Shown here: positions 1 through 64,000 of the stretch, piece by piece
Layout: every line of letters begins with the position of its first letter
Numbering within the stretch: position 1 is the first letter of the stretch
Assembly (NCBI GenBank): GCA_030710605.1
Contig: CP092865.1
Location: 27,034,947 to 27,098,946, forward strand
Length of the DNA: 64,000 nucleotides
Reading direction: 5' to 3'
From: Cordylochernes scorpioides
Lineage: Eukaryota; Arthropoda; Arachnida; Pseudoscorpiones; Chernetidae
The notes under the pieces: model-generated
Told to the model about the DNA's origin: nothing
What the model saw: the letters and a program-made list of their open reading frames with translations, nothing else
Database searches by the model: none
Position numbers and translations under genes: made by a program

Positions 1-5
1 TAAAC

Positions 6-545
6 TTAACTAATTCCTATTTGAGTGATTTTGTTGAGGATAGGACGATGATAGGAGAAATATGAAATGAAAGGAAGTGTTTCTGCTGTAATGTGTCTTG
101 CGAAAGTCAAGTCGATAGTTGTTCCTTTTAACGTAGTTGACTTAGAAACGTTTGATACGCAATCAAGATTATACGTATTTTTCATGAAATTAAGAAACGA
201 GTTGTCAGGCTTTACGTTTTTGTTAAAATCACCACACAGAAGAATCGGTATACTAGAATAAACTTGCACGAACGGTGGCACGTACTGGCTGTTGTGAATG
301 TACGGACCGAGTCCTTGCCATAGTAACATTCCAATATCCTGCATACTAGCTCCTGGATGAATATATACAGCACCGAGTATAAACTTGAAGCTAGTATTAG
401 CGGCGAAGCAAGTAACTTCAGTCATGCACATGTCACCCTTGGTTTTAATGACACGAGTTACGTCTGTAATCGCAACTTGGAACACTTCCGCCGTAGATGT
501 CGATGATAATTTACGATAGATCGCCACTCCACCAGCCGCGTTGGT
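6..545 (-). pseudogene. Endonuclease/exonuclease/phosphatase domain, C-terminal fragment of a transposable element protein
   Basis: An open frame of about 178 residues ends in a stop at 6-8. It reads from GGVAIYRK near its start through LCGDFN (the GDFN motif), then STTLKGTTIDLTF and finally SYHRPI, the ordered active-site blocks of the EEP (AP-endonuclease-like) fold. The first half of the domain is missing: upstream the frame meets a stop near 555 with no clear start or splice acceptor. In arthropods this form of the domain, with an SYHRPI ending, is found fused behind PIF1/Helitron-type helicases (Helentrons). A non-LTR endonuclease is less likely because no reverse transcriptase follows. 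It is probably a decayed mobile-element fragment; an exon of a domesticated helicase-endonuclease gene is possible. Confidence 0.6.
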
Positions 546-549
546 ATTT

Positions 550-813
550 GAAAATCAAAACACTTATTCAGATCGAAGGTTCAAATTTTTGCTAAATAAA
601 TTTGAAATTAAATAAAATTTGTAATTGTAAATGATGAAGTTGAAAATTAAAACATTTACTTAAATTAGATGTTAAAATTCTTGCTCAACACAGTTTAAAT
701 AAAGTTTTCTTATATCTGCCACTTTTCTTAATATTTGTAATTTTAAAGAATCAATTCGAAAATCAAAACATTTATTCAGATCGAAGGTTCAAATTTTTGC
801 TAAATAAATTTGA
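550..813. repeat. Direct duplication, about 56 bp, 208 bp apart
   Basis: The AT-rich segment at 550-605 recurs almost unchanged at 758-813. Both copies contain ATTCAGATCGAAGGTTC followed by a TTTTTGCTAAATAAATTTG tract. The sequence in between is unique AT-rich DNA. Confidence 0.75.
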
Positions 814-1080
814 AACTATTTAAAATTTGTAAAATAATAATTAATTAATTAATTAATTTTAAACTAATAATTTACTTAACACTATCAACATTTATCAATA
901 GTATGACATAACCTATAAACTCAGTTTCTCAACTTTTATGTCAATCTAACAATTAATCAATCAATCATAGTTTACGATAATGAAATATCAGTGTACAATT
1001 ATTTACCTTTATTGTTGTAGTTGTTGTAAATGACGAATCTAAGCACTCCACATTTTCACTACAGACACAGCTGACGATAC

Positions 1081-1310
1081 TTTAACCACACGTGTGAACT
1101 TGTATTATGACGCTTTCTTGTTTTTCCAACGCCAAGGACGTTCGAGAAAGACAAAGACAGAGACAAGCATGCGCCGATTCAATGCGCCTAATTCTCTAGC
1201 GCTGCGCGCGCAGCTGCGCGCGCAGCACTCTCGTTCGGTGACTCATCGTAACGTTACCGGGCGTTACACTTTTTCATAAGTGACTCCCAGCCGCAACCTA
1301 ATTTAAGACG
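1081..1310. other. CpG-rich island with a 26-bp perfect palindrome
   Basis: This block is much richer in GC and CpG than its surroundings. At 1201-1226 the alternating GC stretch is its own reverse complement (it starts GCTGCGCGCG and ends CGCGCGCAGC). No coding motif is recognisable. It may be a promoter-like island or the GC-rich core of an old transposon. Confidence 0.5.
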
Positions 1311-2510
1311 TTGTCACGTCAAAAACAAACCAAAACAAGTTCAAAACTGAGAGACTATGTATAGATTTACTATCGAAAGTGATAAAATAATAAATAAATT
1401 TTCCAGTTTTATTTAAAATCTTAGTTTTTCTGAAATTTTTATGGCGTGTGTACAGAGAGAATATTTATTTTATAGAGCCAGTTATCTCACCGATTCTCTG
1501 TGATTTTTCTCTCATCTCAATATCTCACAGAGTATTGTGTTGCTGGTTAATCCATGTATTGTGCTGAAATACGGCCATAGGTAAGCTGTTAATTCACCCA
1601 AACACAAAAAACATGATAATTATTAAAAAATATATTTTCCGAATGTCTCTGTAATTTTTTCAAAGTGTAAGTTTTATCCAAGTAATATTTGATACCGCTA
1701 TTCCTTGTTCCCCGTTATAGGTTAAATTGAGTAGTCTGTATTTTGTGGGTCCTCAAAGGTTGGTTCAAGAATAATAATTAATTAATAAAAAATGGTTTTT
1801 AAATATTTTATTAAAATTCACTAAAAAAGTGTAAAATGCTTTCAGCTACCGCCATATTGAACAATTATATCTATGAGTAAAATTTAAAGCGGCGGGGAGA
1901 GGACGATCAACATGAATTTCGAACTTAATGTGATTTAATATGATGCAAACTGATTAGCATTTTTTTTCATGTTTTACTAAATATTTTGCCTCTTCACTCA
2001 ACGATTGTTCACGGCCTTTTTTATTTTGACTCATATAAATTTTATTGCTGAAATATATATTTTTTATTTTCAGTACATTCAAAAATTCTTTTAAAATCTA
2101 TTTTAAGAATGATTTAATCATTTTTTTTTTAAATTTTAGTCGTGAGTTATAAATTGAATGCTGCCAAGATATCATCTATCTTGGAGGGGGGTCATGGCAA
2201 TGGGGGTCAACAATGGGAATGACATTCTCTTGTCCCCATCTTGTCCAACACTCACACAAAAATGCGTTGGGGTGATATTGAATATCAAGACACACGAGCT
2301 ATGTGAGGAACAATCTGTTACCTTTTCACTCAATATAAGATTATTGTACCTCACCCCTTTTATTATAAGTATGGATTATGTACGTTATTTACGTATTAGA
2401 ATATATTTATATTCTACCCCATATCTTTACTTTTCATTTATGTTTACCATATCGTTTTAGAGGTGTGTCAACAACTTGTTCTGTATTTAACGAAATATAC
2501 TTTGGGAAAA
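1311..2510. other. AT-rich DNA, nothing recognised
   Basis: Short reading frames only, none with a recognisable motif. A G-rich patch at 2180-2235 is not part of any repeat I can match elsewhere in the window. Confidence 0.4.
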
Positions 2511-2514
2511 CAAT

Positions 2515-2700
2515 GAGAGCGCCAACAGCGCGTTCGTGGATGGCTTTATTTATCAAGTAATTGGGTTGGCCAAATATCAGGGAACAAGTTAAATAAACGT
2601 TTAGTTTATTTTTCCTCCACTAGATGGCGCTCTGCCATTTAAAAAACACATGTGCTTTTGGTCAGGATATGCCTTCATTATTTTTGAAATATACTTTATA
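2515..2700 (+). repeat. Family T repeat (GATGGCGCTCTGCCAT motif)
   Basis: It shares a long block with copies at 24175-24312 and 56715-56885: a TTTATCAAG run, GGTTGGCCAAATAT, the self-complementary AAACGTTTAGTTTATTTTT stretch and the ATGGCGCTCTGCCAT motif. It belongs to a family that often occurs as inverted pairs. The family is unidentified, perhaps PLE-related 3' ends. Confidence 0.6.
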
Positions 2701-2940
2701 TTCAGAAACAAAGTAGGCCCACTACCCATATATATCCTGATACCAACACCTGACTTTTTATTATGTTTCATTATTTTAAATATTATTATTGTCAGATACT
2801 TTATAATGTAAAGAGACAAGGGTCGCCTCTCCCGTCAAAATAGACGTCTAAAACCAGACGCCATCTATTGACCGTCGCCGCAACTAGCGGCCTCGGGTCG
2901 GTGACAAAGCCACAACAACAGCTTTGGCAAACTGAAAAGC

Positions 2941-2995
2941 ATCCACTTGGAGACCATGGTTTCGGGCTAATGGCCCTCGTCAGTCTAGGGCGGAC
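2941..2995 (-). ncRNA. Hammerhead ribozyme copy in RZ-1 left arm (stem I mutated)
   Basis: Read on the minus strand it has CTGACGA, the stem II pair GGGC/GCCC around loop CATTA, GAAA, and the short stem III ACCATGGT followed by C at the cleavage site. After the cleavage site it reads TCCAAGTGGAT where the intact copies read TCTAGGTGGAC, so stem I pairing is broken at several positions. The catalytic core is intact but cleavage is doubtful. Confidence 0.7.
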
Positions 2996-3251
2996 TTTAT
3001 TCCATGAGATCCACACGGAATCTAATGGAATCTTGACAATCTTCAAAGAGGTGTTTAGCTGGCAAAGTGACTGGGCCATATCTATAGCTAGAATTAAGAT
3101 GGAAATTTTGCCGGGAGGAAATTGATCTAAAGAGACATGATTTCCATTTATATTCTAGCTATAGATATGGCCCAGTCACTTTGCCAGCTAAAAGCCTCTT
3201 CGTCAGATTGTCAAGATTCCATTAGATCCCGTGTGGATCTCATGGAATAAA

Positions 3252-3306
3252 GTCCGCCCTAGACTGACGAGGGCCATTAGCCCGAAACCATGGTCTCTAG
3301 GTGGAC
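3252..3306 (+). ncRNA. Type I hammerhead ribozyme, intact
   Basis: All parts are present in order. The stem I 5' strand is GTCC-GC-CCTAGA (3252-3263) and the core is CTGACGA (3264-3270). Stem II GGGC/GCCC closes loop CATTA (3271-3283). GAAA is at 3284-3287. Stem III is minimal (ACC/GGT or AC/GT around CATG), and the cleavage site follows C3295. The stem I 3' strand is TCTAGG-T-GGAC (3296-3306). Stem I therefore has 6 perfect inner pairs, a small GC/T internal loop and 4 outer pairs; such loops typically contact loop II and speed cleavage. A minimal stem III is typical of retrozyme and PLE hammerheads, which act best as dimers. Confidence 0.88.
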
Positions 3307-3532
3307 GCTTTTCAGTTTTCCAAAGCTGGTGCTGTGGCTTTGTCACCGACCCGAGGCCGCTAGTTGCGGCGACGGTCAATAGATAGCGTCTGGTTTTAGA
3401 CGTCTATTTTGACGGGAGAGGCGACCCTGGTCTCTATAGATCAATTTCCTCCCGGCAAAATTTCCAACTTTATAATGTGTAAAAAAAAAGAAAAAGTAAG
3501 AAAAATAGGAAAGTTTCAGGTAGTAATATAAA

Positions 3533-3660
3533 AAAGGCATATCCTGGCCGTTTTAAAGAGCATTTTGAATGTCAGAGCGCCATTTAGTTGATATTTATTC
3601 CAATAGATGGCGCTCTGCCATCTAAAATGCTCATTTAAGCGGTCAGGATATGTCTTTTTT
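3533..3660. repeat. Family T palindrome
   Basis: The arms at 3533-3583 and 3607-3660 are inverted copies: AGGCATATCCTGGCCG with AGAGCGCCAT on the left, ATGGCGCTCT with GGTCAGGATATG on the right. The spacer is TTAGTTGATATTTATTCCAATAG-like. This is the same family as 2515-2700. Confidence 0.65.
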
Positions 3661-3669
3661 CATACTTTA

Positions 3670-4157
3670 TAAAGCTTTATAAAATAAAATAAACTTTGTA
3701 AAAATTGAATACATAGGTTGAGAGATACATTTATAGGAAAGTATTTCTAAATAGGAACACATCATGTGATGGTAGTTGTAATAGAGACATATCGGGAGAA
3801 CAAGAAGGGACCATTGAATCTCTGCCAACACTCGGCCAACAGCCAAATTGATGGACTTCCAAATAATATCAGGATTTTTTAACTTTGCGATGATCGAGGG
3901 AAATCTATAGATATTAATAGAATAACCTTGTCCCTCTTATATAGCGTGGGTATATGGAATATAAGACGTTAAGTTCTCCTAACAATCCCTTCCATAAATG
4001 TCTTAAAAACCTTCTAAAGACACAAAAATAATATAAATTATTTTTATTACAATAATAAAGAAACAATTTTCTTGTAGGGAATTTTAGTATGCGCATTTAA
4101 TTTCTAAAAAAAGTAAAGTAACATACCACGTCCAAAAATATGCAAAACTCTAAGTAT
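3670..4157. other. AT-rich DNA, nothing recognised
   Basis: No repeat match or coding motif seen. Confidence 0.4.
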
Positions 4158-4162
4158 TATAT

Positions 4163-4350
4163 TGTAACAAAGTAAATATTAATTTTTATTATTTTTATTA
4201 ACAGAGTGGTCATTTTTATGATTATATTTTGCTACTCTGTAAATTTCCCTCGTGGCTTATCTTTTGTTTACCATTCATAGTTGGTCCTTCCCTGAAATAA
4301 ATTGTTGTCTTCTCCTGAAGTTTTTGTCTTCCCTAATTTTCCACGTGGCA
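4163..4350 (+). repeat. 5' LTR of the TRIM-like element
   Basis: 188 bp, TG...CA ends. The internal ACAGAGTGGTCATTT and TGCTACTCTGTAAAT segments are partly inverted copies and could fold. Confidence 0.72.
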
Positions 4351-4353
4351 TTT

Positions 4354-4371
4354 TGGTGGAGATGCCGGGGA
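4354..4371 (+). promoter_or_regulatory. Candidate primer-binding site
   Basis: TGGTGGAGATGCCGGGGA starts 3 nt after the 5' LTR. Its complement would be a tRNA 3' end reading CCCCGGCATCTCCACCA, which resembles the T arm plus acceptor end of a tRNA-Ala. The tRNA identity is inferred from general tRNA knowledge. Confidence 0.65.
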
Positions 4372-4681
4372 AGTTAGGGAAGACAAACTGAAGATCGCCG
4401 AGAAGACCTTGAAGCCATGGGTGCTGTGATCTACATTTTCGGAGACTGACTCCAGGATTCCACCGCCGTGCTAAAGCCAAGACTGCCCTCGAAGATGATG
4501 ATGTCCCTATAGACGATACGACGACAAAGCCGCTCTTCACGCCGCAAGAAAAAGGACGCAAAGGTACTAGGGACAAAGTTCCAAGACTTCGATGGAATCC
4601 TTGGAAGAAGCACGTCAGATCCATGTCAGTATCTTCAATAATTGCTAGCTGTGGGTCACAGCTCCCATAGGGAAGAAGCTA

Positions 4682-4862
4682 TGTAACAAAGTAATTTTTA
4701 ATTTTTATTATTTTTATTAACAGAGTGGTCATTTTTAAATTATATTTTGCTACTCTGTAAATTTCCCTCGTGGCTTATCTTTTGTTTACCATCCTTAGTT
4801 TGTCCTTCCCTGAAATAAATTGTTGTCCCCTCCTGAAGTTTTTGTCTTCCCTCCACGTGGCA
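4682..4862 (+). repeat. 3' LTR of the TRIM-like element
   Basis: 181 bp, same ends as the 5' copy, with small indels and substitutions between the two (for example the CTAATTTT segment before the CACGTGG end is missing). The insertion is therefore not recent. Confidence 0.72.
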
Positions 4863-4874
4863 ATATGATACATT

Positions 4875-5030
4875 AGCATGTCATCTGTTATGAGAATTTG
4901 AAACTATTATAGACGCGTACGATTCTTTTTTAAAATTTAAACAATTTTCTACTGCCCTTAATGCAATGAAAAATTAATGGGAAGGCCTGGCTCATCAGTG
5001 ATGAATCATTAGTATATTTGGAATTTTTAA
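4875..5030. repeat. Family S repeat, partial
   Basis: It contains GAAACTATTATAGACGCG, TTTCTACTGCCCTTA and GGCCTGGCTCATCAGTGATG, the hallmark blocks of the most abundant repeat in the window (full copy at 53460-53755). Confidence 0.7.
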
Positions 5031-5034
5031 GAAA

Positions 5035-5175
5035 TAGAGCGTAGTGCTCCCAGTCTTTATGACAAAGGCAGACGCATTCTACTTCACCCACTCATCCATT
5101 GATGAACTCTACTCTTCCCCGGCAGACACCATCAAAAGTCTCAAGCTTCACAAGCTTGATACCCTGATATGATTG
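5035..5175 (-). repeat. Family V repeat fragment
   Basis: This is an inverted match to copies at 44140-44520 and 52440-52805, with GTGCTCCCAGTCTTTATGAC and CAAGCTTGATACCCTGATA-type blocks. The family is probably retrotransposon-derived but not identified. Confidence 0.6.
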
Positions 5176-5468
5176 AGTGAAGATAAGAAAGAAGAAGAAA
5201 TAGAGCGGTTTTATTGTACTTTCTGTCTATGATGATTAAATCGATCAAATATTGTGTGTCAATATATAACAATATTGTAGAGACGTGGTGGTCTAAACAT
5301 GCGATGAATGGAGGATAGACTATCTGACATCGCTGGAGTGACATCTACCGTTATCTCAGCGTCACTCCCTCCGTGTCTCTCCTCAGGACTGTCTCGTCCC
5401 TCTCACCATGAAGAAAAGTATCTCTGGTAGGTTCTTTCTTTTCCACTTCTATTGGTTTCTTAGAGGAC

Positions 5469-6062
5469 TCTATAAAATAAAGGTCATCTCTCTCGTCAGA
5501 TTAGATGTCAAAACTAAACGCCATCTATTGACCGTCGCCGCAAACTAGCGGTCTCGGGTCGGTGACAAAGCCACAACACCAGCTTTGGCTAATGGCCCTC
5601 CTCAGTCCAGGTGTCACCGACCCGAAGCCGCTAGTTTGCGGCGACGGACAATAGATGGCGTCTAGTTTTGACATCTATTTAGACGGGAGATCTGACTTTT
5701 ATTTTTATTGATCAATATCCTCCCGGAAAAATTTCCATCTATATTTTGGCCATAGATTTGGCCTAGCCACTTTGCCAATTAAGCAGTTCTTTGGCAAGAT
5801 TATGAATATTCCATTGAATCTCTTGTGGATCTCACGGTATAAAGCCTGCTCTGGACTGAGGAGGGCCATTAGCCCGAAATCATGGCCTCTAGGTGGACAC
5901 GTCTCAGTTTGCCAAAGCTGGTATTGTGGCTCTGTCACCGACCTGAGGTCGCTAGTTTGAGGCGACGGTCAATAGATGACGTCTAGTTTTGACGTCTATT
6001 CTTAGGGGATTGGTGACTTGTATTTTTATAGATCAATAACCTCCCGGCAAAATTTTCATCCA
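5469..6062 (+). mobile_element. RZ-2: degenerate retrozyme-like element with head-to-tail units
   Basis: A short inverted RZ fragment (about 5480-5605) is followed on the plus strand by the last part of one unit (5606-5709), then a complete unit, then the beginning of a third. The unit boundary GATCAAT...CCTCCCGG occurs at 5710 and at 6031, giving a tandem period of about 321 bp. TAGAGGAC at 5461-5468 and 6063-6070 may be an 8-bp target-site duplication. The copy is older than RZ-1 and RZ-3 and carries many substitutions. Confidence 0.65.
5844..5898 (+). ncRNA. Decayed hammerhead ribozyme in RZ-2
   Basis: CTGAGGA (position 7 may vary), stem II GGGC/GCCC with CATTA loop and GAAA are kept. Stem III reads ATCATGGCC, so the required A15.1-U16.1 pair is lost, and stem I has mismatches. 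It is probably inactive. Confidence 0.65.
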
Positions 6063-6070
6063 TAGAGGAC

Positions 6071-6660
6071 GTTAGGGAATTGATATTCCGCATTTCAATG
6101 TTGTGGGAGGTCATCCAACCGAATTACAATGTAATCTGGTTAAGTTCGACCCTATATGCCGTTTCACCAGCTAAAATGTCTTTTTTGCCTGATTCGACCG
6201 ATCTCATAACTTCTCTATTTGGAGGTTATGAAGTCGAACCCCGAGCTCCTCCTTTTATCCAGACTTCTTTGATTCGAAAGGACACAAAAGTTGAACCCAT
6301 AGGACACTTCATAGGAACTACCACAAAATATTCTTTTGGAAGATCACCTCCTGACCACTCCCTATTAAATCAAACATTCTTCAAAGAAGCCACAAACTAC
6401 TTTGTTGGAATAGTAAGGCAAATAACAAAGCCTATTATTAATTGAACTTGGTTAGTCATCAATTAACTAGTTCCCAGGGAAATTAAATAGAGCTCCGAGT
6501 TCTATTTAAACATAAAACTTTATATGTTTTCTTGTTTTGTTAAACACGGGTTGTTCTACATTAGAGAGATTCACACAACCGTCTGATATCTGTTACATCA
6601 AGATATATGAATCTTCATACAATATATTATTGTTACATACAATATATTCTGAATATAGAG
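6071..6660. other. Unassigned DNA with a 121-codon open frame
   Basis: A plus-strand frame at 6080-6445 runs 121 codons with mixed composition (RAPPFIQTSLIRKDTKVEP in the middle). I recognise no family, signal peptide or motif, and a chance frame cannot be excluded. The rest is AT-rich. Confidence 0.25.
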
Positions 6661-6666
6661 CAATCA

Positions 6667-6910
6667 ATAGTATATGTATATTTTAAAAAATAAGGCTTAT
6701 TTTGGATTGTAATAATATTATTTATTAATCCGATATTTCGATGGACCAATCTTCCATCTTTTGCCGTCAAGCACGTAGCAGGTCGCGTGCCCCAGGTGAG
6801 CCACCAGACGTCTTCCAAGCTGGAAGATTGGTCCATCGAAATATCGGATTAATAAATAATCTTATTACAATCCAAAATAAGCCTTATTTTTTAAAATATA
6901 CATATACTAT
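6667..6910. repeat. Large palindrome, 90-bp arms
   Basis: Arms 6667-6756 and 6821-6910 are near-perfect reverse complements around a 64-bp GC-richer centre. On the plus strand the right arm reads TGGAAGATTGGTCCATCGAAATATCGG in two adjoining motifs, resembling a decayed hammerhead/PLE terminus (GAAATATCGG). It codes for nothing. Confidence 0.75.
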
Positions 6911-6929
6911 TCTCTATCCGCCAGTGTTA

Positions 6930-7440
6930 CATCAGTGGTCAGCACACAGAGCTTGGATTCCTCAATTAGGTTATTAAAAGAACAGATTGGGAAGTGGTGT
7001 GTAATTCCAAGAGTATTCTTAAATGGTAGTGTGTGTATGCCGCTCTGTATGCTGACGATGGTAATAACTATATCTTATATAAACTTATCAATATCTTATG
7101 ATATCATTTTTGTATCGTTATGCTCAATATTCATAGCGTCAATTATATTTTATATATATTTTATAAATTATTATATATGGTATCAAAATTATTCGAATAT
7201 TTATAGCTAGGTTGTGTAGTTTCAACTTTTAGAGTTTATTAAAGACATATTTCACATATATGTTTTCGTTAAATTGTAAAGCAGCATATTTTTAAATAAC
7301 AGGCGTTCTAAAATAAGGACAACTTGAATGAATTATTGTAATTGATTCTAGGAACTCCTATACAGTATCTATCCCTCCTACTGGAAAGTTGTCTCAGGAG
7401 TGAAATAGCGTTCAGCTAATGGCCAATTTCCACATTGGCC
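6930..7440. other. AT-rich DNA, nothing recognised
   Basis: A plus-strand frame at 6935-7210 is hydrophobic only because of AT-rich codons (I, Y, F, S). I do not support it as a gene. Confidence 0.4.
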
Positions 7441-7460
7441 CTCCTGATATTTACATTTTA

Positions 7461-7588
7461 AGAAAATTCGAAACTATTATAGACACGTATGATTCTTTTA
7501 AAAATTAAACAATTTCAAATTAAAGAATCATACGCGTCTATAATAGTTTCGAATTTTCATAACAGATGGCGCGCTAATGTATCATACT
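7461..7588. repeat. Family S terminal hairpin copy
   Basis: AATTCGAAACTATTATAGAC at the left is mirrored by GTCTATAATAGTTTCGAATT at the right, followed by CATAACAGATGGCGCGCTAA. The internal part of the repeat is deleted, leaving a MITE-like hairpin; compare 38745-38895 and 59500-59662. Confidence 0.75.
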
Positions 7589-7833
7589 TATATATGTTGA
7601 GTATATTGAATATGTTGATAAAATCAATAAGGTCTAAGTTTCTTGTACAATGTCATTTCTCTAGCTTCCTGACTAACATGCCCTTCAAACAGGAGCAACT
7701 CGGAGTATAACTTCTAGCTTACTCCACACGCCAGAAAAAGACTTTACCTTCACACAACGGCACACGCCAGAAAAATATAAATGATTGAAAATATGTAAAC
7801 CAGATAAATTTTAGCACACATATAAATAGATAT

Positions 7834-8187
7834 AGATGGACATTTTGCCGGGAGGATATTGATCTAAAGAGACAAAGGTCGCCTCTAAATTTCCATCTAT
7901 ATTTTAGCCATAGATTTGGCCCAGCCACTTTGCCAGCTAAACACCTCTTTGGCAGATTGTCAAGATTCCATTAGATCCCGTGTGGATCTCATGGAATAAA
8001 GTCCGCCCTAGACTGACGAGGGCCATTAGCCCGAAACCATGGTCTCTAGGTGGACGCTTTTCAGTTTGCCAAAGCTGGTGTTGTTGCTTTGTCACCGACC
8101 CGAGGCCGCTAGTTTGCGGCGACGGTCAATAGATGGCGTCTAGTTTTGACGTCTATTTTGACGGGAGAGGCGACCTTTGTCTCTTTA
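7834..8187 (+). mobile_element. RZ-3: retrozyme-like element with perfect 13-bp target-site duplication
   Basis: A 354-bp insertion flanked by TATAAATAGATAT at 7821-7833 and 8188-8200. The first 53 bp are an inverted piece covering the end of one unit and the start of the next. The remainder is a plus-strand unit ending GTCTCTTTAT. An intact hammerhead ribozyme lies at 8001-8055. The head-to-head layout is the same as RZ-1 with a much shorter inverted arm. It is non-coding and the best preserved copy in the window. Confidence 0.78.
8001..8055 (+). ncRNA. Type I hammerhead ribozyme, intact
   Basis: Identical to the 3252-3306 ribozyme: stem I GTCC-GC-CCTAGA with TCTAGG-T-GGAC, core CTGACGA (8013-8019), stem II GGGC/GCCC with CATTA, GAAA (8033-8036), minimal stem III, cleavage after C8044. 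Confidence 0.88.
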
Positions 8188-8209
8188 TATAAATAGATAT
8201 TTGATTTTC

Positions 8210-8650
8210 GGCGTGTGTAGTTAGCTATAAGATATACTCCTAGTTGCTCGTGTTGAAGGAAAGCCCGAAATTAAGAGAAATAATAGTATACAAGAAACTT
8301 AGCTCTGACTACTTTATTGAGTTTATTCAATTATATGTCAGAATAAAAACATTTATTCTATATTGAATAAGTAGAAATAAAGTTTAAAAATTAACAATAA
8401 GTTTCTATTTTATTGTGTCACAAAGCAAGTCTTCGAGAAAAAACGCTGTTCTACTGCCAAATCAAAGTTATGTATAGAAATACAGGCTGTTTGTAAATAT
8501 AAAATGTTCACCTCCACACGTGCTGGGGTGTATAGTGACCATTTGAAAACTAAACATTGAAACCTGTTTATAACATTCATTATCTTATTCATTTGTAAAC
8601 ATTGTTATATAATAAAATAATTGGCTAAAGATAATATATATTATATATAT
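8210..8650. other. AT-rich DNA, nothing recognised
   Basis: No repeat match or coding motif seen. Confidence 0.4.
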
Positions 8651-8654
8651 ATAT

Positions 8655-8720
8655 ACACACAAACATAAACCTTTATTAGGGATCAAGCCCCATACAGGAT
8701 TCTCCCAGTATAGCAATGGT
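8655..8720 (-). repeat. 3' end of a non-LTR retrotransposon family
   Basis: On the minus strand it reads GGGAGAATCCTGTATGGGGC then CCCTAATAAAGG, matching the 3' end of the non-LTR remnant at 37566-38060 and the fragment at 32268-32345. Confidence 0.5.
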
Positions 8721-8794
8721 TTTAATTGATACACATATTATATAATTTGAAAATAGAGAAATCCATAAATAAATATAAAAAAAAGACATATATT

Positions 8795-8880
8795 GGATCA
8801 AAATATCATTTATTTTACCAATATTTCAGTTGGCTGAACGCCAACATTTATCAAGGTGTTATAACATATTGATGTGTATT
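8795..8880 (-). repeat. Half of the GTTGGCGTTCAGCCAAC palindromic repeat
   Basis: It shares AATATTTCAGTTGGCTGAAC and GCCAACATTTATCAAGGT with both arms of the palindrome at 10060-10450. On the minus strand the order TTGATAAA, GTTGGC/GCCAAC hairpin, GAAA imitates a hammerhead, but the core CTGANGA is not kept. Confidence 0.6.
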
Positions 8881-8885
8881 AAATA

Positions 8886-9777
8886 CTAGCGGATGTGCCC
8901 AGCTTCGCCCGGGTTTTACCCGAGTGAATGTTTGTCTAACGAACATTTGTTAAAACAATTCTCTACAAACTTATAAAAATAAAGATATATTTTGATAATT
9001 TGAAACTCGTAAATTTGAATCTCTCGATAAAGTGAACATTTTTTCCCGGTCCCTGTGTGCCGTGTCATCCTGAATTTTGTCTTCCATAATTTTCTGCATT
9101 ACAAAATCGTCGTTTTATCTAGTGAACATTTTTTCCCGGTCCCTTGAAAGATATTCGATAAGTTGAATAAAATCATGGTCGTGAATCTCTCGATAAAGTG
9201 ATTATTTTTTCCCGGTCCCTGTGTGCCGTGTCATCCTGAATTTTGTCTTTCCTAATTTTCTACATTACAAAATCATCGTTTTATCTACATATTTTCCCGG
9301 TCCCTTGAATATTACTCGATAGGTTGAATAGAATCATGGTCGTTTATGGAAGATGGACGTAGTTCCCGGAGGTTACCCGCCCCCCCAGCGCCAGGACCTC
9401 TTGATCCCTCTGATTGGCCGGCGGCCCGACGGGGGTGGGGGGGAGGGGGGGGAGGGGGGGGGGGGGAAGGGGGTATCTTGATCCCTCTGATTGGTCGGTG
9501 GGAACTTGGACTGTCCAATGGCCGGCGGCCGGACGGGGGGGGGCAGACCTAAGCCTAAGGTGGCGTTGCTTGCGAGTTGAAGCTACAAATCTGCAAATAA
9601 CTCTAAGGATATTAAAGATATTCAAGATATTATTTTTCGTAAACCTTTCCGGGGATACACCTAATAATATCCCAAAATTTCACGGCGATTGGATGTATGG
9701 TTTTCGAATCCATAGAGGACACACAAACACACACACACACACACAGACACACAGACATTCAATTTTATATATATAGA
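8886..9777 (-). mobile_element. Non-autonomous Helitron
   Basis: On the minus strand the 5' end is TCTATATATATAAAATTG and the 3' end is a GC-rich ACCCGGGC hairpin followed by CTAG. Host A (8885) and T (9778) flank it, as expected for insertion between A and T. Inside are a tandem duplication of about 170 bp (9018-9187 and 9188-9345) containing CGGTCCC motifs, a G-run rich core (9360-9545) and a CA microsatellite (9721-9755). It shares its core with the Helitron at 31019-31524. The duplicated part carries a segment resembling the LTR at 45470-45636. The open frames across the G-rich core are by-products of composition. Confidence 0.8.
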
Positions 9778-9797
9778 TTATATAATTAATAAAAGTA

Positions 9798-9968
9798 TTT
9801 AAGCACGAATGCTTATTTTTTGTCACACAAATCAAACCTCTACTGTCCTTACTGAGATAAAAAAAAAATATTGGAAGGGCTTGGCTCATCAGTGATGAAT
9901 ATTTTTTCATCGCAGTAAGGACAGTAGTGAGGTTTGATTTGTGTGAAAAAAGAAACATCCGTGCATAA
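9798..9968. repeat. Family S-related element with long terminal inverted repeats
   Basis: CACACAAATCAAACCTC with TACTGTCCTTACTG on the left is mirrored by CAGTAAGGACAGTA with GAGGTTTGATTTGTGTG on the right. The centre holds GGCTTGGCTCATCAGTGATG. Confidence 0.7.
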
Positions 9969-10059
9969 ATATTTCCATTTCTTATATATAGATGTCGTGT
10001 TATGCTTTATAATAACATATATTACTCAATATTTATTGCATATGTGCTGATATATGTAA

Positions 10060-10450
10060 ATAAATCTTTAATTAAAAAATAATATATTAGATCAAAATAC
10101 AATTCATTTTACCAATATTTCAGTTGGCTGAACGCCAACCTTTATCAAGGTATTATAATATATTAATATGTACACATTAATATGTTATAATACCTTTAAA
10201 AAGGTTGGCGTTCAGCCAACTGAAATATTGGTAAAATAAATTGTATTTTGATCCAATATACAGTTAAACCTGTCTATAGCGCCCCCTCTAAATAGCGCCT
10301 TCCTCTTTATAGCGCCCGATTTTAAACATTACAATGTAAACATTTTACATTAAAAGTGACCTGTCTATTACACCCTATTTTGGTAAGTCCCAAGAGGGGG
10401 CGCTATAGACAGGTTTAACTCTGTATGCCTTTTTAATTAAAGATCTATTT
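10060..10450. repeat. Palindromic repeat interrupted by a MITE
   Basis: Left arm 10060-10170 and right arm 10172-10260 plus 10424-10450 are reverse complements (TTAATTAAAAA outside, TTGGCGTTCAGCCAA inside). The right arm is split by the TA-flanked MITE at 10261-10423, so the palindrome is the older structure. Confidence 0.7.
10261..10423. mobile_element. Tigger/pogo-like MITE
   Basis: 163 bp with terminal inverted repeats CAGTTAAACCTGTCTATAGC and its complement (one arm ending AACTCTG), flanked by TA on both sides. CAGT ends with TA duplications are typical of pogo-type Tc1/mariner elements. No transposase. Confidence 0.72.
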
Positions 10451-10776
10451 ATGGATTTCTCTATTTTCAAAATGTAAATATATTCGCAGCCCCTATAGAG
10501 AAAGTAGTGTTACAAATTCCTTATCAATTCTGAGCATCAAAGGCAGGAGTTGGGAAACCGGTAGATTAGAGACTTAAAGGTCAGAGTCCCATACAGCTCT
10601 GTGATAAATTCTCTGGTTTTATTTAGTTATACAAAATGTTTTGACAAAAGTTAGCGTTCAACCAACCGAAATATTGGGGAATAAATATTTTTATACTATC
10701 CAATATATACCATTTTATTATCTAATTAAGTACTATGTGATAAAAATATATTTATTATAATTATTACTTTTTAATA

Positions 10777-10950
10777 CAGTAGAACCTCCACGAGAGGACA
10801 CCTAATTGCAGAGCCAAAGTGTCCTTTAGGAAGACGTGTCCTCTTATCAGAGAGTTGCAAAAAAGTAAAAATGGTAATTTTACAAATTAAAACTGTCCTT
10901 TATAGAGAGGTGTCCTCTAGCATGAGTGTCCTCTCATGAAGGTTTTAGTG
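10777..10950. mobile_element. Second Tigger/pogo-like MITE
   Basis: 174 bp, ends CAGTAGAACCTCCACGAGAG and CTCTCATGAAGGTTTTAGTG, TA on both sides. The interior repeats the GTGTCCTCT motif. A single related end (CAGTCGAACCTCCCATTAG) lies at 11250. Confidence 0.7.
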
Positions 10951-11084
10951 TACAGGGCAATAACGCGTCATCTATACATTAGAAATACAACCATTAAACA
11001 CGATGTTTGTTATGATGAAAAATTTTATCAAGACATATATATCTGTTTTAAGGTATAGAAACTCTAGCGCTAACACGTTTCTTT

Positions 11085-11230
11085 ATTCTTTTTTTAATAA
11101 AGCAATTTTTCTACTGCTTGCAATGGCAATGGTAAATAGGTTTGGAGGGCCTGGCTCATCAGTGGTGAATCATCCCAGCAGTTTCGCCAGTTGGTCTCGC
11201 TCTTCAAAGTTCACTGAAAAAAATATTTTC
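11085..11230 (-). repeat. Family S repeat
   Basis: Contains GGGCCTGGCTCATCAGTGGT, CAGCAGTTTCGCCAGTT and the TTTCTACTGC block, in inverse orientation to the copy at 53460-53755. Confidence 0.7.
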
Positions 11231-11689
11231 GATAGTTTAAATCATAGTACAGTCGAACCTCCCATTAGAGACCGCTGCATAGAAACAGATCTTCTCTCCC
11301 GGGGCTGGTCCCTTATTGGAGTTTGGACTATGTCAAGTTAAATTATTGTTTATTTTATACAAAGTTGGTGTTACTCAGGGAGGTGGTATTTTATCTGTGA
11401 TTCGCATTGGAGTTCTCTCAATGTATGTAATATTAGGGGCATATTTGATTATCTATTGAAAGGTTTTGGTTTGAAGGTTATTATTCAGATGTTTAAGCCT
11501 TTATATCTTGAAAATGTTTCTGGCAAGTATTAACTTTGGAGAGAGTCAATGTTTGAAAGATATATGTGCTATCTGTACAGGAGGTACACATGTTTTCGAC
11601 AAAGTCATTATGACAAAGGCAAGTTACATTGACGCATCAAATGAAAATAACCTGGTTGTATATAAAAGAGAAGTTCCAAATTAATGGAA

Positions 11690-11770
11690 ATTATATATAA
11701 TTACATCAACAACAAAAGCCTTTATTAAGACATTTTGTCTTATATAGACTCGGCCCGGAGACTAAGAAAG
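11690..11770 (-). repeat. Possible non-LTR 3' end
   Basis: CAACAACAAAAGCCTTTATT resembles the A-rich/GTT tail and CCTAATAAAGG end of the family at 37566-38060, but the rest differs. Confidence 0.3.
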
Positions 11771-11779
11771 AGCTAACGA

Positions 11780-12030
11780 TAAAAGAAAGTATTTTTTATG
11801 AGTTTCTTCACAATGAGTTTTTTACAAAACACTAGCTTTCAAGCGATAATCGCTCTTCCACAGGCTTAATAAAAACATCGACAATATCTTACAATAAATA
11901 TTTACAAAAAAACAAACGCGCGAAAGAGCGATTATCGCTTAAAAGCTAGTGTTTTGAAATAAAAATAAATTGTGAGAAAATATTTTGTAATTTTAAAACG
12001 TTTTTCACAATTTTATCATTAAAAGAAAGT
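11780..12030. repeat. Palindrome with hammerhead-like arms
   Basis: AACACTAGCTTTCAAGCGAT with AATCGCTCTTCCACAGG at 11827-11865 is mirrored by GAGCGATTATCGCTTAAAAG with CTAGTGTTTTG at 11936-11957. Each arm has a GAGCGATTATCGCTT hairpin followed by GAAAGC (left arm, minus strand), a decayed hammerhead or PLE terminus; CTGTGGA replaces CTGATGA. Confidence 0.6.
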
Positions 12031-12039
12031 ATTATAAAG

Positions 12040-12570
12040 AAAATTATAACCATAAGATTTATACAGGCTTGGTGGTGAGACATAACAAACATGTGTGTCT
12101 TTCAATCAACTTCGTTTTATTTTCTAACAATATCCTCAGTTTCTGCTGAGCTGGTGGTACAAGTAAACCATGTTCTCATTGGTCAACGACTCAGAGAGAA
12201 GCTTGTATTCTCTCACTTGTTTCCATGATAGGCTTGTATGGCTGGTAATTTTGTCTTTACCTCTCAAGTCTAGAACAAGGAATAATTCTATATATAGGAT
12301 AGCCTCTTTCATATACGCATAACTCAGATTTTAATCAACAGTCTTTTTTCTATTAGCATTCTTGGAATTCTATCTTCTATCCTGTCCTGTACTTCGTTAC
12401 CAACATCTCTTTTGAAAATTATTTCTCATAGGATTTTTCTTCACTTCTTATTAAATACTATTTAAATGTTGAAAAGGATGTCTCCTCATGTTCTTCTGTG
12501 ATTGGTGTTCATCAGATAATAGAAGCTTTTTCCTTTCCAACTCCTCTTTCAACTGTGTTTATTGTGAAAC
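12040..12570. other. AT-rich DNA, nothing recognised
   Basis: No repeat match or coding motif seen. Confidence 0.4.
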
Positions 12571-12575
12571 AGAAA

Positions 12576-12655
12576 ATTCATCAACTTTTCCCACAGAATT
12601 TTCTATACACAATTATAATTGTGTATAGAAAATTCTGTGGGAAAAGTTGATGAAT
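12576..12655. repeat. Perfect 80-bp palindrome without spacer
   Basis: The 40 bases to the left of 12615/12616 are the exact reverse complement of the 40 to the right (outer ends ATTCATCAAC and GTTGATGAAT). An AT-only repeat run (TATTAAATACTGAATAATA type) follows to about 12728. Confidence 0.85.
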
Positions 12656-12729
12656 AATAATATTAAATACTGAATATTATTATATTAAATATTATTATAT
12701 TAAATACTGAATAATAATTATTATTCAGC

Positions 12730-13640
12730 CTATGTTTCTTCTACGTTGTTTATTACCTAATAGAATTTGTTGTGATAAAAATAAATTACATTTTGTCATC
12801 CTATCGCTTGACTCGTTTTTAAACGCGAAATTGTTAACAAATGTGTTTCAAATTTATTTACTCTTCTTAAATTATAAATCCATTTGACGATATCTCTTTC
12901 TTTTAGGATTCTACAGAATAACGAATCGTGTAAAGTATCGTACAACAACGGTTCAATGGTGAACAGTTTCTATTATACCTGGGGCGGCCAACACGAAGGC
13001 TGAGTGTAGAGAGACGCTTTGAGGAATTAGGTCAAATAAACCTACATTTTTACATATAGCCTTGTGTATGGATTTGCCAAAGAGAGCCTTCAAAGTAAAA
13101 TAATAAAAAGCAAAAGCCATTTACATTTATTGATAATAATGTAGAGACCATATAAACAGGATAACCTCAATAAGATATAATTAGTCCTAAACATTGATTT
13201 GTCATAGGAAAAAAAAAAGATACAAATATAAGATCAAATCTAAATTAAAGAATGAAAAAAGAGAGTATTTATATGTGATAGATACCTCGTTGAAAGAAAA
13301 CAAATAAAAATTAGGTGCATGACCCTGCAAGAAATAGTATTTCTGATATTTGACTCGTCTGCTGAAGATACTGGCTACCCGTGCTTGAAATGTGACAAGA
13401 GACAATAAACCTGAAGACACTCACAGCTGAACTTCCTTGGTTTATCAGGTAAATTACAGAGGTACTCCTGGAATGTATGTGGCTGACTTCACTGGAGCCA
13501 GCTTGGGAGAACTCCGAGTGGAGCCGTTGAACAGGCGATGCCCTGCGTACCTTCCACGTCAGACCCACACGTACACAAACTACTAATTCGGCAATTACTT
13601 AGTTGACAGAATTCAAAATGTTATTTATACTGATCGAGTA
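12730..13640. other. Unassigned DNA
   Basis: An 85-codon minus-strand frame at 13311-13568 and a few others carry no recognised motif. Nothing else identified. Confidence 0.35.
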
Positions 13641-14649
13641 CATCCTTTATATCTATAAAAATGAAATGCGAAATCGATGTTTGTTATCGCATCACGCAAA
13701 ATCTACTGACTCAATCATTATGGAATTTCGCATGTAGGTAGCTGAAGATTTCGTTTAACATATAGGCTATTCAAAAAACGAAAAGGTTTAATGTGCTATT
13801 TTTAAAAAATGTTAAACCAAAATTCCTTAGTTCAAGCCTTTTACCGCTTGGCGGCGCACTGGTCGCGACGATAAATGAATCTGATTGGTTAATAATTTTA
13901 CACGTTGTTGTTTTGTAATTTTACCCGATTAATGTGTGTCTTTAAAAGGTAAGATTATTTTTATATATTTAAACTCTTTTAAAATAATTTTAATCGATCA
14001 TTATCAAATAAATACGCCCCCGGAACCTGGGTTAATTAAAACTGTATTGTGAAATTTCGCACGTAGGGAGTTGAGGTTTTGGTTTAACATTTAGGCTAAA
14101 AGTACAAAAATTGCATTTCGAAAAACTTTCTTTTCCTTTTTAGAAGGTAGATTTTATTTAATCATTTAGTAATATTTTTTCAATTTAAATTAATTGGAAT
14201 TATTATTTATTTCGCAGCTTATTCATATATTTTGCTTCGTTTAATTTTAATTAGTGTAAATATAACGATCTACATCTTTAACGATAAGTGTAGTATTTTA
14301 TCTCATAAGGTATATTATTTTTAGAACAGTATTCTATTTTTTTTCTTTCTTATATTTAGAGTGCGTATAAATTTTATTAAAGTTGTAAAAAGTATATTTA
14401 TTGAAAAAAGTATGTTTTACAATATAACTTGCTACATATATTTTACTATATGTTTGTTCCATGTAATATGTTTATGCTCTAATAGCATTTATATATATTT
14501 ATATGGTTCAACCATATTTTTATATGAATGCATTTAGATATATATCCTGACCCATATAGGGTTAATTAATAACTCATTTGACATTTTACCTTTATTTATG
14601 GTCTTGGCAATATATATGTAAAGCTTTTTAGGTAAAAAAGAATTGAGTT

Positions 14650-15600
14650 ATATTTTGAAATATAGATAAAAATCACAAGGAGAAGCAAGACCAGATCCAA
14701 ATAAATAAATTATGTGTGGTTTCAGAAACAGCATTGTTACCATCTTCAGACAAAAGTACTGAATACATTCAGTAATTTTGTCTTTATAAGGTGACAATGC
14801 TGTTATTGAAACATCACACATAATTCGTTTATTTTTTATTTGGTCTTGCTTTTTTGATATTTTTAACATTGCCCTTGACTATTTGAAAATGATGCAAATT
14901 TCCTAATTATTTTATGCCATTTTAAAAAGTACATTCTTTTGTAATAATATCTAATTTCCCACATTTTCCTAAAACTGCCAACAATTTACTAATAAAAAAA
15001 AAATCCAAGTCTGGGTATTTCAGTATTGCAGATATATTACATTTTTAAAAGTTGTTTAACTATAGATGTACATGCCGGATTAGGTGCCCTTAAAAATGTT
15101 TAATCTGGCTGTTTCTTCTTGAACTGCCGAGAGTGAAGTGGAGAAAGTGAAATTTTCAGGTTGCGAGGCCCATTTCCCTTAATTCACACTAATCCTTTGA
15201 TTTTTTTTTTTCATTTTTTAGATACCAAAGCCAAGTTTGGTTACTTGCACTCACTGGAGGGGTTTGACTTTTTCAAGAATCAGGGGCCATTGGGGCAATT
15301 TTTTTTTTTCAGAACAAATTCCCCAAAACTGGATTCGATGATCCCGGGTCGTGGTTTTTAAAAATCAACAGTTTAGACCACTCCTCCAAAAAAGCACTCT
15401 ATACATTAGATGTGTTTGTGAAATTGATCTTATATTTCAGATTATTTTGACCAGAATTTTTAATTTTGATATTTGCAGTTTATCTCCATTGTGCTGAAAG
15501 AAAATTCTTTACTTAAAGTTTTAAAAACAGTTGGGGGCTCTATTCATTCAAGAGTAAACCCCACTCGAACAATACCCGGGCGAAGCCGGGTCCATATATC
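14650..15600 (+). repeat. Helitron-internal segment, copy 1
   Basis: It shares GTGTGGTTTCAG, the ACTGAATACATTCAGTAATT palindrome, TAGGTGCCCTT, a fragment of the tRNA-derived SINE of 60555-60855 (read on the minus strand) and the final GAAGCCGGGTCCA with 17720-18500. Confidence 0.7.
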
Positions 15601-16392
15601 TATATAGGCTCAATTTATTGGGCAGTTTTTTCAACCAAATTAGACTTTTTTTTAGGCCTTCTTCCATTGTCTTTTTTTTTTTTTTTTGGTTTGCTGTCAT
15701 TTGTTTAGGTAGTATTTAGATCAGTGATTCTCAACCTTTTTTTTGTTGCGGCATTATTTTAAAGATTTGAAAATTTGGCGGCACAATTTTAGAATTTCGC
15801 GGCACACTTTTGCTAACTTGAATGCAAGAAAATTCAAATTATGTATCAATATTTCTATGCAAAATCTAAGTAATATACATCTCTAACATTCAATTTGCTA
15901 ATTTCGTTATTTTAAAAAGTAAAAAAATGAAAAAGAAAAAAAGAAAAACCATTACAAACGTGAACATAATCATATGCCTAAAATTCAGCGACACATTTTT
16001 AGAATTTCGCGGCACACAAAATTACCGCGGCACATTGGTTGAGAATCACTGATTTAGATTTATCTGCTTCATAATATGTAGCTGCTCATATATATCTATG
16101 TATGTTCTATTCATATTTGTTGTGCATATTTTTTCAGCTAATTGTATTTTTTTTTTTACGTCTTCTTCCATTTGATTTTTTTTAATCAGTTGTTTTACGT
16201 TTTCGCTGAGTTTTATGCATTTTTCCCCTCCTTTCAGAATATTTCTATGCTTTTTTTTATTTTGGCCTTAGTCATGAGTCGCGCTTATTTTAATACACTA
16301 TTTTTGAATTTTTTTTTTCAATCTCAGTCCTTTATGTTTTACATTTTTCAGTTATCCTTATTTTTATTTTTACTAATGCTTTGTGTTTGTAG

Positions 16393-16626
16393 GTATGCCA
16401 AGCCATAGGAGAAGCAAACTTTCTCAGCGTTCCAATAGCTCTAGGGTTCAGCATGCTTCAGGGTCAAACATTGCAAGTAGTTGGTGTGCATCTTGAGTCT
16501 CCCTGTTTCTCGCATGGGCAACTCTATGTAGCATGCTCCCGTGTTTCCAGCCCTAAAAATTTATTTGTCTTTAGTTCTACTTTTAGCAAGACACGCAAAA
16601 TTGTTTATCAGGGGGCTTTGATATAG
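16393..16626 (+). pseudogene. PIF1-type Helitron helicase, C-terminal fragment
   Basis: The frame ends at TAG 16624-16626 and contains QGQTLQVVGVHL, CFSHGQLYVACSRV and KNLFVF, which are helicase motifs V-VI of the PIF1 family with the Arg finger in SRV. Upstream, about five residues usually found before QGQTL (the TINK-type stretch) are missing and a stop precedes 16393. This is only the last roughly 75 residues of an enzyme normally over 1000 long. Its presence inside Helitron ends supports the autonomous origin of the surrounding DNA. Confidence 0.78.
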
Positions 16627-17519
16627 ATTTTGACAATTTTGAAAGAGATTTCTTCGAATAATGATTTTGGGAAGCTTGACTTTTGTAACTACATAATTTA
16701 TGAATAATTTGTTATCATTATTGCTCTACTGTAGTTTCATCAATAAAGCTTTTTTTACTTTATTTTATTTTAATTTTTTCACATTTAATTCATTTACATA
16801 ACTCTATTCTTGAAAATTGTTTTTTATTTTTTTTATGGTATCAACATTTCTGGTTCAATTAAGGTTTTTGTTAGCCTGCAACACACCTTATCATAGCTCA
16901 TTGCATTTATCAGGATAACTTTGCTGTTTTGATTTTTACACCATTGGTATTTTCATGCCTCTATAATATTATATTTGTTTGCAGAATTTTATAGACAATT
17001 TGGTTTGGGTTATATACTTTAAGAATTTGTAAAAATATAAAGGTCAAAGTTTTACAACAAAAAAAAATTTTGGAACACCATTTCTCTCCCATTTAATTTA
17101 ATGATGCTTCATTTATGATTTTAAGAATTGCTTTATTTTTATGCATGTTATTTTTAAAATTTGTGTTAGCAAGACATGGAATATTGTTAAGTTAATGTAT
17201 TATTAACATAAACTTTACCAACCCGTGAAGCGTTAGCTCCAAGCTTTTACCACTGGGGGCAGCACTGTTAGAGCTAATAAATGCTTTCGATTGGTGCTTA
17301 CTTTTACATGCTGTTTGTTTTTAGACTAAATTAATACACATCAAGTTAGCATTTTTTCATTCTTCAAAAGTTAAGATTCTATCTTTAACGTTTCATAATA
17401 CTTTTAAAATTAAAGCCGGAAATAATATTGCTTTTTCCCATCCTGCAGGTCTACATTACACTGCAACAGCTATCATAACTCTGGCTTTTGGCATTGATAT
17501 TTATATAATGTGAAAGTAC

Positions 17520-17720
17520 TGTTTGCTACCTTAAGCTCTGGAGAGATTATAATGTGTCTACAGATCCATCATGTGGAAATCACACCATAGTGAAAATGCA
17601 TTTAGCTGGTAGCAATGTATCACATTTGTAGACATGTGGTGCGCTTACAGTAAAAGCAGTCGCTACCTACCCACCATGGTTATCATGGCCTGTACCACGC
17701 GTACTAAGGATAATTAAAAA
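17520..17720. repeat. SINE-related fragment
   Basis: Shares GACATGTGGTG, AAAAGCAGT and CCACCATG-type blocks with 60555-60855, 43935-44100 and 46555-46650. Confidence 0.45.
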
Positions 17721-18500
17721 AAAAAAGGAAGCAAGACCGAATACAAATAATTACATTATGTGTGGTTTCAGTTACATTTTGGCTATCTTCAGACAAAGGT
17801 ACTGAATACATTCAGTAATTTTGTCTTTATATGGCAACAATGCTGTTACTGAAACATCACACATATATATATTTTTTTTTATTTGGTCTTGCTTTTTTGG
17901 TATTTTTAAAATTGCCCTTGACTATTAGAAAATTATGCAAATTAACTATTTAGAAATGTAAGTGCCGGATTAGGTGCCCTTTAAAATGTTTGCTCTGGCT
18001 GTTTGTTCTTGGACAGCCGAGAGTGAAGTGGACAAAGTGAAATTTTCAGGTTGTGCCGACCATTTTCCTTTATTCAAACTAATCATTAGATTTTTTTTTT
18101 AATTTTTAAGAATAAAAGCCCTGTTTGGTTACTTGCACTCACTGGAGGGGTTGGACTTTTTCAAGAATCAGGAGCCATTGGGGCAATTTTTTTTTTTCAG
18201 AACAAAGTGTCTAAATCTGCATTCAATGATCCCGGGTCATGGTTTTTAAAAATTAACAGTTTAGACCACTCCTCCAAACAGCACTCTATTCATTAGATGT
18301 GTTTGTGAAATGGATCCTATATTTCAGATTTTTTCACAAGCATTTTCGATATTGCTGTTTGCAATTTATCTCCATTTTGCTGAAAGAAAATTCATTACAT
18401 TGAGTTTACAAACAGTTGGGGCCTCTATTCATTCATGAGTAAACCTCGCTCGAACACTACACAGGCGAAGCCGGGTCCAGTCGGGTAAAACCCGGGCGTT
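17720..18500 (+). repeat. Helitron-internal segment, copy 2
   Basis: Direct repeat of 14650-15600 with substitutions and indels. It ends in GAAGCCGGGTCCAG and then joins the terminal CCCGGGC hairpin. Confidence 0.7.
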
Positions 18501-18569
18501 GCCCGGGCCACTCGGCTAGTCAGCTATAATTTTAATTCAACATAACGCTGTGTATAAGAAATGAAACTC

Positions 18570-18720
18570 TTAAGCACGATTTACACTTCCTCAAATAAAA
18601 CAAACTTCCTACTGTCTTTACTGCAAGTAAAAATTTTGAGAGTACCTGGCTCATCAGTAGTGAATCCTCTCAGTAGTTTCGGCAGTTTGATCAACCATAC
18701 CGCTTTAAAGAGTTTAACTA
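18570..18720 (-). repeat. Family S repeat
   Basis: TTCCTACTGTCTTTACTGC, ACCTGGCTCATCAGTAGTG and AGTAGTTTCGGCAGTTTGAT blocks, inverse to 53460-53755. Confidence 0.7.
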
Positions 18721-18894
18721 TTGTAGTCGACGCTTCAGCTTATATATCAGACAACACGGTAAGATAGAACCTTGGTTATGTTATTTAATGATGGTTTGTT
18801 TTATTTGGAGTTTTTATTGTCTTATCTACAATTTATACCTGACTGGCCTTGTTTAAATTATACGAAAAAATAGTACAAAGTGAAATCGTACTAG

Positions 18895-19365
18895 GATCAG
18901 GTGGATACATTTTAAGGCATCTTCTGGTGGTAAAAATAAAAGTTGCTGATGGCTTGGGCCATTTGTCGGAATAAATATCAGCAAATCGTTGATTTTCAAT
19001 TATTCCAGAATTGGCCAAATACCTATTCTTGATTTATCAATAAAAGCTGAAGACGTATGCGTTCGGGCTGTTGGCTTTCATCAGCGTGGTGCAAGCTGTA
19101 CCTCAACGACCAAAAAAGATGGCCTTTGGGGCATCCGGAAAAAAATCATGAAACGATTATTTAGGCCGGTAGGGCGTGAGAAGACCAAACTACACCACGT
19201 TGATAAGGGCCAACAGCCTGAAACGCGTAGGTGGTTAGCTTTTTTTATTTATCAAGAAAGTATATTTGACAAATTCTGGAATACTTAAAAAAATCAACGA
19301 TTAGTTGATATTTATTCCGACAGATGGCGCAAGCCACAAGAAACTTTTAGCTTCACGATCAGAAG
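18895..19365. repeat. Family T palindromic element
   Basis: The left arm ends and right arm starts share GATATTTATTCCGACAG with GATGGC-type ends and TTTATCAAG junctions. The centre has CTTTCATCAGCGTGG and, in opposite orientation, CAGCCTGAAACGCGTAGG. The second block compares with the hammerhead-like CTGACGA...GAAACGCGTGAG at 56845-56882. Confidence 0.6.
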
Positions 19366-19551
19366 ATGTCTTTTTCTTAACTTTTTAAAATTGTTTGCGT
19401 ATAAGAGCATTGCTCGATGCATATATACAGCGTACGGCAGCTATTTGAAACAAAATGATGTCCTTGGGAAAAATGAATAGACAAAGGAAAAAGGGAATTT
19501 ATTACATATTAAAGTTTTATATAGATGAACAAATACACTTAAAGGACGACA

Positions 19552-20548
19552 TCATTCAATAAACCCGCCATCAGTGGCAATAACAGCTTCTATACACTGT
19601 CGACTGCAGGCAGTAATGAGATGGGTCTTGGGAATGTTTGCCATTGCATCCACTATAGCACCTCTGAGAGCTGAAACAGTGTTGTGGGAATGACTATTGG
19701 AGTCCCTCTCAACTACGCCCCTCACGTCCAGAGAATTGACATCTAGTAAGCTGGGCCAAACGTTAGTTGTGACATTGTCGGGAATGTTCTCGGCTATCCA
19801 TTCTTGGGTTTTTCTGGATGGATGAGATGGTGCTGAGTCTTGTTGAAAAACATACGGCCTCCCACGTGCTACAGTGGTTAAACACCTCGGCGTAAGCAAC
19901 GGAATTGACTCTGGCACCTGTAGTAAAAGTAAATTGGAGGCATCACATCACCTTCACTACTAACCATCAATGATGCTGAAAATTTGGTATGCATGAACGT
20001 AGGTACCTCATCAGGGCTTTCAAACAGCCACCGATAATTTTTGCGGTTCACCTTTTGGTCCTGAACAAAGTTCTCGTCTGAGAAAAACTAGATCATTCTT
20101 GGTTCCTCGGGATGTTTGAGCTTGTTCAGAAGGCGCTTGGCTCTGGAAAGCGTTTCATATTGGTTTATTCAGACATGAACTGTCCTCTCCGCATCATGTA
20201 TGATTTGTAACGGAGGTCCTCATGAACCACACGTCGAATGGTAGCCTCTCATCAACCTGCAGCTCTCTGGCGAGTGTCCTCATCGACTTCCCAAGGTCCT
20301 CATCGATGACAGCATGGACACGACTTATAAAGTCTGGTGTCTTGATACTGTCAGACGTCCACAATGTCGTTTCCTTTGAGAAAATTCCGCTACATCACCT
20401 TCGCAGCTTCAAATTCTCTCCGAACTTTGAAAACAAATAAACAGGCGACTTTCAAGATTGCAGCAGTTTCTGAATCGGTGTGTCCTGCAGCCAAGGAGAC
20501 AAAAACTGCATGCCTCTTTATTTCTTGCGTAAGAATAGGTTCTGCCAT
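19552..20548 (-). pseudogene. Broken mariner-type (DDE superfamily) transposase
   Basis: Pieces in different frames line up in order along the minus strand. They are an N-terminus MAEPILTQEIKRHAVF from ATG 20546-20548, then SMRTLARELQVDE (first DNA-binding region), RRVVHEDLRYKSYMMRRGQF, RLLNKLKHPEEPRMI, FFSDENFVQDQKVNRKNYRW, HTKFSASLMVSSEGDVMPP and YVFQQDSAPSH (catalytic-core block). The frame ends IEAVIATDGGFIE at stop 19552-19554. At least three frameshifts and several stops separate the pieces. The block that normally follows, with NPLDYYVWG, is altered to NSLDVRGVVERD. This is the short type of mariner/IS630-like transposase common in invertebrate genomes. I could not find its terminal inverted repeats. 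It is inactive. Confidence 0.8.
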
Positions 20549-20637
20549 GTCTACCTGCAACAGAAAAAAACGATGTTACTATAACACACAGGAAAGTTTG
20601 TGCGTCCTCAAATGGCTGCCGCACCCTGTACACATTT

Positions 20638-20809
20638 TAATTCTACTGTCTTCAAAGCTTATGTCTATATAGTTTACGTTAATATCCTAACCAAGAATCA
20701 TCCTACAGTATCAGATATCAAAGAAGAATCGCCCAATACAATAATAGAGCTCTAAAAACGGCCTGGGTGATTAAACTGGCGAAATTTCACCACCGATTAG
20801 GCAGGCCTT
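20638..20809 (+). repeat. Family S repeat, 5' part
   Basis: TTCTACTGTCTTCAAAGCTT, then GATTAAACTGGCGAAA and CACCACCGATTAGGCAGGCC. The copy stops where the inverted-repeat element 20810-21710 begins, and short S-like sequence resumes after 21710, so it was probably the insertion target. Confidence 0.6.
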
Positions 20810-21168
20810 GGGAGACACCGTTGACTTTGGCCAGATCCGAAACTAACCTGACCTATGACGTCAAAATGACGTCGCGATGTAAACAAAGGTTACGACTGGG
20901 TCATTTTTTTTAAAAATTCGATTTAATTATTAATATTTTAAATACCTGCGACAAATTTATAGTGTCAATATATTTATAAAGGATTTTTTATTTTAATAAT
21001 TTTCTATTAGCAATTTTTTAATTACTTTTTTAGCGCCAACGTAAACAAAGAAATACTGGCGTAATACGTTCCAATGGTGCCAAAGGTTATATTTATAAAT
21101 AGGAATACACAAAAAAAAAAAATTATTAATATTACATATTTATAATAATAAAACTATTAATAAATTAC

Positions 21169-21241
21169 ATTAACCTAACCTAACCTGAACCTAACCTAAC
21201 CTAACCTAACCTAAAGCTAACTTAAACTAACCTAACCTAAA
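21169..21241. repeat. CCTAA/TTAGG telomere-like repeats
   Basis: About a dozen CCTAA units, five of them in an unbroken head-to-tail run and the rest with small changes. TTAGG is the usual arthropod telomere repeat, so this is an interstitial telomere-like tract. It lies inside a transposon rather than at a chromosome end. Confidence 0.8.
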
Positions 21242-21416
21242 TTAACAACAAAATTTTTATATTAATTAATAATTAATTTTATAATAATTTTAAATATCGG
21301 ACACCATTGCTCTCAGGGTGCATTCACAACATACACGTGTTTACAATTGCGCTAAATATTAAAAAAAAAAAAATCTATTTAAAATTAGCAGGCCATTTAG
21401 AAAAATATATATATAT

Positions 21417-21551
21417 ATATCGTCCCTACAACTGCAAACTATCGAATGTGAAAAATTCAATTTTTCAGATTCGACTTTTAATCAAACTAATAATAAGAAA
21501 AAATAATTGAATTTTTCACATTCGATAGTTTGCAGTTGTAGGGACGATATA
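21417..21551. repeat. Nested palindrome
   Basis: CGTCCCTACAACTGCAAACT with ATCGAATGTGAAAAATTCAA on the left is mirrored exactly at 21505-21551 around a 42-bp spacer. Confidence 0.8.
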
Positions 21552-22484
21552 TTGAAACTATAAATTAATCGCAGGTATTTAAAATATTAATAATTAAATC
21601 GAATTTTAAAAAAAAATGACCCAGTCGTAACCTTTGCTTACATCGCGACGTCATTTTGACGTCATAGGTCAGGTTAGTTTCGGATCTGGCCAAAGTCAAC
21701 GGTGTCTCCCCAGGCCTTCCTAATATTTTTTAATCGCAGCAGGGAAATTTGTCTTATTGGAAAGAGCAATTATTGCTAAATAGTTTCACATCTTATACAT
21801 TTGTAATGTTTATTTTGTTGTTGTTCAAAATAACTTTTTAGGTGCCGCTCGAAAATACCAGGCCAGATTATCTTATTTGCAGTTGTATAAATATTGATCT
21901 TTTGGTCCATAATTTCCTGTTCTTGAAAGTCTTGTTCTTCATATTTAGAATATGTTTTCTGGCCTATTGGATTTATAGAGTACTAGCCGAATGACCCGGG
22001 CAACGCCCGGGTTTTACCCGATTAAATGTTTTTATTCAAATACTATTCGTTACAATTATAAATTGGCGTCGTGGATGTCACTCTTGTGAAACGTCCCGCT
22101 CCAAACTTTGTGTCTGAGAAGCGATATTTTTATAGAAAGATGATCTGGCTTTTGTTTTCTGCTCGAATTAATGTTTTTCTGTTAGAATTTTGTTCCTGCG
22201 TACAAAATAATGAACTGGTTTCACCCGTGGTCTCTGCTTTTTGGAATTTTTCCCGATATAATTTTGTATCTGATAATCAAACATGATACAGCAATATCGT
22301 CATCATCATTTTCTGACTAAAAATATATAGTTTTAATAATTGATTTATATATATTTTTAAATAGCCTATCGTCTTCCCCGTATTTTTTACCTATGTATGG
22401 AAATTTTGGTTTGAATTAGTGAACTACTGCGAATTTGTATACCGGACATACAGACAGACAAACAAACATACAAACATTCATTTA

Positions 22485-23308
22485 CAGTGTACTCCGCTTA
22501 TAACAAAGTCGGTTATAGCGAAATTCCGCATATAGCGAATGAAATTGTCTGCACGAAAGAAAAGAAGGGCTTAAACCATTAAAAGAACTCTGGATATTGC
22601 GAAGTCGGATATAAAGAATTTTCGCTTATAACGAAGTGATTTGCATGTATACATTTTTATTTTATCCGTTTATAACGAAGTTTTCTCATTTTAGTGGAAT
22701 TATTAAGTCCGATGTCAGTTCTCCATTGGATACACCACAGCCTGCAACACAAATGTGGGAGCAACAAAGCCTCTTCGATCGCATGAAAGAAGTTTTAAAA
22801 ATACCGTTAGAGATGGATTTCGATTCTTATGCTGACGCTGACAATGACGTCGTTACAAATGCCATGTTATCCGATGTAGAAATTGTCGAGAGCATTCTTC
22901 AAGCAAAAGAAGAAGAAGAAACGGACCAAGTTGATGAAGAAGTAGACCCAATTGTCCACATTCCGCATCCAAAAGAGGTCTTGGAGAGCATTCAAACTCT
23001 GCGATTGTTTCTTCAATGTCAGGATGAGTCCAAGTCTCTTCATAGGCATCTGTCAGACTTGGACAACATCGAAAAGAGTGTTCAGCACTTGTTACTGACT
23101 TCTAAATGTCAAAAGAAAATCACAAACTACTTCTCCAAAAACACCTGATGAGGTTGTTATTGATCTTTGTGTTGCTCTTTTGAGTTGAATAGTAAATAAA
23201 ATTATTGGTACAAAACATTTTTTTTTTCCAACTGCGGATATAACAAACTTCGGATATAACAAAGTGATTGTCATGGATAATGCGACTTCGTTATAAGCGG
23301 AGTACACT
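22485..23308 (+). mobile_element. Internally deleted Tigger/pogo transposon
   Basis: Ends CAGTGTACTCCGCTTATAAC and GTTATAAGCGGAGTACACT (last base changed) with TA next to each end. The interior repeats TATAACGAAGT-like motifs. It keeps only the C-terminal part of the transposase gene (22700-23148). 824 bp against roughly 2-2.5 kb for full elements. Confidence 0.82.
22700..23148 (+). pseudogene. Tigger transposase, C-terminal portion
   Basis: The open frame (it can be read from 22636) contains an acidic region with EEEETDQVDEEVDPI, then a helical tail ending in QKKITNYFSKNT. This is the arrangement at the end of pogo/Tigger transposases, where a short hydrophobic motif of the IxxFF type closes the protein. 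The CENP-B-like DNA-binding domain and the DDE core are absent, removed by the internal deletion. The first 20 or so residues of the frame come from AT-rich non-coding DNA. Confidence 0.72.
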
Positions 23309-23329
23309 ATATATATAGAGATATTTTCA

Positions 23330-24174
23330 TTGCTCTCCTTTTTACCATTTCTATCATTCGACAAAGTTTATGGATTATCTATTTAGATGTCAAGTTTCGT
23401 TTTTTTTTCTTGTGTCGCATTTGAAGTTGCAGATTTCTTCTTGAAGGTAATTTTACTTGTTTTTCAGATTTTTCATAAAACTGAACGCTGTGGGTATATA
23501 TCATGTATTCATTACAATTTATATTCGCGATAAGATGATGCTCTATATCATCATTATAAAACAAATGATAAAAGACAAATAGCATCCTTCCAGAATTTAC
23601 CTAGAGAGAAGCTGAAGTACTTAGATGTCACCAGACCAACATTAGCTGGTCCAGTACACCTGAAAGAAGTTGATAACACACAAGCCGTTGGCTAATTCCA
23701 AGTCATTAGACTGTCGATTGTCCTACAAGACGCTGAGTCACGTCAGACAGTAGCTCTTTGACATCGCTTCGTTCCCACACAACTTCCAATATCTCTTTGT
23801 TGACATTATGGACAGAGAACATTCTAGTTCTCATATCTTGGGGTTTGAGATTCCTTTTAGAAACATTTTACAACATTTATATATATTTAGAAAATATGCA
23901 TACATATATGTCTTGATTGAATGGAAGGGTGCAACCGTTATAAAGACAATCTTCAATAATACGATCCAGCCAAGTGAGCAGCGCGACGTGCCGTAGCATT
24001 CGTCCGCGATGTCTGCCACGTTTATTTTTGTACAGTTTTTATAGATGGATGAATTTGTATTTTACATTTTAACACAAGCTTAACATATTTACATACTTAT
24101 TTTGTGTGGCGATAAGAAATTATACATCTTGATATTATACAAATTATGACATATATATGTTATATTAAAAATAA
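23330..24174. other. Unassigned DNA
   Basis: Short frames on both strands without recognisable motifs; no repeat match seen. Confidence 0.35.
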
Positions 24175-24312
24175 ATAAGGCATCTCCTGACCACGAGCAC
24201 ATGTGCTTTTTAGATGGCAGAGCGCCATCTAGTGGAGCAAAAATAAACTAAACGTTTATTTAGCTTTGCTCCGTGATATTTGACCAACCCAATTTCTTGA
24301 CAAATCAAGTTT
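24175..24312 (-). repeat. Family T repeat
   Basis: ATGGCAGAGCGCCATCTAGT, the AAACGTTTATTTAGCTTTGC region and GACCAACCCAATTTCTTGA match 56715-56885 directly and 2515-2700 in inverse orientation. Confidence 0.68.
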
Positions 24313-24537
24313 AACATGTTATATTAAAATATTATTTTATTTAAAATTATATTTCATAGATTCACATACTCTGCTAAATCGACCGCCAGAGGTCACGCTT
24401 CCCCTATAAAAACTCATTGCTGTTGTTTCTCGATGGCTGGCTCAAATCTTTTGTACATTATGTAAATATGTTTTTAATTTAAGTAGAACTGCTCTTCACT
24501 GAAAGTTAATAACGAGTTTACAAAGTGGGAAGAGGAG

Positions 24538-24600
24538 CTTCTTTTTATTAGCATGAACATAAGCTTTCGGACACATCGTCCTTCATCAGATAAGAGTAAT
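24538..24600 (-). ncRNA. Hammerhead ribozyme in the inverted PLE copy
   Basis: Same sequence as 28007-28069 on the minus strand: CTGATGA complement at 24583-24589, GAAA complement at 24565-24568, predicted cleavage after the base paired with T24549. Confidence 0.82.
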
Positions 24601-24805
24601 AAACGCGCTGAGGATCCATATATACACAAAGCTGAAAAGAAAATTTACATAACTGCAAAAGATAAAAGTATTTAAAGATAAAAATAAAAATAAGAACCAA
24701 ATATGCTAAAAAAGAGATTATAGGGATTAAATGCTAATAAATCTGGACTAAGTACATATGCACTATGAATGGTGTTAATCAAGGGCAGGCAAATGCAACC
24801 TAAGG

Positions 24806-26738
24806 CTATTCACATAACATATGGTATTGTTCTGGTATATCTATATGCCTGTTGATGCTGTTTGTTTTTATTGACACAAATGCCTCTAGTAAAAGTCTTT
24901 GGTACTTATTATTGATATTGCTGTATAGAATGGATGGCTTTGATAGATTGAATGTATGACCGGTTTGTATAGAATGACTGTAAATAGGGGAATTTAGGTT
25001 TTTATTAGAGACGTTTCTGGAATGCTCAACCATTCTGATGGCGACGGATCTACCCGTCTCCCCGACATAAGTGGCATTACATTGGTCGCAAGAGACGGAA
25101 TAGACAGCACCACCAGAACGGAGAGCACTCGCATGAAGGGAAGATCTGGTAATGGGGTGTCGGATTAGTGTGGCGATGTTAGGTGGGTTCTGGAAGTATG
25201 TTGTAATGCCATGGTGCCTTAAAAACCTGGCTATGGTGATAGACTGGGGGCAAAAAGGGAGGGAGCAAATATTTCTGTGTATAGCTGGAGCACTGTTGTG
25301 GTGAGGGTCATGCATGTGTTTAAGAATGAAGGGGGTCGGGTAGCCGGATTTGGATAAATATGAAAATATTTTAGCCTTTTCTATTGTTTGGAATAACGGG
25401 AGGGAACAATGAGTAAAGATACGTTTAGTGAGAGCTCTAACTGTATTGATTTTGTGTGATGTTGGGCAATGTGATCGGAAGTTTGTGTGGTGTGGGGGTG
25501 TGTTGTTTTTATAGTATACTGTGGTATGGAAACTGCTGGGGGTGCGTATGACTAGTGTATCTAGGAATGGTAGGACTGAGTGATTTTCTGTTTCATGGGT
25601 GAAGGCTATGTCTGGGTGGAAGGAGTTGAGGTCAGATAGGATGTGAGAGGCAGATACCTCACTTACCAAGCAAAAGGTATCATCGATGTACCGCCTCCAT
25701 AGAAAGATGTCTGAAGAATGGCGTGAAGTGATCCATTGGTCTAGTGACCTCATGACAACCTCAGCCACCACGGTTGAGAGGGGGCTACCCATGGGGGAGC
25801 CCTTGGTCTGCTTGAAAAACTGGGTATCAAATGTGAAGGTGGACATGCCTAGGCATATGGAAGTGAGCTCGACAACCGTCTCCGCGGTGAGGGTGTCTAA
25901 CAGGGGGGCATTTTCGAGGAAAGTGCGTAAACTATTAATGATCAAGGGGTGGGCAAGTGAGAGATATAGAGACGTTACATCGAAAGAAACCATTATGGAC
26001 CTGGGGGGAGGTGTGAGGCTGGTGATATAGGACACAAACGAGGGGGAGTTTGCAATGGTATATTCCCATGGGGGAGACTGTAGAAGGGGGGTCAAGAAGT
26101 TGGACAAAAATTTTGACAGGGTATATGCCGGAGAGAGATGGTAAGATATGATTGGTCGGAGGGGAACATCGGGCTTGTGGATCTTTGGAAGGCCGTAAAT
26201 GTAGGCTATTTGGGCGAGGTTAGCTGTGAAGTCGTTATATTGCTCTTTAGTGATCTGCTGAGACCTTTTTAATCTTAACAATAGCAAACGGAAATTCTTA
26301 ACGGATGTTTTATGATCCTGTTCAGTGATGGCAGAAAAAATGGAGTGTTGGTCGAGAACGTTTTGCATTTTTTGCTTGTAAACTGTGGTGCTGAGAATTA
26401 CGGTTTGTGAGCCTTTATCGGATTTTGTTATGACTATGTCTCTATTGCGTTTAAGACGGGAGATAACCCTGTTCATGGCTAGGGACGGTTTAGGGATATT
26501 GTAGGGTCGTTGAAGGGTGGAGGTGACAAAATGTCTGATCCTATGGGTGTCTTGGTGGTTAAGGCCTCTGAGAGCGGGTTCTACACCAGCTAAGATGCGA
26601 GGAATATCAGAAGGCCCAGGCAGTCTGTATTTTAGGCCCAATGCCAGAATCTCAGCATCAGCAGATGGCAAGACATAGTCCGAGAGGTTGACCACTCCTT
26701 GGGGTGACTGGGGAAGATGGGCTTCTACTAGATAGGCA
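24806..26738 (-). CDS. PLE reverse transcriptase/GIY-YIG protein, N-terminally truncated inverted copy
   Basis: The frame is open from the inversion junction (reading AYLVEAHLPQS) to TAG at 24806-24808, about 644 codons. It matches residues from about 138 to the end of the full-length protein at 28166-30511 with no difference I can see. It retains the DKG, FDVTSLY, GSPMGSPLS and YIDD reverse transcriptase motifs and the YSVSC...YVGETGR endonuclease. It lacks the N-terminus and any promoter-proximal sequence, so it is probably not expressed as such; a GTG or downstream ATG start is all that is available. It arose in the same event as its neighbours. Confidence 0.88.
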
Positions 26739-26740
26739 GC

Positions 26741-27801
26741 TCACTTCCATATGCCTAGGCATGTCCACCTTCACATTTGATACCCAGTTTTTCAAGCAGA
26801 CCAAGGGCTCCCCCATGGGTAGCCCCCTCTCAACCGTGGTGGCTGAGGTTGTCATGAGGTCACTAGACCAATGGATCACTTCACGCCATTCTTCAGACAT
26901 CTTTCTATGGAGGCGGTACATCGATGATACCTTTTGCTTGGTAAGTGAGGTATCTGCCTCTCACATCCTATCTGACCTCAACTCCTTCCACCCAGACATA
27001 GCCTTCACCCATGAAACAGAAAATCACTCAGTCCTACCATTCCTAGATACACTAGTCATACGCACCCCCAGCAGTTTCCATACCACAGTATACTATAAAA
27101 ACAACACACCCCCACACCACACAAACTTCCGATCACATTGCCCAACATCACACAAAATCAATACAGTTAGAGCTCTCACTAAACGTATCTTTACTCATTG
27201 TTCCCTCCCGTTATTCCAAACAATAGAAAAGGCTAAAATATTTTCATATTTATCCAAATCCGGCTACCCGACCCCCTTCATTCTTAAACACATGCATGAC
27301 CCTCACCACAACAGTGCTCCAGCTATACACAGAAATATTTGCTCCCTCCCTTTTTGCCCCCAGTCTATCACCATAGCCAGGTTTTTAAGGCACCATGGCA
27401 TTACAACATACTTCCAGAACCCACCTAACATCGCCACACTAATCCGACACCCCATTACCAGATCTTCCCTTCATGCGAGTGCTCTCCGTTCTGGTGGTGC
27501 TGTCTATTCCGTCTCTTGCGACCAATGTAATGCCACTTATGTCGGGGAGACGGGTAGATCCGTCGCCATCAGAATGGTTGAGCATTCCAGAAACGTCTCT
27601 AATAAAAACCTAAATTCCCCTATTTACAGTCATTCTATACAAACCGGTCATACATTCAATCTATCAAAGCCATCCATTCTATACAGCAATATCAATAATA
27701 AGTACCAAAGACTTTTACTAGAGGCATTTGTGTCAATAAAAACAAACAGCATCAACAGGCATATAGATATACCAGAACAATACCATATGTTATGTGAATA
27801 G
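26741..27801 (+). CDS. PLE protein, C-terminal 353 residues
   Basis: The frame enters at the inversion junction and starts TSICLGMSTFTF in the reverse transcriptase. It carries GSPMGSPLS, YIDD and the GIY-YIG endonuclease and stops at TAG 27799-27801. An in-frame ATG at 26704 gives a chance start whose first 12 codons are antisense of the inverted copy. It is missing the N-terminal half of the polymerase, so it is not functional alone. Confidence 0.85.
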
Positions 27802-28006
27802 CCTTAGGTTGCATTTGCCTGCCCTTGATTAACACCATTCATAGTGCATATGTACTTAGTCCAGATTTATTAGCATTTAATCCCTATAATCTCTTTTTTA
27901 GCATATTTGGTTCTTATTTTTATTTTTATCTTTAAATACTTTTATCTTTTGCAGTTATGTAAATTTTCTTTTCAGCTTTGTGTATATATGGATCCTCAGC
28001 GCGTTT

Positions 28007-28069
28007 ATTACTCTTATCTGATGAAGGACGATGTGTCCGAAAGCTTATGTTCATGCTAATAAAAAGAAG
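28007..28069 (+). ncRNA. Hammerhead ribozyme in the PLE pseudo-LTR
   Basis: Core CTGATGA (28018-28024); stem II GGAC/GTCC around GATGT with one extra A (28025) at its base; GAAA (28039-28042); stem III AGC/GCT (28042-28044 with 28055-28057) closing a 10-nt loop; cleavage after A28058. Stem I starts with TTAT/ATAA and continues after an internal loop with weaker pairs. PLEs are known to carry hammerheads in their pseudo-LTRs, so position and sequence agree. The extra A in stem II may reduce activity or be tolerated. Confidence 0.85.
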
Positions 28070-28165
28070 CTCCTCTTCCCACTTTGTAAACTCGTTATTA
28101 ACTTTCAGTGAAGAGCAGTTCTACTTAATTCGCTCATTTTTACGCTTTTTATCCTGGAATTCATC

Positions 28166-30511
28166 ATGAATCCTTCCGCTGAAGACCTACCTCGTTATAC
28201 CTATCAGTTACGAAAGAAATCGTTACAGTTGTCAAGATGGCGCCTCCATTTGAAGTTTAACAAACTGTGTGAAACGGCTGATTTTATACCTCCATCCCTG
28301 CGAATCAGGGATCCTGTTCGCAATCCATTTTCATCCGTCGTCATACGCCGCGCCCAACTCCACCTGTTATCGTCTAGAATCAAAGGTTGCCATTCCAATA
28401 TCCGATTTATTTCTAAGTCCGTCAAGGGATTGATCTTTCTGGTCTCTCAGCTACTAACCAATCCAGAAATGGCCGATCTGTTGCAATCCATCACAAGGGA
28501 CATTCGGCTCCAGAAGAACGATATAACGCAACGTCACAACTCCAAGCTTCATCACTGGATCAAGAAGTACAACTTCCCTGCCTATCTAGTAGAAGCCCAT
28601 CTTCCCCAGTCACCCCAAGGAGTGGTCAACCTCTCGGACTATGTCTTGCCATCTGCTGATGCTGAGATTCTGGCATTGGGCCTAAAATACAGACTGCCTG
28701 GGCCTTCTGATATTCCTCGCATCTTAGCTGGTGTAGAACCCGCTCTCAGAGGCCTTAACCACCAAGACACCCATAGGATCAGACATTTTGTCACCTCCAC
28801 CCTTCAACGACCCTACAATATCCCTAAACCGTCCCTAGCCATGAACAGGGTTATCTCCCGTCTTAAACGCAATAGAGACATAGTCATAACAAAATCCGAT
28901 AAAGGCTCACAAACCGTAATTCTCAGCACCACAGTTTACAAGCAAAAAATGCAAAACGTTCTCGACCAACACTCCATTTTTTCTGCCATCACTGAACAGG
29001 ATCATAAAACATCCGTTAAGAATTTCCGTTTGCTATTGTTAAGATTAAAAAGGTCTCAGCAGATCACTAAAGAGCAATATAACGACTTCACAGCTAACCT
29101 CGCCCAAATAGCCTACATTTACGGCCTTCCAAAGATCCACAAGCCCGATGTTCCCCTCCGACCAATCATATCTTACCATCTCTCTCCGGCATATACCCTG
29201 TCAAAATTTTTGTCCAACTTCTTGACCCCCCTTCTACAGTCTCCCCCATGGGAATATACCATTGCAAACTCCCCCTCGTTTGTGTCCTATATCACCAGCC
29301 TCACACCTCCCCCCAGGTCCATAATGGTTTCTTTCGATGTAACGTCTCTATATCTCTCACTTGCCCACCCCTTGATCATTAATAGTTTACGCACTTTCCT
29401 CGAAAATGCCCCCCTGTTAGACACCCTCACCGCGGAGACGGTTGTCGAGCTCACTTCCATATGCCTAGGCATGTCCACCTTCACATTTGATACCCAGTTT
29501 TTCAAGCAGACCAAGGGCTCCCCCATGGGTAGCCCCCTCTCAACCGTGGTGGCTGAGGTTGTCATGAGGTCACTAGACCAATGGATCACTTCACGCCATT
29601 CTTCAGACATCTTTCTATGGAGGCGGTACATCGATGATACCTTTTGCTTGGTAAGTGAGGTATCTGCCTCTCACATCCTATCTGACCTCAACTCCTTCCA
29701 CCCAGACATAGCCTTCACCCATGAAACAGAAAATCACTCAGTCCTACCATTCCTAGATACACTAGTCATACGCACCCCCAGCAGTTTCCATACCACAGTA
29801 TACTATAAAAACAACACACCCCCACACCACACAAACTTCCGATCACATTGCCCAACATCACACAAAATCAATACAGTTAGAGCTCTCACTAAACGTATCT
29901 TTACTCATTGTTCCCTCCCGTTATTCCAAACAATAGAAAAGGCTAAAATATTTTCATATTTATCCAAATCCGGCTACCCGACCCCCTTCATTCTTAAACA
30001 CATGCATGACCCTCACCACAACAGTGCTCCAGCTATACACAGAAATATTTGCTCCCTCCCTTTTTGCCCCCAGTCTATCACCATAGCCAGGTTTTTAAGG
30101 CACCATGGCATTACAACATACTTCCAGAACCCACCTAACATCGCCACACTAATCCGACACCCCATTACCAGATCTTCCCTTCATGCGAGTGCTCTCCGTT
30201 CTGGTGGTGCTGTCTATTCCGTCTCTTGCGACCAATGTAATGCCACTTATGTCGGGGAGACGGGTAGATCCGTCGCCATCAGAATGGTTGAGCATTCCAG
30301 AAACGTCTCTAATAAAAACCTAAATTCCCCTATTTACAGTCATTCTATACAAACCGGTCATACATTCAATCTATCAAAGCCATCCATTCTATACAGCAAT
30401 ATCAATAATAAGTACCAAAGACTTTTACTAGAGGCATTTGTGTCAATAAAAACAAACAGCATCAACAGGCATATAGATATACCAGAACAATACCATATGT
30501 TATGTGAATAG
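28166..30511 (+). CDS. Full-length Penelope-like reverse transcriptase with GIY-YIG endonuclease
   Basis: 781 codons from ATG 28166 to TAG 30509-30511. An in-frame stop at 28109-28111 makes this the first ATG. A basic N-terminal region (residues 1-140, RLHLKFNKLCETADFIPPSL) precedes the PLE signature ITKSDKG (about 240-246). Then follow YGLPKIHKPDVPLRPI, FDVTSLY (about 388, first catalytic Asp), KGSPMGSPLS (about 450) and RRYIDDTF (about 486, second Asp pair). After a His/Cys-rich linker the GIY-YIG nuclease reads AVYSVSC then YVGETGRS (683-700), with IRMVEH supplying the catalytic Arg and RLLLEAF the likely Glu. The enzyme would nick target DNA and reverse-transcribe PLE RNA in the nucleus. 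Length and order are normal for an endonuclease-bearing PLE, and no stop or frameshift is present, so the copy may be active. Confidence 0.93.
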   Translation: MNPSAEDLPRYTYQLRKKSLQLSRWRLHLKFNKLCETADFIPPSLRIRDPVRNPFSSVVIRRAQLHLLSSRIKGCHSNIRFISKSVKGLIFLVSQLLTNPEMADLLQSITRDIRLQKNDITQRHNSKLHHWIKKYNFPAYLVEAHLPQSPQGVVNLSDYVLPSADAEILALGLKYRLPGPSDIPRILAGVEPALRGLNHQDTHRIRHFVTSTLQRPYNIPKPSLAMNRVISRLKRNRDIVITKSDKGSQTVILSTTVYKQKMQNVLDQHSIFSAITEQDHKTSVKNFRLLLLRLKRSQQITKEQYNDFTANLAQIAYIYGLPKIHKPDVPLRPIISYHLSPAYTLSKFLSNFLTPLLQSPPWEYTIANSPSFVSYITSLTPPPRSIMVSFDVTSLYLSLAHPLIINSLRTFLENAPLLDTLTAETVVELTSICLGMSTFTFDTQFFKQTKGSPMGSPLSTVVAEVVMRSLDQWITSRHSSDIFLWRRYIDDTFCLVSEVSASHILSDLNSFHPDIAFTHETENHSVLPFLDTLVIRTPSSFHTTVYYKNNTPPHHTNFRSHCPTSHKINTVRALTKRIFTHCSLPLFQTIEKAKIFSYLSKSGYPTPFILKHMHDPHHNSAPAIHRNICSLPFCPQSITIARFLRHHGITTYFQNPPNIATLIRHPITRSSLHASALRSGGAVYSVSCDQCNATYVGETGRSVAIRMVEHSRNVSNKNLNSPIYSHSIQTGHTFNLSKPSILYSNINNKYQRLLLEAFVSIKTNSINRHIDIPEQYHMLCE

Positions 30512-30810
30512 CCTTAGGTTGCATTTGCCTGCCCTTGATTAACACCATTCATAGTGCATATGTACTTAGTCCAGATTTATTAGCATTTAATCCCTATAAT
30601 CTCTTTTTTAGCATATTTGGTTCTTATTTTTATTTTTATCTTTAAATACTTTTATCTTTTGCAGTTATGTAAATTTTCTTTTCAGCTTTGTGTATATATG
30701 GATCCTCAGCGCGTTTATTACTCTTATCTGATGAAGGACGATGTGTCCGAAAGCTTATGTTCATGCTAATAAAAAGAAGCTCCTCTTCCCACTTTGTAAA
30801 CTCGTTATTA
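29450..30810 (+). repeat. 3' copy of the PLE pseudo-LTR region
   Basis: Matches 26740-28100 at a fixed offset of 2710. It contains the C-terminal coding part, about 300 bp of 3' non-coding sequence, the hammerhead and the terminal CTCGTTATTA. Confidence 0.88.
30717..30779 (+). ncRNA. Hammerhead ribozyme at the 3' end of the full PLE
   Basis: Same sequence as 28007-28069: CTGATGA 30728-30734, GAAA 30749-30752, cleavage after A30768. With the upstream copy it could release a 2710-nt monomer from a read-through transcript. Confidence 0.85.
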
Positions 30811-31018
30811 TGTTTTTAATTTTTTAGATTTTTACGCCTTAAGCCAGGCAGTACATTTATCAAATTATGTTTTTATAAATTACTTTAGATCAATTAAAGC
30901 AATTACTGATCAAAACAATTTTTATTATTATATTTTCAAGATTTTAACCTCGACTTCGACTACATTACCATAGCATAATCCTCAAGATAATCAACAGAAA
31001 TCTCTTATTTATAATATA

Positions 31019-31524
31019 CTAGACGAATGACCCGGGCAACGCCCGGGTTTACACGATTAAATGTATATTACATATGGAAGATGGACGTAGTTCCCGGAGG
31101 TCACCCGCGAGGCTTTTTTCTGTGTCACGAACTCTGCCCCCGCGCGCCAGGACCTCTTGATCCCTCTGATTGGTCGGTGGGAACTTGGACTGTCCAACCG
31201 GCCGTCAGCCGAACGATTACATTTTCTCGGAGGGGGGGGGGGGGGGAAGTCACGTGCTCGCCGGCAGCCAATGGGCGCGCGCCGCCGTCAGATCGCCCGC
31301 GTTCTAGAGGGCGCTGCTCGTGAGCTAAGTAGAATAATTTTAATATATAGTTTTAATAATTGATTTATTTATTTTTTAAAATAGCCTATCGTCATCCCCG
31401 TTATTTTTACCTATGTATGGAAATTTTGGTTTGAATTAGTGAACTACTGCGAATTTGTATACCGGGCATACAGACCAACAGACAAACAGACAAACATACA
31501 AACATTCATTTTTATATATAAAGA
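31019..31524 (-). mobile_element. Non-autonomous Helitron, 506 bp
   Basis: The minus-strand 5' end is TCTTTATATATAAAAATG. The 3' end is the ACCCGGGC/GCCCGGGT hairpin then CTAG (31019-31022). A31018 and T31525 flank it. It combines the core of the Helitron at 8886-9777 (ATGGAAGATGGACGTAG, CAGGACCTCTTGATCCC) with the 5' half of that at 21983-23321. The G run at 31231-31246 resembles that of the first. Confidence 0.82.
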
Positions 31525-31940
31525 TATATTTGGGATTTTAAAATATTTTTATTTTCCGATATTTCGAGGGGCATCTTGCTTCTCTATATCGGGGATATTC
31601 GTGTTTAATGGTTTTATTTCTTATATATAGATGGCGCCTTTTAATCACTATCCTTTCTTGTGACAGTTAGTTCAGCAGGTACGCTGGCTGTGAACGGACA
31701 TTTGTAAACTACATGCTATAAGGGACATCCAGGAACTCACTGACAGAATGGGAGAGACATCCCTGAATCCACCTGTCTCTCTGTCACGCACATGTCGCAC
31801 ACATTTCCTCAATGGACACATTGCTCTTGTTTCCCGCAGATTCACAGCACACCAAAGTATATCTAACATTATTTACATATGCATCTATAAATTACAATAG
31901 AAAATAATTGGTATGAAATAAAATATATTATTAGGATATA
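31525..31940. other. Unassigned DNA
   Basis: Starts with TCCGATATTTCGAGGGG, a short echo of the 6667-6910 palindrome. A 65-codon minus frame at 31672-31869 has no recognised motif. Confidence 0.35.
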
Positions 31941-31944
31941 TATA

Positions 31945-32158
31945 CACCTTCATTGACAAAACTTAAAGAAGTTGTACCTTTCAGCATGTATTTCGGGATT
32001 CTCAGACAATAACTCTGAAAGATTTTTGATACATAGTAACCTTTATTGAAGACACAAAAGATAACCAATTGTGAACAAAATTTCATCTGTCTCTTTCAAA
32101 AAAACAGACGACCGACGACATTAGAATACGAAACTTCCTTAGGTTTTGTCCATGAGTG
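31945..32158. mobile_element. Family X MITE (Tc1/mariner-type)
   Basis: 214 bp, ends CACCTTCATTGACAAAACTT and AGGTTTTGTCCATGAGTG, TA on both sides. The interior shares AATAACTCTGAAAGAT and GTCTCTTTCAAAAAAAC with 46886-47084, and the first of these in inverse with 58755-58888. Confidence 0.72.
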
Positions 32159-32159
32159 T

Positions 32160-32760
32160 ATTATTTACCTTTATTATTACATTAATGATATAAAGAGCTA
32201 TATATTGGACATTAAAACTACGTTTATATATATATCTAGGCTGGAGAGAATTCTCTTTATGAAACAACAACAACAAAAAGGCTTTTATTAGGGCCCATTG
32301 CCCTGTATGGATTCGCCATACAACAACAAAATAATACAGTAATTTTTCTCCCTTTCCCCTTGTGCAGGCGAGTCTTTGTTTGAAATGGGATTTATTTACA
32401 CATCTGTTCTAAAACTTTCCTCACTACCTCTTTAGTGTATGAATCTATTTACAATTGATCTGTAGAAATTATAGAGTTCTATTGCTATATTTTTCTTTTC
32501 TGAAATAGTTCTCAGCGTCTTCAGTGGGTTGCTAAGTCTCCAGAAGGTGTTTTCTTTATGAAACTAGGGTTCAATATGTGGTGTCAAGAGGATGGAAGAG
32601 TACAGTCGGAGGGGAAGGTCGCGCTGGGAGAAGTAAAGAGAGGAAGCTATGACACAATTTGGATGTCTGGGATGTCGTAATATTGGCTGAATCAGCACGG
32701 CTGGGAACTCTCATCAATACTTGGGCAGCCCACTATAATGGAGGTCTTTGGAATAAATAA
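32160..32760. other. Mostly unassigned DNA with a non-LTR 3' end
   Basis: At 32268-32345 the minus strand reads GGCGAATCCATACAGGGC then CCCTAATAAAAGCC and a GTTGTT tail, matching the non-LTR 3' end at 37566. The rest to 32760 may be its decayed body, but no frame is recognisable. Confidence 0.4.
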
Positions 32761-32764
32761 CGCC

Positions 32765-32985
32765 ATTTTTTTTAAATAAAACAGTTCTCTAATGTCCTTT
32801 CTGCAATGAAAAATATTGGAAGGTCTTAGCTCATCAGTGGGAAACCCTCCCCGCAGTTCCGATAGATTAATCAATCATATCGCTCTAATGTTAAATTGAT
32901 TTCTTTTAGCACTGTTATTATTTCAAATAAAACAGTTTCTTACTGTCCTTTCTGCGATTAAAAATAGTGGGAAGGCCTGGCCTAT
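32765..32985 (-). repeat. Two family S fragments
   Basis: AAAACAGTTCTCTAATGTCC with GGTCTTAGCTCATCAGTGGG, then from 32925 a second start AAAACAGTTTCTTACTGTCC with GGGAAGGCCTGGC. Confidence 0.62.
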
Positions 32986-32992
32986 CGCACTC

Positions 32993-33420
32993 AAATGTGC
33001 TCTTTGCAACCATTGGAATTCCATTTCTGGCTCAAGACTTTGTAAGTGGCAAGTCTATCGCACCGTAATTTGCTCTTTGCATCAAAAGACATTCCATTTC
33101 TGATTCAATATTTTTAAGTGGCAAGTTTATCGCACCATTTGTTCTTTGCATCCATAGGCATTTCATTTCTAGTTCAAGACTGTTAGTGTCAAGTCTATCG
33201 CCCCATAATTTGTTCTTTGCAGCCATAAACATTATATCTCTGGTTTATGACTTTGTAGGTATATTTAACGAAATAAATGTGTTCTTTGTATCCATAGGCA
33301 TTCCATCTGGGGTTTAGGACTTTGTATATGGCAAGTCTATCGCACCATAAAATGTGCTAATTGCAGCTACGGGCACTCCATCTCTGGTTTAAGACTTTGT
33401 AAGTGGCAAGTCTATCTCTT
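32993..33420. repeat. Tandem array, about 71-bp unit, six degenerate copies
   Basis: The motif GGCAAGTCTATCGCACC recurs at about 33048, 33120, 33188, 33330 and 33405, with TTGCATCCATAGGCATTCCA and TTCAAGACTTTGTAAGT between. Spacing is 68-75 bp; one copy near 33260 is strongly diverged. Confidence 0.75.
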
Positions 33421-33980
33421 TATTATTCCCTTTACAACGCAGGATGATACAACACGCTGGTTTAAAATTTGATTCAAACTATATATTGGCGATTATTTTC
33501 TCAATGATGGCTAATCCATCTCTTCCTCATGGCTGTTAAATCCTGGTATACCCGCTCACCTCTCCCACGGCCACCTCTCGACTTACACGTTAAAGGTGAC
33601 GTCGCTGCAGTGAAGTAGATTGAAACAAAGGTTGGACACCATCTGCCAGCTGTCAGGAGATCTTGCCAGGACGAGCTGTTGACAGTTGTATAGTACCGCG
33701 GCTTATCTTCATTCCCTCCAAACTTGTACTTTTTCTATTAGTTTAATCTCTCTTTCTATTTAACTTTGAGCCCCCAATGTTGTAGGTGAGTAACTGCCCC
33801 TTTTAAATTGATTTTATAAAAATATGGCACTCTAGAGAATTCGGCGTTTGACCGTCAGGTTGTGTAATTTGGTAATTGCCGAAATTCTGTTCGGTTGTAT
33901 GCGAAGAAAATAAATCAATGGCGTTTAGGTGTAACGTCTATTTTGACGTGAGAGAGACTTTTATTTTCTAAATTCTAATT
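33421..33980. other. Unassigned DNA
   Basis: A short RZ-like piece (GGCGT...AACGTCTATTTTGACG) lies at about 33919-33965. Nothing else recognised. Confidence 0.35.
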
Positions 33981-33984
33981 TACA

Positions 33985-34230
33985 TGTAATTCTACTGTCT
34001 TAAAAGAGCGTATGTCCATAGTTTGCTAAAGTACCTTAACTAAGCTTCCACACTTCCGTGTAACATATACTGTATAAGCAGAATCGTCCAATTCAATATT
34101 AGAGTTCCAAGAAGCGCGGTATAGTAAATTAAACACTAAAAGACCGTTTGGAGGATTCACCACTGATGAGCCAAGCCCTCTCGATATATTTTCACCGCAG
34201 TGTAAAAGGGAACGGTTTGTTTTATATGGG
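33985..34230 (+). repeat. Family S repeat, nearly full
   Basis: TTCTACTGTCTTAAAAGAGC at the start, then TATGTCCATAGTT, GGATTCACCACTGATGAGCC and TTTCACCGCAGTGTAAAAGG near the end; same order as 53460-53755. Confidence 0.68.
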
Positions 34231-34239
34231 AAAGAAAAA

Positions 34240-35775
34240 TGTGCCTGATAGTTTTTCTTATTTATATCCTCCTAGCAAAAAAAAATCTTATTTATAATTA
34301 TGTTCCTACTAAAAGAAGTATCGCTTCCTTTAAAGGTATTACAATAATTAATAACGCACAGGAGGGCATAAAGGAATGTTCTACCACACCTGTTTTTGGA
34401 ATTGACACAACCTGTGTACCACATTTTGGGCCATTATCTCTACCATTTTACAGCCAAGAACTGAAAATACCTAATGAATGGGCAGTTTTTATCCACAAAC
34501 GACCCATTCAAACATGTTTACTCTGCTGTCTGCAGGCATTTTTAACACCTTGTTCTTTAACAGTCGACTACTGTTGATTGTCATAAAAATTTTTTACTAT
34601 GTTCTCTGTTGGAAGGCTTTTGAATAAATAATTCGGTTTCAAAGAATTTAGTTTCGGATTGCCTTCATAACTTGACCGTCATATAATTTCCCTAACAGAT
34701 AAAACATTTTATCATACAACTGAGGAAATAAGCCATTACACAGTTTGGGCAAGGACTCACCAGTACAGGGCCCATATAACTCTGATATTAAAAGGTTTAT
34801 TCTACTTTTTTAAAAATTCATATCCATTATTGGTAGTGAATTTTTATTGTGTAGAATTATTCATATAATATATGTAGTGAAATCCTGGTAGCCGCTTGTA
34901 GAATCCTGTCGACTAAAATGTGATGAGATCCTGTTGACTCTCGCTATACTGTGTTGACCGAGAGGAACAGTCAGGATAAGGAGTTTTCCAGTACCTCTCT
35001 GCACCTTGGAAGACCTTTTACAGTTCTCACAAAGTACAGGCAGTCGTGGTCTAGGCAGAGTGGAAAGCTTGGGAATGTCATACACAAAAAACGAAGACAC
35101 AGTTGCACTAGGAAAGTTCCGTGAACAGATAAAAGTTGAGCTAGGAGCGAAAGATGGTGATGGAAGAGTTCTTACTGGTCTACATGGTGGATGAGGTGGA
35201 CCTGGGGTACAACCGACGAGGGCTCACGCAGATGGTGAAGTAACTGTCAAGTGACTGTATTTATAGGGTAAAACGGGGGCCTTTTATATATTTTCTGAGA
35301 AAAGAAGTATTGCATTACAGCAGATGCGACAGGGGCGTGGATCGTCTGGTGAAATTGTACACTGGCGCCGTGGCAGTTTCCATCTTTAGACCTTGTTGTT
35401 TTGGGACTGCTATATGCTCGATCTCTGCGTTAGCTCAACTCTTAATCTATTACAGAGTTTTATTTATTTATCCTCAGTTTGTACAAAGTACATTACATAT
35501 GATGATGTAATGACACATGTCAATAATGTGTATAATCATTTACAGATGTGTTTCTATTATACAACTTGAAAATCTTTTTATAAGTTATATACAATATGGG
35601 GTTGTTGGTTTAAATTACCATATATATCCATTGCTTACATAAAAATTAATGATGCTAGTGTAATTTATCGCTTTTTCCAAGGGAATATAAAAATTCCACT
35701 TGATAAAACTTGAGGCTACCTATAATTTGCCCAGTATTTAATATAATTGAGTTAAATACATTTTAAAATATTTTC
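34240..35775. other. Unassigned DNA with several short frames
   Basis: A 112-codon frame at 34239-34577 and frames at 34861-35100 and 35006-35194 (opposite strands, overlapping) show no family motif. An exon of a host gene cannot be excluded from sequence alone. Confidence 0.25.
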
Positions 35776-35779
35776 AGTT

Positions 35780-36083
35780 TCTTTATTCAGATATCGGGAG
35801 TCAAGCTTTCATGCGGTCGCGCTTCATCAGGCCACTGCCTCCGCAAAGGCATGCAACACATCTACAATAGAGATTCACACAGAAATAAATTTTTTAAATC
35901 AAAAATACAAATAGTTTACAGTTGTAGAGGGTTAGGAGGACAGTTTCAATGGGGGTGGGATTATCTGTGTTGAATATGCTGGAACTGTTGGGGTAGATCT
36001 TCTGTTTATGCTGTTATTGTCTTTGGAGATTGTAGATTCTAGAATGAGTCTATTGTATTTGGAGAATATGTTATGGAAGTACC
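35780..36083 (-). mobile_element. 3' remnant of a second Penelope-like element
   Basis: On the minus strand 50 codons (36083 down to TAA at 35932-35934) read WYFHNIFSKYNRLILEST then NSINRRSTP. This corresponds to the C-terminus RLLLEAFVSIKTNSINRHID of the full PLE and so includes the catalytic Glu of the GIY-YIG nuclease. About 100 bp downstream is a hammerhead-like core (35807-35830) and the end TGAATAAAGAAACTG. It is 5'-truncated and belongs to a different family from the 24.5-30.8 kb element. Confidence 0.75.
35807..35830 (-). ncRNA. Hammerhead-like core of the second PLE
   Basis: CTGATGA, a GCG/CGC hairpin with loop CGAC, then GAAAGCTTGACTCCC. Unpaired bases sit at the base of stem II, and stem I does not pair well, so activity is unlikely. 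Position after the PLE stop codon supports homology. Confidence 0.55.
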
Positions 36084-36089
36084 ATGTGA

Positions 36090-37245
36090 CATCTAATATT
36101 TATTATGTAAATCAAACACCAATCCCCTATATAATACATATATTTGTGAAATAGACATTCGAGGGTAATGGTATCCTGGTATTTCTAATAACATTGATCA
36201 ACAGCAGTGCGCAAAATACAAAAGATATGTAAAACATTTGGGAAACCCCAGCTGTGTCAGTGTTTGATTAAGGACAGAGAGATTCCATTTGCGTCAAATA
36301 TTGCGACATGAACGAAAAATAGAGCTTTCGGAGTATCTCTTTATACTACGTCTATTATGGAATATGCGTGGAGAGATAACTAAAGGAACTGAAGGCTCAT
36401 TCAGTATCTTGTTACACTCTTTATTCTATATCTCTTATAGACTGTGTGTGGAGAGATAACTGAATGTACTAAATGCTCATTGGCTTCAATAAGAGGCCAA
36501 ATTAATACAAAAAGAATTAGAAAAAATGCTTTCTTTTTTCCCGTTGAATAAATAGGCTGTAATATACGTATATACTCGTAATATTATAGAGAATCAAAAT
36601 TGATATCAGAGAATGTGTTAATTTTATTCAGTTATATATTTAGGCGAGTATTTTTTTTTCGGCAGCGTTTCAACACCACAAAGGAGGTTCTGCCTAAGTG
36701 CGTTACTCTTTATTCACAGTGGTAGTTTACTCCTAAGTGTTATGTAATTGGAAGGCATCTTTGTTGGATACTCCCAAAGATCTAAAGCCTACAGAATCCT
36801 CTTTCCCGAAAACAACAAAAACAATAAATATTATATAATACAAGTTCCTTTTCAAACACGAGCTCATCTATAGCCATTGTTACTCTGTGTAATTATCCAA
36901 CACTAAGAACCCTAGGGGGGTCGACCTCTAGGCGGACCTCTATTCCACTTACAGTATATCTTTCAGCAGGACAAAGTCCGTCAGTCTCGCCCGAGTCCGT
37001 CTAAGCCCCCACTACGACGATTTAAACGGCTGAGTACGATGGACTTTGTCCAGTCAGGATCCTATACTTACCTACTTCCAAATTGTTGGAGCCCCGTGTC
37101 CTAGGAAACTAAATATTTAGTTAAGCTATAATTATTAATAAATACAAAGGTAACTTTCAGAGTGAATATCTAAAATATATACAAATCACAAAAACTATAT
37201 TAAATATAGTGGGATATAGAAAATTTAGGTAAACCATTTTTATAC
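36090..37245. other. AT-rich DNA with a two-copy duplication
   Basis: GTGGAGAGATAACT occurs at about 36369 and 36469 within a roughly 100-bp direct duplication. At 36970-37055 GGACAAAGTCCGTC is partly mirrored by GATGGACTTTGTCC. No genes recognised. Confidence 0.4.
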
Positions 37246-37249
37246 AACA

Positions 37250-37390
37250 TGAAACTATTATGCACGAATTTTAAAACACATCCGACTCTGCGATGAAAAC
37301 ATTTATTCGTTGCAGTAAGGAGAATAGGAAGTATTTTTATTTGGAAAAATAATAATTCACGTTTAATAGTTTCATTTCCTATATATGATT
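37250..37390. repeat. Family S-related hairpin, degenerate
   Basis: GAAACTATTATGCACGAATT at the left, GCAGTAAGGAGAATAG inside and TTCACGTTTAATAGTTTC at the right. Confidence 0.5.
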
Positions 37391-37565
37391 GCGTGTTTTT
37401 GCCCCCCTCTCTCTTTCTCTCCTTTCTCTTTTTTGTGTGTATTCAAAATTTGTATCCCTTTTAAAAATTGATGCGATGTTTCTTGTATATGATCGAGCTC
37501 TGAATTCAGAAAGAAATTTAATTTTTTTTAAGATCCGACTTTAATTCGACGGTGTTCAGAGAAGC

Positions 37566-38060
37566 ACACACATACAAAGCCTTTATTAGGGACTTGACCC
37601 ATACAGATTCTCCCAATTGGGTAAGGTAATAATCATCTTGTGTTATTTATATAGGTAGTAAGATAGAAATTGAACTGGCTTTACTCTTCGTCTCAAAGTC
37701 ATTCAATTGTTGACTGGTCCTTACATAATGATGATCTAAAAAAATTATAGTAAGCTATTGAATTAGATTTGTTTGCTGATATTTTTGAAAGCAATACGTA
37801 GGGTGAAATGTTGTTACATTTAATTTGTTGATATAGGGCCTTCCTCTCTGCATCAAGGGCTGTACAATTAAGCAGGTAATTAGGGAGTTCTTCAGTAATT
37901 TCCTTGTCACACAGTGTACATATTAGGTTTTTGCCCTCAAACGTCAGAACGTGGTGACTGTAAGGTGTTCAGAGTAGCTAGATGACATATATACAGGAGC
38001 ACTGTGTGATATAGGGATAAACCTTTGAATCTTTGTACTTGTGACTAGCAGTTTGTGACC
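37566..38060 (-). pseudogene. Non-LTR retrotransposon, 5'-truncated 3' end
   Basis: On the minus strand about 53 codons near 37790-37950 read GKNLICTLCDKEITEELPNY then LLNCTALDAERKAL. This is the Cys-x2-Cys...His/Asn...Cys block that ends many non-LTR polymerase proteins (usual form CxxC...H.L..CP). The 3' untranslated part runs to CCCTAATAAAGGC at about 37575, and this end recurs at 8655-8720 and 32268-32345. A stop a few codons upstream shows decay. I cannot assign the clade. Confidence 0.6.
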
Positions 38061-38298
38061 AGGCCCGTACAACTGCTGAACTATTATGATGGACAATAGT
38101 AACGGAATATCTACCCGCTTAACATAGTTTAAAAGTAGAAAACATGAATATCACATGACATAATGAAAGAACACCTGAGTGTGCAAACTGAATGCTGCTA
38201 ATGACTTACTGCCATCTGTCGGTAAAATATCAACTGTGTCAATGTATATATGAGATAAGATCCTGTCGACTTTTAATGTGGCAATATAATAATAATGT

Positions 38299-39258
38299 GG
38301 GGAAAGAGAAATAATCACACCACAATTTGGTAGAGGAAGAACCCAGGCAACCAGAGAGAGAGAGGGGGGGGGATCCCCGCCGGGCCTGCCCGCCGCTGAG
38401 CGGCCGTTCGTGTCGCACACAAAATCACCAACTGTCTTAATTAGTCCTGAGGTTCCAAGTAACGGCCCCTGTGGTCGCCTCTTGGAATGTCGCTGCTGTC
38501 TCAAGTAACCGATCCTTACCCGCCCTCTCTCTCTGGGTTGACTGTAGGTTTTCTTTATTATTCCTGGAAGAGCATATATTAGGACATATATATATTTTTA
38601 GAATATCGGCCAATATCAAATTATCAAGAAAGGTCAACTCCATATGTGTTTTCGGCTTTCATCTACTTCTATAGAAAACTAAACCAATGTTCCGGGTTCT
38701 GCCCGAGTGTGAATGTTTTCCCAACCAATATTGTGAAAATTCGAAACTATTATATAGACGCGTATGATTTTTTTAATTAAACAATTTCTATTGCCCTTAC
38801 TTTTTAATTTATTTTTAATTTTTAAATTTTTAATAAAGAATCATACGCATCTATAATAGTTTCGAATTTTCATAACAGATGGCGCGCTAATGGATCATAA
38901 TACAACCAATATTGTCTTAAAACGTATTTTTAAATCGTTAGTAGTAGTAGTGAAGATAAAATATAATGGTTAATATATATATATATATACATGTCATAAT
39001 ATATATTATTCCAGGAATAATAAAGCCAACCTACAGACAACCCAGACATAGACGGGCGGGTAAAGTCCGGTTACTCTAGATATCAGCGACATTCCAAGAG
39101 GCGACCACTGGGGCCCGTTAGTTAACACCTCGGGACTATTAAGACAGTTGGGGATTATGTGTGACACGAACGGCCGCCCGGCTGTGCCGGTCCATCTCTC
39201 TCTCTCTCTGGTTGTCTGGGTTTCTCTTCCAACTTGTGGTGTGTTTCTTTCCCCACCT
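38299..39258. repeat. Large inverted repeat, arms of about 255-280 bp
   Basis: Left arm 38299-38578 and right arm 39005-39258 are diverged reverse complements: GAGGAAGAACCCAGGCAACC against GGTTGTCTGGGTTTCTCTTC, CGGCCGTTCGTGTCGCACAC against GTGTGACACGAACGGCCGCC, and TATTATTCCTGGAA against TTCCAGGAATAATA. The spacer holds a family S hairpin. It codes for nothing; the frames on both strands are shadows of the repeat. Confidence 0.75.
38745..38895. repeat. Family S terminal hairpin copy
   Basis: AATTCGAAACTATTATATAGACGCG at the left in two motifs, mirrored by GCATCTATAATAGTTTCG and CATAACAGATGGCGCGCTAA at the right. Confidence 0.72.
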
Positions 39259-39264
39259 TTTATA

Positions 39265-40915
39265 CCACATATATGTATTAATATCGTTATCATTTTCCGA
39301 GAAATAGAATATTCAATTTGTCTGTTATCGGACAAATTTGAATAATTAGGGATTGCCATGATAGTGACTACTTCCAGACTTAACTCTATATGAGTTTCAT
39401 CTAGATTGGTCAAATATTAGGGAAACCTTTGACTGACAATCCTATATACAAAAAAAAAACATTTGAACAGTAGATAGGACTTCGGAAAACATTGTGTAGG
39501 TGTTCCTGAATGAATTGATAATGAAAATATTTACATAAGTTTATGTGCCGGCTGTAATAATAAATATTTATTTAGAAAAATATTACATTTCGACAGAAAT
39601 ACCTAGGTAAAATCAGAAACGATGTTAAGATAGAGGGAATATTAAATGTTTATAGAAACAATTTCTGAAAGTTTGATATTTTTTAAAAGATATCCAAACC
39701 AATAAATGCACATCCATCGATATAGGAATAAAATGATGCTATTAGCTATAAGAAGATTGGTTTAATAATAACACAAAATGTAATATTACTCAAAGTGGAA
39801 TCTGAAGTATTTTCCTGACATTCTCCAAGGTTTCAAACACATCTTTGACACCTTATTAAATTGTGATGGCAATTACTTCTAATGAGATATTTAATTTCGC
39901 TCACAGAGATGGCACTCAAAGTTGCTATTACATCTGACAACAGGGAGAGATGGATATCTTCTTAATGTGTCCAATTTCTCTGGTGGATACTGTTGCACTA
40001 GGCTGCGGTTTGGCAGATTCTTCAGTCTTGATTCTCTCCTCAGACGCGTCTTGCATCTTTCCAGAACGTGTCTCAACCATCCTACAAGGTTAAACCAGTC
40101 AATAATAAGACAACTATATTTTTAGGTAACGCCTAGAATCTCTCTCTATTTATTACCTCAAAGTTTAAAGCAGGTGGGGTATTTAGTGTAACAAAATGCC
40201 AATTATTTTATAATACATAATATTTCATAATAATATTCTGTTTTATAAAAATAAATATAAAATTTAAATTTGAAAAATATGGAAAATAATATTATAAATA
40301 ATTTTTAAAATAGGCGCATTAATCATGATGCAACAATACATTTCTGGGGATGGTCTGTCTTTCTTTGGTTGAAATAACCACAGTTTACCAATCATTATTA
40401 ACATGTTTGGATTCTTTAACTATTATTGTTAAAAGTTATTATCTCTCTCTCCCAAAATTTAATTTTAAATTTTACACAAATTACAATAAAAGTAAATACA
40501 CAAACTATTCAAAAATACGAAAACATAAAAAAAAAAGAGTTTAAAAAACACACACAACACAAGAAAATTATAAGAACATATTAGCACACTAAAACAGACA
40601 GGGGCAATAAAACACACGCACAAGCAAGATACAACCACACCAAAAAGATGCCCACAAACACTAAAATAAGAACACCCCAACAAGGCCAACATTAATCTCT
40701 CTCTAAGGAAGGATCCAGGATAGTGTCATCAAACTGTTGCATGTTTTATGGCGCCCAGAATGTAACCATCAATGTGACAAATGACGCCAGGTCGGCGAGT
40801 TCTTGTGTCACCTGGTTTAGTGGTGATACCTAGTTGACCTAGGTCAACTTATAGTAACTATATCATGTTCATATTGACCAAAATATCTTAGAACATTTTA
40901 ATATAGAATCCTAGA
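39265..40915. other. Unassigned DNA
   Basis: A 61-codon minus frame at 39891-40076 (QYPPEKLDTLRRYPSLPVV) lies in a GC-richer patch but matches no family I know. 40530-40690 is A/C-rich on the plus strand with CACACACA runs. Confidence 0.3.
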
Positions 40916-40942
40916 AAGGATTTTGGGTAGTTAATTTTATTT

Positions 40943-41547
40943 ATTTATTTATTTATTTATTGTTACAAGAGCACGAAGTCCAAAGGACTATTGTGCTGTG
41001 CTAGTATTATTTATATATATGTGATTAATTATTTACACGATGGATTAGTATTGTTTTGTAAATTATTGTACAAATAGTTCTAAACTTAACAAAGTTCTCA
41101 TAAGATAGAGTATATACACAAAGAGAATTTGGTAATGTTTCAAAGTATCTACATACAATTTGATTAGTCAGAGGGCAAGATAAAAGAAGATGCTCTGGTG
41201 ATTCAACATCTAAGCGGCATTCACATGTTGGATCATTGATAGCATTCAGTTTGAATAGGAAACTTAAGAAGGGTCCTTTGCCAGTTAAGAATAAAGTAGT
41301 GAATTTATCAGAAGAAATGAAATTTGGGACAGCAATTGGAAAGAATTTCTTGAACAGTTCATTAGATTGAGAAAGATAAAATTTAAATTTTAGATCCAGA
41401 TATAATTTGTTTAATTCTTTTTGAAGGGGTTTTTTGAGTGTTCGATCTGTGAGAGAATTTGTCATATTATACTTTGTTTGTAATAATTCAAGATAATCGG
41501 ACAGTAAAGGGGTTTTCGCTAGTATATGTGTGATGTAAGAAGATGGG
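40943..41547 (-). pseudogene. Non-LTR retrotransposon ORF2, 5'-truncated
   Basis: On the minus strand a frame open from about 41547 to TAA at 41025-41027 reads TPLLSDYLELLQTKYNMTNS, then TTLFLTGKGPFLSFLFKLNA, then CECRLDVESPEHLLLSCPL. TGKGPF and C-x-C...PEHLLLSCP are the typical end of Jockey/I/R1-type ORF2 proteins after the reverse transcriptase (and RNase H in some clades). The 3' untranslated region ends in an AATAAATAAATAAATAAA tail at 40943-40970. It is one 175-codon exon-less fragment, truncated where the minisatellite begins. Confidence 0.8.
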
Positions 41548-43127
41548 TAGTGGGGTTTTAGGACTGTCGGTATTTTGAGTTATGGGGATTTTGGATTGTC
41601 GGGAATTTGGTTAGAAGGGATTTTGGACTGTCGGGATTTGGGGTAGTGGTTATTTTGAAATGTCGGGATTTTGAGTAGTGGGGATTTTGGACTGTCGGGA
41701 TTTGGGGTAGTGGTTATTTTGGAGTGTCGGGATTTTGGGTAGCAGAGATTTTAGACTGTCGAAATTTTGGGTAGTAGGTATTTTGAACTGTCGGGATTTT
41801 GAGTAGTGGGGATTTTGGACTGTCGGGATTTGGGGCAGTGGTTATTTTGAAGTGTCGGGATTTTGGGTAGCAGAGATTTTAGACTGTCGAAATTTTGGGT
41901 AGTAGGTATTTTGAACTGTCGGGATTTTGAGTAGTGGGGATTTTGGACTGTCGGATTTTGGGGTAGTGGTTATTTTGAAGTGTCGGGATTTTGGGTAGCA
42001 GAGATTTTAGACTGTCGAAATTTTGGGTAGTAGGTATTTTGAACTGTCGGGATTTTGAGTAGTAGGGATTTTGGACTGTCGGGATTTGGGGAAGTGGTTA
42101 TTTTGAAGTGTCGGGATTTTGGGTAGCAGAGATTTTAGACTGTCGAAATTTTGGGTAGTAGGTATTTTGAACTGTCGGGATTTTGAGTAGTGGGGATTTT
42201 GGACTGTCGGGATTTGGGGTAGTGGTTATTTTGAAGTGTCGGGATTTTGGTTAGCAGAGATTTTAGACTGTCGAAATTTTGGGTAGTAGGTATTTTGAAC
42301 TGTCGGGATTTTGAGTAGTGGGGATTTTGGACTGTCGGGATTTTGAGTAGTGGGGATTTTTGACTGTCGGGATTTTGAGTAGTGGGGATTTTGGACTGTC
42401 GGGATTTTGGGTAGCAGAGATTTTGGACTGTCGGGATTTTGGGTAGCAGGGATTTTGGACTGTCGGGATTTTGGGTAGCAGAGATTTTAGACTGTCGAAA
42501 ATTTGGGTAGTAGGTATTTTGAACTGTCGGGATTTTGAGTAGTGGGGATTTTGGACTCTGGGATTTTGAGTAGTGGGGATTTTGGACTGTCTAAATTTTG
42601 GGTAGTAGGTATTTTGAACTGTCGGGATTTTGAGTAGTGGGGATTTTGGACTGTCGGATTTTGAGTAGTGGGGATTTTGGGCTGTCGGGATTTTGAGTAG
42701 TGGGGATTTTGGACTGTCGGGATTTTGGGTAGCAAGGATTTTGGACTGTCGGGATTTTGGGTAGCAGGGATTTTGGACTGTCGGGATTTTGGGTAGCAGA
42801 GATTTTAGACTGTCGAAATTTTGGGTAGTAGGTATTTTGAACTGTCGGGATTTTGAGTAGTGGGGATTTTGGACTGTCGGGATTTGGGGTAGTGGTTATT
42901 TTGAAGTGTCGGGATTTTGGGTAGCAGAGATTTTAGACTGTCGAAATTTTGGGTAGTAGGTATTTTGAACTGTCGGGATTTTGAGTAGTGGGGATTTTGA
43001 ACTGTCGGGATTTTGAGTAGTGGGGATTTTGGACTGTCGGGATTTTGAGTAGTGGGGATTTTGGACTGTCGGTATTTTGGGTAGCAGGGATTTTGGGTAG
43101 CAGGGATTTTGGACTGTCGGGATTTTG
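41548..43127. repeat. Minisatellite of 16-bp subunits with 32-bp and 128-bp periods
   Basis: The basic 32-bp unit is GGACTGTCGGGATTTT plus GAGTAGTGGGGATTTT. From 41625 to 42310 and again at 42800-42960 four variant units repeat as a 128-bp block: AGACTGTCGAAATTTT starts at 41753, 41881, 42009, 42137 and 42265 (each step 128), then 42489, 42807 and 42935. Between blocks simpler 32-bp repeats occur. The open frames here (repeating Lys-Ile-Pro and Gln-Asn-Pro on the minus strand) follow from the unit length and are not genes. Confidence 0.92.
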
Positions 43128-43129
43128 AC

Positions 43130-43930
43130 CCGGACCCAATTATTATTATCTACAGTAATGGTTTTCGCCTTACGCAAACAACCAATCGGACGCAATGTTG
43201 CTTTCATACATGTCTATATTTAGAGACATGCTCGTTTTACGAACGAATCTATAACAACAGTTAGAGAGTCCTGAACATTTTTGAAGTTTTACTTTAATTT
43301 TGATTGTATCCTTATTATTATAATAATGTCACCAACATTGTCTTCTTCCGACGGACGAAAAGACACAGATGTAAAGACGTAAATTATATGTAGTAGATTT
43401 ATTGTATGAATTTATATAAATATATACTTTATTTAAATTTGCTATTTGCTCCGACTGAACTATATTAAAAGGATTTCCTTTTTAACACTTGATTTTCTCT
43501 AGTGAACGACTAATATTCTAAATTTCGTCAGCTTTTTATATTCACACTTAAAAAAAATATATATTTGACATATCGGAGGAGATATCCCAACTTGGGATAC
43601 TGGCGCCTAAATACATTTTATCAACCTATATACAATTCACTTTATATACAATTCAATAAACAATACTAAAAACAAAATTAAAACTAAAAGGTTGGTTTTC
43701 TCAAATAGAAAATAAAGTTTGAAATGAATTTATAAAAATTATTGAATTTTACATAGGTGTCTTTGTTATATTCACGCTTAATAGAAATAATCAAAAATAT
43801 CATTTTTATTTTCCACAATATTATTTTAATTATTTTACCTCTATTCTCTTAACTTTCTTAGTTCTTATTCGTGTCTTACTTTAATTGTTTCCAGTTTTAC
43901 AGACTTCAATTATTTTCACTGATCTCCTAA
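43130..43930. other. AT-rich DNA, nothing recognised
   Basis: No repeat match or coding motif seen. Confidence 0.4.
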
Positions 43931-43934
43931 ATAC

Positions 43935-44100
43935 AAGTGATACAGGCTATGATAAGCATGGTGGGTAGTTAGCCACTGCTTCTCTTTTACTCTGTAAGTG
44001 TACCACATATTGAAAGCAGTTCACCTTTTGCGCTTATAAGGTGCAGAGACCTATTTGGTTATTTGCACTTACTTGTATAGTTGGATGTGTGTAAGTATCG
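43935..44100. repeat. SINE-related fragment
   Basis: CATGGTGGGTAG, TGTAAGTGTACCACAT, GAAAGCAGTTCACCTTTTGC and TTTGGTTATTTGCACT match 60555-60720 in the same orientation. Confidence 0.6.
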
Positions 44101-44139
44101 GTGGCCAAGGAACTAGAAATAAAATCAAAGCTACGCATC

Positions 44140-44520
44140 TTTTTCTTCTCTTCTTCTTTCTTATCTCCACATATTTATATTAAGGTATCAAGCTTGTAAA
44201 GCTTGAAACCATCATGACTAGGTGAAGTATAATGCGTCTGCCTTTGTCATTAAGACTGGGAGCACTACTCAGTGGCAGGCCGACTTAGCTCCAAAAGAAA
44301 TGTCCACCTCTGACATGAGGAACAGACGCCATGTGCAGCCGCTCCTAACACGGAGTATAAACGCTGCTCATCCTGTATCCCTGGATTAGGAACCCCTACA
44401 GGGTACTATCAGCCGGGCCAGCTGAACCCAGTTTTTTTAGTGAGCTTGTTACTGCTCCCCCTCCTTCTTTTTCATCCGGGCTTGGGACCGGCAAAGGCGG
44501 AGTTTCAAAAACTACACATT
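44140..44520 (+). repeat. Family V repeat
   Basis: A long match to 52440-52805: TATCAAGCTTGTA, AAGACTGGGAGCACTACTCA, CATGTGCAGCCGCTCCTAAC, CATCCTGTATCCCTGGAT and TTCATCCGGGCTTGGGACC. Its blocks and end resemble retrotransposon-derived sequence; no frame is kept. Confidence 0.68.
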
Positions 44521-44524
44521 CAAT

Positions 44525-45465
44525 TCTGAAATTGTAAAATAAAAAGGTAAATAATATTTTGTTCTGTAGATTATTTCTTCAGAATTTAATTTCTTAAGTT
44601 TTTATTATTGCAGTAAGGGCAGTAAAAAATGGATTTATTTTTAAAAGAAACGTACGCGACAAAAATAGTTAAAATACCTTATAACAAATGACGCGCTATT
44701 ACATCGTTTTTGACTAAACTATAATCTTTATTTTTGTTTATCGCTACATCTCGAGGTTTTACTGTTTGCTAGAGTCAAAAGGTAGCTGAGCAATTAGGTT
44801 ACCAACTTCACTCATTCCAAATGGAAATGTGACACTGAAAGCCGGCTTACAAAATCTAACAAGATGTTAATGAAGCCGTTTACATCAGCTTCCTTTTAAA
44901 TTCTGCTGCTTCTACTTCATTATAAACGAGGTTGCAAAGCAGTAGTTCTAAAATATTAAATGACGGGTTTACATAATCATTTACTGCAACTTTTACTTTT
45001 TTTACTCTTCGATTAGTAGGTAACAATAATGTTAGAGAGAAAAAAGGTAAAAAAAGTATGATCAGTTTATTAAATGCGAGTTCTCTGATGCACATGTGAA
45101 TATTGCAGATTTACTGCTGCCAAATATTCTCACAACATCATATTTTTGACGCTTTGACAGCGTTTAGTTACACTATTAGAATATGGGTTTTCGTTATCAC
45201 CGAGATCTTCTCAAGTTTTTTTACCACTTTTTAACCAGATTTTGGCATATTCACGTCATTTGGTCTTGAAATCCCATTACTTTAAATAAAAGGAAAGGTA
45301 TAGTGATATCTCTTAGTAGGTCGTCAACCTACAGCCTGTGCTACCGGGCCAACAGCTCGACGCCTACGAAATTTGCTTTTCTTGTTAATTCATGAAAAGG
45401 TATTTGGCCAATTATAATAGTAAAAGTAATGCTCAGTGCATAATTATTCCAATGTATATTGTAGC
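44525..45465. other. AT-rich DNA, nothing firm
   Basis: A weak S-like piece (ATTGCAGTAAGGGCAGTAAA) occurs at about 44607. No coding motif. Confidence 0.35.
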
Positions 45466-45469
45466 AAAG

Positions 45470-45636
45470 TATTTATTATTTTATTAACAGAGAGTATCAT
45501 TTTTAATGTTTATATTTTGCTACTCTGTAAATTTCCCTCATTGCTTATCTTTTGTTTATAATTCATAGTTTGTTCTTGCCTTAAATAAATTGTTGTGTCA
45601 TCCTGAAGTTTGTCTTTCCTAATTTTCCATATGGCA
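45470..45636 (+). repeat. Solo LTR of the TRIM-like family
   Basis: Begins TGTAGCAAAGTA, ends CCATATGGCA, and shares TTTTGCTACTCTGTAAATTT with the LTRs at 4163-4350 and 4682-4862. ATAT flanks it on both sides (45466-45469 and 45637-45640), the same 4 bp as the complete element. Confidence 0.72.
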
Positions 45637-45939
45637 ATATTGTGCTCTGCCATAAGCATCGTTTAATTGCATAATAAGGATGTTCTATTTAGTTATAGGC
45701 CATGTTTATTTTATATTTCAAGTTGAACACACTCAAACCTTCCATAGGCAGTGTTAAAGATCCATCCTCCTCAATCCTCTGGACCTTCTTCCTCAGCATT
45801 ATGTAGCTTACTTCACTCCAGTCCTTGAGGTCATTTGTCCTTATTCTTCTTGGTCTTTATTTTTATCAACATGTAACTTACTCCACCCCATTCCTTGCTC
45901 TTTCTTGTATTCTCTCATGTATCTTCCAAGGTTAGAACC

Positions 45940-46095
45940 AAATCATCTTCTTGAAGAGCCTCTCAGAACATGGCTCTCCATTTCAACTAATGCTTTTCTT
46001 ACCATTCTAGCTCTCCCCCAGACCTCTTCCTTAGTGATGCTGTCAGTCCACTCTATCTTCAGTAGCCTTCTGTAGCAACAGATATGTGGAAAATG
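45940..46095 (-). pseudogene. Non-LTR retrotransposon fragment
   Basis: The minus strand reads CCYRRLLKIEWTDSITKEEV then WGRARMVRKALVEMESHVLR. LxIxWTDxxTxEEV followed by a basic segment is the C-terminal signature of a large group of arthropod non-LTR reverse transcriptases. Decayed sequence on both sides (45700-45940 is probably the remainder) has stops in all frames. Confidence 0.62.
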
Positions 46096-46099
46096 ATAT

Positions 46100-46550
46100 T
46101 TATAAATTAAGACGACGCGATGTATGCGGTCGTTTGATGGGCAGATTAGATAACAAAACAAACTGCTCCAAATCATCATCGATGCCATTGCAGTACCTAG
46201 TACAGGGTTTAGAACACTCTGAGCGTAGTTGGATTTGTACTACGTATTCGTACAAGTACTTGTATATTCTTTCGTTGCTTTTTATTCGTTCGTACTTGTA
46301 TATTCAATTCGAAAAGTGGTTTTCCGCGATTATTTATATAAATAGAAATGTATTCTTTTCTCCACAATCTGAAAGGGGTTTGTATAGTGGTATACGATTC
46401 TCGACAACCATGACTTAGAATCGAATCTCGCATTGAGAACTTCTTTTAAATTTCTTCATTTTTTTTAAAATTCTTGTACCGGTTACAAATCCACTATGGA
46501 ATGCAAGTTATCAAACGGGAATCTGTTACCGCAGAAGTACCAAATTCGAT
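46100..46550. other. Unassigned DNA
   Basis: Overlapping frames on opposite strands at 46086-46418 and 46209-46433 show no motif. GTACTTGTATATTC occurs twice near 46253-46306. Confidence 0.3.
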
Positions 46551-46554
46551 CTGT

Positions 46555-46650
46555 TTTCTACATAGGTAGACATGTGATGCATTTACAGTAAAAGCAGTTT
46601 AAATCCTACCTACTATGAAATCATGGTCTGTGTCATGTTTACTTAGGAAA
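46555..46650 (-). repeat. SINE-related fragment
   Basis: GACATGTGATGCATTTACAG, AAAAGCAGTTTAAATCC and ACTATGAAATCATGG relate to the 60555-60855 family in inverse orientation. Confidence 0.5.
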
Positions 46651-46885
46651 AGTAAAAATATGAAGATGCTTTATTTTTTGACCGTTCAAAAAGACCCAAG
46701 TTACGAACAAAGTGAGGATAGTTTCCCGTGAATGGTGTAATGTAGACGGCTAGTTGGTTGTTACGGTAGATGATAGGAGGTGTGATGGGACGTCAAGATA
46801 CGAAGAGATAAGATTGATCCGGATAGGGTCGGGTCCGTCCGGTATTATAGCTTATTCACTCCTATCTTCTTCGGTAGATCTTGTA

Positions 46886-47084
46886 CACACTCATCGACAA
46901 AACTCAATCTTTTAGCATGTATATCGCTACAATAACTCTGAAAGATATTTGATACGCAATGACTTTATTAAAAACCCACGAGTTAACCAAGTCTGAACAA
47001 AGTTGCCTCTGTCTCCTTCAAAAAAAAAAAATAGACGACCTGCGACAAAGACTTTCCACTTCCTTAAGTTTTGTTAATGAGGTG
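46886..47084. mobile_element. Family X MITE
   Basis: 199 bp with ends CACACTCATCGACAAAACTC and AAGTTTTGTTAATGAGGTG, TA on both sides; shares its interior with 31945-32158. Confidence 0.7.
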
Positions 47085-47194
47085 TAGGTCTAAAAATCAA
47101 AATGTTTTCTATATACCTAACAATATAGTTTACTTGGAGTAGAGGAAGACTCAAAATCTTACCCAAAATGATTATTTAAAATAATTAATCAAGA

Positions 47195-47345
47195 ACTCCG
47201 CAAAAGATTTCATCAATTTACTAGCATTCGCAATATTTCGAGTTAAAAACTTCCATAGGCGTTTCTTCTGGAAGATTTTAAAATTCGAAACATTGCGAAT
47301 ATATACTGATGAATTGGTGAATAAACCTTTTGTGGAATATGTTGG
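47195..47345. repeat. Palindrome with diverged arms
   Basis: CGCAAAAGATTTCATCAATT, AGCATTCGCAATATTTCGAG on the left mirror ATTCGAAACATTGCGAATAT, GATGAATTGGTGAATAAACC on the right. Confidence 0.62.
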
Positions 47346-47349
47346 TTAA

Positions 47350-48020
47350 TTATTTTATATTATTTTCTGCAATTTCCAACGCGATAGAACATGATTCTGA
47401 TGGACTGTACTTGAGATAAAGTGTCACTAAAGTGTCATTATAGTCCGTTAACCTCACACACAATATTGTATCTCACTTTTGAAATATGTTTCAAGAAAGT
47501 ATATTAAATACGGACTTGATAATTATAGCGGATGAGTGTTGCGAATGTTTGTATACCGAGTCACCATTTATTCAAAATCGAAGATGATCTGACAAAGACT
47601 ATACCTCGAAACCTCAGTCTTTAGATAAGCTTTCCAAAATTATTGTTATGTCAGCATTGTCACTTATCCAAATCTGGGTGGTCGGAGAGACAAGCTTCAG
47701 ATGACGCATAGTGTTGTTACAATTATTTTTACAGGAAACACGGCTCTTTTTTTACCATGGTGCATGTTCAGGTGAGAACCAACCGGCTAAAAAAGGTTAT
47801 GTCATGAAAATACGTTCCTTAATCATACCTGCAAAGATCACATCAGGTTCCAATTCAAATAAACCTTGTTGCTACCCAAGTGCAACCTAGTTTATAAATG
47901 TACAAAAAAATAGTTATTCAGAGGTGTTTATCATATGTATATATACTACATTAGCAATTCAAATTGATACAGCAAGAAGGCGACACACTACGGACGTGAA
48001 ATCTACACGATATGTGATAT
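47350..48020. other. Nothing recognised
   Basis: No repeat match or coding motif seen. Confidence 0.35.
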
Positions 48021-48024
48021 TTCT

Positions 48025-48107
48025 ATGAAAAATAGACACTTCGGCCAGTTAGAGTTTTATAATATAATAAAAAAAACCTCTAACTGGCCGAAGTGTCTAT
48101 TTTTCAT
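48025..48107. repeat. Perfect 30-bp inverted repeat
   Basis: ATGAAAAATAGACACTTCGG with CCAGTTAGAG at 48025-48054 is exactly mirrored at 48078-48107 around a 23-nt AT spacer. MITE-like hairpin, no TA or other duplication established. Confidence 0.78.
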
Positions 48108-48344
48108 ATAAATATGAATGCCGGCCAGGCAACCTCTATCTTTACGCTATGTGATATGTAAATGATTAAATTTTCAACGCATCTATGCAAAATAGGCGCC
48201 GGTAGCAATACCTATAATGAGTTTAAAAGAAGAAATTGCACAGCAGATTTATCATTCAGAAATTCCATTTGAAACGTTACTTCGATGTGAAAGGTTGTCG
48301 TGATGTCTCATGTAAGAAGAAGACATGCTTAGCAACACGTTTCT

Positions 48345-48584
48345 GTGTTTGATAGAGGTAGAATTGTAGCCTACTGGGATTGTGGTTTATCGTACCGTAG
48401 TATTAATGTTCGCGTCTGTAAATATCCCAGAACTGTTAGAAAAATATGGAATCGATACGCGAAAGGAAATTGTTTTGTTTTAAAAAATAATTCTAATTTT
48501 ATGAATACAAAATATATTCAAGACGTTAAAAGAAGTCTAGATGGCGCAGTACAACCAATACACGGTGCACGAACTCTAAAATAA
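48345..48584 (+). pseudogene. Tc1/mariner transposase, N-terminal DNA-binding fragment
   Basis: The first roughly 45 codons read FDRGRIVAYWDCGLSYRSIN then VRVCKYPRTVRKIWNRYAKG. This is a paired-type helix-turn-helix as at the N-terminus of Tc1-like transposases (usual form GLSYRSIAARVGR.P.TV.RIWNRW). After WNRYAKG the match fades, then the frame ends at 48584. The catalytic DDE domain is absent. No terminal inverted repeats identified. Confidence 0.72.
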
Positions 48585-48589
48585 ATCAG

Positions 48590-48900
48590 TTTCAATCAGT
48601 TTCTCTCTCTTCACCAAAACCTTTACATTCAATCCGGTAACCACATCGCTGAACTCACATACTGATATTCCTGTCGTGTTTATTTTGGTGCCGAATGTGG
48701 CAATGTTTACTTCGCCACCTCTAACTCGGATGATGACATGTGTTTCCGGTTACCGTAGTGGTAAGAGCGTTGAACCATCCTTGTCTATGTAACTTTCTCT
48801 AGCTTATATTACAACTTCATTGAAATCCGTCAATGGTGAACTATGCATCCTAAGTTTAAGAGATATATAGTGAGAGAGGGAAGAACTGCAAACAAGAGAT
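48590..48900. other. Nothing recognised
   Basis: Low-complexity pyrimidine stretch near 48600; otherwise no match. Confidence 0.35.
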
Positions 48901-48903
48901 TTT

Positions 48904-49365
48904 GTACAAGTATATACAGCAATGGATAATAGGCTACTTATACCGAAGTCTGTACCCTGTACAAGTATATACACCGATGGATAGTGGGCTACTTATACCG
49001 AAGTCTGTACGCCTGTACAAGTATATACACCGATGGATAGTGGGCTACTTATACCAAGGTCTGTACGCCTGTACAAGTATATACACCAATGGATAGTGGG
49101 CTACCTATACCGAAGTCTGTACGCCTGTACAAGTATATACACCAATGGATAGTAGGCTACTTATACCGAGGTCTGTACGCCTGTACAAGTATATACACCG
49201 ATGGATAGTGGGCTACTTATACCGAGGTCTGTACGCCTGTACAAGTATATACACCAATGGATAGTGGGCTACTTATACCGAGGTCTGTACGCCTGTACAA
49301 GTATATGCACCAATGGATAGTGGGCTACTTATACCGAAGTCTGTACGCCTGTACAAGTATATATA
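48904..49365. repeat. Tandem array, 56-bp unit, about eight copies
   Basis: GTACAAGTATATACACC recurs at 48904, 48959, 49015, 49071, 49127, 49183, 49239, 49295 and 49351. The spacing is exactly 56 except for the first step of 55. Units also share GATGGATAGTGGGCTACTTA and CCGAAGTCTGTACGCC. Copies differ by only a few substitutions. Frames across it cycle because 56 is not a multiple of 3. Confidence 0.93.
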
Positions 49366-49379
49366 GTCGAGGATGTTTC

Positions 49380-49760
49380 CCCAAAGAGGAAGATTCTTCC
49401 TCCAGATAATCAGGGAATTATCAAGATCCAGAAAGAACTTGTATATGGACGCCATTGTTGACACAAGAATCGAGTAGGCATCGTCATCCATCCCTTGTCC
49501 GAAGAGCCAGTCTGAAGCCCTGAACATTTCTCTAGATGGTTTATATAGTCTAATGTATATATAAGTACTCTGTGTGTAAGAAATAATTCAAAATATAACG
49601 AGTTTTATTCAATCCGTACAGTTTCATGTAGTTCATATAGCCAGTGGTTTGGCAGTTTAATCTAACAGGCTTATTTGGGAATTATTTAAAGAAGAACACT
49701 GAGTTCTAACATCTAAAACAATATATATCTGAAATTGATTTTAAACACCTTTAACAATAA
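49380..49760. other. Unassigned DNA
   Basis: A minus frame at 49273-49527 overlaps the array and reads into unique DNA (LFGQGMDDDAYSILVSTMAS); no family recognised. Confidence 0.3.
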
Positions 49761-49764
49761 TTTC

Positions 49765-49935
49765 ACTAAATCGTCGGCTATATAGGCCCAACAGCCCAAT
49801 TCAATAGTACTCGTAGAGCTGGGGAAACCACTGGAAGGGTGCACCACTGATGAGCCAGGCCTCTCAATAAAGTAGAGAATGTAAGAAGTTTTCTTTACGT
49901 GAAATAATAGCGCTCTATATTTCTAATTCCTAATT
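49765..49935 (+). repeat. Family S repeat
   Basis: CTGGGGAAACCACTGGAAGG, GTGCACCACTGATGAGCCAG and a following GCCTCTCAATAAAG block. Confidence 0.65.
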
Positions 49936-50309
49936 TCAAAGCTTGTTTTGTGAGATTCTCTTCGATCTCCGAATTTACACCTTCTAAGAATAGATGATGG
50001 AATAACTGCATTGTTTTTAAGCATTCTTTAAGGGAAAAGATTTTTTTTAGACATGGATATCATCTTTCCGAAAATTTACAATGTTTTATGTACATATTTA
50101 TCATCCCTGACCATTACATAGAAATCCGATATTTACCTAATATCAATAGGAAATTTTAAACAGTAAAATTACTTTGTAGCGTTTCCAAGAAGAAATACTC
50201 CACAATTACCCGGTGAAAGAATTCCACTTGGATGCATCAACTTCCATTTCTTTCTCTTGGATGTGAGAGTCAATAAAATTCCAAATCATTGTAGGTGTTT
50301 TCTATATTT

Positions 50310-50410
50310 AAAAACTCAAGTTTCGGACAAAAAACGCTCTTCTACAGGCTTACTCTAAAATCGACTATTTTTATATTAGAACCCTGTAAAAGAGAGTTTT
50401 TCACTTGAAA
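50310..50410. repeat. Palindrome with hammerhead-like arms
   Basis: AAACTCAAGTTTCGGACAAA with CGCTCTTCTACAGG on the left is mirrored by CCCTGTAAAAGAGAG with TTTTTCACTTGAAAGAGC on the right. The minus-strand left arm reads CTGTAGAAGAGCG...GTCCGAAACTTGAG, a decayed hammerhead-like order related to 11780-12030. Confidence 0.5.
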
Positions 50411-50589
50411 GAGCTTGAATTTATTAATGAAAATAAACTTTCTATGAAATGCGTACAGACCCAAGTACGTCTTCTTTATATGAATATATTCAATATTTTA
50501 ACCCAAAAAACTTATAACGACTTGTATAACCTTTTCTGTAAAATAGGAGAGGAAACGTTGAGACAATATCAAAGAAGAGAAACTTAGAG

Positions 50590-50775
50590 ATCCTCAACAA
50601 AAATGATCAAAAGGTACAACAGTTCTTACATTGGGGGTGAAATTTATTTCTAGACGGAATCATGCGATCTAAAAATGTTGAGATGAACGGGGAAGAATCA
50701 TATGTCATATATTCCAGGTTATAGGCAGAATTCTAACAAATGATCCAGGGGGACGTAAACATATTCAATGAGACT
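50590..50775. other. Unassigned DNA before the 123-bp array
   Basis: No match; the array sequence fades in from about 50780. Confidence 0.35.
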
Positions 50776-50779
50776 GTTA

Positions 50780-52240
50780 TATAAATATCTACATCACAAG
50801 CTACAGAAAACGCCAGCAGGAGCTAACAAGATGCCGTGTTCCCAGTATGGCACAGGGCTGCGACTCTAACAAGAAATTATGTAAAAGAAGTGTGAAAATG
50901 AAAGACGCCATGAATGCTGTAGAAACAAATAGAGAGATCGCCCACATGAGATTCTGATGTCATTCTTGGTATTGAGGACCATTCCTATCAAGAAATAATC
51001 CAGAGGTAGACATAATTGATAACGCCATCATGTAGATATCAACAGAACAAGCTCCAGAAATCTACAGAGAATGCCAACGATATCATTCTCGCTATGGTAG
51101 AGTCCTAATAATATATCCAGATATAGAGACATAGTCGATGCCTCACTGTAATGTTGAAATCTACAACACAAGCTCCAGAATTCTACAGAGAATGCCAACA
51201 ATGTCTCTCATTCTCATTATGGTAGAGTCCTAATAAGAAATCCAGATATAGAGACATAGTTGATGCCACTGTAATGTTGAAATCTACAACACAAGCTCCA
51301 GAATTCTACAGAGAATGCCAACGATGTCTCTCATTCTCATTATGGTAGAGTCCTAATAAGAAATCCAGATATAGAGACATAGTTGATGCCACTGTAATGT
51401 TGAAATCTACAACACAAGCTCCAGAATTCTACAGAGAATGCCAACGATGTCTCTCATTCTCATTATGGTAGAGTCCTAATAAGAAATCCAGATATAGAGA
51501 CATAGTTGATGTCACTGTAATGTTGAAATCTACAACACAAGCTCCAGAATTCTACAGAGAATGCCAACGATGTCTCTCATTCTCATTATGGTAGAGTCCT
51601 AATAAGAAATCCAGATATAGAGACATAGTTGATGCCACTGTAATGTTGAAATCTACAACACAAGCTCCAGAATTCTACAGAGAATGCCAACGATGTCTCT
51701 CATTCTCATTATGGTAGAGTCCTAATAATAAATCCAGATATAGAGACATAGTTGATGCCACTGTGATGTTGAAATCTACAACACACTCTTTACAGCAATA
51801 TATAGATAACGCCAACGATGTCTCTCATTCTCATTATGGTAGAGTCCTAATAAGAAATCCAGATATAGAGACATAGTTGATGCCACTGTGGTGTCGAAAT
51901 CTACAACACATGTGCTACAGCAATATATAGATAACGCCAACGATGTCTCTCATTCTCATTATGGTAGAGTCCTAATAAGAAATCCAGATATAGCGACATA
52001 GTTGATGCCACTGTGGTGTCGAAATCTACAACACACTCTCTACAGCAATATATAGATAACGCCAACGATGTCTCTCATTCTCATTATGGTAGAGTCCTAA
52101 TAATGTAACCAGATATAGAGACATAGTTGATGCCACTGTGATGTCGAAATCTACAACACATGCTACAGCAGGGAGCGCCAAGGATGCCATTCCAAGTATG
52201 GTAGAGCCTGCAGCCCTAACAAGAAATTGCGAAGTCGGAT
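50780..52240. repeat. Tandem array, 123-125 bp unit, about nine clear copies with diverged edges
   Basis: AGTCCTAATAAGAAATCCAG recurs at about 51101, 51226, 51349, 51472, 51595, 51718, 51843, 51968 and 52093. The central copies (51226-51718) step by exactly 123 and are nearly identical. The copies from 51718 on step by 125 and carry TACAGCAATATATAGATAAC in place of AGAATTCTACAGAGAATGCC. Diverged units extend to about 50780 on the left and 52240 on the right. Confidence 0.92.
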
Positions 52241-52439
52241 CCAGGACGATGCAATTAGCAAGACGACCCGGATATTCGAGCGTTGAGTCAAGTGGTCCGC
52301 GTGGGCCCTTCCTGTAACCATCACTTTCACTGATCCCAGGAATAACCTGTTTTATTTTGTCACTTCTCCAACTACAGGATGTTCTATGACATCCCTGCCA
52401 TTGTGGGGAGAGTTTTACAGCACCTTATACTGCATAAGT

Positions 52440-52805
52440 TGCATATATCTTCTTCTTTCTTATCGTCACTCAATCATATTAGGGTATCAAGCTTGTAGAG
52501 ATTAAGACTTTTGATTTTGTTTGACAATCATCATGACTGGGTGCATCTGTCATTAAGACTGGGAGCACTACTCAGAATCAGGCTGACTTAGCTCCAAAAG
52601 AAATGGCTGCCTCTGACATGAGGAACAGACCCCATGTGCAGCCGCTCCTAACATAGAGTACTAACGCTGTCCATCCTGTATCCCTGGATCAGAAGCCCTT
52701 AAAAGGTACTATCAGCTAGGCTACTGAGCCCAGGTTTTTTAGTGAGCTTGTTACTGCTCTCCCTCCTCTTTTTTCATCCGGGCTTGGGACCAGCAAAGGC
52801 GTAGT
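52440..52805 (+). repeat. Family V repeat
   Basis: Copy of 44140-44520 with TATCAAGCTTGTAGAG, GACTGGGAGCACTACTCAGA, TGTGCAGCCGCTCCTAACAT and ATCCGGGCTTGGGACCAGC. Confidence 0.68.
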
Positions 52806-52854
52806 TAGTTACATATCTGCAAATAATGCATGAGAATCTCCTGATCGCGCGAAA

Positions 52855-53080
52855 CTAAAATTTGCTGATGGCAGAGCACCATCTATCATAAAAATATCAA
52901 TACACCATTGATTTTTTCTAGCTCCCGATTTTGACCAATATCCTTTCTTGAATTAACAATAAAGTCAACAGGTTTGTATCTGTTGGCATTCTTCAGCGTG
53001 ATGCAGGCTGTACAATAACTAAAACCAACAACCGATAAATGGCGCTCTACCATCAGCAACGCTCAGTTTCACGATAAGGA
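52855..53080. repeat. Family T-related palindromic repeat
   Basis: GCTGATGGCAGAGCACCATC on the left and GATAAATGGCGCTCTACCAT with CAGCAACGCTCAGTTTCACG on the right are inverted. The centre has GTTGGCATTCTTCAGCGTGA as in 18895-19365. Confidence 0.58.
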
Positions 53081-53089
53081 GTTGGTATT

Positions 53090-53455
53090 TCCCCCATGTT
53101 TCTACCTGATCTTCAATACTTTTACCCATTTTCATCAGATCCACACATGAAGAAGCAGTTTGATTTAATCACCTATACTGTGACAGAGCCTCATTAAATA
53201 CCTACACTCCCTGGTGATGAGGATGCAAGAATCGGACACATTGAAGAAATTCTGTCTGAAAAATGTTGCTTGAATGAGGATTTATAACTTGTGGTTACTA
53301 ACATTTTATACCACCGTGACTCTCCAATTTGCCCTATATCCTTCTTTATTATAGCGAGGTGTTGAGTGAATGCTGTTACTGAGTATCAGGGACGACTTGA
53401 GGCTATCTTTCTCATATATAACCGGGGTATTCAGTCAGTACTTTAATATAATACA
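53090..53455. other. Nothing recognised
   Basis: No repeat match or coding motif seen. Confidence 0.35.
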
Positions 53456-53459
53456 CAAT

Positions 53460-53755
53460 TACGATATACTAGTATAAAGAGATTATGTCCATAGTTCATC
53501 TAAAATACCCATTCCAAGAGTCTAGCATTAGTATCACTATAAAAGGAAGATCGAAAATGCAATATAACAGCGGTATGGTAGATTAAACTGGCGAAACCGC
53601 TGGGAGGGTTCACCACTGATGAGCCAGGCCCTCCCATTAATTTTTTCATTGCAGTAAGGGCAGTAGAAATGATTTAATTTTTACAAGAATCATATGTGTC
53701 TATAATAGTTTCGAATTTTCATAACAGATGGCGCGCTAATTTATCATAATAGGTG
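53460..53755 (+). repeat. Family S repeat, most complete copy
   Basis: Blocks in order: TTATGTCCATAGTTC, AAAATACCCATTCCAAGAG, TATGGTAGATTAAACTGG, CGAAACCGCTGGGAGGGTTC, ACCACTGATGAGCCAGGCCC, CATTGCAGTAAGGGCAGTAG, TCTATAATAGTTTCG and CATAACAGATGGCGCGCTAA. GGTTCACCAC with GGTAGATTAAACTGG upstream resembles RNA polymerase III B and A boxes, so a SINE is possible; inverted-pair copies also suggest a PLE-like or foldback mode. At least fifteen copies or fragments lie in this window. Confidence 0.7.
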
Positions 53756-54173
53756 ATATTATTAACACAAAGCCGCGACCTTTCGAGTACTCGATTTTCA
53801 ACGGACAGAATCTAAAAGTGAACACGGGATGGAGAGCGAGATTATGGTTAATCATACAAGATATAGGCTATGATTGAATTGTTCTGGAATTTTTATTCTC
53901 CTCTAACAACAGTTGAATATCTCGTGGCTTTGTCAATAAATAAACTTATTGCGAAATAATTTTTATCTTTTAAAATATTGTAAATTGTTGACATTTCAAA
54001 GGAATATTTACCTTCAATAGCTTGTGAGAGTAGCAGCACGGGAATAAATAACATTTCAAAACAAAACAACTATAAATTTGAGCTTCGTTGCCCTGTCGAT
54101 ATAGAGGGGGATTGTAAAATACAAAGTAAGAATACTTCAGGATTGTTTAAGATAAGTAGAGAATCCAAGATGT

Positions 54174-54311
54174 AGATGGAAATTTTGCCAGGAGGAAATT
54201 GATCTATAAAGATCACCCTTCTCTCCAAAATAGACGTCAAAGCTAGACGCCATCTATTGACACTCGCCGCAAACTAGAGGTTTCGGGTCGGTGACAAAAC
54301 CACAACACCAG
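54174..54311 (-). mobile_element. RZ-4: truncated retrozyme-like fragment
   Basis: On the minus strand it covers the last third of an RZ unit (GTCACCGACCCGAAACCTC through GACGTCTATTTTGGAGAG) and then reads through the junction (GATCAATTTCCTCCTGGC) into the next unit. The hammerhead part is absent. Confidence 0.65.
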
Positions 54312-54362
54312 TTGACGTCATCAGGTGACCTTTATCTTTAAAAATAATCTAAGTTCATTGCC

Positions 54363-54412
54363 CCGATGAAGATCTGCAGCTTTCGGAATACCAATCGTCC
54401 ACATCAGGTGTC
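54363..54412 (-). ncRNA. Hammerhead-like PLE terminus remnant
   Basis: The minus strand reads CTGATGTGGACG, then GGTATTCCGAAAGCTGCAG. This resembles the CTGATGAAGGACG...GTCCGAAAGCTT order of the 24.5-30.8 kb PLE, but A9 is changed to T and stem II is imperfect. Probably dead. Confidence 0.4.
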
Positions 54413-54419
54413 ACCAATG

Positions 54420-56710
54420 ACATCATTCTTCTCTTTGTCCCTTGTTTAATAGATCCAGTAACCAGTTTGCTAGATTCTGACATGTGGCCTCTTGCCTTCC
54501 GTGCAAACTTAGAATTTCTAATGACGACAGGATGCATTTAAAACACTGTGTGTTCGAAAAGTTAATATGTAATCACAAATCAGATTACCAATACCCATTG
54601 AGAAATGTAAAAATCAATAGAAGAAACTCTTGCCCTCAAACTTCTTTTGAGAGCTATATATATATGTTTTATACAGAATACATAGATGTGTATTCTTGCA
54701 CACATATATCTGCCATATACACATATATCTACATATATTAACCTACAATAAATTATATCTCCCTAAAGACTAAAATATTTCACAAGACTACATAATATAT
54801 GTAGACACTGTGATAGCTTAATTTAATAAAACAAATGTATCTAGTAATTTATAACTGCCCACTGACTTCTCAAATACAATCTATCTGTTGGGAAAAATCA
54901 GATTTAATTTTCTTAGAAGAACATGAAGTACATATTTTAATAAACTTCCTTCCCCTGTGACTTATAATTTAATAGAATCAATAAAGCATCCAGAGCTAAG
55001 TTTCTTGTCCAATTGTATTTCTCTAGATTCCACATGCCCTTCAACAGGAGCAGTAAGTAGGAGGGGAAATACCAAGTGGCGTACTGACCTCAGGTTTAGA
55101 TAAGAGATAAGAAATTGAACCTGTGAACCTATCAGTCAGTGCTTCAACACATTGTCAGATAACAACTGTTAAATCTTCGTTGCATTTTTAGTCATTGATG
55201 GGAGTCAAGTGTTCTTTGTAAATGTATAATTTCTACTTTTTATATAGTGATAGTTGTTGTTGTCGCGTCTAATGAAGAGCCTCAGATATAGTGATAGTAG
55301 TTTATTCAATTAATCTGATTTTTAAAGTGTGTTGTCAATTTTGAGAAACAGTTTAGCCGATTGTACAAGGTTTCTTAGAAGAAGAGAGAACTGCTGAGGC
55401 GCCGATTACCCGGCCGTTTTTGCATTGTAGAACATCTATTGCTGGCCCTCCTCCAAGACTCTGGAAATTGGAACTACCTGGTCAGCAAGTCCCTTGATTA
55501 AGAACCTGTTTACAGAATGCAGTTCAGAGAGAGCGGGTAGTTGACGATATTCACCACCCGGGTTACATCTCTTCCTACAACATATGTTTCCTAAAGATGA
55601 AGGTACCAGTGGACGCGCATTGATGACTTCTAAAAAGACAAGAGTTGGGGCTTAAAACCTTTGGGACATTCAGGTTGTCTATGGGGTTCAATATAGTCAT
55701 TTATAAAAGAAATTATAATTATTTTTAGATAATAAATTTATTTATAAAAGTTTCAAACAAAAAGCACGCTCTGCCTGCGTATGCGCCTGCCAGCGAGCTG
55801 TCTTTCTAATTTCGCCTCCGGCCAACAATACAAATATAGGCATATAACTATCAAATTCTGCATATGTCCATATCTAAAATGAAATAATTATAAATAAGAC
55901 TTGAAAATATGTACATAAGTCTATACACACTGTTGCAAAATTAGTGTTTTGTGTGATTTTTCCATTGAATAATTGACATTCAAATTCGTAGTTTATAATC
56001 TTATCTTAATGCTGTCTAAAATGAAGCACATCTCGACCGCTGAAATAAATTAACGACCTGGGTAGTAATGTATCGTCAGCTGCTATTTACGTCGAGAACG
56101 GCTTTTTTTGCACATCCAGAAAACTATAACTAAAAAAAAAAACAGATTATTCACAATCGAAGACTTTACAGGTGATTTGTGCTAAAGATATCACCTCTAC
56201 TTTTAGAAAAATGCTAAAAAAAAACAATACATGTCTTTTAATCTTATCCGCTATATCAGATTCAGATAGGTAAACTTGCCACAATGTCATCTTTTGCTAA
56301 ATCAGGAAAACCAAGCTGTATACCACAGTGGCCAAGTATGGCCCTCATCAGTACAGGAGCGGCTACGGTTTCATAACATCCTAAGGCGTGAATATTTTTG
56401 GCAAATTTGACCGATTTCATTGATTCTCCCGTAGGAAATAATCGCTTCTTTACTGATGAGGGGGCCATAACGATAGAAACATGGTATATAGAATAATTTA
56501 TTTACATATTCGCCAAATGCCAATGTTTCAAATTTTCCTATCTCAATCTGATCTATTTACACGATTTTTTTTTTAATAGAATGGCCATTTTGAAAGGTAG
56601 AGATATTCATGTACATATTCGATATAAAAATGTGACATACATATACAATACAGGTAGAGGGCGTGCTGATACCTTAGGTTGAAATTAGGCTTAAATGGCC
56701 TTTTTTTTAT
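54420..56710. other. Unassigned DNA
   Basis: Frames of 60-85 codons on both strands (for example 54484-54741 and 56262-56468) show no recognisable family. No clear repeat match. Confidence 0.3.
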
Positions 56711-56714
56711 GAAT

Positions 56715-56885
56715 AAGGTTTCTGAGCAATACCCGATGGCAGAGCGCCATCTAGTGGAACAAAAATAAACTAAACGTTTATTTAACTTGTTCCGTAATAT
56801 TTGGCCAACTCAATTTCTTGATAAATCAAGAAAAGTCAACCACTCACGCGTTTCGGACTGTTGACCTTCGTCAGCCTGGTACAAA
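56715..56885 (-). repeat. Family T repeat with hammerhead-like end
   Basis: Same blocks as 24175-24312. At 56845-56882 the minus strand reads CTGACGAAGGTC, loop AACA, AGTCCGAAACGCGTGAG: a CTGANGA core, an imperfect stem II and GAAA, but no proper stem III cleavage triplet or stem I. Confidence 0.62.
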
Positions 56886-56964
56886 CTTTTTTAAATATAT
56901 ATTTTAAAAATATTTTTTTAATTATTTTTTCACATATTTATATTATAAAACTATTTAGGAGGCG

Positions 56965-57322
56965 TAATATTCTTTTTAAATAAAACAATTTCTACTGTCC
57001 TTACTGCGATGGAAAAATTAAAGGGAGGGCCTGGCTCATCAGTGGTGAACCCTCCCAGCGGTTTCGCCAGTTTAATCTACCATACCGCTGTTATATTGCA
57101 AACCGCTGGGAGGGTTCACCACTGATGAGCCAGGCCCTCCCTTTAATTATTGGGATTAAGTTGGCTAGAACTGCTAAGAAGGTTCACTACTGATGAACAA
57201 AGCCTTTCCAATATATCTTTCATTACAGTAAGGACAGTAGAAATTGTTTTATTTAAAAAGAATATTACGCCTCTTAAATAGTTTTATAATTTGATAACAG
57301 ATGGCGCTCTAGTACATCGTAA
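56965..57322. repeat. Family S inverted pair
   Basis: A minus-oriented S copy (56965-57105, GGCCTGGCTCATCAGTGGTG) meets a plus copy (57106-57322, CACCACTGATGAGCCAGGCC) head to head. The outer ends are TTAGGAGGCGTAATATTC and GAATATTACGCCTCTTAA. Confidence 0.75.
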
Positions 57323-57459
57323 CATATTTATATATCTACTGCCTTTCACTAATATTATAGCCTTAGACATATTAAATATATTCACCAAGAATTCTTTCTT
57401 GGACCAGGTATAAAATCAGAATAGCCCAATATCATATTAGATTCATGCATGCAATATTT

Positions 57460-57700
57460 GGGGGATTAAGTTGGCTAGAACTGCTAAGAAGGTTCACTAC
57501 TGATGAACAAAGCCTTTCCAATATATCTTTCATTACAGTAAGGCAGTAGTGAGATGTTTTATTTGAGAAGGTATCACGCTAAAATGGTAACACTAATTCA
57601 TCAGTTTTGTATGGACTCTAGAGTAAACTTCAAACTTCTCAAATCACTGAATGTATTCCCCACTAATAAGCCAGGCCCTACCAAGGTGTTATCGTAAATA
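57460..57700 (+). repeat. Family S partial copies
   Basis: 57460-57560 duplicates 57165-57260 closely (GGATTAAGTTGGCTAGAACT, GTTCACTACTGATGAACAAA). A short piece (ACTAATAAGCCAGGCCCTAC) follows at 57663. Confidence 0.65.
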
Positions 57701-58029
57701 TTCGTTTTAATTATCTTTTAATAAAGCGTAGCAATGATACTGTTGTGTTTGGGGAACATTATCAATCGTAACTCTCTACCTGACCCTATAATCTTGACAG
57801 GATACGACAAGGTCTTCTAGGAATATAAGTATAGCAGAATCCCATGCTGAGTCATGTGTGAACTATGCGATTCTTCGGTCATGGTATGTCCGAGCTGAGA
57901 GGTCAAGTGCATCAGGGTCAAGTCCACTGACAATGCTATCTAGGAGATAAGTCAGTGCTCAGCATGCTGTGCTGGTGTTCCACGGGCTCTCGGACCAAGA
58001 GGTCCCGTCCAAGAATGGACTCAGGTGGG

Positions 58030-58345
58030 AAATTAATCCTCTTCGTCTTTCTTTTTACATTTACATTCCATTTGTCCTTCTTTTTCCAATCCTAATTGCA
58101 TTTATTCCTTTCTTCTTTCGTTTTACATCATTCTATTCTTCTTACATTCTTTTTCGTTTTACATTATTCTATTCATTTGCATTTCTCTCTTTGAATATTC
58201 CTTCGTATTACATTATTCTTTTTATATTTATCTCTTTTTACATTCTTCCTTTCTTCTTATAATTTTATATTCTTCCTCACTTTTTGTATTCTTTCTTACT
58301 TCTACTAGATTCTTTTGTATTTTTTGATACAATATTCTCTTTCTT
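58030..58345 (+). other. Pyrimidine-rich tract
   Basis: About 300 bp with very few G residues on the plus strand, built from loosely repeated TTTTACATTATTCTATTC and CTTCTTTC pieces. The 97-codon frame over it is a low-complexity by-product. Confidence 0.55.
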
Positions 58346-58349
58346 TTCA

Positions 58350-58750
58350 CATTCATTTTTACTTCAATTTAGATCTTTTATCAGTTTTATAGATGTGTGT
58401 CATTAAGCATTTGAATCAAATCGTCTTCTTCTTACATGCAAATTCCGAGAATATACTCGTTTATAAAAATTGACGAAAGTGCGAGCAAACATGAAAAAAT
58501 AATTCAATGTAAAAATTTTTAAAAGTGCTAATATTTCCCCTATATTTAAAAATAAAAATTTTAATTCCAAAACATATACAATGCTCTAAATACAATACTT
58601 GTCTAAAGGTTTATCTTAATGCATTTTTGAAATTTACCATATTGTATATAATCATACCAAATGTTATGGCATTTTATTAAAGGACTTTTACGAATATAAC
58701 TTTTTTTTATTTTAAATTTAGTAAACAACAGTGTAGCTGTTATGTGCCTA
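58350..58750. other. AT-rich DNA, nothing recognised
   Basis: No repeat match or coding motif seen. Confidence 0.35.
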
Positions 58751-58754
58751 AATA

Positions 58755-58888
58755 TGTTACGGCCAAAGTCACACTTGGTTATCTCGTGTGTTTTCAATAA
58801 AGGTCACTGAAATATCCTTCAGAGTTATTATCTGAATCCCGATATACATGCTAAATGGTACAACTTCCATAAATTTTGTCCATGAGTG
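58755..58888 (-). mobile_element. Family X MITE, one end
   Basis: AATTTTGTCCATGAGTG then TA at the right end; CAGAGTTATTATCTGAATCC inside is inverse to 31945-32158. The left end is lost or too diverged to see. Confidence 0.55.
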
Positions 58889-58899
58889 TATATAATGGA

Positions 58900-59150
58900 A
58901 AGGCAATCACATACATAATGCCATTTTACATTTATTCGACATTGCATGGACACAAGGTAGAGATGTCATAAAAACTTCAGCTCGGCTTTTTAATTTTTTT
59001 TTTATTTAAAAAACCTAGAGACCTTGGAAAATATAATTGCGGTTTGAATATCCTAGAATTTCTTCGTAGCCTGTACGACGGGCTGTGTATACATTTTTAT
59101 AAGTTGAAAGTGTTATCATCACAATTTTTAAAGATGTATAAAGAATTTAT
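58900..59150. other. Nothing recognised
   Basis: AT-rich, with an A/T homopolymer run near 58990. Confidence 0.3.
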
Positions 59151-59374
59151 ATAGGGCCTTGTCTCATTAGTGGTAAACACTCCCAGCGGTTTTGTCGGTT
59201 GAATCTATCAGCCCGGTCAAATATTGTATTTGGCTGCTTATCTCTCTCTCTCTCTCTTGGATAGCTGAAAATTTTAGAGGAGTTTTTGTTGAAGACTTAT
59301 AGATACATTTTGATATAAAAATCACTTTTTCTTTTTGAACTCTTTTTATCGAAGAATCACTCTCCTTTCTTGCT

Positions 59375-59860
59375 ACAATATATTTTTCCATTACGATAAA
59401 TGCATTCTTGATCGTGCAACTAAATGTTTCTGATGGTCTGCGCCATCTGTCGGAATAAATATCAACTAATCGTTTATTTTTAATTATATTATGATGCATT
59501 AGCGCGCCATCTGTTATCAAAATTCGAAACTATTATAGACGCGTATGATTCTTTTTAAAATTAAACAATTTCTACTGTCCTTACAGCAATTTTATTAATT
59601 TTTCCATTGCAGTAAGGACAGTAGAAATTGTTTATTTTTAAAAAGAATCATACCCGTCTATAATTATTTTTAATTATTCCAGAAATGGCCAAAAAACCTT
59701 TCCAAATTAATCAAGAAAAGATACCTTCCTGATTAATCAAGAAAGGGTATTTGGTCAATTCTGAAATAATTGAAAATCAGAGAATAGTTGATATTTATTC
59801 CGATAGATGGCATAAGTCAATCATCAACTTTTAGTTGCACAATTAAGAGATGACTTTATC
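59375..59860. repeat. Family T palindrome split by a family S hairpin
   Basis: The T arms are about 59375-59490 (GCGCCATCTGTCGGAATAAA) and 59663-59860 (TTATTCCGATAGATGGCATA). Between them, 59500-59662 is an S hairpin with GAAACTATTATAGACGCG and TTTCTACTGTCCTTACAGC mirrored by GTAAGGACAGTAGAAATTG. The S copy inserted into the T copy. Another S fragment lies at 59155-59220. Confidence 0.62.
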
Positions 59861-59869
59861 GTAATTTAT

Positions 59870-60550
59870 CAACCTGATCCCAGAACAATTTCACTTTTGC
59901 ACTATTTTCCATATATTTTGCATGTTTAATGAAATATGTATCATTCTAGTGTAGTACTGGAATGCCCACTCTTCTTCACCGCTAGACAACAGATAATAAA
60001 TAATGTTGTAGATCTATATCAATTTGTAAATAGTAGAGAGAATTATCATAGATTTAACTATTTTTGTAAATATATTTATGATTTTATCTTTCAAACCTGA
60101 AAGGTTCAGGTTCCTTATATATATTATTGTTTCTCTTTTTATTTTTAATTACTTTTTCTTGTATAATATGTTTATAACTGTTTCTGTTTAAAAAAAAATG
60201 TAAATCGACGCAATTATCCTTAGCCGGGATATCGCGTTTTGTGTGTTGAAATAAATAAATAAATTCTAGTGTATATTTGTAGGAATTACTGTGGTGTTTT
60301 ATCTCTATGTCGTGGAAGAGTTGACATGAGCTACTCCATGGCAATCTAATTCCGGGTCAGTTTGCAGAGTGTCTTCGCCGTGACAACATGAAGAGACCGC
60401 ATGTCCTGCATATGTCCTGTAAGGTCTCTCTCTCTCTTCTACATTGTCTTCTGTTGTCCTCTCGTGTTGTGTACACATGGGTCTATCTTATACGCTTTTA
60501 CTCTAAACATTTCTTCTTTTGTTTCTATAGGCCAATGCTATTTTATTTTG
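59870..60550. other. Nothing recognised
   Basis: Short frames on both strands without motifs. Confidence 0.3.
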
Positions 60551-60554
60551 CTTA

Positions 60555-60855
60555 TCCCTAGTACACGTGGTACAGAACATGATAAATATGGTGGGTAGAA
60601 GTTGCGACTGCTTTTACTGTAAGTACACCACATGTCTGCACATGTGAAAAGCAGTTCGACTTTTGCACTTAGAAATGTTCCAGAGCCCTGTTTGGTTACT
60701 TGCCTTCGCTGGTGGGGTTGGACTTTTGCAAGAATCGGGGGCCATTGGAGCAATTTTTTTTATCAGAAAAAAATGCCAAATGCCGGAATTGAACCCGGGC
60801 CGTAGCGGTCGAAAACCAACGGTTTAGAACATCCTTCTACCGACCCCCGCCACTG
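60555..60855 (-). repeat. tRNA-derived SINE
   Basis: The minus strand starts near 60855 with GGCGGGGGTCGGTAGAAGG (A-box region) and has GGTTCAATTCC about 40 nt later, a perfect B box, so the head is tRNA-like. The body continues with TGGCCCCCGATTC-type and GTGTACTTACAG blocks. Fragments of the same family occur in the Helitron segments at about 15240-15400 and 18120-18290, at 17520-17720, 43935-44100 and 46555-46650. No intact tRNA cloverleaf is seen. Confidence 0.68.
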
Positions 60856-60979
60856 TCACACCCACAATGACCTATGTAAATATGACGTCCAGACTATTTG
60901 TCCTTTCAGAAGAGTCATTGCAACAGATGCACAAATTATCTGTGTTTTATCAATTAGATTGTGAAATATATGCAAAGGA

Positions 60980-61267
60980 TTTAAAACGATATATCAATCG
61001 AAATATTTGCATAAAGTTTCTTTATTCAATAAAAATTGCAAGCTTTCAAGCGTTAGCTCATCATCAGCCCAATTGTTTCACAAATTCCTACAATATATAT
61101 AGAGGTGTAGGAAGTATTTTTACACCTCTATCCTACACCTCTATATATATATATTGTAGAAATTTGTGAAATAATTGGCCTGATTATGAGCTAACGCTTG
61201 AAAGCTTGCCGTTTTTATTGAATAAAGAACCTTTTTGCAATTATTTCGATTGTTATATCGTTTTAAA
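60980..61267. repeat. Palindrome with two hammerhead-like arms
   Basis: Outer ends TTAAAACGATATATCAATCG and CGATTGTTATATCGTTTTAA. The left arm on the minus strand reads GGGCTGATGATGAGC, loop TAAC, GCTTGAAAGCTTGC. The right arm on the plus strand has CTGATTATGAGCTAACGC, then TTGAAAGCTTGC. Core and stem II are present in the left arm, but the U16.1 cleavage triplet is missing. Both continue to TTTTTATTGAATAAAGAA, like the PLE end at 35780. Confidence 0.68.
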
Positions 61268-61389
61268 TTCAATTGTCATCTATCGATTAAAATTAATAAT
61301 TATTTTTCTGCCAATATGTTTCTTATATATATATGATGAATATCATTAAATAATATCTCCACAGATCTCACCACAATGATTTAAGTTAT

Positions 61390-61850
61390 TAAATGAGAGA
61401 GAGCTTTACTCATCAGTGGTGAACACTCTAAGCTGTTTCACCAAATTAATCTCCATACCCCTATACACTATTGTATGGTAGATTAAACTGGCGAAACCGC
61501 TGAGAGGGTTCACCACTGATGAGCCAGGCCCTCTCATCAATTTTTCCATTGCAGTAAGGGCAGTATAAATTGTTTAATATCAAAACGAATCTTACGCCTT
61601 TAAAATAGTTTCGAATTTTGATAACAGATGGCGCGCTAGTGCATCATATTATAAATGTTCTAATAAAAGAAACAATTTGATATTTGCGGAAGAGCGATTG
61701 CTCGAAGCATATTATATATTTATAAATGTATGTAATTCTACTGTCATCAAAGCTTATGTCCATAGTTCTTCTAAAATACCCATTCAAAGAGTCTATCAAC
61801 AGTATCACTATAAAAGGAAGTTCCAAAAATGCAATATCACTCCTAGATGA
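61390..61850. repeat. Family S inverted pair and partial copy
   Basis: A short minus piece (CTTTACTCATCAGTGGTGAA) faces a plus copy with ATTAAACTGGCGAAACCGCT, CACCACTGATGAGCCAGGCC and CAGATGGCGCGCTAGTGCAT. From 61733 an S start (TTCTACTGTCATCAAAGC) follows to about 61845. Confidence 0.68.
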
Positions 61851-61854
61851 AGTT

Positions 61855-62130
61855 TTGATCCTCGTGGTCACTATTTTTGCCGCCTTGGGGCTTCGGGCTC
61901 TAGGTGTGCTTGGTGCGTCCTTGGTTCCTTCGCAGGCGGCGCGCTGTACCAGATTCGGCGGGCTGTTTGCACGTGTCGTCTAGATGTTGTCCTGTCTAAT
62001 TATGTGCCTTAAAAAGCTTACCTGAAAGCTTGTAGAAGGCGGAATAATAGTCCCCCAAAAATGCAATATGAGGAGGAGTTCGCAGTTAGCTCTCTACCTG
62101 TGCACATCTTTGCCCTCTTGCGCTCGCCCC
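61855..62130 (+). other. GC-rich leader before the ORF1-like frame
   Basis: Composition turns GC-rich at about 61880, continuing into the following frame, and suggests the 5' untranslated region of the same element. No core promoter motif is certain. Confidence 0.35.
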
Positions 62131-62134
62131 TGCC

Positions 62135-62698
62135 ATGGCTCCCTCTAGGAAGAAAAAGAAGAATGCCGAGAAGCCCCTCGTGACCCTCGCCCAACTTGAG
62201 TTGGAGAATGAGGAGGTGATGGACGACTCCGCGAAGGCATTAATGCAACCTCACCCTACCGCCCAACATCACCTGTCCCAAATCATTGCGGGTCTCATCA
62301 ATCTGCGGACCGAGCAGATCAAGGCCCTCATTGCCGAGGTAGAGAACCTCTCTGGCACCCTCGCGTCCTTTAAGGAACTGGACGAAATCAAGCCACAGAC
62401 TGCCTGCCAATCCACTCAAACAAGCCCAGCTCCTTCCTGCAAGGAAACCAGCTCCGTGACCGACCCCACCAAGCCCGCCACTCCGGCTCCAACCAAAAGG
62501 AAGCAGCCAGAGGCTCCCTACCCGCCCGCAAAAAGGACCAACTTCAAAGGTCCCGCAAAACCTGCGCCCACCCGCGTCCCCAAGCCTGCGGCCGCCCAAG
62601 TGGTCCTCCATGGGGATAGGAGGCCTTTAACTGATTTTGTAAGGATGCGAATGTGTGAAAAGCAACCTTTAGTGCGGGCTCGTAGTAGCTTAAAATGA
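62135..62698 (+). CDS. ORF1-like protein of a retroelement, interrupted by a PLE insertion
   Basis: ATG at 62135 sits in a good eukaryotic start context (GCCATGG). The first residues MAPSRKKKKNAEK are basic. Residues 15-75 (LAQLELENEEV, LINLRTEQIKALIAEVENL) form a likely coiled coil, and 85-155 is a Lys/Pro/Ala-rich stretch (KPAPTRVPKPAAA). Coiled coil plus basic low-complexity tail is the layout of many retroelement ORF1 proteins, but I do not recognise a family. Codon use is GC-rich, unlike the surroundings. From about codon 160 (after AAQVVLHGDRR) the frame is antisense of PLE sequence, so the real C-terminus was cut off near 62610 by the neighbouring insertion; the stop at 62698 is accidental. 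Confidence 0.5.
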   Translation: MAPSRKKKKNAEKPLVTLAQLELENEEVMDDSAKALMQPHPTAQHHLSQIIAGLINLRTEQIKALIAEVENLSGTLASFKELDEIKPQTACQSTQTSPAPSCKETSSVTDPTKPATPAPTKRKQPEAPYPPAKRTNFKGPAKPAPTRVPKPAAAQVVLHGDRRPLTDFVRMRMCEKQPLVRARSSLK

Positions 62699-62814
62699 GT
62701 TTCTGTGATGATTTTGGCAGAGTAGTGATTGCCGATCGGATCTTTCATACGCAAAGATGGAGGAATGAATCCTTGATTTACGCATATTTTGTTAAAGGCA
62801 AGATGCTTCTTCAA
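62612..62814 (-). pseudogene. Inverted N-terminal segment of the third PLE
   Basis: The minus strand reads KKHLAFNKICVNQGFIPPSL, RMKDPIGNHYSAKIIT, LLRARTKGCFSHIRILTKSV then KGLL. It matches residues about 26-90 of the full-length PLE protein (HLKFNKLCETADFIPPSLRI through SKSVKGLI). It is the missing upstream part of the frame that starts at 62815 in the opposite orientation. The two overlap by about a dozen residues (ILTKSVKxLL). Confidence 0.82.
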
Positions 62815-64000
62815 GATGCATCCTCACAAAATCAGTTAAAAGCCTCCTATTTCACCTGTCCATGCATTTAACAGATCAAGACATGGCTGATTTTCTTAGA
62901 AGAATCACAGAAAACATCAAAAAGCAAGATATTACCATTACAGCTAGACATAATAAGAAACTAACACATTGGTCCAAAAAATATAACTTCAAACTCGCAC
63001 CGAACAATGCCCTACAAACAATAGTGAATCTCTCTAGTTTCCAGCCTACCACAGAGCATATAAACATATTATCTAAAGGACTTAAATATAGACTTCAAGC
63101 CAAAGCTGATGCCATAACAATCATAGCAGGGGTAGAATCGTCCATTTTCCGCTTAAATCATCAAGAGAAGTTTAGAATCAGACAGCACACCGCAGCAGTC
63201 CTTAGCGACCACAACCAAACCCAACATACCTACCAAATCAACAAAAATGTATTGCGCTCACTAACAACGAACAAAGATATAACCATCACCAAATCTGATA
63301 AAGGATCGCTTACAGTCATCATGAACACAGCCGAATACATTTCCAAGATGGACACAATCCTTGTTGATCCGCTCACGTTTACCCCCATATCCATAGATGA
63401 TCAGAATACCGCAACCTCTTCTTTTAAAAAAGAAATCAACAATCTGCTGAGGAAGAAAATCATTAGCTCCGAAGAATGCAAAAATATTTTGTCCAATATA
63501 ATGTCAAAAGCTTATATTTACGGCCTACCTAAATTACACAAAGAAGGTATCCCACTAAGACCCATCATCGCGTACCACCTCTCCCCTGCAGCTCCGTTAG
63601 CAACTTATCTAGCCAAAATACTGGCCCCGATGCTCAGAGATAGTGACTCCCCGACGACCATTTCCTCCATTCCTGTCTTCATAGGTAAGTTACAACAAAC
63701 AGCAGTTACACCTGGTACCATCATGGTCTCATTTGATGTTGTTAATTTATATCCCAGTCTCCCCCACCAGCTTATTTTAGACTGCACCACAGAATTTCTA
63801 ATTGAACAAGGTTGCCCCACAGACACCATTTCCAAACTCATTGCACTTATCAAAATCAGTCTTTGCCATAGTATTTTCAAATTCAACCAATCTTACTTCA
63901 AACAGACCAAAGGCACCCCTATGAGTAGCGCATTATCCTCTCCCCTTTCAGAAATAGTGATGCGCAAGATAGATAAACGTATAGTTAATATCTTCCCTAA
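62815..64000 (+). CDS. Penelope-like reverse transcriptase, third family, continues past the window
   Basis: Open from a stop at 62793 to the window end without interruption. It starts CILTKSVKSLLFHLS, then MADFLRRITENIKKQ, ITKSDKGSLTVIM (PLE signature), YIYGLPKLHKEGIPLRPII, FDVVNLYPSLP (first catalytic Asp) and FKQTKGTPMSSALSSPL. The order matches residues about 80-470 of the 28166-30511 protein at moderate similarity, so this is a separate family. GTPMSS replaces the usual GTPMGS. The YIDD motif and the GIY-YIG domain would lie beyond 64000. It lacks its own N-terminus because that part is inverted upstream, so this copy is defective unless ATG 62862 suffices. Confidence 0.88.

What the first reader, a model, noticed from the sequence alone, without database searches (positions are those of the whole stretch)
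7834..8187. Small mobile element carrying a complete type I hammerhead ribozyme and a perfect 13-bp target-site duplication
RZ-3 is non-coding, 354 bp, bounded by TATAAATAGATAT on both sides, and contains every base and stem required for a type I hammerhead with a 6+4 bp stem I. RZ-1 (2810-3466) has the same ribozyme and a perfect 12-bp duplication. Hammerhead-bearing non-autonomous retroelements (retrozymes) are known in plants and some animals. The family seen here, with no coding capacity and an inverted arm, may be undescribed.
Basis: partly seen in the sequence, partly recalled or inferred. Interest (0 to 1): 0.85.

Follow-up and report, generated by a model that had tools for sequence, protein, structure and literature searches.

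The report
Tiny ribozyme-carrying jumping element (retrozyme)
This is a short non-coding jumping element of an animal genome that carries a predicted self-cutting RNA; the way its copies end suggests that it is moved by the enzymes of Penelope-type elements, one of which lies in the same stretch of DNA.

Summary
RZ-3 (7834-8187) has every core base and stem of a type I hammerhead (cleavage C8044|T8045) and a perfect 13-14 bp target-site duplication. A full hammerhead descriptor has two hits in the window and none in 200 shuffles. Against it, Rfam does not call it (best 12.5 bits) and the lowest-energy monomer fold is not the active one; the palindromic stem III fits a ribozyme acting as a dimer.

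RZ-1, RZ-2 and RZ-3 are pieces of one circularly permuted unit of 319-321 nt, matching published metazoan non-LTR retrozymes: the kind is known.

The added result is the ends. In the three copies with definable flanks (of five found) both outer ends are the RNA's 3' side, head-to-head, at two fixed positions 29-35 nt apart. This is the 'tail' signature of Penelope-like elements, whose enzyme starts at two adjacent internal sites and extends both DNA strands (PMC11167929). A young Penelope-like element in the window (24481-30809) shows the same anatomy. The papers I read propose such helpers only from shared ribozymes, tandem copies and co-existence. Cleavage, circles and helper remain inferred.

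The parts
7834..8187 (+). RZ-3, the element of the finding (end 8186 or 8187, one base ambiguous with the duplication)
   Evidence: homology with RZ-1/RZ-2 and flanking duplication
7820..7833 (.). left target-site duplication ATATAAATAGATAT of RZ-3
8187..8200 (.). right target-site duplication of RZ-3
7834..7886 (-). RZ-3 inverted arm: begins at end position B (with tail), 53 nt
7887..8187 (+). RZ-3 forward arm: unit 163 round to end position A (no tail), 301 nt
8001..8055 (+). type I hammerhead ribozyme motif, predicted cleavage between C8044 and T8045
8036..8043 (+). palindromic stem III ACCATGGT, allows a dimeric ribozyme
   Evidence: dimer fold
2810..3466 (.). RZ-1: inverted arm 2810-3139 (end A, no tail) and forward arm 3140-3466 (end B, tail), each one lap of the unit plus 7-8 nt
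2798..2809 (.). RZ-1 left duplication ACTTTATAATGT (right copy 3467-3478)
3252..3306 (+). RZ-1 forward hammerhead, identical to that of RZ-3
2941..2995 (-). RZ-1 inverted-arm hammerhead, core intact, stem I damaged
5473..6062 (.). RZ-2, older copy: inverted partial arm (end A), forward arm of 1.4 units through a tandem junction at about 5729, ending at B; hammerhead core 5856 lost U16.1. Its two end positions rest on an imperfect duplication
   Evidence: duplication TAGAGGACTCTA 5461-5472 / TAGAGGACGTTA 6063-6074 (10 of 12) read by eye, not tested against chance; ends counted on from the alignment
54174..54339 (-). RZ-4, diverged partial copy with a B end; the short inverted A end (54324-54339) was read by eye and not recovered by alignment; no clear duplication
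33918..33966 (+). RZ-5, 5'-truncated fragment ending near position A (aligned to unit 125; the last bases by eye); no clear duplication
24481..30809 (+). candidate helper: young Penelope-like element; inverted arm 24481-26739 (with 27-29 nt tail), forward partial unit about 26740-28100, full unit 28101-30809 (no tail)
24468..24480 (.). left duplication ATGTTTTTAATTT of the Penelope-like element (right copy 30810-30822)
28112..30511 (+). open frame of 799 codons, reverse transcriptase plus weak GIY-YIG match
30728..30756 (+). minimal hammerhead-like motif of the Penelope-like element with one extra A after the core (also 28018-28046 + and 24561-24589 -)
   Evidence: no Rfam hammerhead match; single-strand fold shows stem II but not the rest of a hammerhead
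62617..63983 (+). second, diverged Penelope-like element (42% amino-acid identity), cut off by the window end

Best explanation
RZ-3 is an insertion of an animal non-LTR retrozyme whose genomic unit is a ring-like 320-nt sequence. Tandem copies are transcribed; the type I hammerhead cuts the RNA at C8044|U8045, probably as a dimer through the palindromic stem III; a host ligase closes the monomers into circles. A Penelope-type reverse transcriptase with GIY-YIG nuclease nicks both strands of an AT-rich target about 12-14 bp apart and primes DNA synthesis from both broken ends, at either of two internal sites (A, unit about 140-143; B, about 171-175). The two copies grow toward each other and are joined, giving a head-to-head insert whose outer ends are both 3' ends, here one with and one without the 'tail', flanked by a duplication. 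Shown here: the anatomy, the period, the ends, the duplications and a Penelope-like element with the same end anatomy. Inferred: cleavage, circles, dimer action, and which enzyme acts.
For: Hammerhead descriptor 2 hits versus 0 in 200 shuffles. Circular permutation: period 320 (RZ-1 forward), 319 (RZ-1 inverted arm), 321 (RZ-2), and arms that read through the unit junction. Ends: one A and one B in each of the 3 copies with definable flanks, RZ-1, RZ-2 and RZ-3 (of 5 copies found); tail 29, about 35 and 32 nt. The Penelope-like element has the same layout with a 27-29 nt tail at one end only and a 13-bp perfect duplication. PMC11167929 (parts 1-2 of 4 read): a PLE enzyme cuts and extends both strands, starts inside the RNA at two adjacent sites, and the stretch between them is the genomic tail. 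PMC3846280 (passages and Discussion): 31-bp tail optionally at one of two inverted pLTRs, head-to-head most frequent, cargo moved in trans between pLTRs. Circle fold -105.4 versus -85.7 +/- 4.9 kcal/mol, z -4.0, 0 of 100 shuffles as low.
Against: No sequence similarity between the retrozyme ends and the ends of the window's Penelope-like element, so this particular element is not shown to be the helper. Only three copies from one window have definable flanks, and RZ-2's rest on a 10-of-12 match. One A and one B in each of three copies has a 1 in 8 chance if each end chose freely between the two, so the pairing itself proves little; PMC11167929 saw no difference in start site between the strands. 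Rfam does not recognise the ribozyme; the lowest-energy monomer fold is inactive, and the predicted circle also shows the competing pairing. Unit GC 49.1% is at the upper edge of what was reported for animal retrozymes. RZ-2's B-started arm runs 1.4 laps, so copying does not always stop after one lap. In the PLE tested in vitro the hammerhead cut only with protein present, its mutants still inserted, and RNA-seq showed no reads beginning or ending at the cut site (PMC11167929), so ribozyme action may not be needed for movement.
Confidence: 0.77

Rival explanations
1. A retrozyme moved by a LINE: ordinary target-primed reverse transcription, with the inversions produced by twin priming.
For: Long duplications are also typical of LINEs; PMC4918200 (passages) likened 15-bp duplications of sea-anemone repeats to LINE movement, and PMC7229834 names LINEs beside PLEs as possible helpers. 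A LINE-type C-terminal fragment is suggested by eye at 41025-41579, though Pfam finds no family there.
Against: Twin priming (recalled) puts the outer end of the inverted part at a variable internal position; here the outer ends on both sides fall at the same two 3' positions in the 3 copies with definable flanks. By eye, no poly(A) or simple-repeat 3' end.
Confidence: 0.1
2. A foldback or MITE-type DNA transposon that happens to carry a hammerhead-like sequence.
For: Long inverted arms (2806-3042 and 3205-3441, 95% complementary); no coding capacity.
Against: The two ends of one copy are not the same terminal sequence (they differ by the 29-35 nt tail), duplications vary (12, 13-14 bp), RZ-2 holds 1.4 head-to-tail units, and unit ends are circularly permuted relative to each other.
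Confidence: 0.05
3. Not a retrozyme but a solo or internally deleted pLTR of an unseen Penelope family whose own hammerhead it carries.
For: Same end anatomy, tail and duplications as a Penelope-like element; PLE pLTRs carry type I hammerheads (PMC7761336 passages).
Against: The unit closes on itself at about 320 nt in the junctions seen with no long open frame; the hammerhead has a stem III and a two-part stem I, unlike the minimal PLE type. The line between the two is thin: a retrozyme may descend from a pLTR.
Confidence: 0.15
4. Chance resemblance to a hammerhead in an ordinary repeat.
For: Rfam score near background; stem III is only 2-3 bp in the monomer.
Against: 0 hits in 200 shuffles, and the carrier has the size, layout and duplications of published retrozymes.
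Confidence: 0.03

Closest known systems
Metazoan non-LTR retrozymes (Cervera and de la Pena 2020, PMC7229834)
   Same: Type I hammerhead with a short stem III (readable as 2 bp with a palindromic CAUG tetraloop; axolotl ones have 1 or 2 bp with a tetraloop), unit of 170-400 nt, non-coding, long duplications, strongly self-paired predicted circle, co-existing Penelope-like elements.
   Different: Published ones are described as tandem repeats; here copies are head-to-head insertions with two fixed end positions. The main-text parts and passages I read do not mention tails or inverted arms on retrozymes; supplements were not seen.
Penelope-like elements (Poseidon of Anolis, PMC11167929; Adineta Penelope, PMC3846280)
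   Same: Head-to-head inverted arms, optional tail of about 30 bp at one end, tandem or partial-tandem units, AT-rich targets, duplications, a hammerhead upstream of the RT start sites (Anolis).
   Different: RZ has no reverse transcriptase or nuclease and is only 320 nt per unit.
Plant LTR retrozymes (PMC4918200)
   Same: Non-coding, hammerhead-bearing, with circular RNA intermediates (circles not shown for RZ).
   Different: Those have type III hammerheads, LTRs, primer-binding site and 4-bp duplications.

Membership tests
metazoan non-LTR retrozyme | type I hammerhead with complete core | tested here: met
   descriptor; sequence; but no Rfam match at gathering score
metazoan non-LTR retrozyme | unit of about 170-400 nt found in more than one lap (tandem) | tested here: met
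   319-321 nt; RZ-1 inverted arm 1.02 units, RZ-2 forward arm 1.4 units; no longer array of it seen in the window
metazoan non-LTR retrozyme | no coding capacity | tested here: met
   no frame of 150 codons or more overlaps 2810-8187; shorter frames not examined; the unit itself is only 320 nt
metazoan non-LTR retrozyme | low GC (below 45-50%) | tested here: inconclusive
   49.1%
metazoan non-LTR retrozyme | duplications longer than 4 bp | tested here: met
   12 and 13-14 bp, perfect, in RZ-1 and RZ-3; 10 of 12 in RZ-2 by eye
metazoan non-LTR retrozyme | no LTR, primer-binding site or polypurine tract | not tested
   no scan was made
metazoan non-LTR retrozyme | self-cleavage and circular RNA in tissue | not testable with these tools
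   needs RNA
Penelope-like element | open frame with RT and GIY-YIG nuclease | tested here: not met
   RZ is non-coding. The neighbouring 28112-30511 frame has RVT_1 E 1.7e-7; GIY-YIG appears only with the C-terminal 199 residues, E 0.065, below the cut-off
mobilised by Penelope machinery (works like) | head-to-head arms with outer ends at two adjacent 3' positions about 30 nt apart | tested here: met
   3 of 3 copies with definable flanks (RZ-2's by an imperfect duplication), of 5 found; RZ-4 has B by alignment and A by eye, RZ-5 one end only
mobilised by Penelope machinery (works like) | shared recognition sequence with a resident Penelope-like element | tested here: not met
   no similarity to the one intact element in the window; other families in the genome could not be searched
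plant LTR retrozyme | type III hammerhead and 4-bp duplication | tested here: not met
   type I topology; 12-14 bp
foldback or MITE DNA transposon | identical terminal inverted repeats, constant duplication length | tested here: not met
   ends differ by the tail; 12 versus 13-14 bp
Rfam hammerhead families | score at or above the gathering cut-off | tested here: not met

The most novel reading that the evidence does not exclude
The insertions record Penelope-type reverse transcriptase copying small ribozyme-made RNA circles from both broken DNA ends. In RZ-1 each arm is one lap of the 320-nt circle plus 7-8 nt (one started at A, one at B). In RZ-3 the A-started arm (301 nt) and the B-started arm (53 nt) together cover one circle once, with overlaps of about 21 nt at A and 12 nt at B, as if both copies were made on the same circle and each stopped near the other's start. 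This would settle which enzyme moves animal retrozymes and show the circle to be the direct template.
Probability: 0.4. Interest if true: 0.75.

Novelty: new variant of a known kind. Interest (0 to 1): 0.55.

Why it matters
How non-coding animal retrozymes get back into the genome is unsettled. The papers seen here name Penelope-like elements (beside LINEs) as candidates because of shared type I ribozymes, tandem arrangement and co-existence. End anatomy gives a direct, genome-scale test: if retrozyme copies in many animals carry the two-position tail and head-to-head arms, the helper is a Penelope enzyme and the cis-signal lies around the A-B stretch. I saw no report of this in seven literature searches, whose listings were partly cut short and whose library lacks most subscription papers.

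Tried and rejected
Rfam over the whole window at gathering score: no match. At E up to 10, 36 matches, mostly microRNA models on palindromes (for example MIR8622 on the RZ-2 inverted arm), which I treat as artefacts of inverted repeats; no hammerhead among them. Rfam on the 81-nt ribozyme stretch: 12.5 bits only. Rfam on the Penelope-like element's end: no hammerhead; its single-strand fold is no better than shuffles (150 of 200 fold at least as well).

Search of the window's own genome: none held. Exact ribozyme pattern in viral and bacterial/archaeal collections: 0 matches each, as expected for an animal element. Relatives of the Penelope-like protein in viral contigs: 6 pattern matches, none confirmed. 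Solved structures by sequence: 4 weak matches (E 0.012-0.014), three of them reverse transcriptases.

Divergence of the two RZ-1 arms as a sign of two different template RNAs: inconclusive. They differ at 17 of 291 aligned sites; sites private to one arm are balanced (9 and 8), and 7 variants are shared by both arms against RZ-3, so later mutation explains it equally well. A first chance estimate for duplications was inflated by tandem arrays and replaced, which masks them. Conservation of the ribozyme against the rest of the unit was looked at by eye only and is not informative with so few copies. The 7-base core CTGANGA alone is commoner in the window (68) than in shuffles (24 on average), so only the full descriptor counts. 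Whether the common start of forward arms in RZ-1 and RZ-3 (unit 165 and 163) is a transcript start rather than an end of lap could not be decided.

Full report
What is there. A descriptor of the complete type I motif (core, stem II of at least 4 bp, stem III of at least 2 bp, U16.1, H17, stem I of at least 5 bp) has 2 hits in the 64 kb, RZ-1 forward and RZ-3, and none in 200 dinucleotide shuffles, although the 7-base core alone occurs 68 times (24 per shuffle on average). A relaxed scan also finds the degenerate RZ-2 copy (5856), the inverted RZ-1 copy (2983, minus), the three motifs of the Penelope-like element and one unrelated site (61067, minus).

Results against the ribozyme. The best monomer fold is a competitor (-22.2 kcal/mol; hammerhead fold -14.9). 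Two copies of the RNA are predicted to pair through an 8-bp palindromic stem III, 7.2 kcal/mol better than two monomers. PMC7229834 (parts 1-4 of 6 read) reports a like case for axolotl: stem III of one or two base pairs with a tetraloop, weak as a monomer, efficient as a dimer. RZ-2 has lost U16.1 and would not be expected to cut; the inverted ribozyme of RZ-1 has damaged stem I.

The unit. Aligned to one another, the arms of RZ-1, RZ-2 and RZ-3 are pieces of a unit that closes on itself: 320 nt in RZ-1 forward, 319 in its inverted arm, 321 in RZ-2, with read-through of the junction in RZ-1 (inverted arm, 327-328 nt) and RZ-2 (447 nt, 1.4 units). The predicted circle is more stable than 100 of 100 shuffles (z -4.0), though the core is partly in the competing pairing. 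The three long arms of RZ-1 and RZ-3 and the forward arm of RZ-2 run past the cleavage site, so their templates were uncut or re-closed there. Size, type I hammerhead, lack of coding and long duplications fit the animal retrozymes of PMC7229834; PMC4918200 (passages) already draws a putative one from a tick and mentions 15-bp duplications in a sea anemone.

The ends. Removing the duplications, the outer ends of the three copies with definable flanks fall at two positions of the unit: A at about 140-143 (RZ-1 left, RZ-2 left, RZ-3 right) and B at about 171-175 (RZ-1 right, RZ-2 right, RZ-3 left). RZ-2's flanks rest on a 10-of-12 duplication read by eye, and its ends were counted on from the alignment. 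Each of the three has one A and one B, both pointing outwards as RNA 3' sides, so the inserts are head-to-head; three mixed pairs in a row have a 1 in 8 chance if each end chooses freely, so the mixing itself is weak evidence. The stretch between A and B is 29 (RZ-1), about 35 (RZ-2) and 32 nt (RZ-3). Of the two remaining copies, RZ-5 ends near A and RZ-4 has a B end; RZ-4's A end is by eye only, and neither has a clear duplication. RZ-3 is then simple to read: a 53-nt inverted arm started at B and a 301-nt forward arm started at A.

The Penelope link. The same window holds a young Penelope-like element: a frame of 799 codons with RVT_1 (E 1.7e-7) and a sub-threshold GIY-YIG match seen only with the C-terminal part alone, arms identical over 2233 and 1391 bp, a 13-bp perfect duplication, an inverted left arm with a 27-29 nt tail and a right end without it. 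It carries a minimal hammerhead-like motif with one extra A, not recognised by Rfam. This layout is the one described for Penelope in rotifers (31-bp tail optionally at one of the inverted pLTRs, 8-10 bp duplications where present, head-to-head most frequent; PMC3846280 passages and Discussion). PMC11167929 (parts 1-2 of 4) explains the tail: the enzyme cuts and extends both strands and starts inside the RNA at two adjacent sites, and the tail is the stretch between them. The retrozyme copies show the same signature. PMC7229834, PMC7761336 (passages) and PMC11722881 (passages) propose Penelope-like elements as helpers on grounds of shared ribozymes, tandem copies and co-existence; I saw no mention of tails or inverted arms on retrozymes in what I read, and none in the listings, some of which show only the top 15-25 papers.

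What is not shown. There is no sequence similarity between the retrozyme and this Penelope-like element, so the helper may be another family; a second, diverged Penelope-like element is cut by the window end. The 'one lap plus 7-8 nt' length of both RZ-1 arms and the complementary cover of one circle by the two RZ-3 arms suggest circular templates, but RZ-2's 1.4-lap arm shows that this is not a rule. In the one PLE studied in vitro, ribozyme mutants still inserted.

Verdict. The valuable part lies in the ends, which turn a conjecture about animal retrozymes into a testable statement.

Noticed in passing
window 44149-44509 (-), 52448-52811 (-), 5041-5198 (+): A repeat of about 360 bp with a twister-P1-like ribozyme at its 5' end: 39.4 bits, E 1.3e-7 and 29.6 bits, E 8.2e-5, both below the gathering score of 67.2; the two copies are 82% identical, the third is a 3' part without the ribozyme. 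It may belong to what PMC7761336 mentions as truncated twister ribozymes at the 5' end of RTE retrotransposons (passage); RTE origin was not tested. So one window may hold two kinds of ribozyme-bearing small elements.
   Followed up: partly
window 62617-63983: Second Penelope-like element, 42% identical in protein to the first, with a short inverted N-terminal piece before it; runs off the window.
   Followed up: partly
window 6666-6911: Near-perfect foldback: 95-nt arms, 98% complementary, 56 nt apart.
   Followed up: no
window 21171-21241: Array of about 14 TAACC units (TTAGG-type telomere repeat), which hints at an arthropod host; recalled association, not tested.
   Followed up: no
window 2544-2701, 3583-3660, 24153-24309, 56735-56830: Copies of another short repeat family containing AGATGGCGCTCTGCCAT or its reverse complement in at least some copies.
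   Followed up: no
window 41544-43128, 48903-49363, 51047-52168: Minisatellite arrays with 32-, 56- and 123-bp units.
   Followed up: no
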